A DNA stretch of 44,436 bases from Pleomorphomonas diazotrophica (GTDB taxonomy: Bacteria > Pseudomonadota > Alphaproteobacteria > Rhizobiales > Pleomorphomonadaceae). Below the pieces are notes generated by a model. The model worked only from the letters and a program-made list of their open reading frames with translations. It was not told the DNA's origin and ran no database searches. The translations under genes were made by a program, and so were the position numbers. Shown here in pieces: positions 1-44,436 of this stretch. How positions within the stretch are numbered: position 1 is the first letter of the stretch; every line of letters begins with the position of its first letter. Location of the stretch: positions 1-44,436 of the forward strand of contig NZ_PJNW01000024.1 in assembly GCF_002844595.1 (NCBI RefSeq), written 5' to 3'.

Positions 1-198
1 GTAGATCTCGCCGTCATAGGTCCCGTGGGGATAGACGCCGCTCAGCACCTTCATCAGCGTCGACTTGCCGGCGCCATTTTCACCGCAGAGCGCGTGGATT
101 TCGCCTTCCTCTACCGAAAAGCTGACGTCGCTCAACGCCTTGACGCCTGGAAACGTCTTGGTGATGTTGCGCATCTCGAGGATCACGTTCGTGCTCAC
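1..198 (-). CDS. gguA: Sugar ABC transporter ATP-binding protein, N-terminal part (GguA-like)
   Basis: Only the first 66 codons lie in the window; the gene runs off the left edge. It would be the cytoplasmic ATPase that powers a monosaccharide importer. The visible protein starts at a GTG (196-198, minus strand) behind a good AAGGAG ribosome site and reads through a typical N-terminal ABC segment, with a Walker A motif GENGAGKST at about residues 38-46 followed by [10 protein letters not shown], the pattern of the XylG/MmsA/GguA sugar group. It lies downstream of the chvE-like binding-protein gene on the same strand, the same order as Agrobacterium chvE-gguA-gguB. The family call is firm; the specific gguA name rests on synteny with chvE. 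Confidence 0.85.
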
Positions 199-317
199 GC
201 GAGGCTCCTTTGTCCGCCGATCTCCGATGGGCGACAGGCAGAATGGTCTTGTTGTTGGTATGTTGCCGCCAGGGCGCCTCAGGGCGCACCGATCCGCGCA
301 GCGGGCAGACTTGAAGA

Positions 318-342
318 CCGCGCGGGAGAGACCCCCGCGCGG
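318..342 (-). terminator. Intergenic hairpin between binding protein and ATPase genes
   Basis: Perfect 9-bp arms (CCGCGCGGG and CCCGCGCGG) around a 7-nt loop, 24 nt past the chvE stop and before gguA. No T-run follows, so it is more likely an mRNA-stabilising or partial-termination hairpin, which commonly lets the binding protein be made in excess over the other ABC subunits, than a full terminator. Confidence 0.55.
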
Positions 343-365
343 AGAGTTGGGATATCAGAACCCGA

Positions 366-1427
366 TCAGAGGTCCGATTCCTTGTAGTAACCGGAGTCGA
401 TGACGATCTCCTTGTAGTTGTCCTTGGTGACCAGGACCGGCTTCAGCAGATAGGACGGAACGACCTTCACGCCGTTGTCATAGGTCTTGGTGTCGTTGAC
501 TTCGACTTCCTTGCCCTCGAGAGCCTGCGAGACCATCTTCACGGTCTGCTTGGCGAGCTCGCGGGTGTCCTTGAAGATCGTCGAATACTGCTCGCCGGCG
601 ATGATCGCCTTGACGGACGGCAGTTCGGCGTCCTGGCCGGACACATACGGCATCGGCGTGCCTTCGGTGCCGTAGCCGACGCCCTTCAGCGACGAGATGA
701 TGCCGATCGAGATGCCGTCATAGGGCGACAGCACGGCGTCGACATGCTTGTCGGTGTAGTTGGCCGACAGGATGTTGTCCATGCGGGCCTGGGCGGTGGC
801 GCCATCCCAACGCATCGTGGCGACCTGGGCGAACTCCGTCTGGCCCGACTGGACGACGAGCTTGCCGCTGTCGATGTAGGGCTTCAGGACGCTCATGGCG
901 CCATTGAAGAAGAAGGTGGCGTTGTTGTCGTCGGGCGAGCCGGCGAACAGTTCGATGTTGAACGGGCCCTTGCCGTCCTTGAGGCCGAGCGGGGTCTCGA
1001 GCGACGAGGCCTGGAGCACGCCGACCTGGAAGTTGTCGAAGGTCGAGTAGTAGTCGACGTTCGGCGAGTTGCGGATCAGGCGGTCGTAGGCGAACACCTT
1101 GACGCCGGCTTCATGGGCCTTGGCGAGGATGTCCGTCAGCGTCGTGCCGTCGATCGAGGCGACAACGAGGACGTTGACGCCCTTGGTCACCATGTTCTCG
1201 ATCTGGTTCAACTGGTTCGGGATATCGTCTTCAGCGTACTGAAGGTCGGTCTCGAAGCCGGCAGCCTGGAACTGCTCGACCATGCTGTGACCGTCGGAAA
1301 TCCAGCGCGACGAGGACTGCGTCGGCATGGCAATGCCAACCTTGCCCTTCTCGGCGGCGTAGGACGCGGTGGCCATGGCGGAGACGCCAATCACGAGCGT
1401 GGCAGCCAGAATCTTGGTAAGCTTCAT
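366..1427 (-). CDS. chvE: ChvE-type periplasmic multiple-sugar-binding protein
   Basis: Periplasmic receptor of a sugar ABC importer. In Agrobacterium, ChvE binds galactose, arabinose, glucose and related aldoses and also signals through VirA. The protein has a signal peptide of about 24 residues (Lys-rich start, hydrophobic core, ASYAA cleavage region) and a mature part that closely follows what I recall of ChvE, including [52 protein letters not shown] and VSGQDAE. Length (353 aa) is normal. The ATG at 1427 is preferred over an upstream in-frame ATG at 1442, because GGGGGAG sits just before it and the signal peptide then starts cleanly with MKLTK. The gene is first in an operon with the ATPase gene. 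Function in virulence sensing is not implied here; sugar uptake is the safe inference. Confidence 0.93.
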
Positions 1428-2866
1428 TCTCTCCCCCTTCAATCCCGCAAGGGTTGGCGACCTGCCACGCCTCGTCGGGAATTCCGTGTGAGTTGGTGAC
1501 CAATTTCGTCAGGCGCTTGTCGCCCCTGACGTCCTCATAAAGCAGGACAGTCCCGCCTTATTCCCTTTTGGGGTCCGGCGACGGGCCGCCACCGGATCCG
1601 TTCCTTCCATCCACGCCGGCTGATGTCGGAGCAGGGGAAGGGCCTCCTTGATGCGATGGATGATCGACCGACCACCACCGCGGCGCCGCCCGCGATGGGC
1701 GGCGAACTCTGTCGTCCGGAACGCGTCCGGAAATGCGCATGCCAAAACCGCCCGGCGGGCGGCGCATGCATCCTGCACTCCCAGCGGCAGTTTCACCGAA
1801 ACCGCGCCGCTGTCCAGACCTCGCTCGTACCGACCATCGACTAACGCGATGGCGTGAACTCGAGGTCGGGCGCTGCCGGCTTGGCCGGCGCCGAGGACGG
1901 GAACGGTCTCGGGCGGGGAGGAGAATCCTCCCGCACTGACCTTCCTTGGGTCGCTGACGGTGACATCTTTGTCCGTGGACGAAATGCCTTGCCGGGAGAG
2001 ACCTGAACCCACTTTGTCGGAGCAATGAGCCGCAAACGACCGGGCAGTATCGACCTCAGGCCGCGCACTGCCACAGGCATCACGCTCACAACTCCCTGTC
2101 ATACCTGATTTTTCCCCCAAATCAGCCGGAATATCCGGTCCTCTTCCCAGGCGCCGGATCGACTTTATGTAATAGTTTAGCCAAGCGCCCTCAGCTTCGC
2201 AAGCCCCGCCTTTATCCGTGCAATCCCTTGCATTTTTGCCAGAGGGGAATACGGTGCTCGCCCAACATCTCGTAATTAAAAGAGAAAATTGGACTTTAGG
2301 AGAATTTTGAGCGGTTTTCAAAGAAGTTGCAATTATAAATTCGATTATCAAACAAAATTTTTATAGGTAAAGTACAAAAATTCAATTTTAACGGGATTGT
2401 GTCAGAATTTTCTCAATCTGAGGCGGTGTGCCATCTAACCGAACTTGGTCGTCAGTGCACTGCTACGTAGTCAGTTCTCCCGGAAGGTTGGCTTGGCTAA
2501 GGGCTTCATTCAGATGAAGCATGACAGAATCGTCCATGTTTTGATGAACGTTTCGGTCAGCCAAATGCCCCGAAAACGTTGGCGGACGATGGAAGGAGCT
2601 TGGCCTGGGCCACGAAGCGCGTGGATGGCGCTCGAAAACAGCATACGGCGCCTCACCCGCTGTCTCCTCACGGAGGCTGCGTCCAGCTTGGCGATCCTAC
2701 CGAAAATTGTTTCCCAACCCGGCGATCGACAGCCGCAGCTGACTGAGTTGGGGCGCGATCCGGCATCGCAAATGGGGCAAAAGGGAATGAGTCCGCCCTC
2801 AGGGCGGAGTTGGCGACAGCCGTCGCGGTCGCCTCCGGCAGTTCGGGAAGAAAAAGTGGGCGCCGA
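1428..2866. other. Gene-poor intergenic region with AT-rich block
   Basis: About 1.4 kb between chvE and the end of glmU in which no frame gives a protein I can recognise. The open frames here (for example minus 1509-2351 and plus 2445-3116) lack recognisable motifs, and the latter runs antisense into glmU. Base composition changes sharply: about 2230-2420 is strongly AT-rich with repeated AATT/TTTT tracts, unlike its surroundings. Possible readings are a long regulatory region for chvE, a decayed gene or insertion, or a small RNA locus. Nothing in the sequence decides between these. Confidence 0.5.
1507..1531. promoter_or_regulatory. Inverted repeat upstream of chvE
   Basis: Arms CGTCAGGCGC (1507-1516) and GCCCCTGACG (1522-1531) are reverse complements at 9 of 10 positions around a 5-nt centre, about 80 bp upstream of the chvE start codon. 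It could be an operator for a sugar-responsive regulator or a hairpin in the 5' leader. No regulator can be assigned from the sequence. Confidence 0.4.
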
Positions 2867-4234
2867 TCAGCCGCCCGACTTGGACGCTGCCTTCCTGGCG
2901 GCGAGAGCGGCCTTCTTGGCCGCCCCCATTCCCTCTTTCACCTCCTGGCGGGCACGCCCGAAAGCCATGGCATCACCGGGCACGTCGGCGGTGATCACCG
3001 ATCCGGCAGCGGTCAGCGCGTTGTCGCCCACCGTTACCGGCGCCACCATGACGGTATTGGAGCCGACGAAGACGTCGGCCCCGATGACCGTCTTATGCTT
3101 GAAGAAGCCGTCATAGTTGCAGGTGATGGTTCCCGCGCCGACATTGGTGCGGGCACCGATCGAGGCGTCGCCGATATAGGTGAGGTGATTGACCTTGGCG
3201 CCCTGGTCGACGCGGGCGTTCTTGATCTCGACGAAGTTGCCGACATGGACATTCTCCGCAAGATCGGCGCCCGGCCGCAGCCGCGAATAGGGCCCGACGA
3301 TCGCCCCGCCGCCGACCCTTGCGCCCTCGATGTGGCTGAAGGCGCGGATCGTCGCGCCCGACGCCACCGTGACGCCGGGTGCGAACACCACGTTGGGCTC
3401 CACGACCACGTCACGACCGAGCTTGGTGTCAAAGGAGAAGAACACCGTCTCCGGCGCCACAAGCGTCACGCCGGCGGCCATGGCCTCGGCGCGCATCCGC
3501 TGCTGGAAGATCGCTTCGGCGGCCGCAAGCTGGGCGCGGTCGTTGATGCCGACGAACTCATCTTCATCCTTGCCGATCACCGCCTCCGCCCTGAGGCCGC
3601 GCGCCGTCCCGACGGCAACGGCGTCGGTCAGATAATACTCGCCTTTGGCGTTCTCATTGCCGATCGCATCGAGCAGGTCCGGCAACAGGCCCGGCCGGAA
3701 GGCCATGATGCCCGAGTTGCAGAGACGGATCGACTTCGTCGCCGTGTCGGCATCCTTTTCCTCGACGATGGCAAGGAGTCGTCCTTCCTGGATGATCAGC
3801 CGGCCGTAGCCGGTCGGCGCATCCGTCGTGAAACCGAGCAGTGCGATGTCGGCACCGGCCGACAGCCGGTCGACGAGGCTGGCGATGGTGGCCGGTCGAA
3901 CGAGCGGCGTGTCCCCGAACAGCACGAGCACCGGACCGTGATGGGTGGCAAGCGCCTCGCGCGCCGCCAGCGCGGCGTGCGCCGTACCGAGCCGTTCCCG
4001 TTGTTCGAAGACCTGCGCATCCGGGGCAACCTTGCCGAGATGGGCGCGCACCCTGTCGGCGCCGGCGCCGATCACCACTGCGACACGGCTCGCCCCACCA
4101 GCACGGGCGCTTTCCAGCACAGCGTCGATGAGCGGCCGTCCGCCCACCGCGTGCAGCACCTTCGGCAGGTCGGATTTCATGCGCGTGCCTTCTCCGGCCG
4201 CAAGGACGACGGCGAGACAGGACGGATCGATCAT
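2867..4234 (-). CDS. glmU: Bifunctional N-acetylglucosamine-1-phosphate uridyltransferase / glucosamine-1-phosphate acetyltransferase
   Basis: Cytoplasmic enzyme making UDP-GlcNAc for peptidoglycan and lipopolysaccharide: the C-terminal half acetylates glucosamine-1-phosphate and the N-terminal half transfers UMP from UTP. The N-terminus carries the nucleotidyltransferase signature LAAGEGTRMKSDLPKVLH (about residues 10-27). The C-terminal left-handed beta helix shows hexapeptide repeats and the conserved stretch with VEIKNA, KVNHLTYIGD and GAGTITCNYDG. Length is 455 aa, normal for the family. The frame is open for 96 more codons upstream, but that extension is composition-driven sequence without family similarity, whereas the ATG at 4234 has GGGAGC before it and leads directly into the Rossmann-like start. 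glmS, often adjacent in related bacteria, is not in the window. The gene is divergent from the Nudix hydrolase gene. Confidence 0.97.
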   Translation of the reverse strand: MIDPSCLAVVLAAGEGTRMKSDLPKVLHAVGGRPLIDAVLESARAGGASRVAVVIGAGADRVRAHLGKVAPDAQVFEQRERLGTAHAALAAREALATHHGPVLVLFGDTPLVRPATIASLVDRLSAGADIALLGFTTDAPTGYGRLIIQEGRLLAIVEEKDADTATKSIRLCNSGIMAFRPGLLPDLLDAIGNENAKGEYYLTDAVAVGTARGLRAEAVIGKDEDEFVGINDRAQLAAAEAIFQQRMRAEAMAAGVTLVAPETVFFSFDTKLGRDVVVEPNVVFAPGVTVASGATIRAFSHIEGARVGGGAIVGPYSRLRPGADLAENVHVGNFVEIKNARVDQGAKVNHLTYIGDASIGARTNVGAGTITCNYDGFFKHKTVIGADVFVGSNTVMVAPVTVGDNALTAAGSVITADVPGDAMAFGRARQEVKEGMGAAKKAALAARKAASKSGG

Positions 4235-4463
4235 GGTGGGCTCCCAAACAACGGTTGCCGCATTTGGCCGAGGCGAGGGGCACCGGTCAAGCGCCGACCG
4301 CACCATCCTCACGGAACGGTGCTGAGGGGCCGACTGTTGCCCGCGCGCGACAGCGTCCGACGGCCGTTGGCGCTGGATCGGATCGATCGGCGTCGGACGC
4401 TGGCGGGCAGGTGAGCGGACGGCTATCAAGAACCGGATCGTTTGCGGCAGGGGAGATTGCAGA

Positions 4464-5072
4464 ATGGCCGACCAGTTGACCGAAAGCCATTTGCCTCCCG
4501 TGGCGGTCAAGGAACGGCGCACCGTTTACGATGGCTGGTTGACCCTCGATGTCGCGGTGCTCGAAACCACGGTGCATGGCGAGCCCCGCCTGGTGCGGCG
4601 CGAGGTGCACGACCATGGCGACGGCGCTGCCGTTCTGATCTACGATTCGCTTCGCCGGACCGCCGTGCTGGTTCGGCAGGTTCGTGCCGCCGCGCTGCTG
4701 GCCGACGGCCGCGGCATCACGCTCGAGGCCATCGCCGGCATTGTCGACGACGGCGAGGACGGCGAAACCACCGTGCGTCGCGAAGCCTGGGAAGAGGCTG
4801 GATGCGTCATCGGCAAGCTGGAGTTTCTGGGCCGCCCCTACGCCTCGCCGGGTTCGCTCACCGAGCGGGTCTGGCTTTATCTTGGTGAGATCGACGCATC
4901 GGCGCCACGCGGCAAGGGCGGTGGCCTCGCGGAGGAAAACGAGGAGATCGAGGTGGTCGAGCTGCCGCTGTCCGTGCTGGCGGACCTCGCCGATGGCGGC
5001 GAGGCGCTCGACATGAAGACGCACCTGCTCGTCGAGGCGCTTCGCCGGCGTCGGCCGGACCTGTTCGTCTGA
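4464..5072 (+). CDS. Nudix hydrolase (ADP-ribose / nucleoside-diphosphate-sugar pyrophosphatase type)
   Basis: Cytoplasmic hydrolase expected to cleave a nucleoside diphosphate linked to another moiety, such as ADP-ribose or GDP-mannose. A complete Nudix box is visible at about residues 93-115: G, five residues, E, seven residues, then REAWEEAGC, matching GX5EX7REUXEEXGU. The upstream region (RREVHDHGDGAAVLIYD) and the 202-aa length match the NudK/AdpP-like group rather than small MutT proteins. The ATG at 4464 has GGGGAG ten bases upstream. The exact substrate cannot be read from the sequence. The gene is divergent from glmU, whose product makes a nucleotide sugar; that link is suggestive only. 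Confidence 0.88.
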   Translation: MADQLTESHLPPVAVKERRTVYDGWLTLDVAVLETTVHGEPRLVRREVHDHGDGAAVLIYDSLRRTAVLVRQVRAAALLADGRGITLEAIAGIVDDGEDGETTVRREAWEEAGCVIGKLEFLGRPYASPGSLTERVWLYLGEIDASAPRGKGGGLAEENEEIEVVELPLSVLADLADGGEALDMKTHLLVEALRRRRPDLFV

Positions 5073-5085
5073 TCCGCCGCTTGCC

Positions 5086-6105
5086 TCAAGGACAGTCGGC
5101 GATGCGACCGGCCGGCACGTCCCGGCAGAGACGGTCGGCATCGATCCAGCCGGCCGTCAAAGCCAGGTCCAGCGCATCGACGGTAATGGTGAAGGGCTGG
5201 AGATGCAGTTCGTAGGTCGTTCCCTGTCCATCGTCGAGCGGTCTTGCCACCCCGAGTTCGCGCGGGGAGTGGCCGTAGGCCAGTAGCAGCGCCACGTCGG
5301 CCGTCTTGCGCGCCAGCGCCTCATGGTCCTCCCAGATGGTGGCCGTCTGCTGTCCTCGGGCGATGCGGTTGAGCGTTTCCGGGTCGCCCCCCTGACCGAC
5401 AACGGCGACCTTCTCGACGAGGCCCCGTTCCTCCAGCACCGAAATGGCCTCCCCAGCGCTGGCGTCGTCAGGGGTCAGCACCGCGTCGACGCTGTTGCGG
5501 GTGGCGTCGAGGATATTGCCGAAGGCGCGGCGGGCATTGAGCGACAGGCCCCCCGGCGTATAGGCCTCGCCGGCGATCCGGATCAGCCCGGCACTGATGG
5601 AATCCTTGAGGACGGCGATCTGCCCCGCGTAAAGACGCGCGGTCTGTGGGTCGTCGAAGTCTCCTTTCAACAGCACCCAGTCGCCGCGCGGTCGGGCCGC
5701 ATAGAGAGCCAGCGCCTGCAGCCGCCCGACGTCGGCCTGGTTGAAGCCGATGGAGAACACGCCGTCGAGCCCGATGGGCCGGTCGTAGCCGATCACCGGA
5801 ATGCCGGCGGCGACCGCCATCTGGATCGACGTTTCGAGGGCGCGCGGATCGACCGCCGCAACGACCAGCACATCGACGTGGGCGTCGATGAGGCTTTTGA
5901 CGTCGAGGATCTGCTTGGCGGCCGACAGTCGGGCGTCAGTCTCGATCACCGCGCCTGAGGCGGCCGACACGGCGCTGCGGATCGTTTCCGAATCCACCTT
6001 CCACTGGCGCGCGGTATCTCCCGGCCAGCTCACGCCGATGACCGGCGAGGCAATCGCCGCTTGGCAGAGCAGCCCGAAGGCGATGGCCGAAAGCACTCCC
6101 CGCAT
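5086..6105 (-). CDS. Periplasmic sugar-binding protein, type I fold, without adjacent ABC subunits
   Basis: Predicted exported receptor of the periplasmic binding protein type I group (XylF/RbsB-like). After a signal peptide ending near CQAAIAS, the protein shows family landmarks: VIGVSWPGDTARQWKVD, LIDAHVDVLVVAAVDP, IPVIGYDRPI, DAVLTPDDASAGEAIS and VVGQGGDPETL. Length is 339 aa. I chose the ATG at 6105, with GGGGGAAC upstream and the signal peptide directly after it, over more distal in-frame starts. No permease or ATPase gene adjoins it; the neighbours are a Nudix gene and a divergent ROK regulator. It may serve a transporter encoded elsewhere or act as a sensory binding protein. The ligand is unknown; a pentose or similar sugar is only a guess from the family. 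Confidence 0.8.
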   Translation of the reverse strand: MRGVLSAIAFGLLCQAAIASPVIGVSWPGDTARQWKVDSETIRSAVSAASGAVIETDARLSAAKQILDVKSLIDAHVDVLVVAAVDPRALETSIQMAVAAGIPVIGYDRPIGLDGVFSIGFNQADVGRLQALALYAARPRGDWVLLKGDFDDPQTARLYAGQIAVLKDSISAGLIRIAGEAYTPGGLSLNARRAFGNILDATRNSVDAVLTPDDASAGEAISVLEERGLVEKVAVVGQGGDPETLNRIARGQQTATIWEDHEALARKTADVALLLAYGHSPRELGVARPLDDGQGTTYELHLQPFTITVDALDLALTAGWIDADRLCRDVPAGRIADCP

Positions 6106-6485
6106 GCCGAAGACGTTCCCCCCGAAAGCCGTTCTCATGGGCGCGCGGACAATACGCGTGAGGCCCCGCGTTGTGAAGCGTGACGGCGCGCCTACTCGAC
6201 CCAATGATTATCTTTGAAGCTCAAAAAAAGCGTGGACCGGGGCAGGGGGTGGTGTCAATATCCGGTGCCGCTCTGAGCCGGCTGCTTTGGGGGGATGCAG
6301 GCTGGTACCGGCCAGCTGCGTCTTCGGATCGGCGGCATGGTGAGCGGCGGAGGAGCCTCGACAGGCAAGCTTCGGCTGAAGAGTGTTCCATCCGGCAGAC
6401 AGGCCGGGGAAGGCTCCCAGTAGCAATTAAGAGGGGCGCCGGAGACAGGGAAGACCTGCCCGGCGGTGGGAGGACAGGCGTTATC
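6106..6485. promoter_or_regulatory. Divergent promoter region between sugar-binding protein and ROK regulator
   Basis: 380 bp separating the two divergent start codons. It must contain both promoters. A short A/T-rich stretch occurs near 6205-6235, but I could not pick a convincing core promoter or a clear ROK operator palindrome. Confidence 0.45.
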
Positions 6486-7775
6486 ATGACCGTGCGTGGA
6501 GATGGGTCGCGGCGCGTTTCCGTCGGCAAGGCCGACAGCGATCATGTCAGGCGGCAGAACAGGTCGTTGGTCTTGTCGGCCCTGCGTCGGCGCGAACCGA
6601 TTGCCCGTGTCGATCTTGGCGCCGAAACGCATCTGTCGCCTGCAACCATCACCGCGATCACCGCCGACCTGATCGCCGAGGGGCTGGTCGAAGCGCGCGA
6701 CGACGAGGTGGAGAGCGGCGAAGCCCAGGCGGAGCCGGCGCGGCGCGGCCGCCCGCGCGTCATGCTGCGCCTCGATCCGACGGCCGGCTATGTGCTGGCG
6801 GCCAAGATCTCACGCGACAGCATCGTTCTGCAGCTTGCCGATTTCGACGGGCGGATCATCGACCGGCAGGAAGCCATCGTGCCGACCTACGAGGAGACGC
6901 GCGACGGCTTCCCGGTCAAGCTCGCCGGCCTGCTCGGCCGCATCGTCGCCGACAATGGCATCGATTTCCGTCAGGTGGCGGAGATCGCCATCGGCGCGCA
7001 AGGCTTCGTCGACACCAACACGGGATCGGTGATGTGGTCGCCCGCCTTCAGCGTCCGCGACATGCGCCTCGTCGAGCCGCTGAAGGCGTTGACCGGCCGC
7101 AACTGCATCCTCTCCAACGACGCCAACATGATCGCCCAGGCGCTGCATGAGGCCAACCCGGATATCTACAGCGGCACCTTCGCGGTGATCTTCGTCGATC
7201 AGGGCGTTGGGGCCGGCCTGTTCGTCGGCGATCGCCTGCACCATGGCGCCGCTGGTTCGGCCGCCGAGTTCGGCCACATGAATCACTTGCCAAACGGCGC
7301 GCTCTGCCAATGCGGCCGGCGCGGCTGCCTCGAGGCCTATATCGCCGACTACGCCATCCACCGGCAGGCGCTCGGTCTGCCGGAGGACGCGCCGCCGCTC
7401 AGCGTCCGGCCGACGCAGGGCGAGCTGATCGCCCATGAGGCCGCCGCCTATGCCGGCGACGAGGCGATGCGGGCCATCTATGATCGGGCGGGCGAAGCTC
7501 TGGGCTACGGGCTGGCGCGGCTGATGGCCCTGATCAACCCGAGCCGCATCGTGCTGACCGGCGGTTCGGTTCGCGCCTACCCGCTGTTCGAGGCGGGGTT
7601 GAAAGCGGCGATCGAATCGGCGCTGGTCGAGGATCTCCGCCGGTCGACGGTGATCGAGACGTTGCCCTGGCAGACCGACATGATCATGACCGGCCTCGTC
7701 TCCTACATGCTGACGCGCCTTGATCGCGAGGTCTTCGCCAATCCCGCCGAGGCCCGGCGGTTCCGGGTCGGCTGA
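6486..7775 (+). CDS. ROK-family transcriptional regulator (NagC/XylR type)
   Basis: Likely sugar-responsive repressor. The N-terminal ~80 residues form a winged helix-turn-helix (VRRQNRSLVLSALRRREPIARVDL.., then HLSPATITAITADLIAEGLV). The rest is a ROK sugar-kinase-like domain with DQGVGAGLFVGDRLHHG, the GxxxEFGHM segment and the zinc-binding cysteine motif CQCGRRGCLE at about residues 276-285. Length 429 aa is typical. The open frame extends far upstream, but the ATG at 6486 with GGGAGG ahead fits the family start. It is divergent from a sugar-binding protein gene, the usual arrangement for a local regulator and its target, so control of that gene is a reasonable inference. It ends 5 bp from the convergent RND permease gene. 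Confidence 0.9.
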   Translation: MTVRGDGSRRVSVGKADSDHVRRQNRSLVLSALRRREPIARVDLGAETHLSPATITAITADLIAEGLVEARDDEVESGEAQAEPARRGRPRVMLRLDPTAGYVLAAKISRDSIVLQLADFDGRIIDRQEAIVPTYEETRDGFPVKLAGLLGRIVADNGIDFRQVAEIAIGAQGFVDTNTGSVMWSPAFSVRDMRLVEPLKALTGRNCILSNDANMIAQALHEANPDIYSGTFAVIFVDQGVGAGLFVGDRLHHGAAGSAAEFGHMNHLPNGALCQCGRRGCLEAYIADYAIHRQALGLPEDAPPLSVRPTQGELIAHEAAAYAGDEAMRAIYDRAGEALGYGLARLMALINPSRIVLTGGSVRAYPLFEAGLKAAIESALVEDLRRSTVIETLPWQTDMIMTGLVSYMLTRLDREVFANPAEARRFRVG

Positions 7776-7780
7776 TCTCT

Positions 7781-10700
7781 CTACTCCGCAGCGAGCTTGG
7801 GCTTGGTTGGTCCGGCCGGCTCGTCTTCGGTGAGACCGAGCGCTGCGGCGGCGGCGAGTTCGCCGGACAGCAGGCGCTCGACATGGCCGCGCGGCTTGGC
7901 GAAACGGGCCAGCATCAGATAGGCGACCGGCGTCAGGAACAGCGTGAACACCGTCGCGAAGCCGAGACCGCCCACCAGCACCCAACCGAGGGCGACGCGC
8001 GCCTCCGCGCCGGCGCCGAAGGCGAGAACCAGCGGCACAGCGCCGACGATGGTGGCGATCATGGTCATCACCACGGGCCTCAGGCGAATGCGGGCCGCCG
8101 TCTCGATCGCCTCGCGGACGCTGCGCCCTTCGTCGCGCAGTTGGTTGGCGAACTCGACGATCAGGATTCCGTTCTTGGCCATGATGCCGACCACCATGAC
8201 GAGGCCGATCTGGCTGTAGATGTTGAGCGTGCCGCCAGTGAAGCGGATGGCGAACACGGCGGCGGCGAGGCCGAAAGGCACGGTGGCGATGATGATCAGC
8301 GCCGCCACGAAGCTCTCGAACTGGGCGGCGAGCACCAGGAGAACGACGATCAGCGCGAAGCCGAAGGTGGTGGCAAGGCCGGACGACGTCTGGGCAAGCG
8401 CCGCCGCTTCGCCGGTCTGCTTGATGCCGTAGCCGGCCGGCAGCACCGAGGATGCCACCTCGTCGGCCACCGCCATCGCCTGCCGCAGCGCCACGCCGGG
8501 CGCCGGATCGATGGAGATGGGTACCGCCCGCTGCTGGCCGTCGCGCGACAGGCCGGGCGCCGTCGATCCCTCGACCAGCGTGGCGATGGCGCTCATTGGC
8601 ACCATCCGGCCGTCGCCGGTGCGCAGGAAGACGTTGCCGAGGTCGGTCGGATCGTCGATCGGCGTCGCCGACGACACCAGCTTGACCGGAATGATCCGGT
8701 CGCCCACCGAGACGTCGGCCACTTCGCGGCCGTCGAGCACCGACTGCAAGGCCTGCGCGAGGCCGGTGACGGGAATGCCGAGATCCTGCGCCCGGTCGCG
8801 GTCGATGCGAACGGACAGCTGCGGCTGCGTCGGCTGGTAGTCGAGGCTGGCGCTCCGCACCTCCGGCCGCGCCTCCAGCGACCTGATGAAGGCATCGCCC
8901 ACCTTGGCAAGTCCCTCGAAATCGGGGCCGACCAGGGAGAGGCGCAGTCCCTGGCCGCCGCCGCGGATGCCGAGCGAGTTGGAACTCATCGCCCGCGCCT
9001 GGATCGACGGGATGGCGGCAAGCTTGCCGTTGATCTCGGCAGCGATCTCCGCCTGTCCGCGCGATCGCTCTTCCCAGGGGGCGAGCGTCACCATCATGAA
9101 GCCGGAGTTGGTGTCGCCGCGCCCGGCGATGGCAAAGCTGGCGGTGGCCTCGCCACTGTCGAGATAGGGCTGGACGACGGCCGCCACCTTGTCCATCTGC
9201 CGCCCCATGTTGTCGATGGAGATGCCGGGGGGTGCGGTGACACTCAGCATCACCGAGCCGCGATCCTCGCGCGGCGTCAGCTCGTTCGGCAGAGTCTGGA
9301 AGACGCCCCAGGCGACGGCGGCGAAGGCCAGGGATGTTACCACTACCACGATGGGGGCAGCGAGCGCCGCATCGAGCAGCCGGCCGTAGAGCGCGGCAAG
9401 CGGCCGGCCGATCGCTCCGAGCAAGCGCGGCATGATCGCCTGCCTCTGCTTTTCCTCAGCCGGCAGGATGGTGGCGGCGAGCATCGGCGCGAAGGTCAGT
9501 GCGGTGAAGCCGGAGATGGTCACCGAGATGGCCAGCACGAAGCCGAACTCGCGGAACAGGCTGCCGGCGGTCCCCGGCAGGAAGGAGATCGGCACGAAGA
9601 CGGCGGCGAGCGTCGCCGTGGTCGCCAGCACGGCGAAGAACACCTCCTCGGTGCCGAGCACCGCCGCGGCACGCGGACGCATGCCCATGTGCCGGCGGCG
9701 GACGATGTTCTCCAACACGACGATGGCGTCGTCGACCACGAGGCCAGTGGCCAGCACTAGGGCCAGGAGCGTGACGATGTTGATCGAGAAGCCGATCAGC
9801 CACATCGCCGCCAGCGTGCCGATGAGCGACACCGGAATGGTGATGGCCGGAATCAGCGTCGCCCGCCAGTTGGCAAGAAACAGGTAGATGACGGCGACGA
9901 CGATGACGACGCCGAGGCCGAGCGCCAGGATCACCTCGTGCAGGGCGCCGTTGATGAAGCGCGCCTCGTCGGAGGTGATGGCGAGGTCGACACCGTCCGG
10001 CAGCGTCGGCTTCAGGCTGGCGACCACGCGAGCGACGTCGTTGGAAATCTGGATCGAGTTGGACCGGGCGGCGCGGACGATGCCCATGCCGATGCCGGCC
10101 TTGCCGTTGATCTTGAGTTGCGATGTGCCGGTGTCGGGGGCGAGCGACACGGTCGCCACGTCGCCGAGGCGCGTGGTGCCGTTTATCATCAGGCGGGCCA
10201 TGCCGGCGGCGTCGGTGACGCGCGCGTCGGCGCGCACAACCAGGCTGAGGTCACGGTTGGCAAGCGAGCCGGCGGGGCTGTCCATCGACACGGTGGACAG
10301 CGTCTGGGTGAGGTCGGCGACGGTAAGACCGCGAGCCGCCAGCGCCGTCTGGTCTATGTCGACGCGGAACACCGGCTCCTGGTCGCCGAACACCTGCACG
10401 TCGGCGACGCCGTCGACAGCAGCGAGCGCGTCGGCAATCCTGTCGTTGACGAGGCTGGTCAGCTCTTCCAGCGACACCCGATCCGAGGTGACGGCGATGC
10501 GGATGATGGCATCGCCGTCGGCATCGGCCTTGACGATCTGCGGCTCGTCGATGCCGTCCGGCAACTGGTTGCGGATGCGACTCACCACGTCGCGGGTATC
10601 GTTGGCGGCGACGTTGAGGTCGGTGTTCTCGGAAAACTCGATGGTGACGCGCGACCGGCCGAAGCTCGACCGTCCGGAAATCGACGTGACGCCGGCAACC

Positions 10701-10933
10701 CGCGACACCGCCGATTCGACACGGGCGGTGACGTCGGTATCGATGGTCTCCGGCGCGGCGCCGTCATAGCCGACGGTCACCGTCACCACGGGGCGGTCGA
10801 CGTCCGGCAGCTCGCGCACCTCGACGTCGCGATAGGCGGCAAGACCCGCGACGACCACCAGCGCGTTGACCACCAGCGCCAGCACCGGCCGGCGGACGAA
10901 CAGCGCGGTGAGGGCGTGGCTGCGGCCGCTCAT
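7781..10933 (-). CDS. RND efflux transporter, inner-membrane permease (AcrB/MexF type)
   Basis: Proton-driven inner-membrane pump of a tripartite efflux system, expelling hydrophobic or amphiphilic compounds across the envelope with the adaptor encoded just upstream. At 1050 aa it has the normal RND length, two large periplasmic loops and about twelve membrane helices. The proton-relay motif in helix 4, GLVVDDAIVVLEN, contains the paired aspartates needed for transport, and helix regions such as GIMAKNGILIVEFANQLR and RLRPVVMTMIATIVG are typical of the second half. The start codon overlaps the adaptor stop in an ATGA arrangement, indicating translational coupling. No outer-membrane channel gene is present, so a TolC-like partner must come from elsewhere. 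Substrates cannot be inferred. Confidence 0.95.
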   Translation of the reverse strand: MSGRSHALTALFVRRPVLALVVNALVVVAGLAAYRDVEVRELPDVDRPVVTVTVGYDGAAPETIDTDVTARVESAVSRVAGVTSISGRSSFGRSRVTIEFSENTDLNVAANDTRDVVSRIRNQLPDGIDEPQIVKADADGDAIIRIAVTSDRVSLEELTSLVNDRIADALAAVDGVADVQVFGDQEPVFRVDIDQTALAARGLTVADLTQTLSTVSMDSPAGSLANRDLSLVVRADARVTDAAGMARLMINGTTRLGDVATVSLAPDTGTSQLKINGKAGIGMGIVRAARSNSIQISNDVARVVASLKPTLPDGVDLAITSDEARFINGALHEVILALGLGVVIVVAVIYLFLANWRATLIPAITIPVSLIGTLAAMWLIGFSINIVTLLALVLATGLVVDDAIVVLENIVRRRHMGMRPRAAAVLGTEEVFFAVLATTATLAAVFVPISFLPGTAGSLFREFGFVLAISVTISGFTALTFAPMLAATILPAEEKQRQAIMPRLLGAIGRPLAALYGRLLDAALAAPIVVVVTSLAFAAVAWGVFQTLPNELTPREDRGSVMLSVTAPPGISIDNMGRQMDKVAAVVQPYLDSGEATASFAIAGRGDTNSGFMMVTLAPWEERSRGQAEIAAEINGKLAAIPSIQARAMSSNSLGIRGGGQGLRLSLVGPDFEGLAKVGDAFIRSLEARPEVRSASLDYQPTQPQLSVRIDRDRAQDLGIPVTGLAQALQSVLDGREVADVSVGDRIIPVKLVSSATPIDDPTDLGNVFLRTGDGRMVPMSAIATLVEGSTAPGLSRDGQQRAVPISIDPAPGVALRQAMAVADEVASSVLPAGYGIKQTGEAAALAQTSSGLATTFGFALIVVLLVLAAQFESFVAALIIIATVPFGLAAAVFAIRFTGGTLNIYSQIGLVMVVGIMAKNGILIVEFANQLRDEGRSVREAIETAARIRLRPVVMTMIATIVGAVPLVLAFGAGAEARVALGWVLVGGLGFATVFTLFLTPVAYLMLARFAKPRGHVERLLSGELAAAAALGLTEDEPAGPTKPKLAAE

Positions 10934-12153
10934 GGTTTGGTCCCTTCGACCCTGTTGGCCAGTTTCTCGGGGTCGCCGGCAGTCCGCACGGGAGCGTCGG
11001 CCCGCACCGACTGGATGCCTTCCACCACCACCGGGTCGCCGGGCTTGAGATCGCCGCTCACCAGCACCGTGTCGGCGTTTCGTTCGATGATGGCAACGCC
11101 GCTTCGCTTCGCCTTGCCGTCATCGATCGTCCAGACATAGGAGCCGTCCCGGTCCCACTGCACGGAGGGCGCCGGCACGGCGGTCTTCTCAACGCCGGGG
11201 AAGCGAAGGGTCACCGCGAAGGACATGCCGGGGCGAAGGCGGTCGTCGGGATTGTCCACCGTCGCCTGGGTTACCAGGGTGCGGCTGTCGGCTTCGATGC
11301 GGCTGCCGACGGCGGTGACCTTGCCCTCGAACAGCGCGCCGGGCTGCGACGGCGTCGCCACCTCGATCGGCTGACCGATGGCGACGCGGGCGGCGAAGGC
11401 CTCGGGAACGCGGAACTCGACCTTGATGGCGGAGCGGTCGTCGAGCGTGACGATCTCGGTGGAGGTCGACACCATGTCGCCCACCTCGACCGAGGTCAGG
11501 CCGACGATGCCGGCGAAGGGTGCGGCGATGACGCGGCGGCTGAGGTTGAGCTCGGCCTCCTGCAGGGCGAGCCGCGCCTTGGAGAGCTCGAAGCGCGCTG
11601 TGTCCAGCTCGGCGGCGGAAATCGCCCGCGTTTCCGCAAGCCTCTCGTTTCGGGATGCTCGGGCATCGGCGTCTTGCAGGGCGGCCTTCGCCTGCTCCAG
11701 GGCGATCTTCTCGCTGTCGTCATCGAGGCGGACAAGCGCGGCGCCGGCCTCGACCTTTGCGCCGGGCGTGAAGCCAATCTCAGTCACCATGCCGGTGGCC
11801 CTCGGGAAGACGGCGACGGTGCGAGCCGCCTCGGCGGTGCCGATGGCGCTGACGCGATCGGCCGTTTCGCTCATGACGACGGGAGCGGTGACCACCAGCG
11901 CCACCCTGGCGCCGCCGGCGCCTCCGCCTGTTCCCCGGTTGCCGCCGGTTTCGCCGCGGCGAGCACCCTCCGCCTTCGGCGTCGCTGCGGCGGCGCTATC
12001 GGCGGGAGCGAGGAAGGCCCATTGTGGCAGCAGCACTTCCGGTACGCCGGCGGCCATTAGCCGGGGACGCGCGGCCGGGTCGAGGGCTCCCCAGCCGATA
12101 ATCCCCGCCAGCCCCAGGATCAGGGCGAGCGCCAGTTGTTTCCAGAAGGCCAT
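10930..12153 (-). CDS. RND efflux periplasmic adaptor (HlyD/MFP family)
   Basis: Membrane-fusion protein that links the RND permease to an outer-membrane channel. An N-terminal membrane anchor (FWKQLALALILGLAGIIGW) is followed by a Gly/Ala-rich linker, then lipoyl and alpha-hairpin segments (TEIGFTPGAKVEAGAALVRLDD, a coiled-coil hairpin rich in Ala/Glu/Arg, and RVIAAPFAGIVGLTSVEVGDMV), and beta-barrel and membrane-proximal regions ending near GDPVVVEGIQSVRADAPV. Length 407 aa. The ATG at 12153 has GGAGCC upstream and is preferred to an in-frame TTG at 12183. It is the first gene of a two-gene operon with the permease. No local TetR-type regulator is present. Confidence 0.93.
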   Translation of the reverse strand: MAFWKQLALALILGLAGIIGWGALDPAARPRLMAAGVPEVLLPQWAFLAPADSAAAATPKAEGARRGETGGNRGTGGGAGGARVALVVTAPVVMSETADRVSAIGTAEAARTVAVFPRATGMVTEIGFTPGAKVEAGAALVRLDDDSEKIALEQAKAALQDADARASRNERLAETRAISAAELDTARFELSKARLALQEAELNLSRRVIAAPFAGIVGLTSVEVGDMVSTSTEIVTLDDRSAIKVEFRVPEAFAARVAIGQPIEVATPSQPGALFEGKVTAVGSRIEADSRTLVTQATVDNPDDRLRPGMSFAVTLRFPGVEKTAVPAPSVQWDRDGSYVWTIDDGKAKRSGVAIIERNADTVLVSGDLKPGDPVVVEGIQSVRADAPVRTAGDPEKLANRVEGTKP

Positions 12154-12291
12154 GGTCCGGCTCCATTTCGGCGATGCAGCCAAGGGATAATCCGGAAAAC
12201 TTGAGATACGAAAGCGGCGAAAATGTACGCAAGTGTAACACTTGGGGCCGGCTTGGCTCCATCATGCCATCCAAAGGCGTGAAAATGGCGG

Positions 12292-12837
12292 TCAGGGCGC
12301 GCGGCGGCGGAGCCATGGCCGGGTGCCGGCCGGCGGCTCCGGCAAGGCGCCCGGCTGGTAGTGGAGGTTGGGCGAAGGGTCGCGTCCCTCGGAAAGATAG
12401 CGGCGGGTGGTGTCGTTCTTGACCTCGAAGGCCGAGATGCCGACACGCCGCATGAGAGGGATCTCGTCGATCAGAACGTCACCGACTGCGCGGATCTCGC
12501 CGCCAAAGCCGGCACGGATGAGTCGGGCGGCATGGCTGAAGCCGCGGCCGTCGGCATACTTCGGAAAATCGACGGCAATGACGGCGAGCTGGCCGAGAAG
12601 AGGCAACACCTCCTCGAAGCGATCGGCCGGCGAGAAGAGAAGGCCCAGCCGGCGATTGCTCACGCTGTTGCCCTCCAGCACCGCCCGCAGCCCGGCGAGC
12701 GGCAGGATCAGGCCGTCGCTGCCATTGTCCTCGCTGGCGATGGCGAAGTCGTTGGGCTCGAAGCGGCCGGCGCGATAGACGTCCGGCGTCGAACTGCTGG
12801 TGGCGGCGCCCTGCGGCACGATGGCGGTGGCAACCAT
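12292..12837 (-). CDS. DUF934 protein of the assimilatory sulfite reduction cluster
   Basis: A 181-aa protein matching the DUF934 family, which co-occurs with cysH and cysI in alpha- and betaproteobacteria and is annotated as a probable sulfite-reduction accessory protein. The conserved core includes FSPADRFEEVLPLLGQLAVIAVDFPKYADGRGFSHA and later DVLIDEIPLMRRVGISAFEV. It is the last gene of the cluster and starts 3 bp after the cysH stop, so it is almost certainly cotranscribed. The molecular function is not established; electron transfer to, or assembly of, the sulfite reductase is a common suggestion and only an inference. Confidence 0.88.
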   Translation of the reverse strand: MVATAIVPQGAATSSSTPDVYRAGRFEPNDFAIASEDNGSDGLILPLAGLRAVLEGNSVSNRRLGLLFSPADRFEEVLPLLGQLAVIAVDFPKYADGRGFSHAARLIRAGFGGEIRAVGDVLIDEIPLMRRVGISAFEVKNDTTRRYLSEGRDPSPNLHYQPGALPEPPAGTRPWLRRRAP

Positions 12838-12840
12838 GGT

Positions 12841-13593
12841 TCAGATCCCCGGAATGACCGCGCCCGAAGGCTGGCCGAGATGAATGCCGCATTCGGTCTT
12901 GGCCTTGCCGCGCCAGCGGCCGGCCCGTTCGTCCTCGCCCGGCCGCACCTTGTCGGTGCAGGGCAGGCAGCCGATCGACGGATAGCCCTCGGCGACCAGC
13001 GGATGCGGCGGCAGGCGGCGCGCCTCTCGATAAGCCTCAATGCGCGCCCGATCCCAGCCAAGCAGCGGGTTGACCTTGATCCGCCCATTCGACGCCTCGA
13101 ACAGCGGCAGGTTCGCCCGCGTGTCCGCCTGATAGCGCTTGCGGCCGGAAATCCAGGCCGAATAGGGCGCGAGCGCAGCGGCAAGCGGCTTCACCTTGCG
13201 GATGTCGCAGCAGGCGTCGGTGTCGGCCATCCATAGCGCGCCGGCCGGATCGATCGTGGCGAGGTCGGCTGCCTCCGGTTGGCGGATGACGAGGCCGGTG
13301 AGGCCGAGCGCTTCAACCAGCCCGTCGCGATAGGCTATGGTTGCCGGGAAGAGCTTGCCGGTGTCGAGGAAGATCACGGGCAGCGAGCGGTCGATGTCGG
13401 CGACCATGGCGAGCAGCACGGCGCTGTCGGCGCCGAAGCTCGACACCAGCGCGATCTTGCCGGCGTAAAGATCGAGCGCGGCGGCGACGATCGCTTCCGC
13501 GTCTTCGCCTTCGTGACGGGCGGAGAGCAGGCGCGCCTCAGCGGCAAGCCCCTGGTCCGGATCGACGGCAAGGCCGAGTGCGTCAAGCACCAT
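12841..13593 (-). CDS. cysH: Adenylylsulfate (APS) reductase, assimilatory, iron-sulfur type
   Basis: Reduces activated sulfate to sulfite for cysteine synthesis in the cytoplasm. The 250-aa protein has the PP-loop SSFGADSAVLL at residues 51-61 and the nucleophilic cysteine motif ECGIHLG near the C-terminus (C235). It also has the two cysteine pairs that bind a 4Fe-4S cluster, C128-C129 (CCDIRKVKPL) and C209/C212 (GCLPCTDKV). Those pairs are characteristic of the APS-using bacterial and plant type; the PAPS-using enterobacterial type lacks them. Substrate preference for APS is therefore inferred with good confidence. The ATG at 13593 has a strong AAGGAGG and overlaps the end of cysI by 11 bp, showing tight coupling; a long in-frame extension upstream is cysI read in another frame. 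Confidence 0.94.
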   Translation of the reverse strand: MVLDALGLAVDPDQGLAAEARLLSARHEGEDAEAIVAAALDLYAGKIALVSSFGADSAVLLAMVADIDRSLPVIFLDTGKLFPATIAYRDGLVEALGLTGLVIRQPEAADLATIDPAGALWMADTDACCDIRKVKPLAAALAPYSAWISGRKRYQADTRANLPLFEASNGRIKVNPLLGWDRARIEAYREARRLPPHPLVAEGYPSIGCLPCTDKVRPGEDERAGRWRGKAKTECGIHLGQPSGAVIPGI

Positions 13594-15238
13594 AGAGGGC
13601 CTCCTTGAACGGTGCCTCGCCGAGCCGGCGATAGGCGGCGAGGAAGGTTTCCTCCGGCGCGACGCGGAGCTTGATATAGGTGTCGACGATCGTTTCGACG
13701 GCGTCGACGATGCCATCGGCATAAAAGCCCGGCCCGATGATTTCGCCGATCGACGCGCTCTCGTCGGGATTGCCGCCGAGGCTGATCTGGTAGAATTCCT
13801 CACCCTTGCGGTCGACGCCGAGAATGCCGATGTGGCCGACGTGATGATGGCCGCAGGCGTTGATGCAGCCGGAAATCTTGATCGACAGCGGGCCGATCTC
13901 GTCCTGCCGCTCCGGCGCGCCGAAGCGCTCGGAGAGCTCCGAGGCGATGGGGATCGACCGGGCATTGGCGAGCGCGCAATAGTCGAGGCCCGGGCAGGCG
14001 ATGATGTCGGTGATGGCGCCGGCGTTGGCCGTGGCGAGCCCGGCGGCGGCAAGCGCGGCATAGACCTCCGGCACGTCATCGAGCGCCAGATGCGGCAGGA
14101 TGAGGTTCTGCTCGTGGCTGACGCGGATTTCCGAGAAAGCCCACTTTTCGGCGATGTCGGCAACGGCGTCCATCTGGTCGGCCGACGCGTCGCCGGGGAT
14201 GCCGCCGATCGGCTTCAGCGAAATGGTGAGCGAGGTATAGCCCGGCGCCTTGTGCCGATGGAGGTTCTGGCGAACAAAGCGGTCGAGCGCCGGGTTGGCG
14301 GCGCGGGCGGCATCGAGCTTTGCAGAGACCGCAGGTCGCTCCTCAAAGGCCGGCGGCGCGAAATAGGCACGGATGCGCGCCACTTCTTCGGCCGGCAGAC
14401 CGAGAACGCCGCCTCGGATCTCGGCGAACTCCTCCTCCACCATGCGCCTGATCTCGTCGATGCCGGTCTCATGAACCAGGATCTTGATGCGCGCCTTGAA
14501 CTTGTTGTCGCGCCGACCGAACAGGTTGTAGACGCGCAGGATCGCGTCGACATAAGCCAGAATGTCGGCTTCCGGCACGAAGGGGTTGATCTCGCGCGCC
14601 AGCATCGGCGTACGGCCCTGGCCGCCGCCGACATAGACGGCAAAGCCGATGCCGCCGTCTTCATCGCGCTTCACCTCAAGGCCGATGTCGTGCAGGCGGA
14701 TGGCTGCGCGATCGTGGGCAGCGCCGGTCACCGCGATCTTGAACTTGCGCGGAAGGAACGAGAACTCCGGATGCAGCGACGACCATTGCCTGAGGATCTC
14801 CGCATAGGGGCGGGGGTCGTCGGCCTCGTCGAAGGCGGCTCCGGCGAAATGGTCGGCGGTGACATTGCGGATGCAGTTGCCCGAGGTCTGGATGGCGTGC
14901 ATCTCCACCTCAGCCAACTCCGACAGGATGGCCGGCACGTCCTTGAGCGCCGGCCAGTTGAACTGGATGTTCTGCCGGGTGGTGAAGTGGCCGTAGCCCT
15001 TGTCATAGACGCGGGCAATATGGGCGAGGCGGCGCATCTGGGTCGACGACAGCGTGCCGTAGGGAACGGCGATGCGCAGCATGTAGGCGTGGAGCTGCAG
15101 ATAGACGCCGTTCATCAGCCGCAGCGGCTTGAACTCGTCTTCGGTGATCTCGCCCTTCAGCCGCCGCTCCACCTGATCGGCGAACTGGGCGACGCGCTGC
15201 TGCACGAAGGTGGCATCGAACTCGTCATAGCGATACAT
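13583..15238 (-). CDS. cysI: Sulfite reductase hemoprotein (nitrite/sulfite reductase family)
   Basis: Six-electron reduction of sulfite to sulfide using siroheme coupled to a 4Fe-4S cluster. The 551-aa protein contains the two-repeat nitrite/sulfite reductase architecture: GHFTTRQNIQFNWP and TSGNCIRNVTADH in the first half, and the cluster/siroheme ligands CPGLDYC (C-x5-C) and CINACGHHH (C-x3-C) in the second. It sits between DUF2849 and cysH and overlaps cysH by 11 bp. The sulfur context favours sulfite over nitrite as substrate. No flavoprotein subunit (CysJ) is encoded here, so electrons probably come from ferredoxin or another donor. Confidence 0.94.
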   Translation of the reverse strand: MYRYDEFDATFVQQRVAQFADQVERRLKGEITEDEFKPLRLMNGVYLQLHAYMLRIAVPYGTLSSTQMRRLAHIARVYDKGYGHFTTRQNIQFNWPALKDVPAILSELAEVEMHAIQTSGNCIRNVTADHFAGAAFDEADDPRPYAEILRQWSSLHPEFSFLPRKFKIAVTGAAHDRAAIRLHDIGLEVKRDEDGGIGFAVYVGGGQGRTPMLAREINPFVPEADILAYVDAILRVYNLFGRRDNKFKARIKILVHETGIDEIRRMVEEEFAEIRGGVLGLPAEEVARIRAYFAPPAFEERPAVSAKLDAARAANPALDRFVRQNLHRHKAPGYTSLTISLKPIGGIPGDASADQMDAVADIAEKWAFSEIRVSHEQNLILPHLALDDVPEVYAALAAAGLATANAGAITDIIACPGLDYCALANARSIPIASELSERFGAPERQDEIGPLSIKISGCINACGHHHVGHIGILGVDRKGEEFYQISLGGNPDESASIGEIIGPGFYADGIVDAVETIVDTYIKLRVAPEETFLAAYRRLGEAPFKEALYGA

Positions 15239-15252
15239 GGCGGCCTCCTTCC

Positions 15253-15549
15253 TCAGACGGCACCGGGGCGGTGGTCGGACTTGACGGTGGGGCCGAAGGC
15301 GCGGATGCGCTCGCGAAGCCGCTTCGGCACGATGCGACCATCCGTTACGTCCACCGGCACCGTGACGACGTCGAGCACCTTCGACGCCTTGACGTCGGCC
15401 TGCGCGGCGGCTTCGGCTGCGACGAGCTGCTCGGCGCCGTCGATCAGCTCGGCGGCACCGATGTCGGCGACCCAGTCACCGGTGGCGGTGCGATAGACGA
15501 CGTCGCCGTCGAAAAGTCGGTTGGCGGTCAGAATCTCGGGCATTGGCAT
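15253..15549 (-). CDS. DUF2849 protein, first gene of the cys cluster
   Basis: Small 98-aa protein of the DUF2849 family, usually found between siroheme synthase (cysG) and cysI in alphaproteobacteria. Visible family features are PEILTANRLFDGDVVYRTATGDWV at the N-terminus and a C-terminal RIVPKRLRERIRAFGPTV. The frame is open to an ATG at 15621, but family members begin close to the EILTANRL segment. I therefore use the ATG at 15549 (an ATG at 15543 is equally possible; ribosome sites are weak for all). It stops 14 bp before cysI starts. A role in sulfite reduction is inferred from conserved neighbourhood only. cysG is not next to it here. Confidence 0.78.
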   Translation of the reverse strand: MPMPEILTANRLFDGDVVYRTATGDWVADIGAAELIDGAEQLVAAEAAAQADVKASKVLDVVTVPVDVTDGRIVPKRLRERIRAFGPTVKSDHRPGAV

Positions 15550-15728
15550 TCCGGTGTCCGCAAGGCTAGCAATCCTGACTGACACATAGTCGATCGTCCT
15601 GCCAAGGGCCTGCGTCATCATTTCAAAAAGCGTGGCGACTGCGGAAAAAACATCCCGCTGCCGCCCGATTATTGAAAGACTACAAAGGCTGTAGGGTATT
15701 TGTCGCGAAAAACCGGGTTCATTTGCCT

Positions 15729-17024
15729 CTAGATGTTGTCCAGCAGCTTGAACCAGGTCATCGCGGCCACCAATGTCGGCCAGCGCAACAGCGGCCCGCC
15801 GGGGAAGGGCGTCACCGGCACCTTGGCGAAGGTGTCGAAGCGGCCCATGGCGCCGCCTACCGTCTCGGCGATGACATGGCCGACGAAGGGCGCCAGCATC
15901 ACGCCCTGTCCCGAATAGCCGGCGGCAATGAACACATTGGGCCTTGGCCGGCGGATGAACGGCATGCGGTTGAAGGTGATGCCGAGCGTGCCGCCCCAGG
16001 CGTGGCTGATCGGCACGTTGGCAAGCTTGGGATAGACGCGGGCGAGGTGAGGCCGCACGAAGGCTGCGATGTCCTCGGGGAAGGCGTGGCTATAGGTTTC
16101 GCCGCCGCCGAACACCAGCCGCCGGTCGGGCGTCTGGTGCCAGTAGTAGACGACGAAGCGGCTGTCGCTCACCGCCTCTTCGCCGGGGATCAACAGGTCG
16201 TCGAGCGGTTCGGTGGCGACCACGAAATTGTTGATCGGCAGCACGCGGGCATCGGTTTCGGCGTCGAGGCCGCCGAGATAGCCGTTGCCGGCCATGATCA
16301 CCGTTTCGACCATCGCCTCGCCGTCGGCGGTGACGACGATCGGCCGCGCACCGTGCAGGATTCTCGTGACGCGGCTGTCCTCGTACAGCGTCGCGCCGGC
16401 GGCGACGGCCGCCCGGGCAAGGCCGAGGGCGAACTTCAGCGGGTGCAGCTTGCCGCCCTGCGGGTCGAAGCTGCCGGCGTGGTAGATGTCGGTGCTGATC
16501 CGCCGCGCCGTCTCGTCTCGGTCGAGAAACTCACGCTCGATGCCCCACTTTTTCCTGAGGTGATCGATATGGCGCTTCTCCGCCTCCACCCAGCCCGGCT
16601 TGTGAACGCTGTGGATGAGGCCGGGCCGGAAGTCGCAGTCGATGCCGTTCTCGGCGATCAGCCGGTCTAGGTGAGCGCGCGCCTCGTCGGCAAGCCGCAG
16701 AAGGTCGCGCGTCGGCCCTTCACCGATCCGGGCCGCCAGCCAGTCGGGATCCTGCCGCTGACCGGGATGGATCTGGCCGCCGTTGCGGCCCGAAGCCCCC
16801 CAGCCCATCTTGTTGGCCTCGAGCAGGACGACCTTGTACCCGGCCTTGGAGAGCGACAGCGCCGCCGACAGGCCGGTGTAGCCACCGCCGATGATGGCGA
16901 CGTCGGCCCGGCAGTGACCCTTCAGGGACGGATAGGTCGGGATATCGCCGGCGGAGGCGGCATACCAGGAAGCAACGTGCGGGGCTCGCCCTTCGGCGGG
17001 CATGAAGGTGGGCGCGGAAAGCAT
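15729..17024 (-). CDS. puuB: FAD-dependent amine oxidoreductase, gamma-glutamylputrescine oxidase-like
   Basis: Predicted flavoenzyme of the DAO family that oxidises an amine, most likely gamma-glutamylputrescine, in polyamine breakdown. It has an N-terminal Rossmann motif DVAIIGGGYTGLSAALSLSKAG (about residues 42-63) and the PuuB/OrdL-type sequence WGASGRNGGQIHPGQ. Its C-terminal FAD-binding region includes HAWGGTLGITFNRMPFI and AAGYSGQGVMLAPFVG. Length 431 aa is close to PuuB. The ATG at 17024 was chosen because the upstream extension lacks family similarity; the ribosome site is poor. It lies about 200 bp downstream of the spuC-like gene on the same strand, with a puuA-like gene further upstream, which supports the polyamine role. 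The exact substrate remains unproven. Confidence 0.82.
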   Translation of the reverse strand: MLSAPTFMPAEGRAPHVASWYAASAGDIPTYPSLKGHCRADVAIIGGGYTGLSAALSLSKAGYKVVLLEANKMGWGASGRNGGQIHPGQRQDPDWLAARIGEGPTRDLLRLADEARAHLDRLIAENGIDCDFRPGLIHSVHKPGWVEAEKRHIDHLRKKWGIEREFLDRDETARRISTDIYHAGSFDPQGGKLHPLKFALGLARAAVAAGATLYEDSRVTRILHGARPIVVTADGEAMVETVIMAGNGYLGGLDAETDARVLPINNFVVATEPLDDLLIPGEEAVSDSRFVVYYWHQTPDRRLVFGGGETYSHAFPEDIAAFVRPHLARVYPKLANVPISHAWGGTLGITFNRMPFIRRPRPNVFIAAGYSGQGVMLAPFVGHVIAETVGGAMGRFDTFAKVPVTPFPGGPLLRWPTLVAAMTWFKLLDNI

Positions 17025-17224
17025 GCGGGTCGGTCCAAACGTGATGTCGTCCGAAAGCCTTGGGCAGCTTCGGATGGTGTGGGATCGGCCAACCTGCGCC
17101 ACAGGGCCGTCCTCCCGGTCGCCTCAGCGTCGTCCGCGTCGAACGCACCCTATCCGAAACCGTAGCCACTGCGGAATCCGAAAGTTGGGCAGGGGCGGCG
17201 GCTGCCGCCCAAGCCATTGGCAGA

Positions 17225-18610
17225 TCACCCCATGAGGCCGTCGCGCTTCAGGTCGGCATGCGTCATGTCGAGCGTCAGGGTGGCGAGGCGGATCAGTTCG
17301 TCGGCTTCCTCGTGGCTGAGCACGAAGGGCGGCGCGATGACCATGGTGTCGTGGACATGGCGCATCACGAGGCCGTTTCGGAACGAATGCTCGCGGCAGC
17401 GCAGGCCGATGCTGCCGTCGCCGGCAAAACGCCGGTGCGAGGGCTTGGCGGGAACGAGTTCCAGCGCGCCCATCAAGCCGGTCATGCGCGCTTCGCCGAC
17501 CAGCGGATGATCGGCGAGCTTCATCCAGCGTTCGCGCAGATAGGGCCCGATGTCGTCGCGGACGCGTTCCACCAGCTTCTCCTCGCGCAGGACCTTGAGG
17601 TTGGCGATCGCCGCCGCCGCGCAGACCGGGTGGGCCGAGTAGGTGAAGCCGTGGTTGAACTCGCCGGTGTCCTCGATCACCCCGGCCACCTTGTCCGATA
17701 CCAGCACGCCGCCGATCGGCAGGTAACCCGAGGAGAGGCCCTTGGCGACGGGCATCAGGTCGGGCTTCATGCCGAAGTGCTCGGCGCCGAACCAGCTCCC
17801 CAACCGGCCGAAGCCGCAGATCACCTCGTCGGAGACGAACAGGATGTCGCGCTCGCGGCAGATGCGGGCGACCTCCGGCCAGTAGGTGTCCGGCGGGATG
17901 ATGACGCCGCCTGCGCCCTGGATGGGCTCGGCGATGAAGGCGGCCACCTTGTCCTCGCCGATCTCGTCGATCGCCGCCTCGAGTTCGCGTGCCGCCTTCA
18001 GGCCGAACTCGGCCGGCGACAGGTCGCCGCCATGGTCGAACCAGTAGGGCTGGCCGATATGGCGGATGCCGGGAATGGGCAATCCGCCCTGCGCATGCAT
18101 CGGCGCCATGCCGCCCAGAGAAGCGCCGGCCACCGTCGAGCCGTGATAGGCGTTGCGGCGAGCGATGATCACCTGCTTGCTGGGCTTGCCGAGCGTCGCC
18201 CAATAGGTGCGCGCCATCCTCAGTATGGTGTCGTTGGCTTCCGATCCCGAGCCGCAGAAGAACACCCGGTTGAAGCCTTCCGGCGTCACTTCGGCGATCA
18301 GCGCGGCGAGTTCGACGGCCGGCGGATGGGTCGTCTTGAAGAAGGTGTTGTAATAGGAAATCTCGGCCATCTGCTGCTGCACGGCCTCGGCGATTTCCCG
18401 CCGTCCATGGCCGATGTTGACGCACCAAAGGCCCGACATGCCGTCGAGGATGCGGTTGCCGTCGCTGTCCGTCAGCCAGACGCCTTCGCCCTTGACGATG
18501 ACCCGGACGCCGCCGGCGTTGAGCGAGCGAGTGTCGGAGAAGGGGTGCAGATGATGGGCCGCGTCGAGCGCACGGTAATGTTCGGTGGGATACTTGTTAT
18601 GAGTAAGCAT
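17225..18610 (-). CDS. spuC: Class III aminotransferase, putrescine:pyruvate type
   Basis: PLP-dependent transaminase expected to move the terminal amino group of putrescine or a related omega-amine to pyruvate. Class III features are clear: the cofactor-binding FCGSGSEANDTILRMAR, NAYHGSTVAGASLGG, AEPIQGAGGVIIPP, SDEVICGFGRLG, and the Schiff-base lysine K290 in VAKGLSSGYLP. Length 461 aa matches SpuC-type enzymes. The gene begins only 26 bp after the vapC stop and continues toward the puuB-like gene, so it may be transcribed in part from the vapB promoter. Other omega-amino acid transaminases share these motifs; the polyamine assignment comes from the flanking puuA-like and puuB-like genes and the polyamine importer. 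Confidence 0.85.
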   Translation of the reverse strand: MLTHNKYPTEHYRALDAAHHLHPFSDTRSLNAGGVRVIVKGEGVWLTDSDGNRILDGMSGLWCVNIGHGRREIAEAVQQQMAEISYYNTFFKTTHPPAVELAALIAEVTPEGFNRVFFCGSGSEANDTILRMARTYWATLGKPSKQVIIARRNAYHGSTVAGASLGGMAPMHAQGGLPIPGIRHIGQPYWFDHGGDLSPAEFGLKAARELEAAIDEIGEDKVAAFIAEPIQGAGGVIIPPDTYWPEVARICRERDILFVSDEVICGFGRLGSWFGAEHFGMKPDLMPVAKGLSSGYLPIGGVLVSDKVAGVIEDTGEFNHGFTYSAHPVCAAAAIANLKVLREEKLVERVRDDIGPYLRERWMKLADHPLVGEARMTGLMGALELVPAKPSHRRFAGDGSIGLRCREHSFRNGLVMRHVHDTMVIAPPFVLSHEEADELIRLATLTLDMTHADLKRDGLMG

Positions 18611-18636
18611 GAAAGCCTCGGAATGAAGGCAGCCCC

Positions 18637-19053
18637 TCAGGCGGGCGGCAGGTCGGTAAAGGCGAGTCCGGCGTCCTTGTGCAGGATGCCGGTTCCGGCG
18701 CGTCGGGCGGCCGCGTAATGAAAACAGTCGCCGAGGTTGAGCGCCTTGTTCCGCTCGCTCTCCGGCAGGCGGTGGCGGCCGTAGCGATCGAAGGCGTCGA
18801 GCGCCGGCGAGAGATGGTCGAGCGTCAGCGGGATCACCTCGATCGATGCAGTTGCAAGAAAGCTGCGGATCTTGAGCTCAATGGCAGGTAGCGGCAGCTT
18901 GCTGAGGCGGTGAAGGCCGGCCACGGCTTCCCATACGGCAATAACCGACGTGATCCGCTCAGCCGGAGGAGCGGTCTGGAGCTGGCCCGCCAGCATCTCG
19001 CCGTCGGGCTCTTCCGCAATCATGGCAATCATCGCCGATGCGTCGACGAACAT
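18637..19053 (-). CDS. vapC: VapC-type PIN-domain toxin ribonuclease
   Basis: Predicted endoribonuclease toxin of a type II toxin-antitoxin pair. The 138-aa PIN domain shows the expected acidic residues: D4 in MFVDASAM, E42 in VWEAVAG, D109 in NLGDCFHYA and probably D127 near the end. They are placed as in active VapC proteins, so the toxin looks intact. Its ATG follows the vapB stop directly (TAA then ATG), the usual coupled arrangement. The RNA target cannot be predicted from sequence. It stops 26 bp before the spuC-like start codon. Confidence 0.9.
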   Translation of the reverse strand: MFVDASAMIAMIAEEPDGEMLAGQLQTAPPAERITSVIAVWEAVAGLHRLSKLPLPAIELKIRSFLATASIEVIPLTLDHLSPALDAFDRYGRHRLPESERNKALNLGDCFHYAAARRAGTGILHKDAGLAFTDLPPA

Positions 19054-19293
19054 TTAGTAGTCACCATTGATTTCGTCGAAGAATGCCTTATCGGCCGGCA
19101 GTCCGGTCTTGGGCGCGGCGGCGACCGAAGCGCGGATCGGGGCTATCTTTTCCCACAGGGATTTCTCCTCTCCCTTGCGGGCAAGCTCGTTGGCGAGCGC
19201 CAGGCGCACCGCTTCGGTCTTGGTGATCTTTCGCTTCTCGGCAAGTTCGGTCGCGAGGCGGTTGACCTCCTCGCTGCGAATGTTCAGTCCCAT
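19054..19293 (-). CDS. vapB: VapB-type antitoxin (Rv0623/PSK family)
   Basis: Partner of the PIN toxin: neutralises it and usually represses the operon as a VapBC complex. The 79-aa protein has the N-terminal LNIRSEEVNRLATELAEKRKITKTEAVRLAL, typical of the PSK/Rv0623-like antitoxin family whose N-terminus binds DNA as a dimer. A Lys/Glu-rich C-terminal tail (KAFFDEINGDY) would wrap the toxin. The ATG at 19293 has GAGGAGG upstream; an 18-codon in-frame extension to 19347 overlaps the promoter and operator and is rejected. The gene lies 57 bp after the puuA-like stop. Confidence 0.9.
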   Translation of the reverse strand: MGLNIRSEEVNRLATELAEKRKITKTEAVRLALANELARKGEEKSLWEKIAPIRASVAAAPKTGLPADKAFFDEINGDY

Positions 19294-19304
19294 CGCGCCC
19301 TCCT

Positions 19305-19340
19305 CGTGTGTAGACAGAAATATAGGCCTGTCTACACACG
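19305..19340. promoter_or_regulatory. Perfect 13-bp inverted repeat, probable VapBC operator
   Basis: Arms CGTGTGTAGACAG (19305-19317) and CTGTCTACACACG (19328-19340) are exact reverse complements separated by 10 bp. The element lies just upstream of the vapB ribosome site and covers the -10 element and spacer of the vapB promoter. Autoregulation by VapBC complexes at such repeats is well established for the family, so this is the expected operator. Confidence 0.8.
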
Positions 19341-19347
19341 CCGGCAA
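19319..19347 (-). promoter_or_regulatory. Predicted sigma-70-type promoter of vapBC
   Basis: On the minus strand: TTGCCG (19342-19347) as -35, a 17-bp spacer, then TATATT (19319-19324) as -10. Spacing is optimal and both hexamers are close to consensus. It fits entirely within the gap between the puuA-like stop codon and the vapB ribosome site, and the 13-bp inverted repeat overlaps it. Confidence 0.6.
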
Positions 19348-19350
19348 TGC

Positions 19351-20766
19351 TCACACCGCCAAGAGGAGGTGCTGTCGCTCCCAACTGGAGATGACGTTCA
19401 TGAAGGTCTCGTATTCCTGCTGCTTGATCGCCCGGTAGGTGGCCATGAAGCGCGGTCCGAACACCTCGGCGAGGTCGCTGCTGTCCTCGAACAGCGCCAA
19501 CGCCTCCAGGAGGCCGCGCGGCAGGCCGAAGGGCAGGTCGCGGGCCGAGCCGGCGATCGGTTCCTCCGGGACGAGCCGCTGCTGCATGCCGAGGAGACCG
19601 CAGGCGAGCGAGGCGGCAATGGCGAGATAGGGGTTGGCGTCCGACGACGGCACCCGGTTCTCGACGCGGCGCGACCCTGGCCCGGAGTTCGGCACCCGGA
19701 TGCCGACGGTCCGGTTGTCATAGCCCCAGTGGACGTTGATAGGCGCTGCCGTGCCACGCGTCAGCCGCCGGAAGGAGTTGACGTAGGGGGCGAGGATGCA
19801 CATCACCGCCGGCAGGTATTTCTGCAGGCCGGCGATGAACGAGAAGAAGGCGGCGGTGGGGTTGCCCTCGTCGTCGGAGAAGATGTTGCGGCCGGTCTCT
19901 ATGTTCACCACCGACTGATGGATGTGCATGGCCGAACCCGGCTCGCGGCTCATCGGTTTGGCCATGAAGGTGGCATACATCTTGTGCCGGAGCGCCGCCT
20001 CGCGGATGGTCCGCTTGAAGCTGAACACCTGATCGCTCAGGGCGAGCGGGTCGCCATGGCGGAGGTTGATCTCCATCTGCGCGGCGCCTTCCTCATGGAT
20101 CAGCGTGTCGATCTCGAGGCCCTGCTTCTCGGAGAACTCGTAGATGTCGTCGAACAGGTCGTCGAACTCGTTGACGTGCTGGATCGAGTAGGACTGACGG
20201 CTTGCCTCGGCGCGGCCGGAACGGCCGATCGGCGGCTCCAGCGGGTAGTCCGGGTCGAGGTTCTGCTTGACGAGATAAAACTCGATTTCCGGCGCCACGA
20301 CGGCCCGCAAACCTTCGCGCTCGTAAAGGCCGATGATCCGCCTCAGAATCTGGCGTGGCCCGAGATCGAACGGCCGGCCGTCGCGATGGAAGGCATCGTG
20401 GATGATCTGTGCCGTCGGCTCCGACGCCCAGGGCACGGCGGTCAGCGTTGCAAAGTCCGGTTTCAGGAACACGTCGCCGTCGGACGGATCGTGCTGGAAG
20501 GCATCATCTTCCTCAGGATACTCACCCGTGACGGTGGTGGTGAACACCGAGGACGGCATCGACATGACGGTCGAGGAGAAGAACTTGTCGGCCGGCATCA
20601 GCTTGCCGCGGGCAACGCCGGCCAGATCCGGCGTGATGCATTCGATGTCCTCGATGCCCCGCTCCTTGAGCCAGGACTTGGCCTCGGCGAGCGTCTCGAC
20701 GCCTCGCTCCGGATTGCGTTCGCCGACCCTCGGCGCGTCCTTGGGCTCGGTCGAAATCAGACTCAT
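19351..20766 (-). CDS. puuA: Glutamine synthetase family protein, gamma-glutamylpolyamine synthetase-like
   Basis: ATP-dependent ligase expected to join glutamate to putrescine or a related polyamine as the first step of glutamylated polyamine breakdown. The 471-aa protein has the glutamine synthetase catalytic fold: VAPEIEFYLV (metal-binding glutamate), EEGAAQMEIN, KPMSREPGSAMHIHQSV (ATP and metal site), and NVHWGYDNRTVGIRVP with RRVENRVPSSDANPY near the C-terminus. This sequence style matches PuuA/SpuI-type enzymes rather than housekeeping GlnA. I set the start at the ATG at 20766; the earlier start at 20814 adds an unconserved segment. The ribosome site is weak. It is divergent from the polyamine importer genes and upstream of spuC-like and puuB-like genes, which supports the polyamine role. 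Confidence 0.87.
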   Translation of the reverse strand: MSLISTEPKDAPRVGERNPERGVETLAEAKSWLKERGIEDIECITPDLAGVARGKLMPADKFFSSTVMSMPSSVFTTTVTGEYPEEDDAFQHDPSDGDVFLKPDFATLTAVPWASEPTAQIIHDAFHRDGRPFDLGPRQILRRIIGLYEREGLRAVVAPEIEFYLVKQNLDPDYPLEPPIGRSGRAEASRQSYSIQHVNEFDDLFDDIYEFSEKQGLEIDTLIHEEGAAQMEINLRHGDPLALSDQVFSFKRTIREAALRHKMYATFMAKPMSREPGSAMHIHQSVVNIETGRNIFSDDEGNPTAAFFSFIAGLQKYLPAVMCILAPYVNSFRRLTRGTAAPINVHWGYDNRTVGIRVPNSGPGSRRVENRVPSSDANPYLAIAASLACGLLGMQQRLVPEEPIAGSARDLPFGLPRGLLEALALFEDSSDLAEVFGPRFMATYRAIKQQEYETFMNVISSWERQHLLLAV

Positions 20767-21116
20767 GATCGCTTTCTTTCGTTGCTGGCGCACGAAGGCG
20801 GGAGCCTCTTCCATCCCGCCCGTCCGAACGCGCGCCTTTGTGTTTCGGAAAATGCAGACCCTTTATTTGTGATGACATTTCTCGCCCGGCGCAATCGCAT
20901 TTTCGCCGCAATGGGCGCCGGCAGTGGTGACAAAATGCCACGCGCCAGAAAATAGGCAGCGACCAGTTGTCGTCCCCACGTTGCTGTGCATAAATGCGCC
21001 GAACGCAGTGTGCGTAGAACGCCGGATTCCTCCGTCGTTCTATGCTGAAAGCGCCGAAGCGACCCAACCGTCTCTGCGATTGCCGGGCGGGCGGCCGCGA
21101 CAGGGGAACAGGGAGC
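20767..21116. promoter_or_regulatory. Divergent promoter region between puuA-like gene and polyamine importer
   Basis: 350 bp between the two start codons. It must hold promoters in both directions. The clearest structure is an inverted repeat, TAGAACG (21015-21021) and CGTTCTA (21036-21042) with a 14-bp spacer, about 75-100 bp upstream of the binding-protein gene. It is a candidate operator for polyamine-responsive control. I could not identify confident -35/-10 pairs. Confidence 0.45.
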
Positions 21117-22217
21117 ATGACGAAAATGGTGAGACAGCGTCTTCTGGGTGCCGCCGCGCTGACGGTCGCGCTCGCGACGGGGGCTGCGGCCCAGGAAAAG
21201 GTCGTCAACGTCTACAACTGGTCCGACTATATCGACGAGTCCACGCTGGAGGACTTCACCAAGGAGACCGGCATCAAGGTGGTCTACGACGTGTTCGACA
21301 ATCAGGACATCGTCGAGACCAAGATGCTGGCCGGCGGCTCGGGCTACGACGTGGTGGTGATCACCGGTTCGTTCCTGTCCCGCCAGATCGCCGCCGGCGT
21401 CTACCAGCCGCTCGACAAGTCCAAGCTGCCCAATCTCTCGAACATGTGGCCGGAAGTGATGAGCCGCGTCGCCGAATACGATCCGGGCAACCAATACGGC
21501 ATCGACTACATGTGGGGCACCACCGGCATCGGTTACAACGTCGAGAAGATCAAGGCGATCATGCCCGACGCTCCGGTCAACAGCTGGGACATGGTGTTCA
21601 AGCCGGAGGTCGTCTCGAAGTTCAAGGACTGCGGCGTGCAGTTCCTCGACGCGTCCGAGGAGCTGATCCCGGCCGCGCTCAAGTATCTCGGCAAGAACCC
21701 TGATTCCAAGGACGCCGCCGACATCGAGGAAGCCGGCAAGCTGCTCGCCTCGGTCAAGCCCTACGTCCAGAAGTTCCATTCATCGGAATACATCAACGCG
21801 CTCGCCAACGGCGACATCTGCGTTGCCGTCGGCTACTCGGGCGACATCCTGCAGGCGCGCAACCGGGCCGCCGAGGCCAAGAATGGCGTGACCATCAACT
21901 ACGTCATCCCCAAGGAAGGCGCCAACATGTGGTTCGACATCATGGCGATCCCCAAGGATGCGCCGAACCCCGACGCCGCCCACGCCTTCATGAACTTCAT
22001 CATGAAGCCCGAGGTCATCGCCAAGTCGACCAACTACGTCGCCTACGCCAACGGCAACCTCGCCTCGCAGAAGTTCGTCGACCCGGCCATCCTGTCGGAC
22101 GCCTCGATCTATCCCGACAAGGAGACGCTGGCCAACCTGTTCTCGATCACGCCCTATGACGCCAAGGCGCAACGCGTGCTGACCCGCGTCTGGACCTCGG
22201 TCAAGACGGGTATGTAG
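21117..22217 (+). CDS. potF: Polyamine ABC transporter periplasmic binding protein (PotF/SpuD-like)
   Basis: Exported receptor for putrescine or spermidine. The signal peptide ends near TGAAAQ; the mature protein begins VVNVYNWSDYIDESTLEDFTKETG, the hallmark start of PotD/PotF proteins. It continues with GYDVVVITGSFL, YGIDYMWGTTGIGYN and, later, VGYSGDILQARNRA and GANMWFDIMAIPKDAPN, residues around the polyamine-binding cleft. Length 366 aa is normal. The ATG at 21117 has GGGAGC before it and starts the signal peptide; an upstream in-frame ATG at 21042 is rejected. It heads a four-gene importer operon divergent from the puuA-like gene. Putrescine is the likeliest ligand from context. Confidence 0.94.
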   Translation: MTKMVRQRLLGAAALTVALATGAAAQEKVVNVYNWSDYIDESTLEDFTKETGIKVVYDVFDNQDIVETKMLAGGSGYDVVVITGSFLSRQIAAGVYQPLDKSKLPNLSNMWPEVMSRVAEYDPGNQYGIDYMWGTTGIGYNVEKIKAIMPDAPVNSWDMVFKPEVVSKFKDCGVQFLDASEELIPAALKYLGKNPDSKDAADIEEAGKLLASVKPYVQKFHSSEYINALANGDICVAVGYSGDILQARNRAAEAKNGVTINYVIPKEGANMWFDIMAIPKDAPNPDAAHAFMNFIMKPEVIAKSTNYVAYANGNLASQKFVDPAILSDASIYPDKETLANLFSITPYDAKAQRVLTRVWTSVKTGM

Positions 22218-22245
22218 AGGCGTCGTTACAAGGAACTGTCGAAAA

Positions 22246-22269
22246 GCGCCCGGCCATCTGGCCGGGTGC
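22246..22269 (+). terminator. Intergenic hairpin after the polyamine-binding protein gene
   Basis: A 10-bp stem (one G-T pair) with a 4-nt loop: GCGCCCGGCC, ATCT, GGCCGGGTGC. No U-tract follows. Its position between the binding-protein and ATPase genes suggests an mRNA-stabilising or attenuating hairpin that raises binding-protein yield over the other subunits. Confidence 0.6.
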
Positions 22270-22323
22270 TTGCATGTGAAGGGTAGCGGTGGCACGTCAG
22301 GCGTGGTGGAAACGAGGGTTCCG

Positions 22324-23478
22324 ATGATGATCGAGGCGGTTGGGCCGATCAAACGCAAGTTTGCTCCCTGGGACGATCCGACGCTCAAGCCGTTCATCCG
22401 CTTTGAGAACGTCACCAAGCGCTTCGGCGATTTCACTGCCGTCGACAACCTGACGCTCGATATCTACGAGCGCGAGTTCTTCGCCCTCCTCGGTCCGTCG
22501 GGCTGCGGCAAGACGACGCTCATGCGCATGCTGGCCGGCTTCGAGCAGCCGACCGAGGGGCGCATTCTCCTTGACGGCAAGGATCTCTCAGGCATCCCGC
22601 CTTACAAGCGGCCAGTCAACATGATGTTCCAGTCCTATGCGCTGTTCCCGCACATGACGGTGGAGGGCAACATCGCCTTCGGCCTCAAGCAGGAAGGCAT
22701 GGACACCTCCAACATCAACACCCGCGTTGCCGAAATGCTGGAGCTGGTCAAGCTCGAGAAGTTCGCCAAGCGAAAGCCGCATCAACTGTCCGGCGGCCAG
22801 CGGCAGCGCGTGGCGCTCGCCCGCTCACTCGCCAAGCGGCCGAAGGTGCTGCTGCTCGACGAGCCGCTCGGCGCGCTCGACAAGAAACTGCGCGAGGAAA
22901 CCCAGTTCGAGCTCATGGACATCCAGATGGAGCTCGGCATGACCTTCCTGATCGTCACTCACGACCAGGAAGAGGCGATGACGGTGTCCGACCGCATCGC
23001 CGTCATGAACCACGGCGTCATCGCCCAGATCGGCACCGCCTCGCAGATCTACGAGCAGCCGGCGTCGCGTTACGTCGCCGATTTCGTCGGCGACATCAAT
23101 CTGATCGACGGCACGGTGTCGGCGGTGGAAGGCGGGGTCGCCACGCTCCACTGCGCCGGGGTCGACGCCACCATCGTCGCCGAGGCCGGGCCGGGCGAGG
23201 TTGCGGTCGGCGCCGAAGCCGGCTTCGCCATCCGTCCGGAAAAGGTGCAGATCTCACTCGAGGCGCCGCCGGCCGGCACGCCCAACGTGCTCTCCGGCGA
23301 AGTCTGGGACATCGGCTATCTCGGCGACATTTCGGTCTACCGCGTCCGTCTCGCCGGCGGCTCCATCGTCAAGGCGACCGTCGCCAACCTGACCCGCATC
23401 GTCGAGCGGCCGATCACCTGGGAAGACAAGGTGTACCTGACCTGGCCGGCCGACGCCGGCGTCATCCTGCTGAAGTGA
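22324..23478 (+). CDS. potG: Polyamine ABC transporter ATP-binding protein (PotG/PotA-like)
   Basis: Cytoplasmic ATPase of the polyamine importer. All ABC motifs are present: Walker A GPSGCGKTT (near residue 55), Q-loop MFQSYALFPHMTV, signature LSGGQRQRVALARSLAKRP, Walker B VLLLDEPLGALD and the switch histidine in IVTHDQEEAMT. The C-terminal ~100 residues form a TOBE-type regulatory domain (FAIRPEKVQI, then GYLGDISVYRVRLAGG). Length 384 aa. I use the ATG at 22324 with GAGG upstream; an ATG at 22327 is equally possible. The gene ends just before the first permease gene, whose alternative GTG start overlaps its stop region. Confidence 0.94.
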   Translation: MMIEAVGPIKRKFAPWDDPTLKPFIRFENVTKRFGDFTAVDNLTLDIYEREFFALLGPSGCGKTTLMRMLAGFEQPTEGRILLDGKDLSGIPPYKRPVNMMFQSYALFPHMTVEGNIAFGLKQEGMDTSNINTRVAEMLELVKLEKFAKRKPHQLSGGQRQRVALARSLAKRPKVLLLDEPLGALDKKLREETQFELMDIQMELGMTFLIVTHDQEEAMTVSDRIAVMNHGVIAQIGTASQIYEQPASRYVADFVGDINLIDGTVSAVEGGVATLHCAGVDATIVAEAGPGEVAVGAEAGFAIRPEKVQISLEAPPAGTPNVLSGEVWDIGYLGDISVYRVRLAGGSIVKATVANLTRIVERPITWEDKVYLTWPADAGVILLK

Positions 23479-23489
23479 GGGAGCGGGCC

Positions 23490-24398
23490 ATGGCGGAGCG
23501 CGGGACGCAAGAGGTTAGGCCCTTCCTCGCCAAGTGGGCGCTGGTGGCGGTTCCCTATCTGTGGAGCCTGCTGTTCTTTCTCGCGCCCTTCCTGATCATC
23601 TTCAAGATCTCGCTGTCGCAGACGGCGATCGCCATGCCGCCTTATCTGCCGGTGATCGGCAGCCTCGGCGATCTCTGGACGAAACTGTCCGACTTCACCT
23701 TCGACAACTACATCTTCCTCACCGAGGACCCGCTCTACTACTCGGCCTATCTTTCCAGCCTGCGGATCGCCTTCGTGTCGACGGTGCTGCTGCTGATCGT
23801 CGGCTATCCGATCGCCTATGGCATGGCCCGCGCGCCGAAGAGCCTGCGCAACGCGCTGGTCATGGCAGTGATCCTGCCCTTCTGGACGAGCTTCCTGATC
23901 CGCGTCTACGCCTGGATCGGCATCCTGAAGCCGGAAGGCCTCATCACCATTGCTCTGCAAGCTCTGGGAATCCTTGGGCCGGGCGAGCAGATCCACGTCT
24001 ACAACACCGAGACCGCCGTCTTCATCGGCATTGTCTACTCCTATCTGCCCTTCATGGTGCTGCCGCTCTACGCCGCCCTCGAAAAGCTGGACGCGACGTT
24101 GCTCGAGGCGGCGGCCGACCTCGGTTGTCCGCCGACGAAGTCCTTCTGGGTGATCACCTTCCCGCTGTCGCTGCCCGGTGTGGTCGCCGGCTGCTTCCTG
24201 TGCTTCATCCCGATCGTCGGCGAGTTCGTCATCCCCGACCTGCTCGGCGGCTCCGAGACGTTGATGATCGGCAAGACGCTGTGGGCCGAGTTCTTCAACA
24301 ATCGCGACTGGCCGGTGTCGTCGGCCGTGGCCGTCGTGCTGCTGATCATCCTCGTCGTGCCGATCGTCATCTTCCAGAACCAGCAGAAGAAGGCTTGA
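23490..24398 (+). CDS. potH: Polyamine ABC transporter permease 1 (PotH/PotB-like)
   Basis: Inner-membrane subunit forming half of the polyamine translocation path. The 302-aa protein has about six hydrophobic helices, beginning WALVAVPYLWSLLFFLAPFLIIF. It carries the EAA loop that contacts the ATPase in the form EAAADLGCPPTKSFWVITFPLSLPG, followed by VGEFVIPDLLGG, typical of PotB/PotH. The ATG at 23490 has GGGAG upstream; a GTG at 23475 overlapping the potG stop is a weaker alternative. It is the third gene of the importer operon. Confidence 0.93.
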   Translation: MAERGTQEVRPFLAKWALVAVPYLWSLLFFLAPFLIIFKISLSQTAIAMPPYLPVIGSLGDLWTKLSDFTFDNYIFLTEDPLYYSAYLSSLRIAFVSTVLLLIVGYPIAYGMARAPKSLRNALVMAVILPFWTSFLIRVYAWIGILKPEGLITIALQALGILGPGEQIHVYNTETAVFIGIVYSYLPFMVLPLYAALEKLDATLLEAAADLGCPPTKSFWVITFPLSLPGVVAGCFLCFIPIVGEFVIPDLLGGSETLMIGKTLWAEFFNNRDWPVSSAVAVVLLIILVVPIVIFQNQQKKA

Positions 24399-24408
24399 GG
24401 AGCGCGCC

Positions 24409-25230
24409 ATGAACAAGACGACGAGCTGGTTCAACGTCACCTCGCTGGTGTTCGGCTTTGCCTTCCTCTACGTGCCGATCCTGATTCTGGTGGTCTATTC
24501 CTTCAACGCCTCCAAGCTGGTGACCGTCTGGGGTGGCTTCTCGACGCGCTGGTATGCCGAGTTGTTGCACGATCAGGCGATCATCGATGCCGCCTGGGTG
24601 ACCATGGGCGTCGGCATTCTCTCGGCGTCCTTTGCCACCGTGCTCGGAACCATGGCTGCGTTGGTTCTGGACCGCTACAGCAAGTTCCATGGGCGCGCCC
24701 TGTTCTCGGGCATGGTCTACGCGCCGCTGGTCATGCCCGAGGTGATCACCGGCCTGTCGCTGTTGCTGCTGTTCGTTGCCGTCGGCTTTGACCGCGGATT
24801 CTGGTCGGTGGTGATCGCCCACACGACGCTCACCATGTGCTTCGTCGCCGTCGTCGTGCAGTCGCGCCTCGTCACGCTCGACCGCAGCCTGGAGGAGGCG
24901 GCCCTCGACCTCGGCTGCCCGCCGGTGAAGACCTTCTTCCTGATCACCCTGCCGCTCATCCTTCCCGGCGTGGTCGCCGGCTGGATGCTCGCCTTCACGC
25001 TGTCGCTCGACGATCTCGTCATCGCCTCCTTCACCACCGGTCCCGGCGCCACTACACTGCCGATCAAGATCTACTCCATGGTCCGCCTGGGTGTGACGCC
25101 GGAGATCAATGCCATCTCCACCATCCTGATCTCGGTGATCGCCGTCGGCGTCATCGTGGCGTCGGTGCTTTCGCACCGCTCTCAGGTGGAAAAGGAAAAG
25201 GCCGAGCGCGCCGTGTTTCTGGCAGGATGA
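24409..25230 (+). CDS. potI: Polyamine ABC transporter permease 2 (PotI/PotC-like)
   Basis: Second membrane subunit of the polyamine importer, 273 aa with about six membrane helices. The N-terminal helix FGFAFLYVPILILVVYSFN is a PotC/PotI hallmark. The EAA loop reads EEAALDLGCPPVKTFFLITLPLILPG and is followed by SLDDLVIASFTTGPGATTLPIKIYSMVRLGVTPEINA, strongly typical of the family. It starts 10 bp after the preceding stop behind GGAGC and is the last gene of the operon. No clear terminator was found before the bacterioferritin promoter. Confidence 0.94.
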   Translation: MNKTTSWFNVTSLVFGFAFLYVPILILVVYSFNASKLVTVWGGFSTRWYAELLHDQAIIDAAWVTMGVGILSASFATVLGTMAALVLDRYSKFHGRALFSGMVYAPLVMPEVITGLSLLLLFVAVGFDRGFWSVVIAHTTLTMCFVAVVVQSRLVTLDRSLEEAALDLGCPPVKTFFLITLPLILPGVVAGWMLAFTLSLDDLVIASFTTGPGATTLPIKIYSMVRLGVTPEINAISTILISVIAVGVIVASVLSHRSQVEKEKAERAVFLAG

Positions 25231-25403
25231 CCAGACTGGCGGCTGGACGGTTGTCGGATCGCGGCAACGTCCTGTTCTCGAGGCGAATCTCCTCGGATGC
25301 CGCGCAGCCCCCTATCTACCTCGGGTCAATTGCAGGCCCAGGCCTTTCACTCATAAGGTGTCCATCGGGTGCGCCGACGGGGGTGAACCCACGCGAAGAC
25401 GGC

Positions 25404-25432
25404 TTGCAATTCTTCCGACTTGCCGTAAGTTA
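25404..25432 (+). promoter_or_regulatory. Candidate bfr core promoter
   Basis: TTGCAA (25404-25409) could serve as -35, with a weak -10 (TAAGTT or AAGTTA, 25426-25432) at 16-17 bp spacing. The iron-control palindrome overlaps this -10, which suits repression by steric block. The assignment is tentative because the -10 is poor. Confidence 0.35.
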
Positions 25433-25445
25433 GAAGAATTCTAAC
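25429..25445. promoter_or_regulatory. Irr-type iron control element (ICE box) in front of bfr
   Basis: GTTAGAAGAATTCTAAC is a perfect palindrome with 7-bp arms and a 3-bp centre, matching the core of the ICE consensus TTTAGAA-N3-TTCTAAA bound by Irr in Hyphomicrobiales. It ends one base before the AAGGAGG ribosome site of bfr, so bound Irr would block transcription. Established biology: Irr represses iron-storage genes when iron is short. Confidence 0.8.
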
Positions 25446-25458
25446 CAAGGAGGTTTTC

Positions 25459-25944
25459 ATGCGTGGAAATGAGAAGGTCATTGAGCGGCTGAATGAGGCT
25501 TTGTTCCTCGAACTCGGCGCCGTCAACCAGTATTGGCTCCACTACCGCCTCCTCGACGACATGGGCGTCACCAAGTTTGCCAAGAAGGAGCGCGAGGAAT
25601 CGATCGAGGAGATGCAGCACGCCGACAAGCTGATTTCCCGCATCATCTTCCTTGAAGGCCATCCCAACCTTCAGACCATCCCGCCGCTCCGCATCGGCCA
25701 GACGGTGCGTGAAATCCTCGAAGCCGACCTTGCCGGCGAGATCGACGCGCGCAACTCCTATCGCGCTTCACGCCTTCTCTGCGCCGAGGAAGGTGACTAC
25801 GTGTCGATGGAGCTGTTCACCGATCTTCTGAAGGACGAGGAAGGTCACATCGACTTCCTGGAGTCGCAGATATCCCTCTACGACAAGATCGGCGAGGTAG
25901 CCTATATCCAGCTCAACTCCGACAGCACCGACAAGGTCGACTGA
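25459..25944 (+). CDS. bfr: Bacterioferritin
   Basis: Iron-storage protein that assembles into a 24-mer shell, oxidises ferrous iron and stores it as mineral. At 161 aa it has normal length, and the ferroxidase ligands fall at the canonical positions E18, E51, H54, E94, E127 and H130; the haem-ligating methionine M52 is also present. It therefore looks fully functional. Translation starts at an ATG behind a strong AAGGAGG. The Irr-type palindrome immediately upstream predicts expression under iron-replete conditions. The bfd gene follows in convergent orientation, encoding the ferredoxin that helps release the stored iron. Confidence 0.97.
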
Positions 25945-25977
25945 CCCGGGCGCCCCGGTTGGCCCGATGCCATGCCG

Positions 25978-26271
25978 TCAGGCGGGGGCCGCGATGCGGC
26001 GACGCGTCGGCATGTTCTCGCGATAGGCGCGCTGCTGTTCGACGATCTGCTGCCGGCGTTCGGCCAGGTCGTCGGCGGCAAGCCGCTTCTCGATATGGGC
26101 GTTGATGATGTCGATGGCGAGCGGGAAGCAGCCGCAGCAGCGGCCGCGTGTGCCGAGCCGCCGGTAGACGAGGCCCGGCGTGATGACGCGAAGCGGCATC
26201 TCGGTCAACAGTTCGTCGACGGCTCCCTGGATGTCTTCGACGGTCAGAACATTGCAATGACAGACGATCAT
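25978..26271 (-). CDS. bfd: Bacterioferritin-associated ferredoxin
   Basis: Small 2Fe-2S protein that in other bacteria donates electrons to bacterioferritin haem so that stored iron can be released. The cluster ligands are visible as C4 and C6 (MIVCHCN) plus C45 and C48 (RCCGCFP), equivalent to the CxC and CxxC pairs of Bfd; an extra cysteine, C46, lies between them. At 97 aa it is longer than the classic ~64-aa protein because of a C-terminal Arg/Glu-rich extension (about residues 62-97). The ATG at 26271 with GGAG upstream is chosen; the open frame continues upstream but carries no motif. It is convergent with bfr and preceded by a Fur-type box. Confidence 0.9.
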   Translation of the reverse strand: MIVCHCNVLTVEDIQGAVDELLTEMPLRVITPGLVYRRLGTRGRCCGCFPLAIDIINAHIEKRLAADDLAERRQQIVEQQRAYRENMPTRRRIAAPA

Positions 26272-26359
26272 CGATGAACTCCGGGGGCGTGCCTGGCGCC
26301 CTTGGCTCTCCGTGGCTCGCTCAGGCGGGAGTTTTGGGCTCCTTGCCGTCGCGCCATTG

Positions 26360-26388
26360 TTGATAATCATTCTCAACTTCATTTTCAA
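26360..26388 (-). promoter_or_regulatory. Predicted bfd promoter with Fur-type box
   Basis: On the minus strand TTGAAA (26383-26388), a 17-bp spacer and TATCAA (26360-26365) form a good core promoter. Overlapping its -10, TTGATAATCATTCTCAA (26360-26376, plus strand) is a near-perfect palindrome that matches the Fur 7-1-7 pattern TGATAATnATTATCA with one mismatch. This predicts repression when metal is plentiful, opposite to bfr. In Hyphomicrobiales the Fur homologue often acts as the manganese regulator Mur, so the responsible protein is uncertain. Confidence 0.6.
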
Positions 26389-26529
26389 GCACGTGGAAAC
26401 CCGCGGGCGGCGGCGCAGATCTGCCGGGCGATGGGCGCAGGGCTGCGCAAACTTGTCAGGCGTCTGAAAGCAAAACACCCGGCGGGACCAGCCGCCGGGT
26501 GTTCGCATGTCATTCGCTCTGGCTCGCTG

Positions 26530-29500
26530 TTACTCGGCGAGAACACGCGTCGACGGGAAGGTGATCTGGATCATCGTGCCCTGGCCGGGCGTCGAGTCGA
26601 TCTGGAAGGCGGCGCGGTTGGCTTCGACCAGCGCCTTGGTGAGCGGCAGGCCGAGACCGGTGCCGCCGCCGGTCCGTGACGTTGAGAGCTGACGGAACGG
26701 TTCCATCGCCTTGACGATGTCGCCCTCGCTCATCCCCTGTCCGGTATCGCGGACCCGGAGCACCACCTCGCCGGATTCCTCGTAGAGCGTCGAGACGATC
26801 ACCTGACCACCGGCCGAGTTGAACTTCACGGCATTGGACAGGAGATTCAGGATGATCTGCCGAAGGCTGCGATTGTCGGCCACCACGGGAGGTAGGCTCG
26901 ACGACAGCGAGGTGCGGATGATGATCCGCTCGCGGTTGGCCTGCGGCTGCATCAACGCCGCGCATTCCCGCACCACGTCGTTGAGCCCCACGGCCTCGAA
27001 GGTCAGTTCGAGCTTGCCCGCCTCGATCTTCGAGAGGTCGAGAAGGTCGTTGACCAAGCTCATGATATGGGTGCCCGACACGTGGATGTCGCGCAGGTAT
27101 TCCTTATAGCGCTCGTTGCCGACCGGGCCGAAGCGCTCCTCCATCATCACCTCGGAGAAGCCGATGATGGCGTTGAGCGGCGTCCGGATTTCGTGGCTCA
27201 TCTTGGCCAGGAAATCCGATTTCTGCGACGAGGCGTTCTCCGCTGCCTTCTTGGCGGAGGTTAGCTCCTCCTCGGCCCGCTTCCATTGGGTGATGTCGCG
27301 GAGCACGGCGCAGAACTTGGTCGGCGATACCCGGCCGACCGTCATGAACAGCGGCACCAGACCGCCGCCGGCGACGCGGCCGATCACCTCGCGCCCGTCG
27401 TTGAGCACGCTGGACAGCGCGTTGCGGCCGAGGCCGTCGAGATAGTCGAGCGCCGAGCGGTGGCTTTCGGGGGCCAGGAGGTCGACGAAGGCCATGCCGA
27501 TCATGTGCGACCGCTCGTTGCCGAACAGCGCTTCGGCCGACTTGTTGGCGCCGATCACCAGCCCTTTCTGGTCGAGCACCAGCACGCCGTCGGTGGCGGT
27601 GTCGAGAATGGCCTCCATGTCTTCCGCCCGCTGCTCGGCGGTGGCAAGACGGTCGCGGCTGGTGGCGGCGGCGGTTTCCTGGACCACCAGAAGCGAGGCG
27701 ATGCCGCCGTCCATCGGCATGGAATGCAGCCGGGCCGACACGGGGATCTCGACGCCGTCGCGCCGGCGAATGGCGGGAATGGCCGCGTCGCGGCTGAGGG
27801 CCGCGCCCTCGAACACCTGGGCGAAACCGCCGTCGCCATCGATCGTCGCGACGTCCGGATAGCCGCAGAGGTCGAGGAAGGCGCGGTTGGCGTGGATGAT
27901 GTCGCCGCCCCTCAGAATGGCGAGCGCCACCGGCAGCTTGTCGAGCAGCGCGACGTCGACGGACGGCCCGATTTCAGGCTGGGTCTCGGCCTGGCGACTG
28001 ACGACGGGAATCGGGTGAACAGGCTGGCGATCCGCCGGATCGGCCATGATGCGCGGCCCGAAGGCGTCGGCCAGCGCCTCGGCGATCTTGTCGAAGGCGT
28101 CGCGCTCCGGTTTGGAAAGGGCTTTCGCCTTGTCGCCGGTCAGGCTGGCAAAGGTGGCGCGATGGGTAGCCGCCGGTGCGGAGGTCACCTCGCTGACCGA
28201 TGGCGCGGCCGGCTCGGGGTCGATCGGCTCCGCTGCCACCTCGTCTGCAGATACAGAAAGCGGCGGAAGCTCGGGATCGGCCAGGTCTGACGCAACGTCT
28301 TCAGGGGGCGTCACGAGCGGCAGCGGCTCGACCAGTTCGTCCGCTTCGGTCGGCTCCTCATCGGCGAGCAGCGTCTCGTCCGGAAGATCCTGTTCGGTGG
28401 CGGCGGTGATATCGGAAAGATCGGCCTCGCTGGCAACGTCAACAGGTTCATCAGCGATCTCGACGTCAGCTTCCGTCGAAGATCCATCTGCCGTTTCGGC
28501 TTCAGGTTCCTCCGGCGCCACCTCATCGGCCGTGCCGACCTCAGCTTCCATCAGGGCCGTCTCATCGGCGGTCTCGAAGGAGGGGAATGTCTCGGGTTCC
28601 GAGGCGTCCGGCGTCTCGGCCGCCAACGCGTCGGAGATGGTCTCTTCCGTCGTCTGCGGCAGCTCGGGAGTATCGGACTCGGGTGCCGCTTCCGCTGCGG
28701 CATCCTCGACGGCTCGTGCCTCCTGCACTGCTTCCGCTGAGGAGACGTCGTCGACGACCAGGGGAGCGTCGGCGCCGTCGTCCACCGGTTGCTCGGCACT
28801 CTCCGCGCCGACAATCGCAACCGAAGAGACCTCCTCCTCAGTGACACCGTCCGTTGCATCGCTCTCCGTCGGCGGCAGTGGGGCTGCCTCGTCGGGTTCG
28901 GATGCGGCGATCGGCTCGGCAGGGATCGGCGCCTCGAAAGCGGCACCGGTCTTCAGCACGCCGAAGCCGCGATACCCGCGGAACGCACGTTCGCGGCCGA
29001 ACACCGGCATGCCCGCCAGATCGGCCGGCACGCGCAGGTTCTCTCCTTCCACTGGCCAGTCGACGGTAAGCCCGGTGAAGGTGTCGCGGTGACCGAGCGC
29101 CTCGGCGATGCGTCCCGCCGGATCGAACTCGAGGCGGCCGGCGACCTCGGACCAGGTGCGTCCGAGGATGTCAGCCATGCCGGGGCCGACCGTCGCGGCA
29201 AGGTCGGCCGAAACGAAGGTGAAAGCCAGCAGCGGGTCGAGCTCGAAGACGAAGCGAACGGGCCGGCCGTGGGTCGGGAAGACGAAGGCCGGCGCGGCAG
29301 CCTCGGGCGTCGCGTCAACCGTCTCGGGCGGAACGTCCTCGGCATTCGTCTCGGAAACAGCCGGTTCCGGCGCAGCTTCCGCGAGGGAGGGTTCGGCGGT
29401 CTCGGGCGCCGTATCCTCCGGCGCTTCGACGCGGCCATCCGGCTCCGAGGACGCTTCCTGCAACACTGTTTCGACATCCGCAGACGGTTCGGCTTGGTCC

Positions 29501-30303
29501 TTCTCGACGTCGGCGTCGCACGGCTCGGCCTCAACTTCCTCGGCGGTCGCCTCGCCTTCGGCGACGGCGTCCGGCTCGGCCGCCAGATCCTCTTCGGCGC
29601 TTTCGGAGGAGGCCTCTTCGGAGACCGTCTCGAAAGTCTCGGCGACCTCCGGCAAAGGAGCATCGATGACGGCTTCGGTATTGTCCGCCACGAGGTCGAG
29701 AACCGCCTCTTCGGCCGTGATCTCATCGGCGGTATCGATCGGCTCGGGCATGTCCGGCGCGGCCGCGTCGACAACGGTCTCGATCGGCTCGGCTGCATCC
29801 GTCGCAACCACGTCGCTGACGATCCCGATCGGTTCCGCTGCGGTGTTCTCGGTCTTTGCCACGGTTTCCGCAGCCGGGGGCAGGGCGGTCGCCGTGAGGG
29901 CAGCGAAGGCCGAGACCGGATCGCCGGTAAATGACCCCGTGCCGTCGACGATGGTGAGCAGGATCGCCTTGACGCCGTCCGCCGTCACACGACTGGCCTT
30001 GCAGACCGTCGGGCGGGGCAGCAGACCGCGTTGCAGGGGCAACCGCTCGATCCGGTCCTGGCTGCTGACCAGCATGTCGTCGAGAGTGGCAATGCGGCGC
30101 GCGAAAGGTGAGTTGGAAGCGAAGCGCAGCGCCGTCAGCTTGTCGATTGTCGTGACGCCGAAGAAGGCAGCTCCGGCGGCGTTGGCCCAGAGCAGTCGGC
30201 TACCGGTCCGGTCGACGACAAGGGACGGTCGGGTATCGGCCACGAGCGGACCGACGTTCTCCGTCTGGCTCAGGACTCTGAACAGATCTGCTCCGCCGGA
30301 CAT
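26530..30303 (-). CDS. pdhS: PAS-domain sensor histidine kinase of the PdhS/DivJ/PleC group with a long acidic insert
   Basis: Large kinase (1257 aa) probably feeding the DivK-CtrA cell-cycle relay of alphaproteobacteria. An N-terminal PAS-like region (LLWANAAGAAFFGV) precedes roughly 600 residues of low-complexity sequence rich in Ala, Glu, Pro and Asp, interrupted by a globular stretch (FVFPTHGRPVRFVFELDPLLAF..). Two further PAS domains follow, then the dimerisation region with phosphorylated H1037 in FLAKMSHEIRTPLNAIIGFSE and the PdhS/DivJ-type continuation EERFGP. The ATPase domain has N1153 (NLLSNAVKF), DTGQG (1186-1190) and GGGTGLGLPL. No membrane helix is obvious, so it should be cytoplasmic or recruited. 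The ATG at 30303 (GGAG upstream) is preferred to a start at 30405. The PdhS name is a family-level inference. Confidence 0.82.
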   Translation of the reverse strand: MSGGADLFRVLSQTENVGPLVADTRPSLVVDRTGSRLLWANAAGAAFFGVTTIDKLTALRFASNSPFARRIATLDDMLVSSQDRIERLPLQRGLLPRPTVCKASRVTADGVKAILLTIVDGTGSFTGDPVSAFAALTATALPPAAETVAKTENTAAEPIGIVSDVVATDAAEPIETVVDAAAPDMPEPIDTADEITAEEAVLDLVADNTEAVIDAPLPEVAETFETVSEEASSESAEEDLAAEPDAVAEGEATAEEVEAEPCDADVEKDQAEPSADVETVLQEASSEPDGRVEAPEDTAPETAEPSLAEAAPEPAVSETNAEDVPPETVDATPEAAAPAFVFPTHGRPVRFVFELDPLLAFTFVSADLAATVGPGMADILGRTWSEVAGRLEFDPAGRIAEALGHRDTFTGLTVDWPVEGENLRVPADLAGMPVFGRERAFRGYRGFGVLKTGAAFEAPIPAEPIAASEPDEAAPLPPTESDATDGVTEEEVSSVAIVGAESAEQPVDDGADAPLVVDDVSSAEAVQEARAVEDAAAEAAPESDTPELPQTTEETISDALAAETPDASEPETFPSFETADETALMEAEVGTADEVAPEEPEAETADGSSTEADVEIADEPVDVASEADLSDITAATEQDLPDETLLADEEPTEADELVEPLPLVTPPEDVASDLADPELPPLSVSADEVAAEPIDPEPAAPSVSEVTSAPAATHRATFASLTGDKAKALSKPERDAFDKIAEALADAFGPRIMADPADRQPVHPIPVVSRQAETQPEIGPSVDVALLDKLPVALAILRGGDIIHANRAFLDLCGYPDVATIDGDGGFAQVFEGAALSRDAAIPAIRRRDGVEIPVSARLHSMPMDGGIASLLVVQETAAATSRDRLATAEQRAEDMEAILDTATDGVLVLDQKGLVIGANKSAEALFGNERSHMIGMAFVDLLAPESHRSALDYLDGLGRNALSSVLNDGREVIGRVAGGGLVPLFMTVGRVSPTKFCAVLRDITQWKRAEEELTSAKKAAENASSQKSDFLAKMSHEIRTPLNAIIGFSEVMMEERFGPVGNERYKEYLRDIHVSGTHIMSLVNDLLDLSKIEAGKLELTFEAVGLNDVVRECAALMQPQANRERIIIRTSLSSSLPPVVADNRSLRQIILNLLSNAVKFNSAGGQVIVSTLYEESGEVVLRVRDTGQGMSEGDIVKAMEPFRQLSTSRTGGGTGLGLPLTKALVEANRAAFQIDSTPGQGTMIQITFPSTRVLAE

Positions 30304-30427
30304 GCCGCGTCTCCACCTTTTTCGACACCGGGGCGTCTCGACCGGTGGCGCCGGCAGTAAAAATCCGCCGTCTCCGACCGATTGGGCAGGCCGGACAGCA
30401 AACATCCGGCCCGTATAGCGTCTTCAG

Positions 30428-30442
30428 TCAACCATACGTTAA
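30428..30442 (-). promoter_or_regulatory. CtrA-box-like site upstream of the PdhS-like kinase
   Basis: On the minus strand TTAA-CGTATGG-TTGA, followed by C, matches the CtrA consensus TTAA-N7-TTAAC with one mismatch. It lies 125 bp upstream of the kinase start codon. A TATACG hexamer 9 nt downstream could be a -10. Feedback of CtrA on its own upstream kinase would be biologically sensible, but one site with a mismatch can occur by chance. Confidence 0.4.
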
Positions 30443-30718
30443 TAATATGGCGTCAGTGCGAGCGCCACAGCGGAATTCAAAGCTATGGCGGCAACTTTTC
30501 AATAACCTTAACTTCAAGATCTGGGCGAAATCGTCATTGAACCGATTGTCGTCGGGCAATCTGCACCGACTGGTGGAACATCGTTTTGTGTCAACGAGAT
30601 GGGATGTCGATGACGCGCCGAGGCGCGGCATGGACACCCGAAAGGCAGAATTCTCCGGAAAATAACGCTCTTGCGACGGACGGTCGGCCGTCGGTGGGGG
30701 CACGGGCAGGATTTGGTC

Positions 30719-30779
30719 GCCGAAATACTCGCTTTCGTTGAACAATAACCGCCTTTGGCTACCTATTCAGTATTTCGGC
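30719..30779 (+). promoter_or_regulatory. Perfect 10-bp inverted repeat bracketing a putative promoter of EIIC-EAL
   Basis: GCCGAAATAC (30719-30728) and GTATTTCGGC (30770-30779) are exact reverse complements, with arm centres 51 bp apart, close to five helical turns. Between them lies TTGAAC (30738-30743) with a possible -10 TACCTA or CCTATT at 16-18 bp. This could be a pair of operator sites on either side of the promoter, or, if transcription starts further upstream, the closing stem of a structured leader. Confidence 0.5.
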
Positions 30780-30858
30780 AAGGATTTTGGTCAAGGATGC
30801 CGTTCGTGCGGCTGCCGTGAAGAGCAGCGTCAGCGACGTAACAGGACGGGCGACAGCC

Positions 30859-33072
30859 ATGACGGATGAGCCGATCGCAGATGAGAACCCGGTACGTTTC
30901 ACGGCCCGGCAGCCTGGCCCGGCATCGCTGGCCTCGGCGACACCCGGCAACGTTCCTTTCCAAAGCCGCTCCGCCCCAATTATCGACATGATGGCTCGCT
31001 TTGCCGCCTGGCCCCTGATGACGGCCCTCCGGCGCGCCCTGCTTCTGTCACTGCCGCTCGTGCTGGTTGGCGCCTTCGCGTTGTTCGTCAGCGCCCTTAC
31101 CACTCTTCCCTTTGCCGGAGGGTTTCCCGTCGGGGCCGTCGAGGCTGTGCGTGCCGTTTGCGCCACGCTCGTCGACGGCACCTTCGGCCTGGTCGCCCTG
31201 GTGTTGGTGGCTGGCTTTTCTCATTCGTTGGCCACGCTGACCGGTACCCGCGCCGACAGTAACCCGGTCAACCCGTCGAGCGTCTCCGTGGTAGCGCTAG
31301 CGTGCTTCTTTATCACTGTGGCGCCCGACACGACGGAGCGCTGGAAGGAGGCGCTGTCGTCGTCGCGCGGACTGCCGGCGGCGCTGGTCGTCGCCATCAG
31401 CGCCAGCTACCTGTTCTTGTTCCTGGCGCGGCGTCCGCAGTTCCGGCTTCGGCTGCGCGGCCTCGGCGCGGACCCGCTGGTCGGCGACCTGTTTTCCATT
31501 CTGCCGGCCGGCATGATCACGCTCACGGTCTTCGCCATGATCCGGCAGGCGCAGGTGGCCTTCGGCGGGCCAGACCTGACGACGGCGCTGTCGGCTGCCA
31601 TATCCGCGCCTTTCACCGGCGCCGAACCTTCGGCATTGCTGGTTGCCGCCCATGCGCTGATCAGCCAGTTCCTGTGGTTCCTCGGCGGGCACGGCGCCAA
31701 CATGATGCTGCCCGTCGTGGAGCAGATGGTCGCGGCGGCCGGCGCCGACGGCCCGGCCAGCGTCGTCACCTGGAGTTTTTTCTCCGTCTATGGGGGACTC
31801 GGCGGCTCAGGCGCGACCCTCTGCCTGATCGTCGCGCTCCTCTATGCCGACCGCGATCCATCGACCCGCCGGCTCGCCTGGCTGTCGCTGCTGCCCGCCT
31901 TGGTCAACGTCAACGAACCTCTGGTATTCGGCCTGCCGCTGATCCTAAACCCAGTCTATGCCATTCCGTTCGTCCTGACCCCCGTCCTGCTGTCGCTCAT
32001 CGCCTATGCGGCGACGGCCGTCGGCCTCGTGCCGGTCGCCGATCAGGCTGTTTCCTGGACGATGCCAGCGCTCGTCAGCGGCTATCTCGCCACCGGCTCA
32101 CCGGCTGGAGCCGTTTTGCAGCTCGTGGAACTCGCCGTAGGGACGTTGCTCTATCTCCCCTTTGTCCGGATTGCCGCCCGCCTGCGGCTCGCCAGCAATG
32201 CCGAAGCGATGAGTCGGCTGCTTGCCGCTTCGGTCTCCGACGAGGTGGTGCATGGGCACCGGCTGATTGATCTTCCGGGCACCGCGGGACGCCTCGCCAA
32301 TGCGCTGAGCCGCGACCTCGTCGATGCGCTCGCCTCGTCGGATCGCCTCTATCTTCAGTACCAGCCGCAGGTCAGCATCGAGGAACGCAGGGTGTTCGGC
32401 GTCGAGGCGCTTCTCCGCTGGGAACATGAGGTCTACGGTCTCATCCCGCCGTCGGTGACGGTCGCGCTGGCAGAGGACCTGCAAATCGTCGACCGTTTGG
32501 GCGAGCATGTGCTCCGTCTTGCCTGCCGGCAGCGCGCCGCCTGGGGGAAGTCGGTGGCCGACGATCTCATCGTCTCCGTCAACATCTCGCCGCGCCAGTT
32601 GCAGGATGCCGACTTCGACCTGAAGGTTCTGCGCATTCTCGCCGAGACGGGGTTGGAGCCTTCTCTGGTCGAACTTGAAATCACCGAGTCGACATCGCTT
32701 GCACCTGCCACCCAGGCAATCGGAGCTTTGCTGCGCCTGCGCAACGCCGGCGTCCGCATTGCGCTCGATGACTTTGGCATGGGGCACACTTCCTTGCATT
32801 ATCTGCGCGAACTGCCCCTCGACACGGTGAAGATCGATCGATCCCTTACCTTCACCAGCCAGGGCGACCTCAACGAGCATGTGATCCGGTCGATTGTCGC
32901 GCTCAGCCGCACCCTTGGCCTCCGCGCCGTGGTGGAGGGCATCGAGCAGCCCGAACAGCTTCCTCGGTTCATCGATCTCGGCTGCGCTCGCTTCCAGGGC
33001 TATCTGTTCTCAAGACCGCTCGAAAGCGGGCCTTGCCTCGACTACATCAGGGCCAACGCCGGCGCTGCCTGA
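30859..33072 (+). CDS. PTS EIIC-like membrane domain fused to an EAL c-di-GMP phosphodiesterase
   Basis: Two-part signalling or transport protein of about 737 aa. Residues ~40-450 form a polytopic domain of the lactose/cellobiose PTS EIIC family with about ten helices; diagnostic motifs are WFLGGHGANMM (~273-283) and NVNEPLVFGLPLILNP (~350-365) with the conserved glutamate E353. Residues ~480-735 form an EAL domain with the full catalytic set: E516 (VEALLRW), N in VNISPRQL, E607 (LEITES), D637-D638 (DDFGMGHTSL), K658 (VKIDRS), E693 (VVEGIEQ) and Q in RFQGYLF. It should hydrolyse c-di-GMP in the cytoplasm. No EIIA or EIIB domain is attached and no other PTS gene is nearby, so sugar sensing may be more likely than phosphotransfer. 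The ATG at 30859 is chosen; an in-frame TTG at 30787 would add 24 residues, and neither has a strong ribosome site. Confidence 0.9.
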   Translation: MTDEPIADENPVRFTARQPGPASLASATPGNVPFQSRSAPIIDMMARFAAWPLMTALRRALLLSLPLVLVGAFALFVSALTTLPFAGGFPVGAVEAVRAVCATLVDGTFGLVALVLVAGFSHSLATLTGTRADSNPVNPSSVSVVALACFFITVAPDTTERWKEALSSSRGLPAALVVAISASYLFLFLARRPQFRLRLRGLGADPLVGDLFSILPAGMITLTVFAMIRQAQVAFGGPDLTTALSAAISAPFTGAEPSALLVAAHALISQFLWFLGGHGANMMLPVVEQMVAAAGADGPASVVTWSFFSVYGGLGGSGATLCLIVALLYADRDPSTRRLAWLSLLPALVNVNEPLVFGLPLILNPVYAIPFVLTPVLLSLIAYAATAVGLVPVADQAVSWTMPALVSGYLATGSPAGAVLQLVELAVGTLLYLPFVRIAARLRLASNAEAMSRLLAASVSDEVVHGHRLIDLPGTAGRLANALSRDLVDALASSDRLYLQYQPQVSIEERRVFGVEALLRWEHEVYGLIPPSVTVALAEDLQIVDRLGEHVLRLACRQRAAWGKSVADDLIVSVNISPRQLQDADFDLKVLRILAETGLEPSLVELEITESTSLAPATQAIGALLRLRNAGVRIALDDFGMGHTSLHYLRELPLDTVKIDRSLTFTSQGDLNEHVIRSIVALSRTLGLRAVVEGIEQPEQLPRFIDLGCARFQGYLFSRPLESGPCLDYIRANAGAA

Positions 33073-33211
33073 ACGGCAGTACAGCCGTCTGGGACGGCGG
33101 GCGAAAGCGTGGTACCAAACGCAGAAACGACCGCGCGACCTTCGTGAGGGTCGAGGAAGGACGGGTCGGTCCTCCATCGCGGCCGAGAAGGAACGTGCGA
33201 TGGGAGGCACC

Positions 33212-33880
33212 ATGTCCGTCACCTCGTTAGCGGCGCTCGCCGCGATCATAGATCACACAATCCTGCGCCCAGATGCCACCGAGGCTGACGTCGAGAACTT
33301 CTGCGCCGAAGCCTTGCAGTGGAACTTCGCCTCCGTCTGCGTCAATCCGCTCCATGTCCCACGCGTCGCCGTACTCTTGCGCGGCTCGGCGGTCAGAACC
33401 GGTTCGGTGGTCGGCTTCCCGCTGGGGGCCACGCCAACCGAACTCAAGCGTCGCGAGTTGGAGTGGGTGCTGGCAGAAGGCGCCGCCGAGGTGGACATGG
33501 TGATCTCCATCGGCACCTTGAAAAGCGTCGGCGCAGGTCCGATCGGCGACGAGGTCGCCACACTCAAGACCGCTTGCGGCAGCGTGCCGCTCAAGGTGAT
33601 TTTGGAAACGTCGCTTTTGACCGACGACGAGATCGTCGCTGCTTCGCTTGCCGCCAAGAGAGCCGGCGCCGATTTCGTGAAGACATCGACCGCCTTCACC
33701 CAGAAGGGCGCGACCGTCGAGACGGTGGCCCTGATGCGCCGCACCGTGGGGCCAGAGATGGGCGTGAAGGCGTCCGGCGGCATCCGCTCCTTCGCCGAGG
33801 CCATGGCGATGATCGAGGCGGGGGCGAACCGCATCGGCACCAGCCGAGGCGTGGCCCTGATGCGGGAGGCGCACTTCTAG
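33212..33880 (+). CDS. deoC: Deoxyribose-phosphate aldolase
   Basis: Class I aldolase splitting 2-deoxyribose-5-phosphate into glyceraldehyde-3-phosphate and acetaldehyde, used in deoxynucleoside breakdown. The 222-aa protein has the Schiff-base lysine K157 in FVKTSTAF, the helper lysine K186 in GVKASGGIRS and the catalytic aspartate D95 in EVDMVISIG; GFPLGA (69-73 region) is also diagnostic. The ATG at 33212, with GGGAGG four bases upstream, is preferred to an ATG at 33200. It lies 139 bp downstream of the EIIC-EAL gene on the same strand; cotranscription is possible but not shown. The other deo genes are not in the window. Confidence 0.95.
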   Translation: MSVTSLAALAAIIDHTILRPDATEADVENFCAEALQWNFASVCVNPLHVPRVAVLLRGSAVRTGSVVGFPLGATPTELKRRELEWVLAEGAAEVDMVISIGTLKSVGAGPIGDEVATLKTACGSVPLKVILETSLLTDDEIVAASLAAKRAGADFVKTSTAFTQKGATVETVALMRRTVGPEMGVKASGGIRSFAEAMAMIEAGANRIGTSRGVALMREAHF

Positions 33881-33957
33881 AGGGGGCGCCGATTAAGCCG
33901 GGGAAAGACGCCGCGGCCGTCTCATGGAGCAGCCGCGACGTATTGTTCGGGTGGGTG

Positions 33958-34908
33958 TCAGGCGCTCGCCCTGTCCAGCAGTTCGACTTCGGCCGGTGTC
34001 AGATGCAGCGTCGCGGCGTGCGCGAAGCTCTCGACATGCGCCACCTTGGTGGCACTGGCGATCGGCGCTGTGACGCCCGGCCGCGCCATCAGCCAGGCAA
34101 GGGCCACCTCGGCCGGCTTGGCGTGACGAGCTTCCGCCACCTGGTCGAGCGCCGCGAGGATGCGAAAGCCGCGTTCGTTCATGTGTTTTTCGACGCCGCC
34201 CGCCCGGCTGCTGCCCTTGAGGTCGTCGGCGGAGCGGTATTTGCCGGAGAGGAAGCCGGAGGCGAGGCTGTAGTAGGAGACGACGCCGATGTCCTCATGC
34301 ATGCAGAGATCGCGCAGTGCGCCATCGAACTGCTTGCGCTCGGCGAGGCTGTAATTGGGCTGGAGAACCTGGTAGGCCGGCAGCTGCTTTTGCCGCGACA
34401 CGGCAAGCGCCGCGCCGAGCTGGTCGGCGTTGAGGTTGGAGGCGCCGATGGTCCGGACCTTGCCGGCGGCGATCAGCTTGTCATAGGCGCCGAGCGTTTC
34501 CTCATAGGGCGTTTCGTCCGGCCAATGAGAAAAGTAGAGGTCGATGCGGTCGATGCCCAGCCGGGCGAGCGATCGGTCGGCCGCCTCCAGAATCCATGTC
34601 TCGCCAAGGCCCTTCTCGCCGGGGCGGCCGAGGTCGGAGCCCACCTTGGTGAAGATCTTCACCTTGTCCCGGACGCCGGGGCGGGCCTTCAGCCAGCGGC
34701 CGATGATCGTCTCGGATTCGCCACCCTGATTGCCGGGCTTCCAGCGGGAGTAGACGTCGGCGGTGTCGATGGCGTCGAATCCATGGTCGACGAAGGCGTC
34801 CAGCACGTCGAAGCTGGCCTTCTCGTCAATGGTCCAGCCGAAGACGTTACCGCCGAACACCAGCGGTGCGATGTCGAAGCCGGTTTTCCCGAGCGGGCGC
34901 TTTTTCAT
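33958..34908 (-). CDS. Aldo/keto reductase
   Basis: NADPH-dependent oxidoreductase with a TIM barrel, 316 aa. The catalytic tetrad is complete: D48 (AIDTADVYS), Y53, K88 (IFTKVGSD) and H128 (YFSHWPD). Other family landmarks are GNQGGESETIIGRWL near the N-terminus, IGASNLNADQL, LQPNYSLAER and the cofactor-binding C-terminal PIASATKVAHVE. It resembles YajO/Tas-like enzymes acting on sugars or aldehydes; the substrate is unknown. It starts at an ATG behind GGAGAGG and is convergent with deoC. Confidence 0.92.
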   Translation of the reverse strand: MKKRPLGKTGFDIAPLVFGGNVFGWTIDEKASFDVLDAFVDHGFDAIDTADVYSRWKPGNQGGESETIIGRWLKARPGVRDKVKIFTKVGSDLGRPGEKGLGETWILEAADRSLARLGIDRIDLYFSHWPDETPYEETLGAYDKLIAAGKVRTIGASNLNADQLGAALAVSRQKQLPAYQVLQPNYSLAERKQFDGALRDLCMHEDIGVVSYYSLASGFLSGKYRSADDLKGSSRAGGVEKHMNERGFRILAALDQVAEARHAKPAEVALAWLMARPGVTAPIASATKVAHVESFAHAATLHLTPAEVELLDRASA

Positions 34909-35028
34909 GTTCCTCTCCGATTGTGGGCGGCGGTCCGCTTCGGACAGCCGCGTCCTCGGAGAGATTATAGGAGGGCGCAGAACGCCCGTCAGTTCGCGCT
35001 TCGGCCAATCGGCGACGCTGTATGGCGC

Positions 35029-36717
35029 TCAGAACAGCACGTCGTCGAACAGGTCTTCGGTCTCCTTGGCCGGAGCGGCGGAAGCCGGTGCACCGCTCCA
35101 TCCAAGAATTGCCCGATGGATGTCCCGTTCGGCGGCCATGGTGTAGACCGCGAAAAGACGCTCGGAAAAGCCAGCGTAGTCCTTCGCGTTCTCTGCCGGA
35201 GCAGTTGTGTCGCTGCTGCCGAACATGCGGTGGCAGGTATGGAGGTGTTCGCCGAGGTCCTTGCTGAAGTCGATGTGACGGGCAATGTGCCCGATGCGCT
35301 CGGCAACGGCGTTTCCGCTCTCCTCCGCTTCCTTGAGGTGAAGGCTGGTGCGGATGTTGGCCTCGCGCAGGGTCGTCACAGCCCCGTCGATCTCCCCGAC
35401 GATATCGACGCGGGCTTCCCCGGCGTTGTTGTCGATGCCTTCGGCGGTTTCGCGCATGGTCGACAGACGTTGCAGGATGTCCTCAGCCGCAACGCCGAGC
35501 CTTGCGGCATAGGTGTTCATCTCTGCCGCCACCACGCCGACGGCGCGCCCTTTGGCGCCCAGTCGGTTGCTGCGGAGATAGGCGTTGATGGCGAGGCAGC
35601 GGATGTCGTCGCGCACACTGCGGATGTTGCCGATGTTGCCCATGTTGCTGAGCAACTCCGTGGCAACCCGCTTGGTGCTGGCATAGGCGGCGGCCGCGAG
35701 GGCGCCCGACTTCTCGATGTCGCCGACCACGCCGCGTGCGAAGCCGACGCCGTCCTCGATGGCCTGCATCTCGCCGCCGCCGTTGCAGCCGGCCTTGCCG
35801 GTCAGCGACAGCACCCGCGAGGCCTCGCCCGCCAGGCCCTCGATGGTGGCGACGACCACCCGCGTCTGTTCGCTGAAGTCCTTGATCAATGCCGATGTCT
35901 GGGCGGCCAGCAGGCGGATGCCGGCCTCCGAGAGCGCTTCGGCCTGCGTTTCCGAGCCGCATCGGGCGACTTCGTCGAGAAGAATGGCGATGCCGGCCTG
36001 CACGTGTTCGATGCGCTGCCGGGCCACGTCACCGGCCTGCAAGGCCGACAGGACCTTGCCGACCTTCTCCTGAACCGACTTCGCCACATCGGCCGTGCCG
36101 CTGGCAAGCCGCCTCAGGCCGGCGCGGCGGCCCCGGACCGCATCGAGAGCGTCGGTCAGGGTGGAGGAAACGGTCGAGACCTGGGCCGCGATGCCCGCGC
36201 CTTTGTCGTCGGCGCAGGCGACTGCGACCTGGGCACTCAACTGGCCGACCTTGTCGGCAAAGATCTCGATCTGTTCGATCGCCGAGCCGACATACTTGTC
36301 GACGTCGTCGGCGAACTGGGCGAACTCGGTCACGCCGGCCCCGGCGATCCGGGTCTCCATGGCACAGGTGTTGAGATAGCGCAGCGAGCGCTGCATGTCG
36401 CGAATGCGCGGCGTGATCGCCTCGCTGTCGACAAGGACAGACGCCAGACGCTGTCCGGTGGTGGCTTCGGCTTCGACGAGGTTGGCGAGGCCTTTCAGTG
36501 TGGCGGTCAGCCGGGCCGCCGCTTCGTCACAAGCGTGATCATCGAGGGCGCCGGTTACGCCTTCGATCGCAGTGAGAAGACGGGCGACGATGTCATAGGC
36601 GGCCATCAGGGCCTTGCCGCCTTCGACGAAACGTTCCTCGATCTGCGAACGGGCGGCCTCGAGCTCATCGGAGACCGCGCGGAGATCGGGTCGGCGGGAC
36701 GTGCCTTCTGAAATCAC
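35029..36717 (-). CDS. Soluble chemotaxis-like coiled-coil protein with a CheZ-like C-terminal tail
   Basis: 562-aa protein without membrane helices or a signal peptide, almost entirely alpha-helical and rich in Ala, Glu, Val and Arg, with heptad character resembling the cytoplasmic part of methyl-accepting chemotaxis proteins. Segments such as ALQAGDVARQRIEHVQAGI and DDIRCLAINAYLRSNRLGAKGRAVGVVAAEMNTYA recall MCP-like signalling helices. The canonical MCP hairpin tip motif is not evident. The last residues, ETEDLFDDVLF, resemble the acidic-hydrophobic CheY-binding tail of CheZ (for comparison VDDLLDSLGF). It starts at GTG (36717) behind AGGAG. A role as a response-regulator-binding or phosphatase-like chemotaxis factor is my inference; I do not recognise a characterised orthologue. 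Confidence 0.65.
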   Translation of the reverse strand: MISEGTSRRPDLRAVSDELEAARSQIEERFVEGGKALMAAYDIVARLLTAIEGVTGALDDHACDEAAARLTATLKGLANLVEAEATTGQRLASVLVDSEAITPRIRDMQRSLRYLNTCAMETRIAGAGVTEFAQFADDVDKYVGSAIEQIEIFADKVGQLSAQVAVACADDKGAGIAAQVSTVSSTLTDALDAVRGRRAGLRRLASGTADVAKSVQEKVGKVLSALQAGDVARQRIEHVQAGIAILLDEVARCGSETQAEALSEAGIRLLAAQTSALIKDFSEQTRVVVATIEGLAGEASRVLSLTGKAGCNGGGEMQAIEDGVGFARGVVGDIEKSGALAAAAYASTKRVATELLSNMGNIGNIRSVRDDIRCLAINAYLRSNRLGAKGRAVGVVAAEMNTYAARLGVAAEDILQRLSTMRETAEGIDNNAGEARVDIVGEIDGAVTTLREANIRTSLHLKEAEESGNAVAERIGHIARHIDFSKDLGEHLHTCHRMFGSSDTTAPAENAKDYAGFSERLFAVYTMAAERDIHRAILGWSGAPASAAPAKETEDLFDDVLF

Positions 36718-36897
36718 TCTGCTACTCCTGTCCTGAGCGGATAGTTCCAGAAAAGAGTGAAATAACGGTTCCCACTACCAGTCGTTTTGGTCGGGTGGTT
36801 TCAACGCTTTCCGATGCAGGATGCGACGGTGCTTTTCACCGTGCTGCCAATCATGCGATAAGCCCTTGCATCCCTTCCGGAACGGACCCTGCCGACC

Positions 36898-37890
36898 ATG
36901 ACCGAAAAGCCGCCTCGCGAGGGCAAGCGCCCGACGATTGCCGACGTGGCGCGCGCGGCCGGGGTGGCGCCGGCCATCGTTTCGCGTGCCCTTTCGCCAA
37001 GTCGACGCCCGGTATCGCTGGAAAAGAAGGAGCGCGTCCTGAAGGCGGCAGCGGAACTCGGCTATCACCAGAACCCGCTGGCACGCGGCCTCGCCACCAA
37101 GTCGATCGATCTCGTCGCCGTCATCATCAACTATCTCAGCGATCTCTCAGACCTCGACCTGTTTGACCCGCTGCTCGACGGCATCCAGTCGCTCGGCAAG
37201 CAGGCGATCCTGATCCGCGTCGGCCGCACCAAGCGCATCGACGATTTCCTGCGCAACTCGCTGACCTATCATGTGCATGCTGCGCTGGTGTTTTCCGATT
37301 TCGCCGACGCGGGCGAGGTGCGCGCCCTGTTCCATAGCGACAACGTGTTGATGCTGAATGGCCGCTTCGATACCGAAAGCGCCCGCATTCACATCGATGA
37401 GGAGAACGGTATCGGCGAGTTGGTGCGGCACGCTCGCGCCAGGGGCGTCGAAAGCGCCGTGCTGGTGACCGGCCGCGCCAGTTCGTTGGTCGAGGAGGCA
37501 CGGATCGCGGCCTACCGGTCGGCCTGCGCCGCCGCCGGCGTCCGCCTGCTCTCCGAGGTGGGCGGCGACTATTCCTACGCCTCGGGCATCAGGGCGGCGG
37601 TCGGCATCGGTGAGGCGACGCCGGACGCCGTGTTCTGCACGTCCGATTCCATGGCGATGGGCGTCATGGACGGGCTCGTCCGGGAGGGCAGGCGGCCGCC
37701 CGCCGACTACCTGCTTTATGGCTTCGACGCTGTCGAGAAGGGCAACTTCGGCGCCTATGACATCTCCAGCGTCGGCTTCGATCGCTCGGAGCTGGTGGCC
37801 GGCATTCTGGGCTTTTTGAGGACACCCGAAGAGTTCCCGGCGGCGGGGCTCGACATTTCCACCCGCTTCATCGCCCGCAGCACGGGTTGA
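36898..37890 (+). CDS. LacI-family transcriptional regulator (1)
   Basis: Sugar-type repressor of 330 aa. The N-terminal helix-turn-helix reads PTIADVARAAGVAPAIVSRALSPSRRPVSLEKKERV, followed by the hinge ELGYHQNPLARGLATKSIDLVAVII. The effector domain is of the periplasmic-binding-protein type, with DAVFCTSDSMAMGVMDGLV and LLYGFDAVEKG. The ribosome site is weak, but the start is supported by the family's usual N-terminus. It is divergent from the chemotaxis-like gene and convergent with the amino-acid ABC operon. Its target is unclear: the second LacI regulator at the operon head is the better candidate for that operon. Confidence 0.92.
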   Translation: MTEKPPREGKRPTIADVARAAGVAPAIVSRALSPSRRPVSLEKKERVLKAAAELGYHQNPLARGLATKSIDLVAVIINYLSDLSDLDLFDPLLDGIQSLGKQAILIRVGRTKRIDDFLRNSLTYHVHAALVFSDFADAGEVRALFHSDNVLMLNGRFDTESARIHIDEENGIGELVRHARARGVESAVLVTGRASSLVEEARIAAYRSACAAAGVRLLSEVGGDYSYASGIRAAVGIGEATPDAVFCTSDSMAMGVMDGLVREGRRPPADYLLYGFDAVEKGNFGAYDISSVGFDRSELVAGILGFLRTPEEFPAAGLDISTRFIARSTG

Positions 37891-37894
37891 GGCG

Positions 37895-37932
37895 ACAAAA
37901 ATAACTCGGCGCCGGTTTGCACCGACGCCGAG
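37895..37932 (-). terminator. Rho-independent terminator of the amino-acid ABC operon
   Basis: On the minus strand, arms CTCGGCG and CGCCGAG plus inner CGGT/ACCG (one mismatch between them) close a 4-nt loop, immediately followed by TTATTTTT. It lies about 40 bp past the binding-protein stop codon, and the same hairpin could also serve the convergent LacI gene. Confidence 0.8.
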
Positions 37933-37973
37933 GCGGGTTTGCGGTCCTTGGTCGGCGGTCTGTCGCCGCCTTC

Positions 37974-38771
37974 TTACCAGAGCGGGGTCAGCGTCGGCGG
38001 ATTGGCCTTCTCGCCCCACCACTTCTTGTAATTGGCTTCATAGGCGCCCGACTGGATGTAGTCGGAGACGAACATGTCGACCCAGCGCTGCAGGTCCGGA
38101 TCGCCCTGGGCGATGGCGATGCCGATCGGGTCGTTTGAATACAGGCCGGGCAGGGTAACGAGCGACGGCTCCTTGGTGGCGAGATAGTCGAGCATCGACG
38201 AATCCTCGATGCCGGCGTCGACGCGCTTCTGCTTCAAGAGCAGTACGCCATCCGGCGAGAAGTTGTCGGTGTAGACCAGCTCGGCCGTCGGCACGGCGCG
38301 CTTCAGGAAGGTTTCGCCCGTCGTGCCTCGACCGACCACCACCTTCTTGCCGGCGAGGCCTTCCAGCGTCGTGATGCCGGCGTCGGCCTGCACGATGATG
38401 CGGAGACCGGCGCGGTTGTAGGGAATGGAGAAGCTGACAGCCTTGGCGCGGGCCAGCGTCGCCGAGGTGTTGGCGACCACGAGGTCGAGCTGGTTGGAGA
38501 CCAGCATGGAGACGCGGGCGTCGCCCGAGACGTCGGTGAACTCGGGCTTCACGCCGAGCTTCTCGGCCAGCATGGTGGCGACGTCGACGTCATAGCCGAC
38601 CGGGTTGTTCTGGTCGTCGCGGAAGCCGATCGGCTCGCCGCCCAGCGACACGCCGATGCGGATGACGCCGGCGTCGAGGATTTCCTGCAGCTTGGAGCCG
38701 GCGCTGGCCGTGCTCGCCAGCGCGAGGCAGACGGCCGCGGCGGCAAGGGTTGTCTTCAGAAGCCGATGCAT
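37974..38771 (-). CDS. Polar amino-acid ABC transporter binding protein
   Basis: Periplasmic receptor of the type II, family 3 amino-acid group (GlnH/HisJ-like), 265 aa. A signal peptide ending near ASTASA precedes LQEILDAGVIRIGVSLGGEPIGFRDDQNNPVGYDVDVATMLAEKLGV, the standard start of these proteins. Later motifs DLVVANTSATLARAKAVSFSIPY, KVVVGRGTTGE and DAGIEDSSMLDY agree. The ATG at 38771 has AGGAGAG upstream; a longer in-frame start at 38981 is rejected because it lacks the signal peptide. It is the last gene of a five-gene operon that also encodes a glycosylasparaginase-like hydrolase, so the ligand may be an asparagine- or aspartate-containing compound. Confidence 0.92.
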   Translation of the reverse strand: MHRLLKTTLAAAAVCLALASTASAGSKLQEILDAGVIRIGVSLGGEPIGFRDDQNNPVGYDVDVATMLAEKLGVKPEFTDVSGDARVSMLVSNQLDLVVANTSATLARAKAVSFSIPYNRAGLRIIVQADAGITTLEGLAGKKVVVGRGTTGETFLKRAVPTAELVYTDNFSPDGVLLLKQKRVDAGIEDSSMLDYLATKEPSLVTLPGLYSNDPIGIAIAQGDPDLQRWVDMFVSDYIQSGAYEANYKKWWGEKANPPTLTPLW

Positions 38772-38787
38772 GATGTCTCTCCTGTGA

Positions 38788-39705
38788 TCAAAGCTGTTCC
38801 GATTGCCGCCGCTCCGGTGCGGGCATGCCGGGTTCCCAGAACCAGTAGGATACCGGTTTGTTGCCCCTGAGCGTGACGACGCGATGCTTGTTTTTGTTGT
38901 CGAGCGCATGAATGACCACCTCGCCGATGAAGCCACCCTTGAGGGCGAGGAGGTCCTCGGCGGCGCGCTCCACCGCCGCATCGAGGGAAAGGCCGAATTT
39001 CAAACCCTGCACCACGGCATGCGAGGTCGCGCAGCGCATGGTCATCTCGCCGGTGTGGGTGCAGGCGGCGACGCCGTAGCGACTGTCGGCGTAGAAGCCG
39101 GCGCCGGGAATCGGGCTGTCGCCTAGGCGGCCGGGATATTTCCAGGCCCAGCCGGACGTCGAGGTGGCGACGGCGGCGTTGCCGCCGGCGTCGATGCCGA
39201 GGAAAACAGTGGTGTCGCGCACCCGCTCGGGATCGGTGATGGCATTGGACAGCGGCACGAGCGGCACGTTCGGAAAGGCGGCGCGCGCCTTGTCGTCGAG
39301 AAGATCGTCGAGTTTCTCCCGCCAAACCCGCTTGCTGTCGGGATAGAGCACGTCATCTTCGCTGAAACCGATTTCACTTGCAAAACGACGAGCGCCTTCG
39401 CCAGTCAGCATGACATGCGGAAGGCGGCGCATGACTTCACGTGCCAATGCAGCGACATGCAGCGTGCGTGGCACGGCGCCCACGGATCCGACGGATAGCG
39501 TCGTACCGTCCATCACGGCGCCGTCGCATTCCATGTCGCCGACCATGTTGGGCCAGCCGCCGTAGCCGACCGAGCGAACGCTCGGCGCCGCCTCGACATA
39601 GCCGATGCCTTCGACCAGCGCGTCAAGGGCAATGCCCCCAGCGAGCAAGGTATCGACAGCATGGGAAAAACCGGGTTCGGCCTCGGTGTTGGCAAGCAGG
39701 ATCAA
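38788..39705 (-). CDS. N-terminal-nucleophile hydrolase, glycosylasparaginase / isoaspartyl peptidase family
   Basis: Amidohydrolase expected to cleave the side-chain amide of N4-glycosylated asparagine, or a beta-aspartyl peptide. The family matures by self-cleavage before a threonine. Here D164-T165 (in RVRDTTVFLG) corresponds to the D/T cleavage site, giving alpha and beta chains of about 164 and 141 residues. The beta chain shows the conserved GNAAVATSTSG, GRLGDSPIPGAGFYAD and CTHTGEMTMRCATSHAVV. Length is 305 aa; no signal peptide is seen, so it should act in the cytoplasm on an imported substrate. The TTG at 39705 behind AAGGA is the best start, placed 3 bp after the ATPase stop. Substrate choice between glycosyl-asparagine and beta-aspartyl peptide is not settled by sequence. 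Confidence 0.85.
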   Translation of the reverse strand: MILLANTEAEPGFSHAVDTLLAGGIALDALVEGIGYVEAAPSVRSVGYGGWPNMVGDMECDGAVMDGTTLSVGSVGAVPRTLHVAALAREVMRRLPHVMLTGEGARRFASEIGFSEDDVLYPDSKRVWREKLDDLLDDKARAAFPNVPLVPLSNAITDPERVRDTTVFLGIDAGGNAAVATSTSGWAWKYPGRLGDSPIPGAGFYADSRYGVAACTHTGEMTMRCATSHAVVQGLKFGLSLDAAVERAAEDLLALKGGFIGEVVIHALDNKNKHRVVTLRGNKPVSYWFWEPGMPAPERRQSEQL

Positions 39706-39708
39706 GGC

Positions 39709-40443
39709 TCAGTCCTTTTTCATCTTGGACAGAAACTGGCGGATGCGCCGCACGGCAAGGCCGCCGTCCTCGGCGAAGAACTGCGCCGTCGGCAGGTCGA
39801 CGATCAGCTCGCCCTGTTCGAGGAAGACGATGCGGCTCGAGATGTGACGGGCAAACTCGATCTCGTGGGTGACGAACACCATGGTCGTGCCGTCGGCGGC
39901 GAGCTCGGCGAGAATGCGCAGCACGTCGCCGGTCATCTCCGGGTCGAGGGCGGAGGTCACCTCGTCGAGCAGCAGGTAGCGCGGCTGCATGGCGAGCGCT
40001 CGACAGATGCCGACACGCTGGCGCTGGCCGCCGGAGAGCTGCTGCGGATAGGCGTCGGCATGGGCGCCCAGTCCAACCTTGTCCAGCAGGGCGCGGGCGC
40101 GCGCCTCGGCTTCCGCCTTGGGCAACTTCAGTACCTCGATCGGCGCGAGGGTGATGTTTCGGAGCGCCGTCATGTGCGGATAGAGGTTGAACAGCTGGAA
40201 GACGGTGGCCGATGCCCGGCGGGCGGCGACGAGGCCGGCCTTGGTGGAAACGTCGTGGCCGTCGACGGTAATCTTGCCGCCCGACAGCGTTTCCAGGCCG
40301 TTGATGCAGCGGATCAGCGTCGACTTGCCCGAGCCGGAGGCACCGAGAATGGTGACAACCTCGCCCGGCTCGACCCGGAGGTTGACGCGCTTCAATACGA
40401 GGGCGTCCCCGAAGCGCTTTTCGACGTTTTCGGCGACGATCAT
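39709..40443 (-). CDS. Polar amino-acid ABC transporter ATP-binding protein
   Basis: GlnQ/HisP-like ATPase of 244 aa powering the importer encoded around it. Motifs: Walker A GASGSGKST, Q-loop VFQLFNLYPHMTALRN, signature LSGGQRQRVGICRALAMQP, Walker B YLLLDEVTSALDPE and switch histidine in VFVTHEIEFAR. The start at 40443 overlaps the stop of the preceding permease (ATGA) with GGGGAGG upstream, showing translational coupling; an ATG five codons earlier is less likely. Confidence 0.94.
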   Translation of the reverse strand: MIVAENVEKRFGDALVLKRVNLRVEPGEVVTILGASGSGKSTLIRCINGLETLSGGKITVDGHDVSTKAGLVAARRASATVFQLFNLYPHMTALRNITLAPIEVLKLPKAEAEARARALLDKVGLGAHADAYPQQLSGGQRQRVGICRALAMQPRYLLLDEVTSALDPEMTGDVLRILAELAADGTTMVFVTHEIEFARHISSRIVFLEQGELIVDLPTAQFFAEDGGLAVRRIRQFLSKMKKD

Positions 40444-41114
40444 CAGATGCCTCCCCATTTCACGGACTTGCGCAGCGCCGCCTCGATGCGGCCGCCGGCA
40501 TGGGCGAGCGTCTTCGCCGCGAGATAGTAGATGAGTCCGATCACCGCCCAGACGATGAAGGGCTGCAGCGTCCTGAGGTTCAGGATGTTGCCGATCTTGG
40601 TGAGGTCGAACACGCCGATCACCGAGATCAGCGAGGTCACCTGCAACTGGTTGACCAGGATGCCGATGAGCGGCCCCACCGAGAAGGCGGCAGCCTGTGG
40701 CGCGATGACGAGGCGCAGGATCTGCGAACGGGTAAGCCCGAACACCTGGGCTGCCTCGATCTGGTCGCGGTCGATGGATTCGATGCCGGAACGGAAGACC
40801 ACGAAGGCGAAGGCGGCCGTGTTGAGACTGAGGGTCAGCGTGGCCGCCTCGACCGGCGTCATGCGGATATGCAGGAAAGCCGGAATGCCGAAGAACACCA
40901 GGAACAGCTGCACCAAGACAGGCGAGTTCTTCAGCGCCTCGGTGACCAGCACGATCACCGGCCGGCAGCCCGGCACCCGGTAATGATGGACGACGGCGAG
41001 CAGCAGGCCGATGGCGAGGCCGATCAGCGTCGTGCCGACGAACAGGGCGAGCGTGACGCCGAGGCCCTGCAGCAGCAGCACGATATCGTAGGGAGTGAAG
41101 TCGGCGTAGCGCAT
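40443..41114 (-). CDS. Polar amino-acid ABC transporter permease 1
   Basis: HisMQ-type inner-membrane subunit, 223 aa with about five helices. The EAA-like loop reads ESIDRDQIEAAQVFGLTRSQILRLVIAPQAAAF, characteristic of polar amino-acid permeases, and the early segment VVIVLVTEALKNSPVLVQLFLVFFGIPAF matches the family's ENxPxLVQ motif region in position. Start and stop overlap both neighbouring genes by ATGA, so it is tightly coupled within the operon. Confidence 0.93.
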   Translation of the reverse strand: MRYADFTPYDIVLLLQGLGVTLALFVGTTLIGLAIGLLLAVVHHYRVPGCRPVIVLVTEALKNSPVLVQLFLVFFGIPAFLHIRMTPVEAATLTLSLNTAAFAFVVFRSGIESIDRDQIEAAQVFGLTRSQILRLVIAPQAAAFSVGPLIGILVNQLQVTSLISVIGVFDLTKIGNILNLRTLQPFIVWAVIGLIYYLAAKTLAHAGGRIEAALRKSVKWGGI

Positions 41115-41776
41115 CAGCCCCCCGTCATGAAGCGGTTGAGGCGGCGGTGAACCGCCGAGATGGCGAAGGATAAGAGGGTGGTCAGAGAGGCGTAGAGCAC
41201 CAGCAACACCGCATAGACCTCGAAGGGCTTGAAGGTGGTGGCAGCGACGATCTTGGCGGCGCCGGTCAGCTCGTTGACGGTGATGGTCGAGAGGATCGAC
41301 GAGGTCAGCACCAGGTTGATCAGCACCGAGCCCATCGGCCGCACCGAGACGCGCAGGGCGATCGGCAGCACGATGCGGGTGAAGATCTTGACGCGGCTGA
41401 GGCCCGAGACCTTGGCGGCGTCGATCACCCCGGTGTCGACGGTCATGATGCCCGAGAGTATGACGTCAGAGACGAAGGCGCCGCCGGCGATCGACATGGC
41501 GATTACGCCGGTCTCAAAGGCACCGATGTAGATGCCGAGCTCCGGCAGGCCGTAGAAAAAGAAGAACAGCTGGACGAGGAAGGGAACGTTGCGAAAGACG
41601 TCGCCATAGGCGTTGGCGGCACCCCGTACCCACCTGTTGCCGGACGACCGCATCGAGGCGGTCAGCGCGCCCAGCAGCACGGCGCCGGCGATGGCGATGA
41701 GGCACGCAGCGACCGTCAGGGCAAAGCCCTGCAACAGAAAGCCGATATGGGGCTCGATCACCCTCCAGAAACGCAC
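41114..41776 (-). CDS. Polar amino-acid ABC transporter permease 2 (first gene of operon)
   Basis: Second HisMQ-type permease, 220 aa. It has the conserved RNVPFLVQLFFFFYGLPELG motif and the EAA-like loop GVIDAAKVSGLSRVKIFTRIVLPIALR. It starts at GTG (41776) behind GGGGGAA and leads the operon permease-permease-ATPase-hydrolase-binding protein. A LacI-type operator lies 25 bp upstream of its start codon, so control by the divergent LacI regulator is strongly suggested. Confidence 0.93.
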   Translation of the reverse strand: MRFWRVIEPHIGFLLQGFALTVAACLIAIAGAVLLGALTASMRSSGNRWVRGAANAYGDVFRNVPFLVQLFFFFYGLPELGIYIGAFETGVIAMSIAGGAFVSDVILSGIMTVDTGVIDAAKVSGLSRVKIFTRIVLPIALRVSVRPMGSVLINLVLTSSILSTITVNELTGAAKIVAATTFKPFEVYAVLLVLYASLTTLLSFAISAVHRRLNRFMTGG

Positions 41777-41800
41777 CCGTGTTCCCCCGCCATTATTGTT

Positions 41801-41816
41801 GTGAAAGCGGTTTCAC
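41801..41816. promoter_or_regulatory. LacI-type operator at the head of the amino-acid ABC operon
   Basis: GTGAAAGCGGTTTCAC has perfect 6-bp arms (GTGAAA/TTTCAC) around the CG-centred core, matching the general LacI-family operator TGAAAnCGnTTTCA. It lies between the permease start (41776) and the divergent LacI gene (42067), within the likely promoter zone of the operon. Binding by the divergent regulator is the simplest inference; the regulator at 36898 is an alternative. Confidence 0.75.
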
Positions 41817-41913
41817 TTTTTGTAGGGACGATTCCCAATGCTGTCAAGCAAGGGGGAGGAGCCTCCGTCCGCTTTCGGAAGGACATAGAATTTTACATGC
41901 GGAAAACTTCAAC

Positions 41914-41942
41914 TTGACGCAAGAAATGTAGACTGCGAAATT
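41914..41942 (+). promoter_or_regulatory. Candidate promoter of the LacI regulator (2)
   Basis: TTGACG (41914-41919), a 17-bp spacer and GAAATT (41937-41942). The -35 is good and the -10 weak. It would give a leader of about 120 nt before the GTG start at 42067. Confidence 0.3.
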
Positions 41943-42066
41943 CTGAAGACAGGAGGCGCACTTGGCCTTGCCCGCCTCTGGCGGCAATCTCATGATTGGC
42001 GCCCCGCCGTGGAAGCATCTACAATACCTGTGGTGCTCCGGTTGCGGATGGAACGGGGATGGCAGA

Positions 42067-43104
42067 GTGACCACGACAATCCGAACGATGGAAGAGTTCT
42101 CCGACTATGTCGGTCTGTCTCGTCCAACCGTTTCCCGCTATTTCAACGACCCCAACTCCGTCCGGCGTCAGACACGCGAAGTCATCGAGAAGGCGATCAA
42201 GGAGTCCGGCTTCCGGCCCAACCTGTTCGCGGTGAACCTCAATCGCCGGCGCACCAACATTCTCGGCATCATCATCCCCAACTCGACCGACGTGTTCTAC
42301 ATGGCGCTGACCCGGCGCATCGAGGTTCTGGCCGAAGAAGCCGGCTATCTCGCTTTCGTGTTGTCGTCTGACGGCAAGCCGAAGCTTGAGGAACGGGCGA
42401 TCGAGACCTTCAAGGCGATGAACGTCGCCGGTGCCGTCATCGCGCCGCTCGGCGTGCAATCCCACCATGACAAGCTGGCCCGGCTGGGTGCCAGCATTCC
42501 GCTCATTTATGTCGACTCGCAGCTTGACGCCGTCTCTGCCTTCGTCGGCACAGACAACCGTCAGAGCTTTCATCTCATCGTCGACTATCTGTCGCGCTCG
42601 GGCGACGCGCCCTGCTATTTCGGCATGCCCTCGGTCAACCGCAATGCCGGAGAGCGTCGGGAAGCCTATCGTCTGGCCATGGAGGCCTTGAAGCTGGAAC
42701 CGCGCTATGTGGCAACGCTGCCCGACACTTCCTGGGACTTCGAGCGTTTCGGCTTTGCCGAGGCGTCCCGCATTCTGGGGGAGGGCGGGTTTCCCACTCG
42801 AACGGTACTCTGCGCCAACGACCGCATCGCCTTCGGCGTTCTGGCGGCCGCCTATCAGGCCGGTCTCAAGGTCGGCCGGGGCGACGATTGCGACCTCCGT
42901 GTCGCCGGGCACGACGACCATCCGCTGTCGCGCTATACCTGCCCGCCCCTGACCACGGTGGCGCAGAACTATAATGAAATCGGCCGTATCGCCGTTGAAC
43001 TGCTGCTGCACAAGATCAACGCCCGCTTCGACGAGGACGTCGAACCTCGGCCCAACGAACGCGTGCTGCTCAACGCCGAGATCATGCTGCGCACCTCGGC
43101 CTGA
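42067..43104 (+). CDS. LacI-family transcriptional regulator (2), divergent from the amino-acid ABC operon
   Basis: 345-aa LacI-type repressor. The helix-turn-helix is MEEFSDYVGLSRPTVSRYFNDPNSVRRQTREVIEKAIKESGFRPN with hinge VNLNRRRTNILGIIIPNSTDVFY. The effector domain includes VAGAVIAPLG, TVLCANDRIAFGVLAAAYQAG and VAGHDDHPLSRYTCPPLTTVAQNYNEIGRIAVELLL, typical of sugar-binding LacI proteins. GTG at 42067 behind GGGGAT is chosen; translation could also begin at the ATG at 42088. Its position opposite the transporter operon with a LacI-type palindrome between them points to local control. A sugar-type effector fits a glycosylated amino-acid substrate. Confidence 0.92.
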   Translation: MTTTIRTMEEFSDYVGLSRPTVSRYFNDPNSVRRQTREVIEKAIKESGFRPNLFAVNLNRRRTNILGIIIPNSTDVFYMALTRRIEVLAEEAGYLAFVLSSDGKPKLEERAIETFKAMNVAGAVIAPLGVQSHHDKLARLGASIPLIYVDSQLDAVSAFVGTDNRQSFHLIVDYLSRSGDAPCYFGMPSVNRNAGERREAYRLAMEALKLEPRYVATLPDTSWDFERFGFAEASRILGEGGFPTRTVLCANDRIAFGVLAAAYQAGLKVGRGDDCDLRVAGHDDHPLSRYTCPPLTTVAQNYNEIGRIAVELLLHKINARFDEDVEPRPNERVLLNAEIMLRTSA

Positions 43105-43130
43105 TTTCTATCCTCACCGAGCAAGAAGAA

Positions 43131-43160
43131 ACCCTCCCCACGCGTCGGCGTGAAGAGGGT
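43131..43160 (-). terminator. Bidirectional hairpin terminator between convergent genes
   Basis: Outer arms ACCCTC/GAGGGT and inner CACGC/GCGTG separated by a 2x2 internal loop, with loop GTCG. On the minus strand it is followed by TTTCTTCTT, making it a good terminator for the epimerase-like gene; it may also stop transcription from the LacI gene. Confidence 0.7.
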
Positions 43161-43183
43161 GCGCGCGGCTAGCGGTCTTGTTG

Positions 43184-44353
43184 TCAGGCTTTTGTCTGGC
43201 GGCGCAGGATGGGTTCGTTGTGCACGGTCACGCCGACGCCTGCCTTGAGCTTGCCGATGCGGGCCGTGCAAGTGGCAACGGCGGCCTTGTCGGTGAGGAG
43301 AGCGAAGCGCATCCGGAACCGGGCTTCAGCTCCTGGCTCAAGGGTCTTGAGCCGGCCGGCGGCCCGCTCGACGGGCAGCGGATAGGGATAATTGGAGCCC
43401 GGCTCCAATCCGGTTACGTATCCCTGCTTGTCGGTGTCGGTGTTCTTCCAGAGCGTGAAGGCCGGCATCTCCTCGACGTGGTAGGTGACGGAGAAGCCTA
43501 GTGTTTCCGATGCGTTGACGAGTGCCACTTCAGTACGGCCGTCGGCACCGGCAGCGAGTTCGCACGCGTAGAGCATCTCGTCGAAATCGCGCGTCGGGCC
43601 GCGGTAACGGTCCCAAGTCGCGAGATCCGGCTTGGCGGCATCGTTGAACGGGGCGACATGGGTGAATGGCCCGATGACGCGGGCGCCTTCCTCCAGCACC
43701 GGACGCCCGACGTTGGTGTGATAGATCACCTCGTAGGGGTGGGCGTAATCGGCGCGGTTGACCAGCCGGTCGTCGAGCGAGAAGCCGGTATCGCCGGGCA
43801 CGACGATCAGCTCCGTGAAGGTCTCGAACTCCACGTTCTTGAACGCCTTTTCCTTGATGAGCCCGCATAGCGTGATGCGATGCGGCGCCTCACGTGAAAT
43901 GCGCACCTCCACCTTGGAAGCGGGCGTGTTGCCGGCTCGACCGTGCAGCGTATAGACCTTGTCGCCATCGACCATCGGATGGCCGGTCCACTCGTAGCCA
44001 CAGCGGACCATCAGCTCGTTGAAGCCTTCGAGCCAGCCGAGGCCGTTGCGTTCGCCGAGGCGGATGAAGGCGGGATGCACGACCTCGTCGACCGGCGATG
44101 CCCAGCCGAAGTTGGTGTCGTCGAGGCTCGCCTTCAGGATGCCCATGCCGCGCGTCGGAATGACGGTCACCGCAAGACGTCCGGCCCGAATGGTGACGAG
44201 CGTGCTGCCCTCCTGCCGGCCGCCATGCAGCGTCCTTTTCACGATCTCGAAGGGGGTGCCGCCCTTGAGGCCGAGTTCGTCGGAGGTGATCTCCCAATCG
44301 GCGAGCTCGAGCCCGCCGGCCGTGTCGGTCAGCGTGAAGATGATGTCATCCAT
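43184..44353 (-). CDS. DUF4432 / aldose 1-epimerase-like protein
   Basis: 389-aa protein with the galactose-mutarotase-like fold of the DUF4432 family. Visible landmarks: RLAVTVIPTRGMGILKA, FGWASPVDEVVHPAF, GWLEGFNELMVRCG, YTLHGRAGNTPAS and, near the middle, HPYEVIYHTNVGRPVLEEGAR. Such proteins often accompany carbohydrate uptake or catabolic genes and may interconvert sugar anomers, but the reaction is not established for this family. The start at 44353 has AAGG upstream. It follows the end of another gene on the same strand by 25 bp, suggesting an operon extending beyond the window. Confidence 0.83.
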   Translation of the reverse strand: MDDIIFTLTDTAGGLELADWEITSDELGLKGGTPFEIVKRTLHGGRQEGSTLVTIRAGRLAVTVIPTRGMGILKASLDDTNFGWASPVDEVVHPAFIRLGERNGLGWLEGFNELMVRCGYEWTGHPMVDGDKVYTLHGRAGNTPASKVEVRISREAPHRITLCGLIKEKAFKNVEFETFTELIVVPGDTGFSLDDRLVNRADYAHPYEVIYHTNVGRPVLEEGARVIGPFTHVAPFNDAAKPDLATWDRYRGPTRDFDEMLYACELAAGADGRTEVALVNASETLGFSVTYHVEEMPAFTLWKNTDTDKQGYVTGLEPGSNYPYPLPVERAAGRLKTLEPGAEARFRMRFALLTDKAAVATCTARIGKLKAGVGVTVHNEPILRRQTKA

Positions 44354-44378
44354 TTGCCTTTGTCCTGTTTGCCCGTCG

Positions 44379-44436
44379 TCAGAGGCAGGCTTTGAAATAG
44401 TCGTCGAGGACGAGATCGACCATGGCCAGGGACAGG
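44379..44436 (-). CDS. C-terminal end of an unidentified protein
   Basis: The last 18 codons of a gene entering from the right edge are visible, ending DLVLDDYFKACL and a TGA stop at 44379-44381. It ends 25 bp before the DUF4432 gene on the same strand, so it is probably in the same operon. The fragment is too short to name. Confidence 0.5.
   Translation of the reverse strand, partial: LSLAMVDLVLDDYFKACL

Follow-up and report, generated by a model that had tools for sequence, protein, structure and literature searches.

A conserved fusion of a lactose/cellobiose-type EIIC domain to an EAL phosphodiesterase in Pleomorphomonas is a candidate phosphorylation-independent sugar receptor

We analyzed a window of 44,436 nucleotides, the whole of contig NZ_PJNW01000024.1 of Pleomorphomonas diazotrophica (GCF_002844595.1), and found a gene in which a PTS EIIC-like membrane domain is fused to an EAL phosphodiesterase domain (Table 1). 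An earlier note, made from the letters alone, had read both domains from one frame, and this was borne out: counted from the earliest possible start, a single frame is free of stops from 30787 to 33072, and PTS_EIIC (PF02378; 64.2 bits, E 1.4e-17, cut-off 30.7) and EAL (PF00563; 210.1 bits, E 4.1e-62, cut-off 31.3), the two families named there for a domain search, both passed their cut-offs, with similarity to EIIC profiles evident and no other Pfam family matching the protein at E up to 0.01. The start that the note gave, 30859 (MTDEPIA), recurs in congeneric genomes as MTDEPIA or MTNEPIA, and the protein is therefore taken to be 737 amino acids long. Its hydropathy is consistent with the roughly ten hydrophobic segments described, and the EIIC hallmarks lie at residues 276–279 (GGHG) and 350–354 (NVNEP).

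Table 1. Features of the EIIC-EAL fusion gene and two neighboring genes, in positions of the window
Feature	Position	Strand	Basis
EIIC-EAL fusion gene, 737 aa	30859..33072	+	ORF and Pfam; start common to congeners
Lac/cellobiose-type EIIC domain, residues 44-448	30988..32202	+	TIGR00410/TIGR00359 match, ChbC 3qnq, predicted fold
PF02378 match within EIIC	31033-31983	+	Pfam
Loop, residues 191-206, between helices 171-190 and 206-213	31429..31476	+	Alignment; helices of the model
Putative substrate-site motif W273-F-L-G-G-H278-G (ChbC Trp245, His250)	31675..31695	+	Alignment
Putative substrate-site motif N350-V-N-E353-P (ChbC Asn331, Glu334)	31906..31920	+	Alignment
Linker, residues 441-494	32179..32340	+	Alignment of linkers; helices of the model
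EAL phosphodiesterase domain, all catalytic residues	32311..33018	+	Pfam, alignment, structure matches
PdhS-like cell-division histidine kinase, long acidic stretch	26530-30405	-	NF041593, 728 bits, cut-off 2000
562-aa protein, 75-88% identical in 11 congeners	35029-36717	-	No match in Pfam (E up to 1e-4) or NCBIfam (E up to 1e-3)

A frameshift or assembly error behind the fusion is unlikely, as the gene is found in 11 further congeneric genomes at 70–77% identity and mostly with the same neighbors, as far as the contigs reach. Its own genome included, the fusion is present in 12 of the 14 genomes of the genus and missing from 2, and it is absent from all six genomes of other genera in the family. 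Measured against the window gene in 11 congeneric pairs, for which synonymous divergence is high (0.6–1.2), dN/dS was 0.18–0.30 for the EIIC half and 0.07–0.15 for the EAL half, consistent with purifying selection on both.

Gene order around the fusion is maintained in the genus over the reach of the contigs. On one side, the divergent pdhS-like kinase gene adjoins the fusion and is kept beside it; on the other, a deoC-like aldolase gene is found in 10 of 11 congeneric stretches and an aldo/keto reductase gene in all 11. One congener (L196) retains the fusion and the aldo/keto reductase, with no deoC-like match between them. Further neighbors are a LacI-type regulator, SBP_bac_3 and ABC genes, and Asparaginase_2. 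As tblastn queries, the neighbors matched stretches of the genus; outside it, matches came from the kinase and ABC queries only and were partial or at 35–46%. No sugar pathway is named among the neighbors, which are common inside the genus only, and we rejected deducing the ligand from them. Scans of the sequence found one promoter-like site, inside the fusion gene (0.4 expected), and two terminator-like sites (2.5 expected).

Among NCBIfam models, the membrane part is nearest to those for lactose/cellobiose IIC proteins, TIGR00410/TIGR00359 (E 2.1e-56, 191.8 bits), while staying below the cut-offs of both TIGR00410 (lacE, 236 bits) and TIGR00359 (434); a kinase-fused relative described below (L042) passes the TIGR00410 cut-off with 294.2 bits. 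By sequence, the EIIC part has one solved relative, ChbC (3qnq; E 1.1e-39), the EIIC of the diacetylchitobiose PTS, with GGHG and NVNEP aligning with its His250 and Glu334. The Trp, His and NxNE Glu of the Lac-permease substrate site are all present in the window protein (W273, H278 and E353) and correspond to Trp245, His250 and Glu334 of ChbC, which we take to be the substrate-binding residues. The MPxxVPP loop is absent, however, and RGLGADP stands in its place. The loop of the window protein is rich in Arg, which by the positive-inside rule places it in the cytosol, on the side of EIIB, and the MPxxVPP loop of the transporters may serve EIIB. In structure prediction of the full-length protein, the fold matches were EAL structures, with 3qnq as the one exception, and we therefore folded the EIIC part alone; its predicted fold was that of EIIC transporters. 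The model is closer in rmsd to the outward-facing MalT than to the inward-facing ChbC, which we did not count as evidence.

For the EAL part, the nearest known structures are the EAL domains of BifA and MorA. The domain had been described as having all expected catalytic residues, and E516, R520, N575, E607, D637, D638, K658, E693 and Q713, at the nine positions that we take to be the usual catalytic ones, are indeed present. Between the two domains, the last membrane helix is predicted to extend over residues 415–459 and to be followed by a helix at 474–493 with DLPGTAGRLANALSRDL.

To compare the domain with its relatives, we assembled 60 fused EIICs and 45 standalone EIICs, the latter gathered as relatives of the former and thus no random sample, and numbered the positions after ChbC. 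Three sequences had been dropped as duplicates (L040, L042 and L211, of L034, L161 and L041, respectively) and five as cut or broken (L167, L173, L174, L181 and L225). The residues that the window protein shares with ChbC were widely kept in both groups: Glu334 in 60/60 fused and 45/45 standalone EIICs, Asn331 in 60/60 and 40/45, Trp245 in 59/60 and 39/45, His250 in 56/60 (absent in 4) and 40/45, and Trp382 in 54/60 and 40/45. The GGxG segment was kept in all 60 fused EIICs. The loop differed sharply, with Pro173 found in 0/60 fused vs. 41/45 standalone sequences, Val176 in 6/60 vs. 40/45, Pro177 in 2/60 vs. 42/45 and Pro178 in 19/60 vs. 39/45. Frequencies also differed at Asp27 (8/60 vs. 35/45), Pro223 (27/60 vs. 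44/45), Asn270 (32/60 vs. 45/45, that is, universal in standalone EIICs) and the Pro after the Glu (18/60 vs. 43/45; ChbC itself has Met).

Column entropies gave the same picture. In the fused EIICs, the mean for the loop was 2.87 bits, above the domain mean of 2.31, and the columns held no alternative shared motif; in the standalone EIICs, it was 1.37 bits, below the domain mean of 1.89. Entropy was low in both groups for segments 245–251 (0.77 in fused and 1.07 in standalone) and 331–341 (0.85 vs. 0.67, slightly higher in fused). Judged from the alignments, constraint is lifted from the MPxxVPP loop and not from the putative sugar site. The pattern bears on the reading of the EIIC as a mere membrane anchor or dimerization platform for a constitutive phosphodiesterase. 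The faster divergence of the EIIC than of the EAL half would agree with such a role, but substrate-site residues about as conserved as those of transporters, next to a loop that varies freely, would be needless for an anchor, and we find the reading improbable.

In the PTS, phosphorylation does not fall on EIIC itself, and a Lac-type permease can work only with EIIA (PF02255) and EIIB (TIGR00853). Profile searches of the P. diazotrophica genome found no Lac-type EIIA and no Lac-type EIIB. The earlier note had seen no EIIA, EIIB or HPr gene near the fusion, and a search of the whole contig for Lac EIIA, PF02302 EIIB and HPr agreed; there was no second EIIC on the contig either. Elsewhere, the genome has three HPr matches, so that a PTS as such is present. 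Two further EIIC genes occur as well, along with a pair of PF02302 EIIB matches that both fall in a separate PTS cluster, on contig 36. We read these EIIC genes and EIIBs as probably of the fructose or mannitol type.

We extended the partner searches to 34 fusion-bearing genomes, 32 with the fusion confirmed by frame reading and two (G684 and G708) by frame length only (677–698 aa). PF02255 was missing in 31 and present in 3, while TIGR00853 was unmatched in 30; one of the four TIGR00853 matches was weak (27.9 bits, in a 625-aa frame), and no match among the 34 genomes reached the model cut-off. The three genomes with both EIIA and EIIB, G684 and G708 among them, all fall in the same genus, and EIICs of the family with standalone length occur in each of them as well. 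Twelve of the 34 genomes come from a single genus; counted by genus, 1 of the 11 had a Lac EIIA or EIIB. The control genomes of E. coli, B. subtilis and L. lactis were positive in both searches. In four further genomes searched for EIIB, none was found in Desulfosporosinus, the kinase-fusion Synergistaceae genome or Ideonella, and six were found in Buttiauxella.

The missing partners and the lost loop, together with an exchange of output domains described below, argue for a receptor rather than a permease. We consider the odds somewhat in favor of the EIIC half being an orphan, phosphorylation-independent sugar receptor ("transceptor") that controls an active phosphodiesterase, and the guess that the protein may sense rather than phosphorylate sugar gains support, with the substrate-site residues kept. 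The part of EIIB could still be played by one from a different PTS family, which would speak against a receptor: in a working PTS permease of this kind, the foreign EIIB would phosphorylate the sugar on EIIC, and the state of phosphorylation or flux would control EAL. The HPr-bearing proteins, the two other EIIC genes and the two EIIB matches of the genome would fit such a permease, as would the retained site Glu. With Lac EIIA missing in 31 and EIIB unfound in 30 of the 34 genomes, the transporter loop lost and EIIC not itself the subunit to be phosphorylated, we nevertheless regard it as unlikely. The idea is near the "phosphoreceiver" of Randall et al. (2022; PMC8846402), a review that states it in general terms and includes PTS_EIIC among the domains seen rarely in c-di-GMP proteins. 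The partnership of EIIC with a c-di-GMP domain, which the earlier note suspected to be annotated already, is thus known; what is added here is evidence on its mechanism and family history. In the review, it is the phosphorylation state of EIIC that controls the output, whereas the missing EIIA and EIIB and the lost loop argue for a receptor free of phosphorylation. In glucose-family EIICs, the corresponding Glu is reported to be required not only for transport but also for phosphorylation (PMC12900739), and the retention of Glu334 therefore does not exclude phosphate transfer.

For the favored receptor, we propose that the orphan Lac/cellobiose-type EIIC would still bind sugar, with a beta-linked disaccharide or the corresponding monomer as the likeliest ligand, and would now stand outside phosphate transfer. 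Binding would move the EIIC elevator between states, and the shift may travel through the last membrane helix and on through the helix of the linker, reach the EAL domains in a putative dimer and alter their hydrolysis of c-di-GMP. Sugar supply would thereby set c-di-GMP and hence motility or attachment; the direction of signaling and the sign of the response are likewise presumed. Of the earlier interpretation, the domain identities, the EAL residues and the guess of sensing held up, and the reporting of sugar occupancy to c-di-GMP is a step that we, too, infer. The protein might alternatively be a transporter and a sensor at once, with EIIC moving unphosphorylated sugar by facilitated diffusion and EAL reporting the transport cycle, not occupancy. 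Glu334, Asn331 and the GGxG segment in 60/60 fused EIICs and the predicted EIIC-transporter fold are compatible with this, and CbrA, a transporter-kinase fusion, is described as both transporting and signaling. With no evident energy coupling, we think it rather doubtful.

Compared with ChbC, which is standalone and has an MPETVPP loop, the proposed receptor has the same fold and Trp245, His250, Asn331, Glu334 and Trp382 but is fused, lacks Lac partners in the genome and has lost the loop. With the SLC5-STAC histidine-kinase transceptors CbrA and CrbS, the first of which is described as a rare transceptor (PMC13022988; see also PMC7096432 and PMC5715377), it shares a transporter fold and a signaling output in one chain. 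CbrA and CrbS belong to another transporter superfamily and have a STAC linker and a kinase output, whereas the window protein has the EIIC fold, a linker of its own and EAL; SLC5 and STAC domains were not found in it at Pfam E up to 0.01. In PdeS (VC1710) of Vibrio cholerae, sugar also governs an EAL phosphodiesterase via a PTS part, but there the enzyme is controlled in trans by a separate EIIA-Glc acting by its phosphorylation state (PMC6877527), while the window protein has a membrane EIIC in the same chain. In the open-access literature, a scope that most subscription journals fall outside, we found no experimentally tested EIIC-EAL protein.

For most c-di-GMP enzymes, the input has, to our knowledge, yet to be identified, and a phosphorylation-free receptor would tie external sugar directly to c-di-GMP. 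It would correct the published "phosphoreceiver" label and offer a test bed for an elevator transporter fold turned receptor. The reading predicts that sugar alters phosphodiesterase activity in a host without Lac-type EIIA or EIIB.

The earlier note had proposed a survey of the fusion across genomes, and its presence in three phyla indicates that it is no curiosity of its own genome. In the order, 19 of 397 genomes had an EIIC match, and all 19 frames were fused to EAL. With the sample drawn over the window's phylum, 30 of 398 genomes had a match, and the 29 best matches besides the window's own consisted of 13 EAL fusions and 16 others. In the phylum of a Synergistaceae genome (32/185 genomes with a match), 30 best matches that were examined comprised 22 intact EAL fusions (18 by motif and 4 by alignment), 2 kinase fusions, 5 cut, broken or frame-shifted sequences and 1 standalone EIIC; in that of Desulfosporosinus (46/299), 30 such matches comprised 3 EAL fusions, 1 cut sequence and 26 standalone EIICs. 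Carriers include Rhizobiales bacterium IMCC20636, Desulfosporosinus hippei, Buttiauxella gaviniae and Ideonella paludis.

Trees were built from 107 rows, with the loop columns left out. In the tree of 98 rows (9 near-copies omitted), a branch with SH-aLRT 99 had the standalone EIICs on one side and the fused ones on the other, and a careful tree of 68 rows (39 near-copies and long branches omitted) gave the same split with support of 92/100 and in 89% of 200 bootstrap trees. As the trees are unrooted, a single origin is the simplest reading and unproven. Recurrent independent fusions were rejected, given that a single branch sets the standalone EIICs apart, in trees that are unrooted and with long branches flagged. 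Since only this branch separates the fused from the standalone EIICs, the loss of the loop and the orphan state may be one event.

In two genomes, a Synergistaceae genome and one relative, EIIC sits on a histidine kinase instead of EAL. In one case (L042:4950-7820, the same place as L161), Pfam places PAS, HisKA, HATPase_c and receiver domains after EIIC, and the other (L162) is classed as a kinase fusion by motif and alignment. Both nest among the EAL fusions in the tree. In an alignment of 28 linkers, that of the kinase fusion L162, HRPGETGSISSVLANDL, resembles those of EAL fusions, DRPGEIGAISRVLANDL in L163 and DLPGTAGRLANALSRDL in the window protein. A loose linker pattern was fitted by 38 of 62 fusions and missed by 24, the latter mostly forms outside the groups of the window, Synergistaceae and Desulfosporosinus. 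The likeness across EAL and kinase fusions suggests that, for part of the family, EIIC and linker together act as a portable module for input.

In some proteins, EAL domains serve as receptors for c-di-GMP, and control could thus run in reverse, with EAL binding c-di-GMP and gating sugar uptake by EIIC. Unlike in degenerate receptor EALs, however, the catalytic residues are intact in 59/60 fused proteins, L187 being the exception, and in relatives a kinase replaces EAL, which points to EIIC as the input; we consider reverse control very improbable. The records L187 and L188 (802 and 732 aa) share 519 identical residues and then split inside EAL, with a frame change in one of them.

Returning to EIIC as a sugar receptor, we tentatively propose, at a little less than even chances, that the fused EIICs form one ancient receptor family that split once from the PTS permeases and works without an EIIA/EIIB phosphorelay. 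Across at least three phyla, it would provide an interchangeable sugar input for phosphodiesterases and, through the output swap, for hybrid histidine kinases, and would represent a transceptor lineage beside SLC5-STAC, so far filed as phosphoreceivers.

Records of Clostridioides difficile and Tritonibacter mobilis matched over the later half of EIIC and EAL and are annotated as "EAL domain-containing protein." In a C. difficile record labeled as a plasmid (L241, NZ_CP149720.1 41456-51234), rlmH adjoins the EIIC-EAL-like gene, and the record may be a piece of chromosome.

What the first reader, a model, noticed from the sequence alone, without database searches (positions are those of the whole stretch)
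30859..33072. PTS EIIC-like membrane domain fused to a complete EAL phosphodiesterase
Seen: one frame encodes about ten hydrophobic segments with EIIC hallmarks (GGHGANMM, NVNEPLVFGLP) and then an EAL domain with all expected catalytic residues. Known: PTS EIIC proteins bind and translocate sugars; EAL domains degrade c-di-GMP. Inference: the protein reports sugar occupancy to c-di-GMP, linking carbon supply to motility or attachment. No EIIA, EIIB, EI or HPr gene is nearby, so it may sense rather than phosphorylate sugar. Architectures of this kind may be annotated in databases, but I know of no characterised mechanism.
Basis: partly seen in the sequence, partly recalled or inferred. Interest (0 to 1): 0.8.

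Follow-up and report, generated by a model that had tools for sequence, protein, structure and literature searches.

The report
Sugar-transporter domain fused to c-di-GMP phosphodiesterase
A bacterial protein joins a sugar-transporter membrane domain to an enzyme that destroys the signal molecule c-di-GMP, and the transporter half usually lacks the partner proteins it would need to work as a transporter, so it is probably a membrane sugar sensor that helps set lifestyle decisions.

Summary
Window 30859-33072 (+) is one intact gene (737 aa): a lactose/cellobiose-type PTS EIIC domain followed by an EAL domain with all eight catalytic positions. Databases already name such fusions, and a 2022 review lists PTS_EIIC as a rare "phosphoreceiver" in c-di-GMP proteins; I found no functional study. 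What I add: it belongs to a family of at least 69 protein clusters, with fusions in named genomes of four phyla, whose two halves diverge together; and the EIIC half is mostly cut off from the PTS. The window's genome has two sugar PTS but no Lac-type EIIA, and its PF02302 EIIBs are of other types. Of 17 other fusion-bearing genomes, 2 have Lac-type EIIA, 4 any PF02302 EIIB, 12 EI, 14 HPr. Yet residues aligned to the ChbC sugar site are kept. Best reading: a transporter-derived sugar receptor whose rearrangement passes along a continuous helix to the phosphodiesterase, without PTS phosphorylation. Ligand, sign of control and output are unknown.

The parts
30859..33072 (+). complete coding sequence of the EIIC-EAL fusion protein, 737 aa (frame open back to a TTG at 30787)
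   Evidence: start as in relatives P0001 and P0009
30988..32202 (+). lactose/cellobiose-type EIIC membrane domain (residues 68-472 in the 761-aa numbering; PF02378 core 31033-31983)
   Evidence: TIGR00410 191.8 bits (below its cut-off of 236), PF02378 64.2 bits over cut-off; ChbC 3qnq E 1.8e-39; the seven best VIA-align rows are PTS EII proteins, two of them integrative models
31690..31692 (+). codon of H302 (GGHG motif), aligned to ChbC H250; its sugar-site role is recalled
   Evidence: alignment; H in 54 of 55 rows
31915..31917 (+). codon of E377 (NVNEP motif), aligned to ChbC E334; its sugar-site role is recalled
   Evidence: alignment; E in 54 of 55 rows
32101..32235 (+). last membrane helix of EIIC, predicted as one unbroken helix (residues 439-483) that runs on beyond the hydrophobic stretch (439-464)
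   Evidence: AlphaFold models; hydropathy
32236..32310 (+). short connector before EAL (residues 484-508); many relatives carry a 'D..G..aR.L' motif here
32311..33018 (+). EAL c-di-GMP phosphodiesterase domain (residues 509-744) with all eight catalytic positions
33200..33880 (+). deoC-like aldolase gene on the same strand, 127 bases downstream if it starts at the ATG at 33200; possibly co-transcribed; a conserved neighbour, not shown to belong to the mechanism
   Evidence: PF01791 69 bits; beside the fusion in 11 of 12 same-genus loci, window included

Best explanation
A one-component membrane receptor. A lactose/cellobiose-type EIIC that has lost (or never had) its phosphotransfer partners binds an extracytoplasmic sugar or sugar-like ligand in its conserved pocket. 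Ligand-dependent movement of the EIIC transport domain is passed through the continuous last membrane helix (residues 439-483) and a short connector to the cytoplasmic EAL domain, changing its dimer geometry and so its c-di-GMP hydrolysis. Shown here: both domains, their key residues, the divergence of both halves together, the missing matching EIIA/EIIB and, as a prediction, the continuous helix. Inferred: ligand binding, the movement as the signal, PTS independence in the living cell, and control of the phosphodiesterase. Unknown: which ligand, activation or inhibition, and the output.
For: EIIC profile and ChbC matches. Positions aligned to ChbC W245, H250, E334 and W382 are kept in 54, 54, 54 and 55 of 55 rows of A1 and in 25, 25, 25 and 26 of 26 rows of the more divergent A2. 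EAL catalytic positions are kept in every row of both sets. No Lac-type EIIA in the window's genome nor in any of 20 genomes of its family, 12 of which carry the fusion; the genome's two PF02302 matches are the mannitol IICBA and an orphan fructose-type IIB. Of 17 other fusion-bearing genomes: Lac IIA 2, PF02302 IIB 4, EI (PF05524) 12, HPr 14; in the 5 without PF05524 the full EI model TIGR01417 has no match over its cut-off either, though 4 of them have weak partial matches below it. EIIC and EAL distances among 45 fusions correlate (r 0.79; highest of 999 permutations 0.19), and fusion rows cluster in both trees. A continuous helix leaves the membrane part in both models.
Against: The H and E positions kept are also those used in PTS transport and phosphorylation (recalled), so conservation does not separate sensing from transport. 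The window's genome has complete-looking EI-HPr-EIIA proteins, so cross-talk through another EIIB is not excluded; 14 of 17 other genomes have HPr and 12 have EI. No ligand, assay or expression data exist. Single divergent members change a key position: P0054 H to P, P0052 E to D, P0055 W297 to S. Several fusion-bearing genomes are drafts or MAGs and no completeness is given for the 17, so absences are weaker there. The rate of Lac EIIA in matched genomes without the fusion was not measured beyond the family. Monomer models cannot show the dimer or any ligand effect.
Confidence: 0.57

Rival explanations
1. The EIIC still takes part in PTS phosphotransfer, borrowing an EIIB/EIIA from another system, and the EAL domain reads sugar flux or phosphorylation state (the 'phosphoreceiver' view in the 2022 review PMC8846402).
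For: EI and HPr exist in this genome and PF05524 EI in 12 of 17 others; the residues aligned to ChbC H250 and E334 are kept; an orphan fructose-type EIIB exists in this genome.
Against: No Lac-type EIIA in 20 of 20 family genomes, 12 of them with the fusion, and in 15 of 17 distant ones; no PF02302 EIIB in 13 of 17; no EI in 5 of 17. EIIC itself carries no phosphorylation site in PTS biochemistry (recalled).
Confidence: 0.15
2. The EIIC is a passive membrane anchor and dimerisation platform; the EAL enzyme is constitutively active or controlled by partners.
For: A solved EIIC is a dimer (passages of PMC12900739), and a dimer would favour EAL activity (recalled). The EIIC part diverges faster than the EAL part in nearly every row (for example 72% against 84% identity in P0011).
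Against: A passive anchor need not keep the sugar-site residues down to about 30% identity and across four phyla.
Confidence: 0.15
3. A transceptor: EIIC moves an unphosphorylated sugar across the membrane as a facilitator and signals while doing so.
For: The EIIC domain and motifs are complete; elevator-type transport is proposed for ChbC and MalT (passages of PMC7329351). An OprD-type porin gene directly follows the fusion in one distant locus (L019).
Against: No energy-coupling partner, and no sugar-kinase or named glycosidase family among the 20 neighbour proteins scanned with Pfam (8 in the window, 12 in distant loci); most neighbours of the distant loci were not scanned.
Confidence: 0.1

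Closest known systems
ChbC/CelB/LacE, EIIC of the lactose/cellobiose PTS family (PDB 3qnq)
   Different: A C-terminal EAL domain is attached, the family's NCBIfam cut-offs are not reached, and the EIIA and EIIB that make a working permease are missing from most genomes examined that carry it.
EAL-domain c-di-GMP phosphodiesterases with sensor domains (for example BifA, MorA, DosP)
   Different: The input domain is a transporter-type EIIC, not PAS, GAF, Cache or MHYT (those kinds recalled and named in passages of PMC8846402), and Pfam finds no GGDEF domain.
PdeS-EIIA(Glc) of Vibrio cholerae (PMC6877527; abstract and one results section read)
   Same: Links sugar supply to an EAL phosphodiesterase.
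   Different: There a separate EIIA, through its phosphorylation state, binds and controls a PAS-EAL protein. Here a membrane EIIC is in the same chain and the phosphorelay appears unnecessary.
PTS_EIIC domains counted among c-di-GMP signalling architectures in a 2022 review (PMC8846402; passages read, its tables not)
   Same: The same class of architecture, described there as rare.
   Different: The review calls EIIC a phosphoreceiver domain. The genome survey here argues against that for this family.

Membership tests
PTS EIIC, lactose/cellobiose family | PF02378 match over the curated cut-off | tested here: met
   64.2 bits against 30.7; 26 of 26 members of A2 also match PF02378 at the E-value limit of 10 used there
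PTS EIIC, lactose/cellobiose family | Family model TIGR00410/TIGR00359 over its curated cut-off | tested here: not met
   191.8 bits, the best EIIC models in NCBIfam, but below 236 and 434: related to the family, not a typical member
PTS EIIC, lactose/cellobiose family | Conserved HG and N-E sugar-site motifs | tested here: met
   H302 and E377 in 54 of 55 rows each; the following proline in 47 of 55
PTS EIIC, lactose/cellobiose family | Works with matching Lac-type EIIA and EIIB | tested here: not met
   no PF02255 in the own genome; its two PF02302 matches are mannitol- and fructose-type; PF02255 in 2 of 17 other fusion genomes. That Lac-type EIIB falls under PF02302 is recalled
PTS EIIC, lactose/cellobiose family | Phosphorylation-coupled sugar uptake | not testable with these tools
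   needs biochemistry
EAL c-di-GMP phosphodiesterase | PF00563 match and full catalytic set | tested here: met
   210 bits; eight positions kept in 55 of 55 rows
EAL c-di-GMP phosphodiesterase | Hydrolysis of c-di-GMP to pGpG | not testable with these tools
   needs an assay
HAMP-type signalling linker | HAMP profile match in the connector | tested here: not met
   PF00672 not among the families matched by the 26 members of A2; profile comparison aligns only 14 columns at the D..G motif, probability 3.6%, score 14.7 against a maximum of 13.3 and mean of 9.3 in 40 column shuffles

The most novel reading that the evidence does not exclude
An ancient and widespread receptor family in which the elevator movement of a transporter fold, freed from its phosphorelay, is itself the transmembrane signal: a PTS-independent EIIC reads outside sugars directly and sets c-di-GMP through an attached EAL enzyme, in at least four phyla and in bacteria that appear to have no sugar PTS at all.
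Probability: 0.4. Interest if true: 0.8.

Novelty: new variant of a known kind. Interest (0 to 1): 0.56.

Why it matters
For most c-di-GMP enzymes the input signal is not known (a point also made in the conclusions of PMC8846402, passage seen). If right, this family gives a direct single-protein route from an outside sugar to c-di-GMP, with a ligand pocket that can be predicted from ChbC. It would also be a clear case of a transporter turned receptor, in which the elevator mechanism could be tested as a signalling step, and it would correct the view of these EIIC domains as phosphoreceivers.

Tried and rejected
Frameshift or assembly error: rejected. HAMP linker: a D..G..aR.L motif in the connector of many relatives looks HAMP-like, but no profile supports it; kept only as a lead. 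Ligand from gene neighbourhood: 29 loci were clustered (17 distant, 11 same-genus, the window). Apart from the fusion cluster and a loose cluster built round the window's kinase gene (20 loci, 9 of them distant), no neighbour cluster covers more than 3 distant loci. Within the genus a deoC gene is beside the fusion in 11 of 12 genomes (G014 lacks it), and a block of kinase, fusion, deoC, aldo-keto reductase, a 557-aa gene without Pfam match and a LacI gene is kept, which may be plain synteny. Of the two same-genus genomes without the fusion, G010 has no match to this deoC and G018 has matches of 69% and 56%; the 69% one lies where none of the other block genes was found within the 12 kb taken. 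A GGDEF protein was seen near the fusion in 3 distant loci (L013, 3.8 kb off and also carrying EAL; L017, 1.5 kb off; L028, between two fusions), with 10 neighbour proteins scanned in that call. Phage collection: 5 records match at E up to 1e-40, none over 80% of the query. Plasmid collection: 2 records at E up to 1e-60, a 2.6-Mb Acetoanaerobium record and a Clostridioides difficile record.

Single origin of the fusion: not proven. The EIIC tree needs at least 3 label changes (2 forced by well-supported branches) and the EAL tree 2 (1 forced). These trees used 45 fusions of my choice (the window, 28 of the 69 clusters, 16 frames from 15 loci), 12 EIIC rows without EAL (one an IIC-IIB fusion) and 35 other EAL rows; the comparison rows came from searches with the fusions themselves and are not a fair sample. 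Three fusions (P0050, L017, L019) fall weakly beside the stand-alone EIICs. Long branches (P0055, P0120, P0121) were not removed. The distance correlation does not correct for shared descent of the hosts.

Rows dropped: A1 left out P0047 (partial, 481 aa) and P0056 (no EAL match). A2 holds the window, 9 protein clusters and 16 frames from 15 loci; L018 (no frame recovered by my script) and L021 (cut by the contig end) were left out of A2, but their genomes were kept in the 17-genome counts. The same script also missed the frame in L126, which one search shows. The two protein searches scored only the 7994 and 7995 candidates sharing most words.

Papers: the ChbC structure paper (Cao 2011) was not read; the roles of W245, H250, E334 and W382 are recalled, and only their alignment is. 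I recall that a 2011 survey of Clostridium difficile c-di-GMP enzymes may include a relative; it is not held and was not read. 'I found no functional study' rests on searches of an open-licence library; of the papers listed there I opened three (PMC8846402, PMC10513181 and PMC6877527), and one search listed only 15 of 211.

Full report
Observation. The frame at 30787-33072 (+) is open throughout; relatives place the start at ATG 30859. Residue numbers below count from the TTG at 30787. Pfam finds PTS_EIIC (64.2 bits, residues 83-399) and EAL (210 bits, residues 509-744), both over cut-off. NCBIfam's best EIIC models are the lactose/cellobiose ones (191.8 bits, below their cut-offs), so the domain is a divergent relative of LacE/CelB/ChbC. 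The only solved structure matched by the membrane part's sequence at E up to 1 is ChbC 3qnq, E 1.8e-39.

The residues. In alignment A1 (window plus 54 fusions) the eight EAL catalytic positions are unchanged in 55 of 55 rows; the positions aligned to ChbC W245, H250, E334 and W382 are kept in 54, 54, 54 and 55. In A2 (26 rows, down to 28% identity) the EAL positions are again unchanged and the four EIIC positions are kept in 25, 25, 25 and 26 rows. The proline after the glutamate is free to vary (47 of 55 rows keep it in A1, 8 of 26 in A2). The roles of the ChbC residues are recalled, not read; for the glucose-family EIIC a conserved glutamate is described as essential for transport and phosphorylation (passages of PMC12900739).

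Distribution. Two database searches returned 69 clusters with both domains (55 of 106 hits; 14 further among 113 hits). Named hosts include Pleomorphomonas and Methylophaga (names), and from the genome scan Thiorhodococcus, Azoarcus, Nisaea and Duganella (Pseudomonadota), Desulfobulbus and Desulfovibrio (Thermodesulfobacteriota), Sporomusa, Desulfosporosinus and Clostridium viride (Bacillota) and Treponema (Spirochaetota). A Clostridioides difficile record carries one too (28% identity; both Pfam domains). In the window's own family a near-full-length fusion is in 12 of 14 genomes of the genus (the window's included) and in 0 of 6 of the other genera.

A unit with a shared history. In trees of each domain the fusion rows cluster strongly: 3 label changes for EIIC (45 fusions, 12 without EAL; shuffled mean 11.2) and 2 for EAL (45 fusions, 35 others; shuffled mean 26.2), with 0 of 500 shuffles as low in either. 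EIIC and EAL distances among the 45 fusions correlate, r 0.79, against at most 0.19 in 999 permutations. One or a few old fusion events fit better than repeated recent fusion. Against a single origin: the EIIC tree forces at least 2 changes, three fusions fall weakly beside the stand-alone EIICs, and the comparison rows were found with the fusions and are not a fair sample.

Cut off from the PTS. The window's genome (4.5 Mb, completeness 100) has three PF02378 proteins: this one, a mannitol IICBA and a glucose-type IICB, with two EI-HPr-EIIA(Glc-type) fusions and a third HPr match. Its PF02302 matches are the mannitol protein and an orphan fructose-type IIB. No Lac-type EIIA is found here or in any of 20 family genomes, 12 of which carry the fusion; the same search detects it in 3 of 14 control genomes. 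Among 17 other fusion-bearing genomes: HPr 14, EI 12, PF02302 EIIB 4, Lac EIIA 2. Three (Desulfovibrio OttesenSCG-928-I05, Desulfosporosinus hippei, Synergistales MS499-57) have no match to any of the four; Clostridium viride and a Bacillota MAG have an HPr match but none to EI, PF02302 or Lac EIIA. The full EI model gives no match over its cut-off in these five; four have weak partial matches below it, as do control genomes in which it stays below the cut-off. Two of the five are named culture-collection strains; no completeness is given for any of the 17. These numbers argue against a general need for PTS phosphorylation, and so against calling EIIC here a phosphoreceiver, as the 2022 review does (passages of PMC8846402). 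They do not exclude cross-talk in genomes that have EI, HPr and another EIIB, this one among them.

Neighbours. In the genus the order kinase, fusion, deoC, aldo-keto reductase, 557-aa protein, LacI regulator is kept, with deoC missing in 1 of 12 and the kinase cut by contig ends in two. In distant loci no PTS family was found among the 12 neighbour proteins scanned. No ligand can be named.

Novelty. Databases already name such proteins (for example 'PTS sugar transporter subunit IIC/EAL domain-containing protein'), and PTS_EIIC is counted among c-di-GMP architectures in a review. Searches listed no functional study that I recognised, in an open-licence library only. The nearest tested link of sugar to an EAL enzyme, PdeS with EIIA(Glc) (PMC6877527; abstract and one results section read), works through the phosphorylation state of a separate protein. 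I rate this a new variant of a known kind: a sensor-EAL protein whose sensor is a transporter fold detached from its phosphorelay.

Noticed in passing
own genome G000:C36:86905-87183 (L009 about 10882-11286, minus strand): Orphan fructose-type EIIB gene (TIGR00829 90 bits, over its cut-off); no EIIC or EIIA was seen directly beside it, and its neighbours look like glmS and a Crp-type regulator (judged by eye).
   Followed up: partly
own genome L009:2456-5017 (minus) and L010:5096-7690 (plus): Two EI-HPr-EIIA(Glc-type) triple fusions, one beside a mannitol PTS gene and one beside a glucose-type PTS gene.
   Followed up: partly
L028 (Duganella radicis) 4035-6176 and 9555-12041: Two EIIC-EAL fusions in tandem with a Reg_prop/Y_Y_Y-GGDEF gene between them: a possible paired cyclase and phosphodiesterase unit.
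   Followed up: partly
L015 (Sporomusa ovata) 5721-7760 and 11396-13084: Chemoreceptor (MCP) genes lie on both sides of the fusion, the first 160 bases upstream.
   Followed up: no
L019 (Desulfovibrio) 5256-6710: An OprD-family porin gene starts at or inside the end of the fusion gene, a possible co-transcribed outer-membrane partner.
   Followed up: no
connector of fusions, window about 32236-32310 and A2 rows: A recurring D..G..aR.L motif just before the EAL helix resembles the second half of a HAMP domain, without profile support.
   Followed up: partly
P0121: A 432-aa EIIC without EAL that falls among the fusions in the EIIC tree, on a long branch; may have lost or split off its EAL domain.
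   Followed up: no
NZ_CP149720.1 (locus L140): A record labelled a C. difficile plasmid carries this EIIC-EAL gene near rlmH and a DnaD-domain gene, which suggests chromosomal DNA.
   Followed up: no
window 26533-30405 (minus): Large PAS-histidine kinase with a long low-complexity acidic N-terminal half (judged by eye), conserved beside the fusion in the genus.
   Followed up: no
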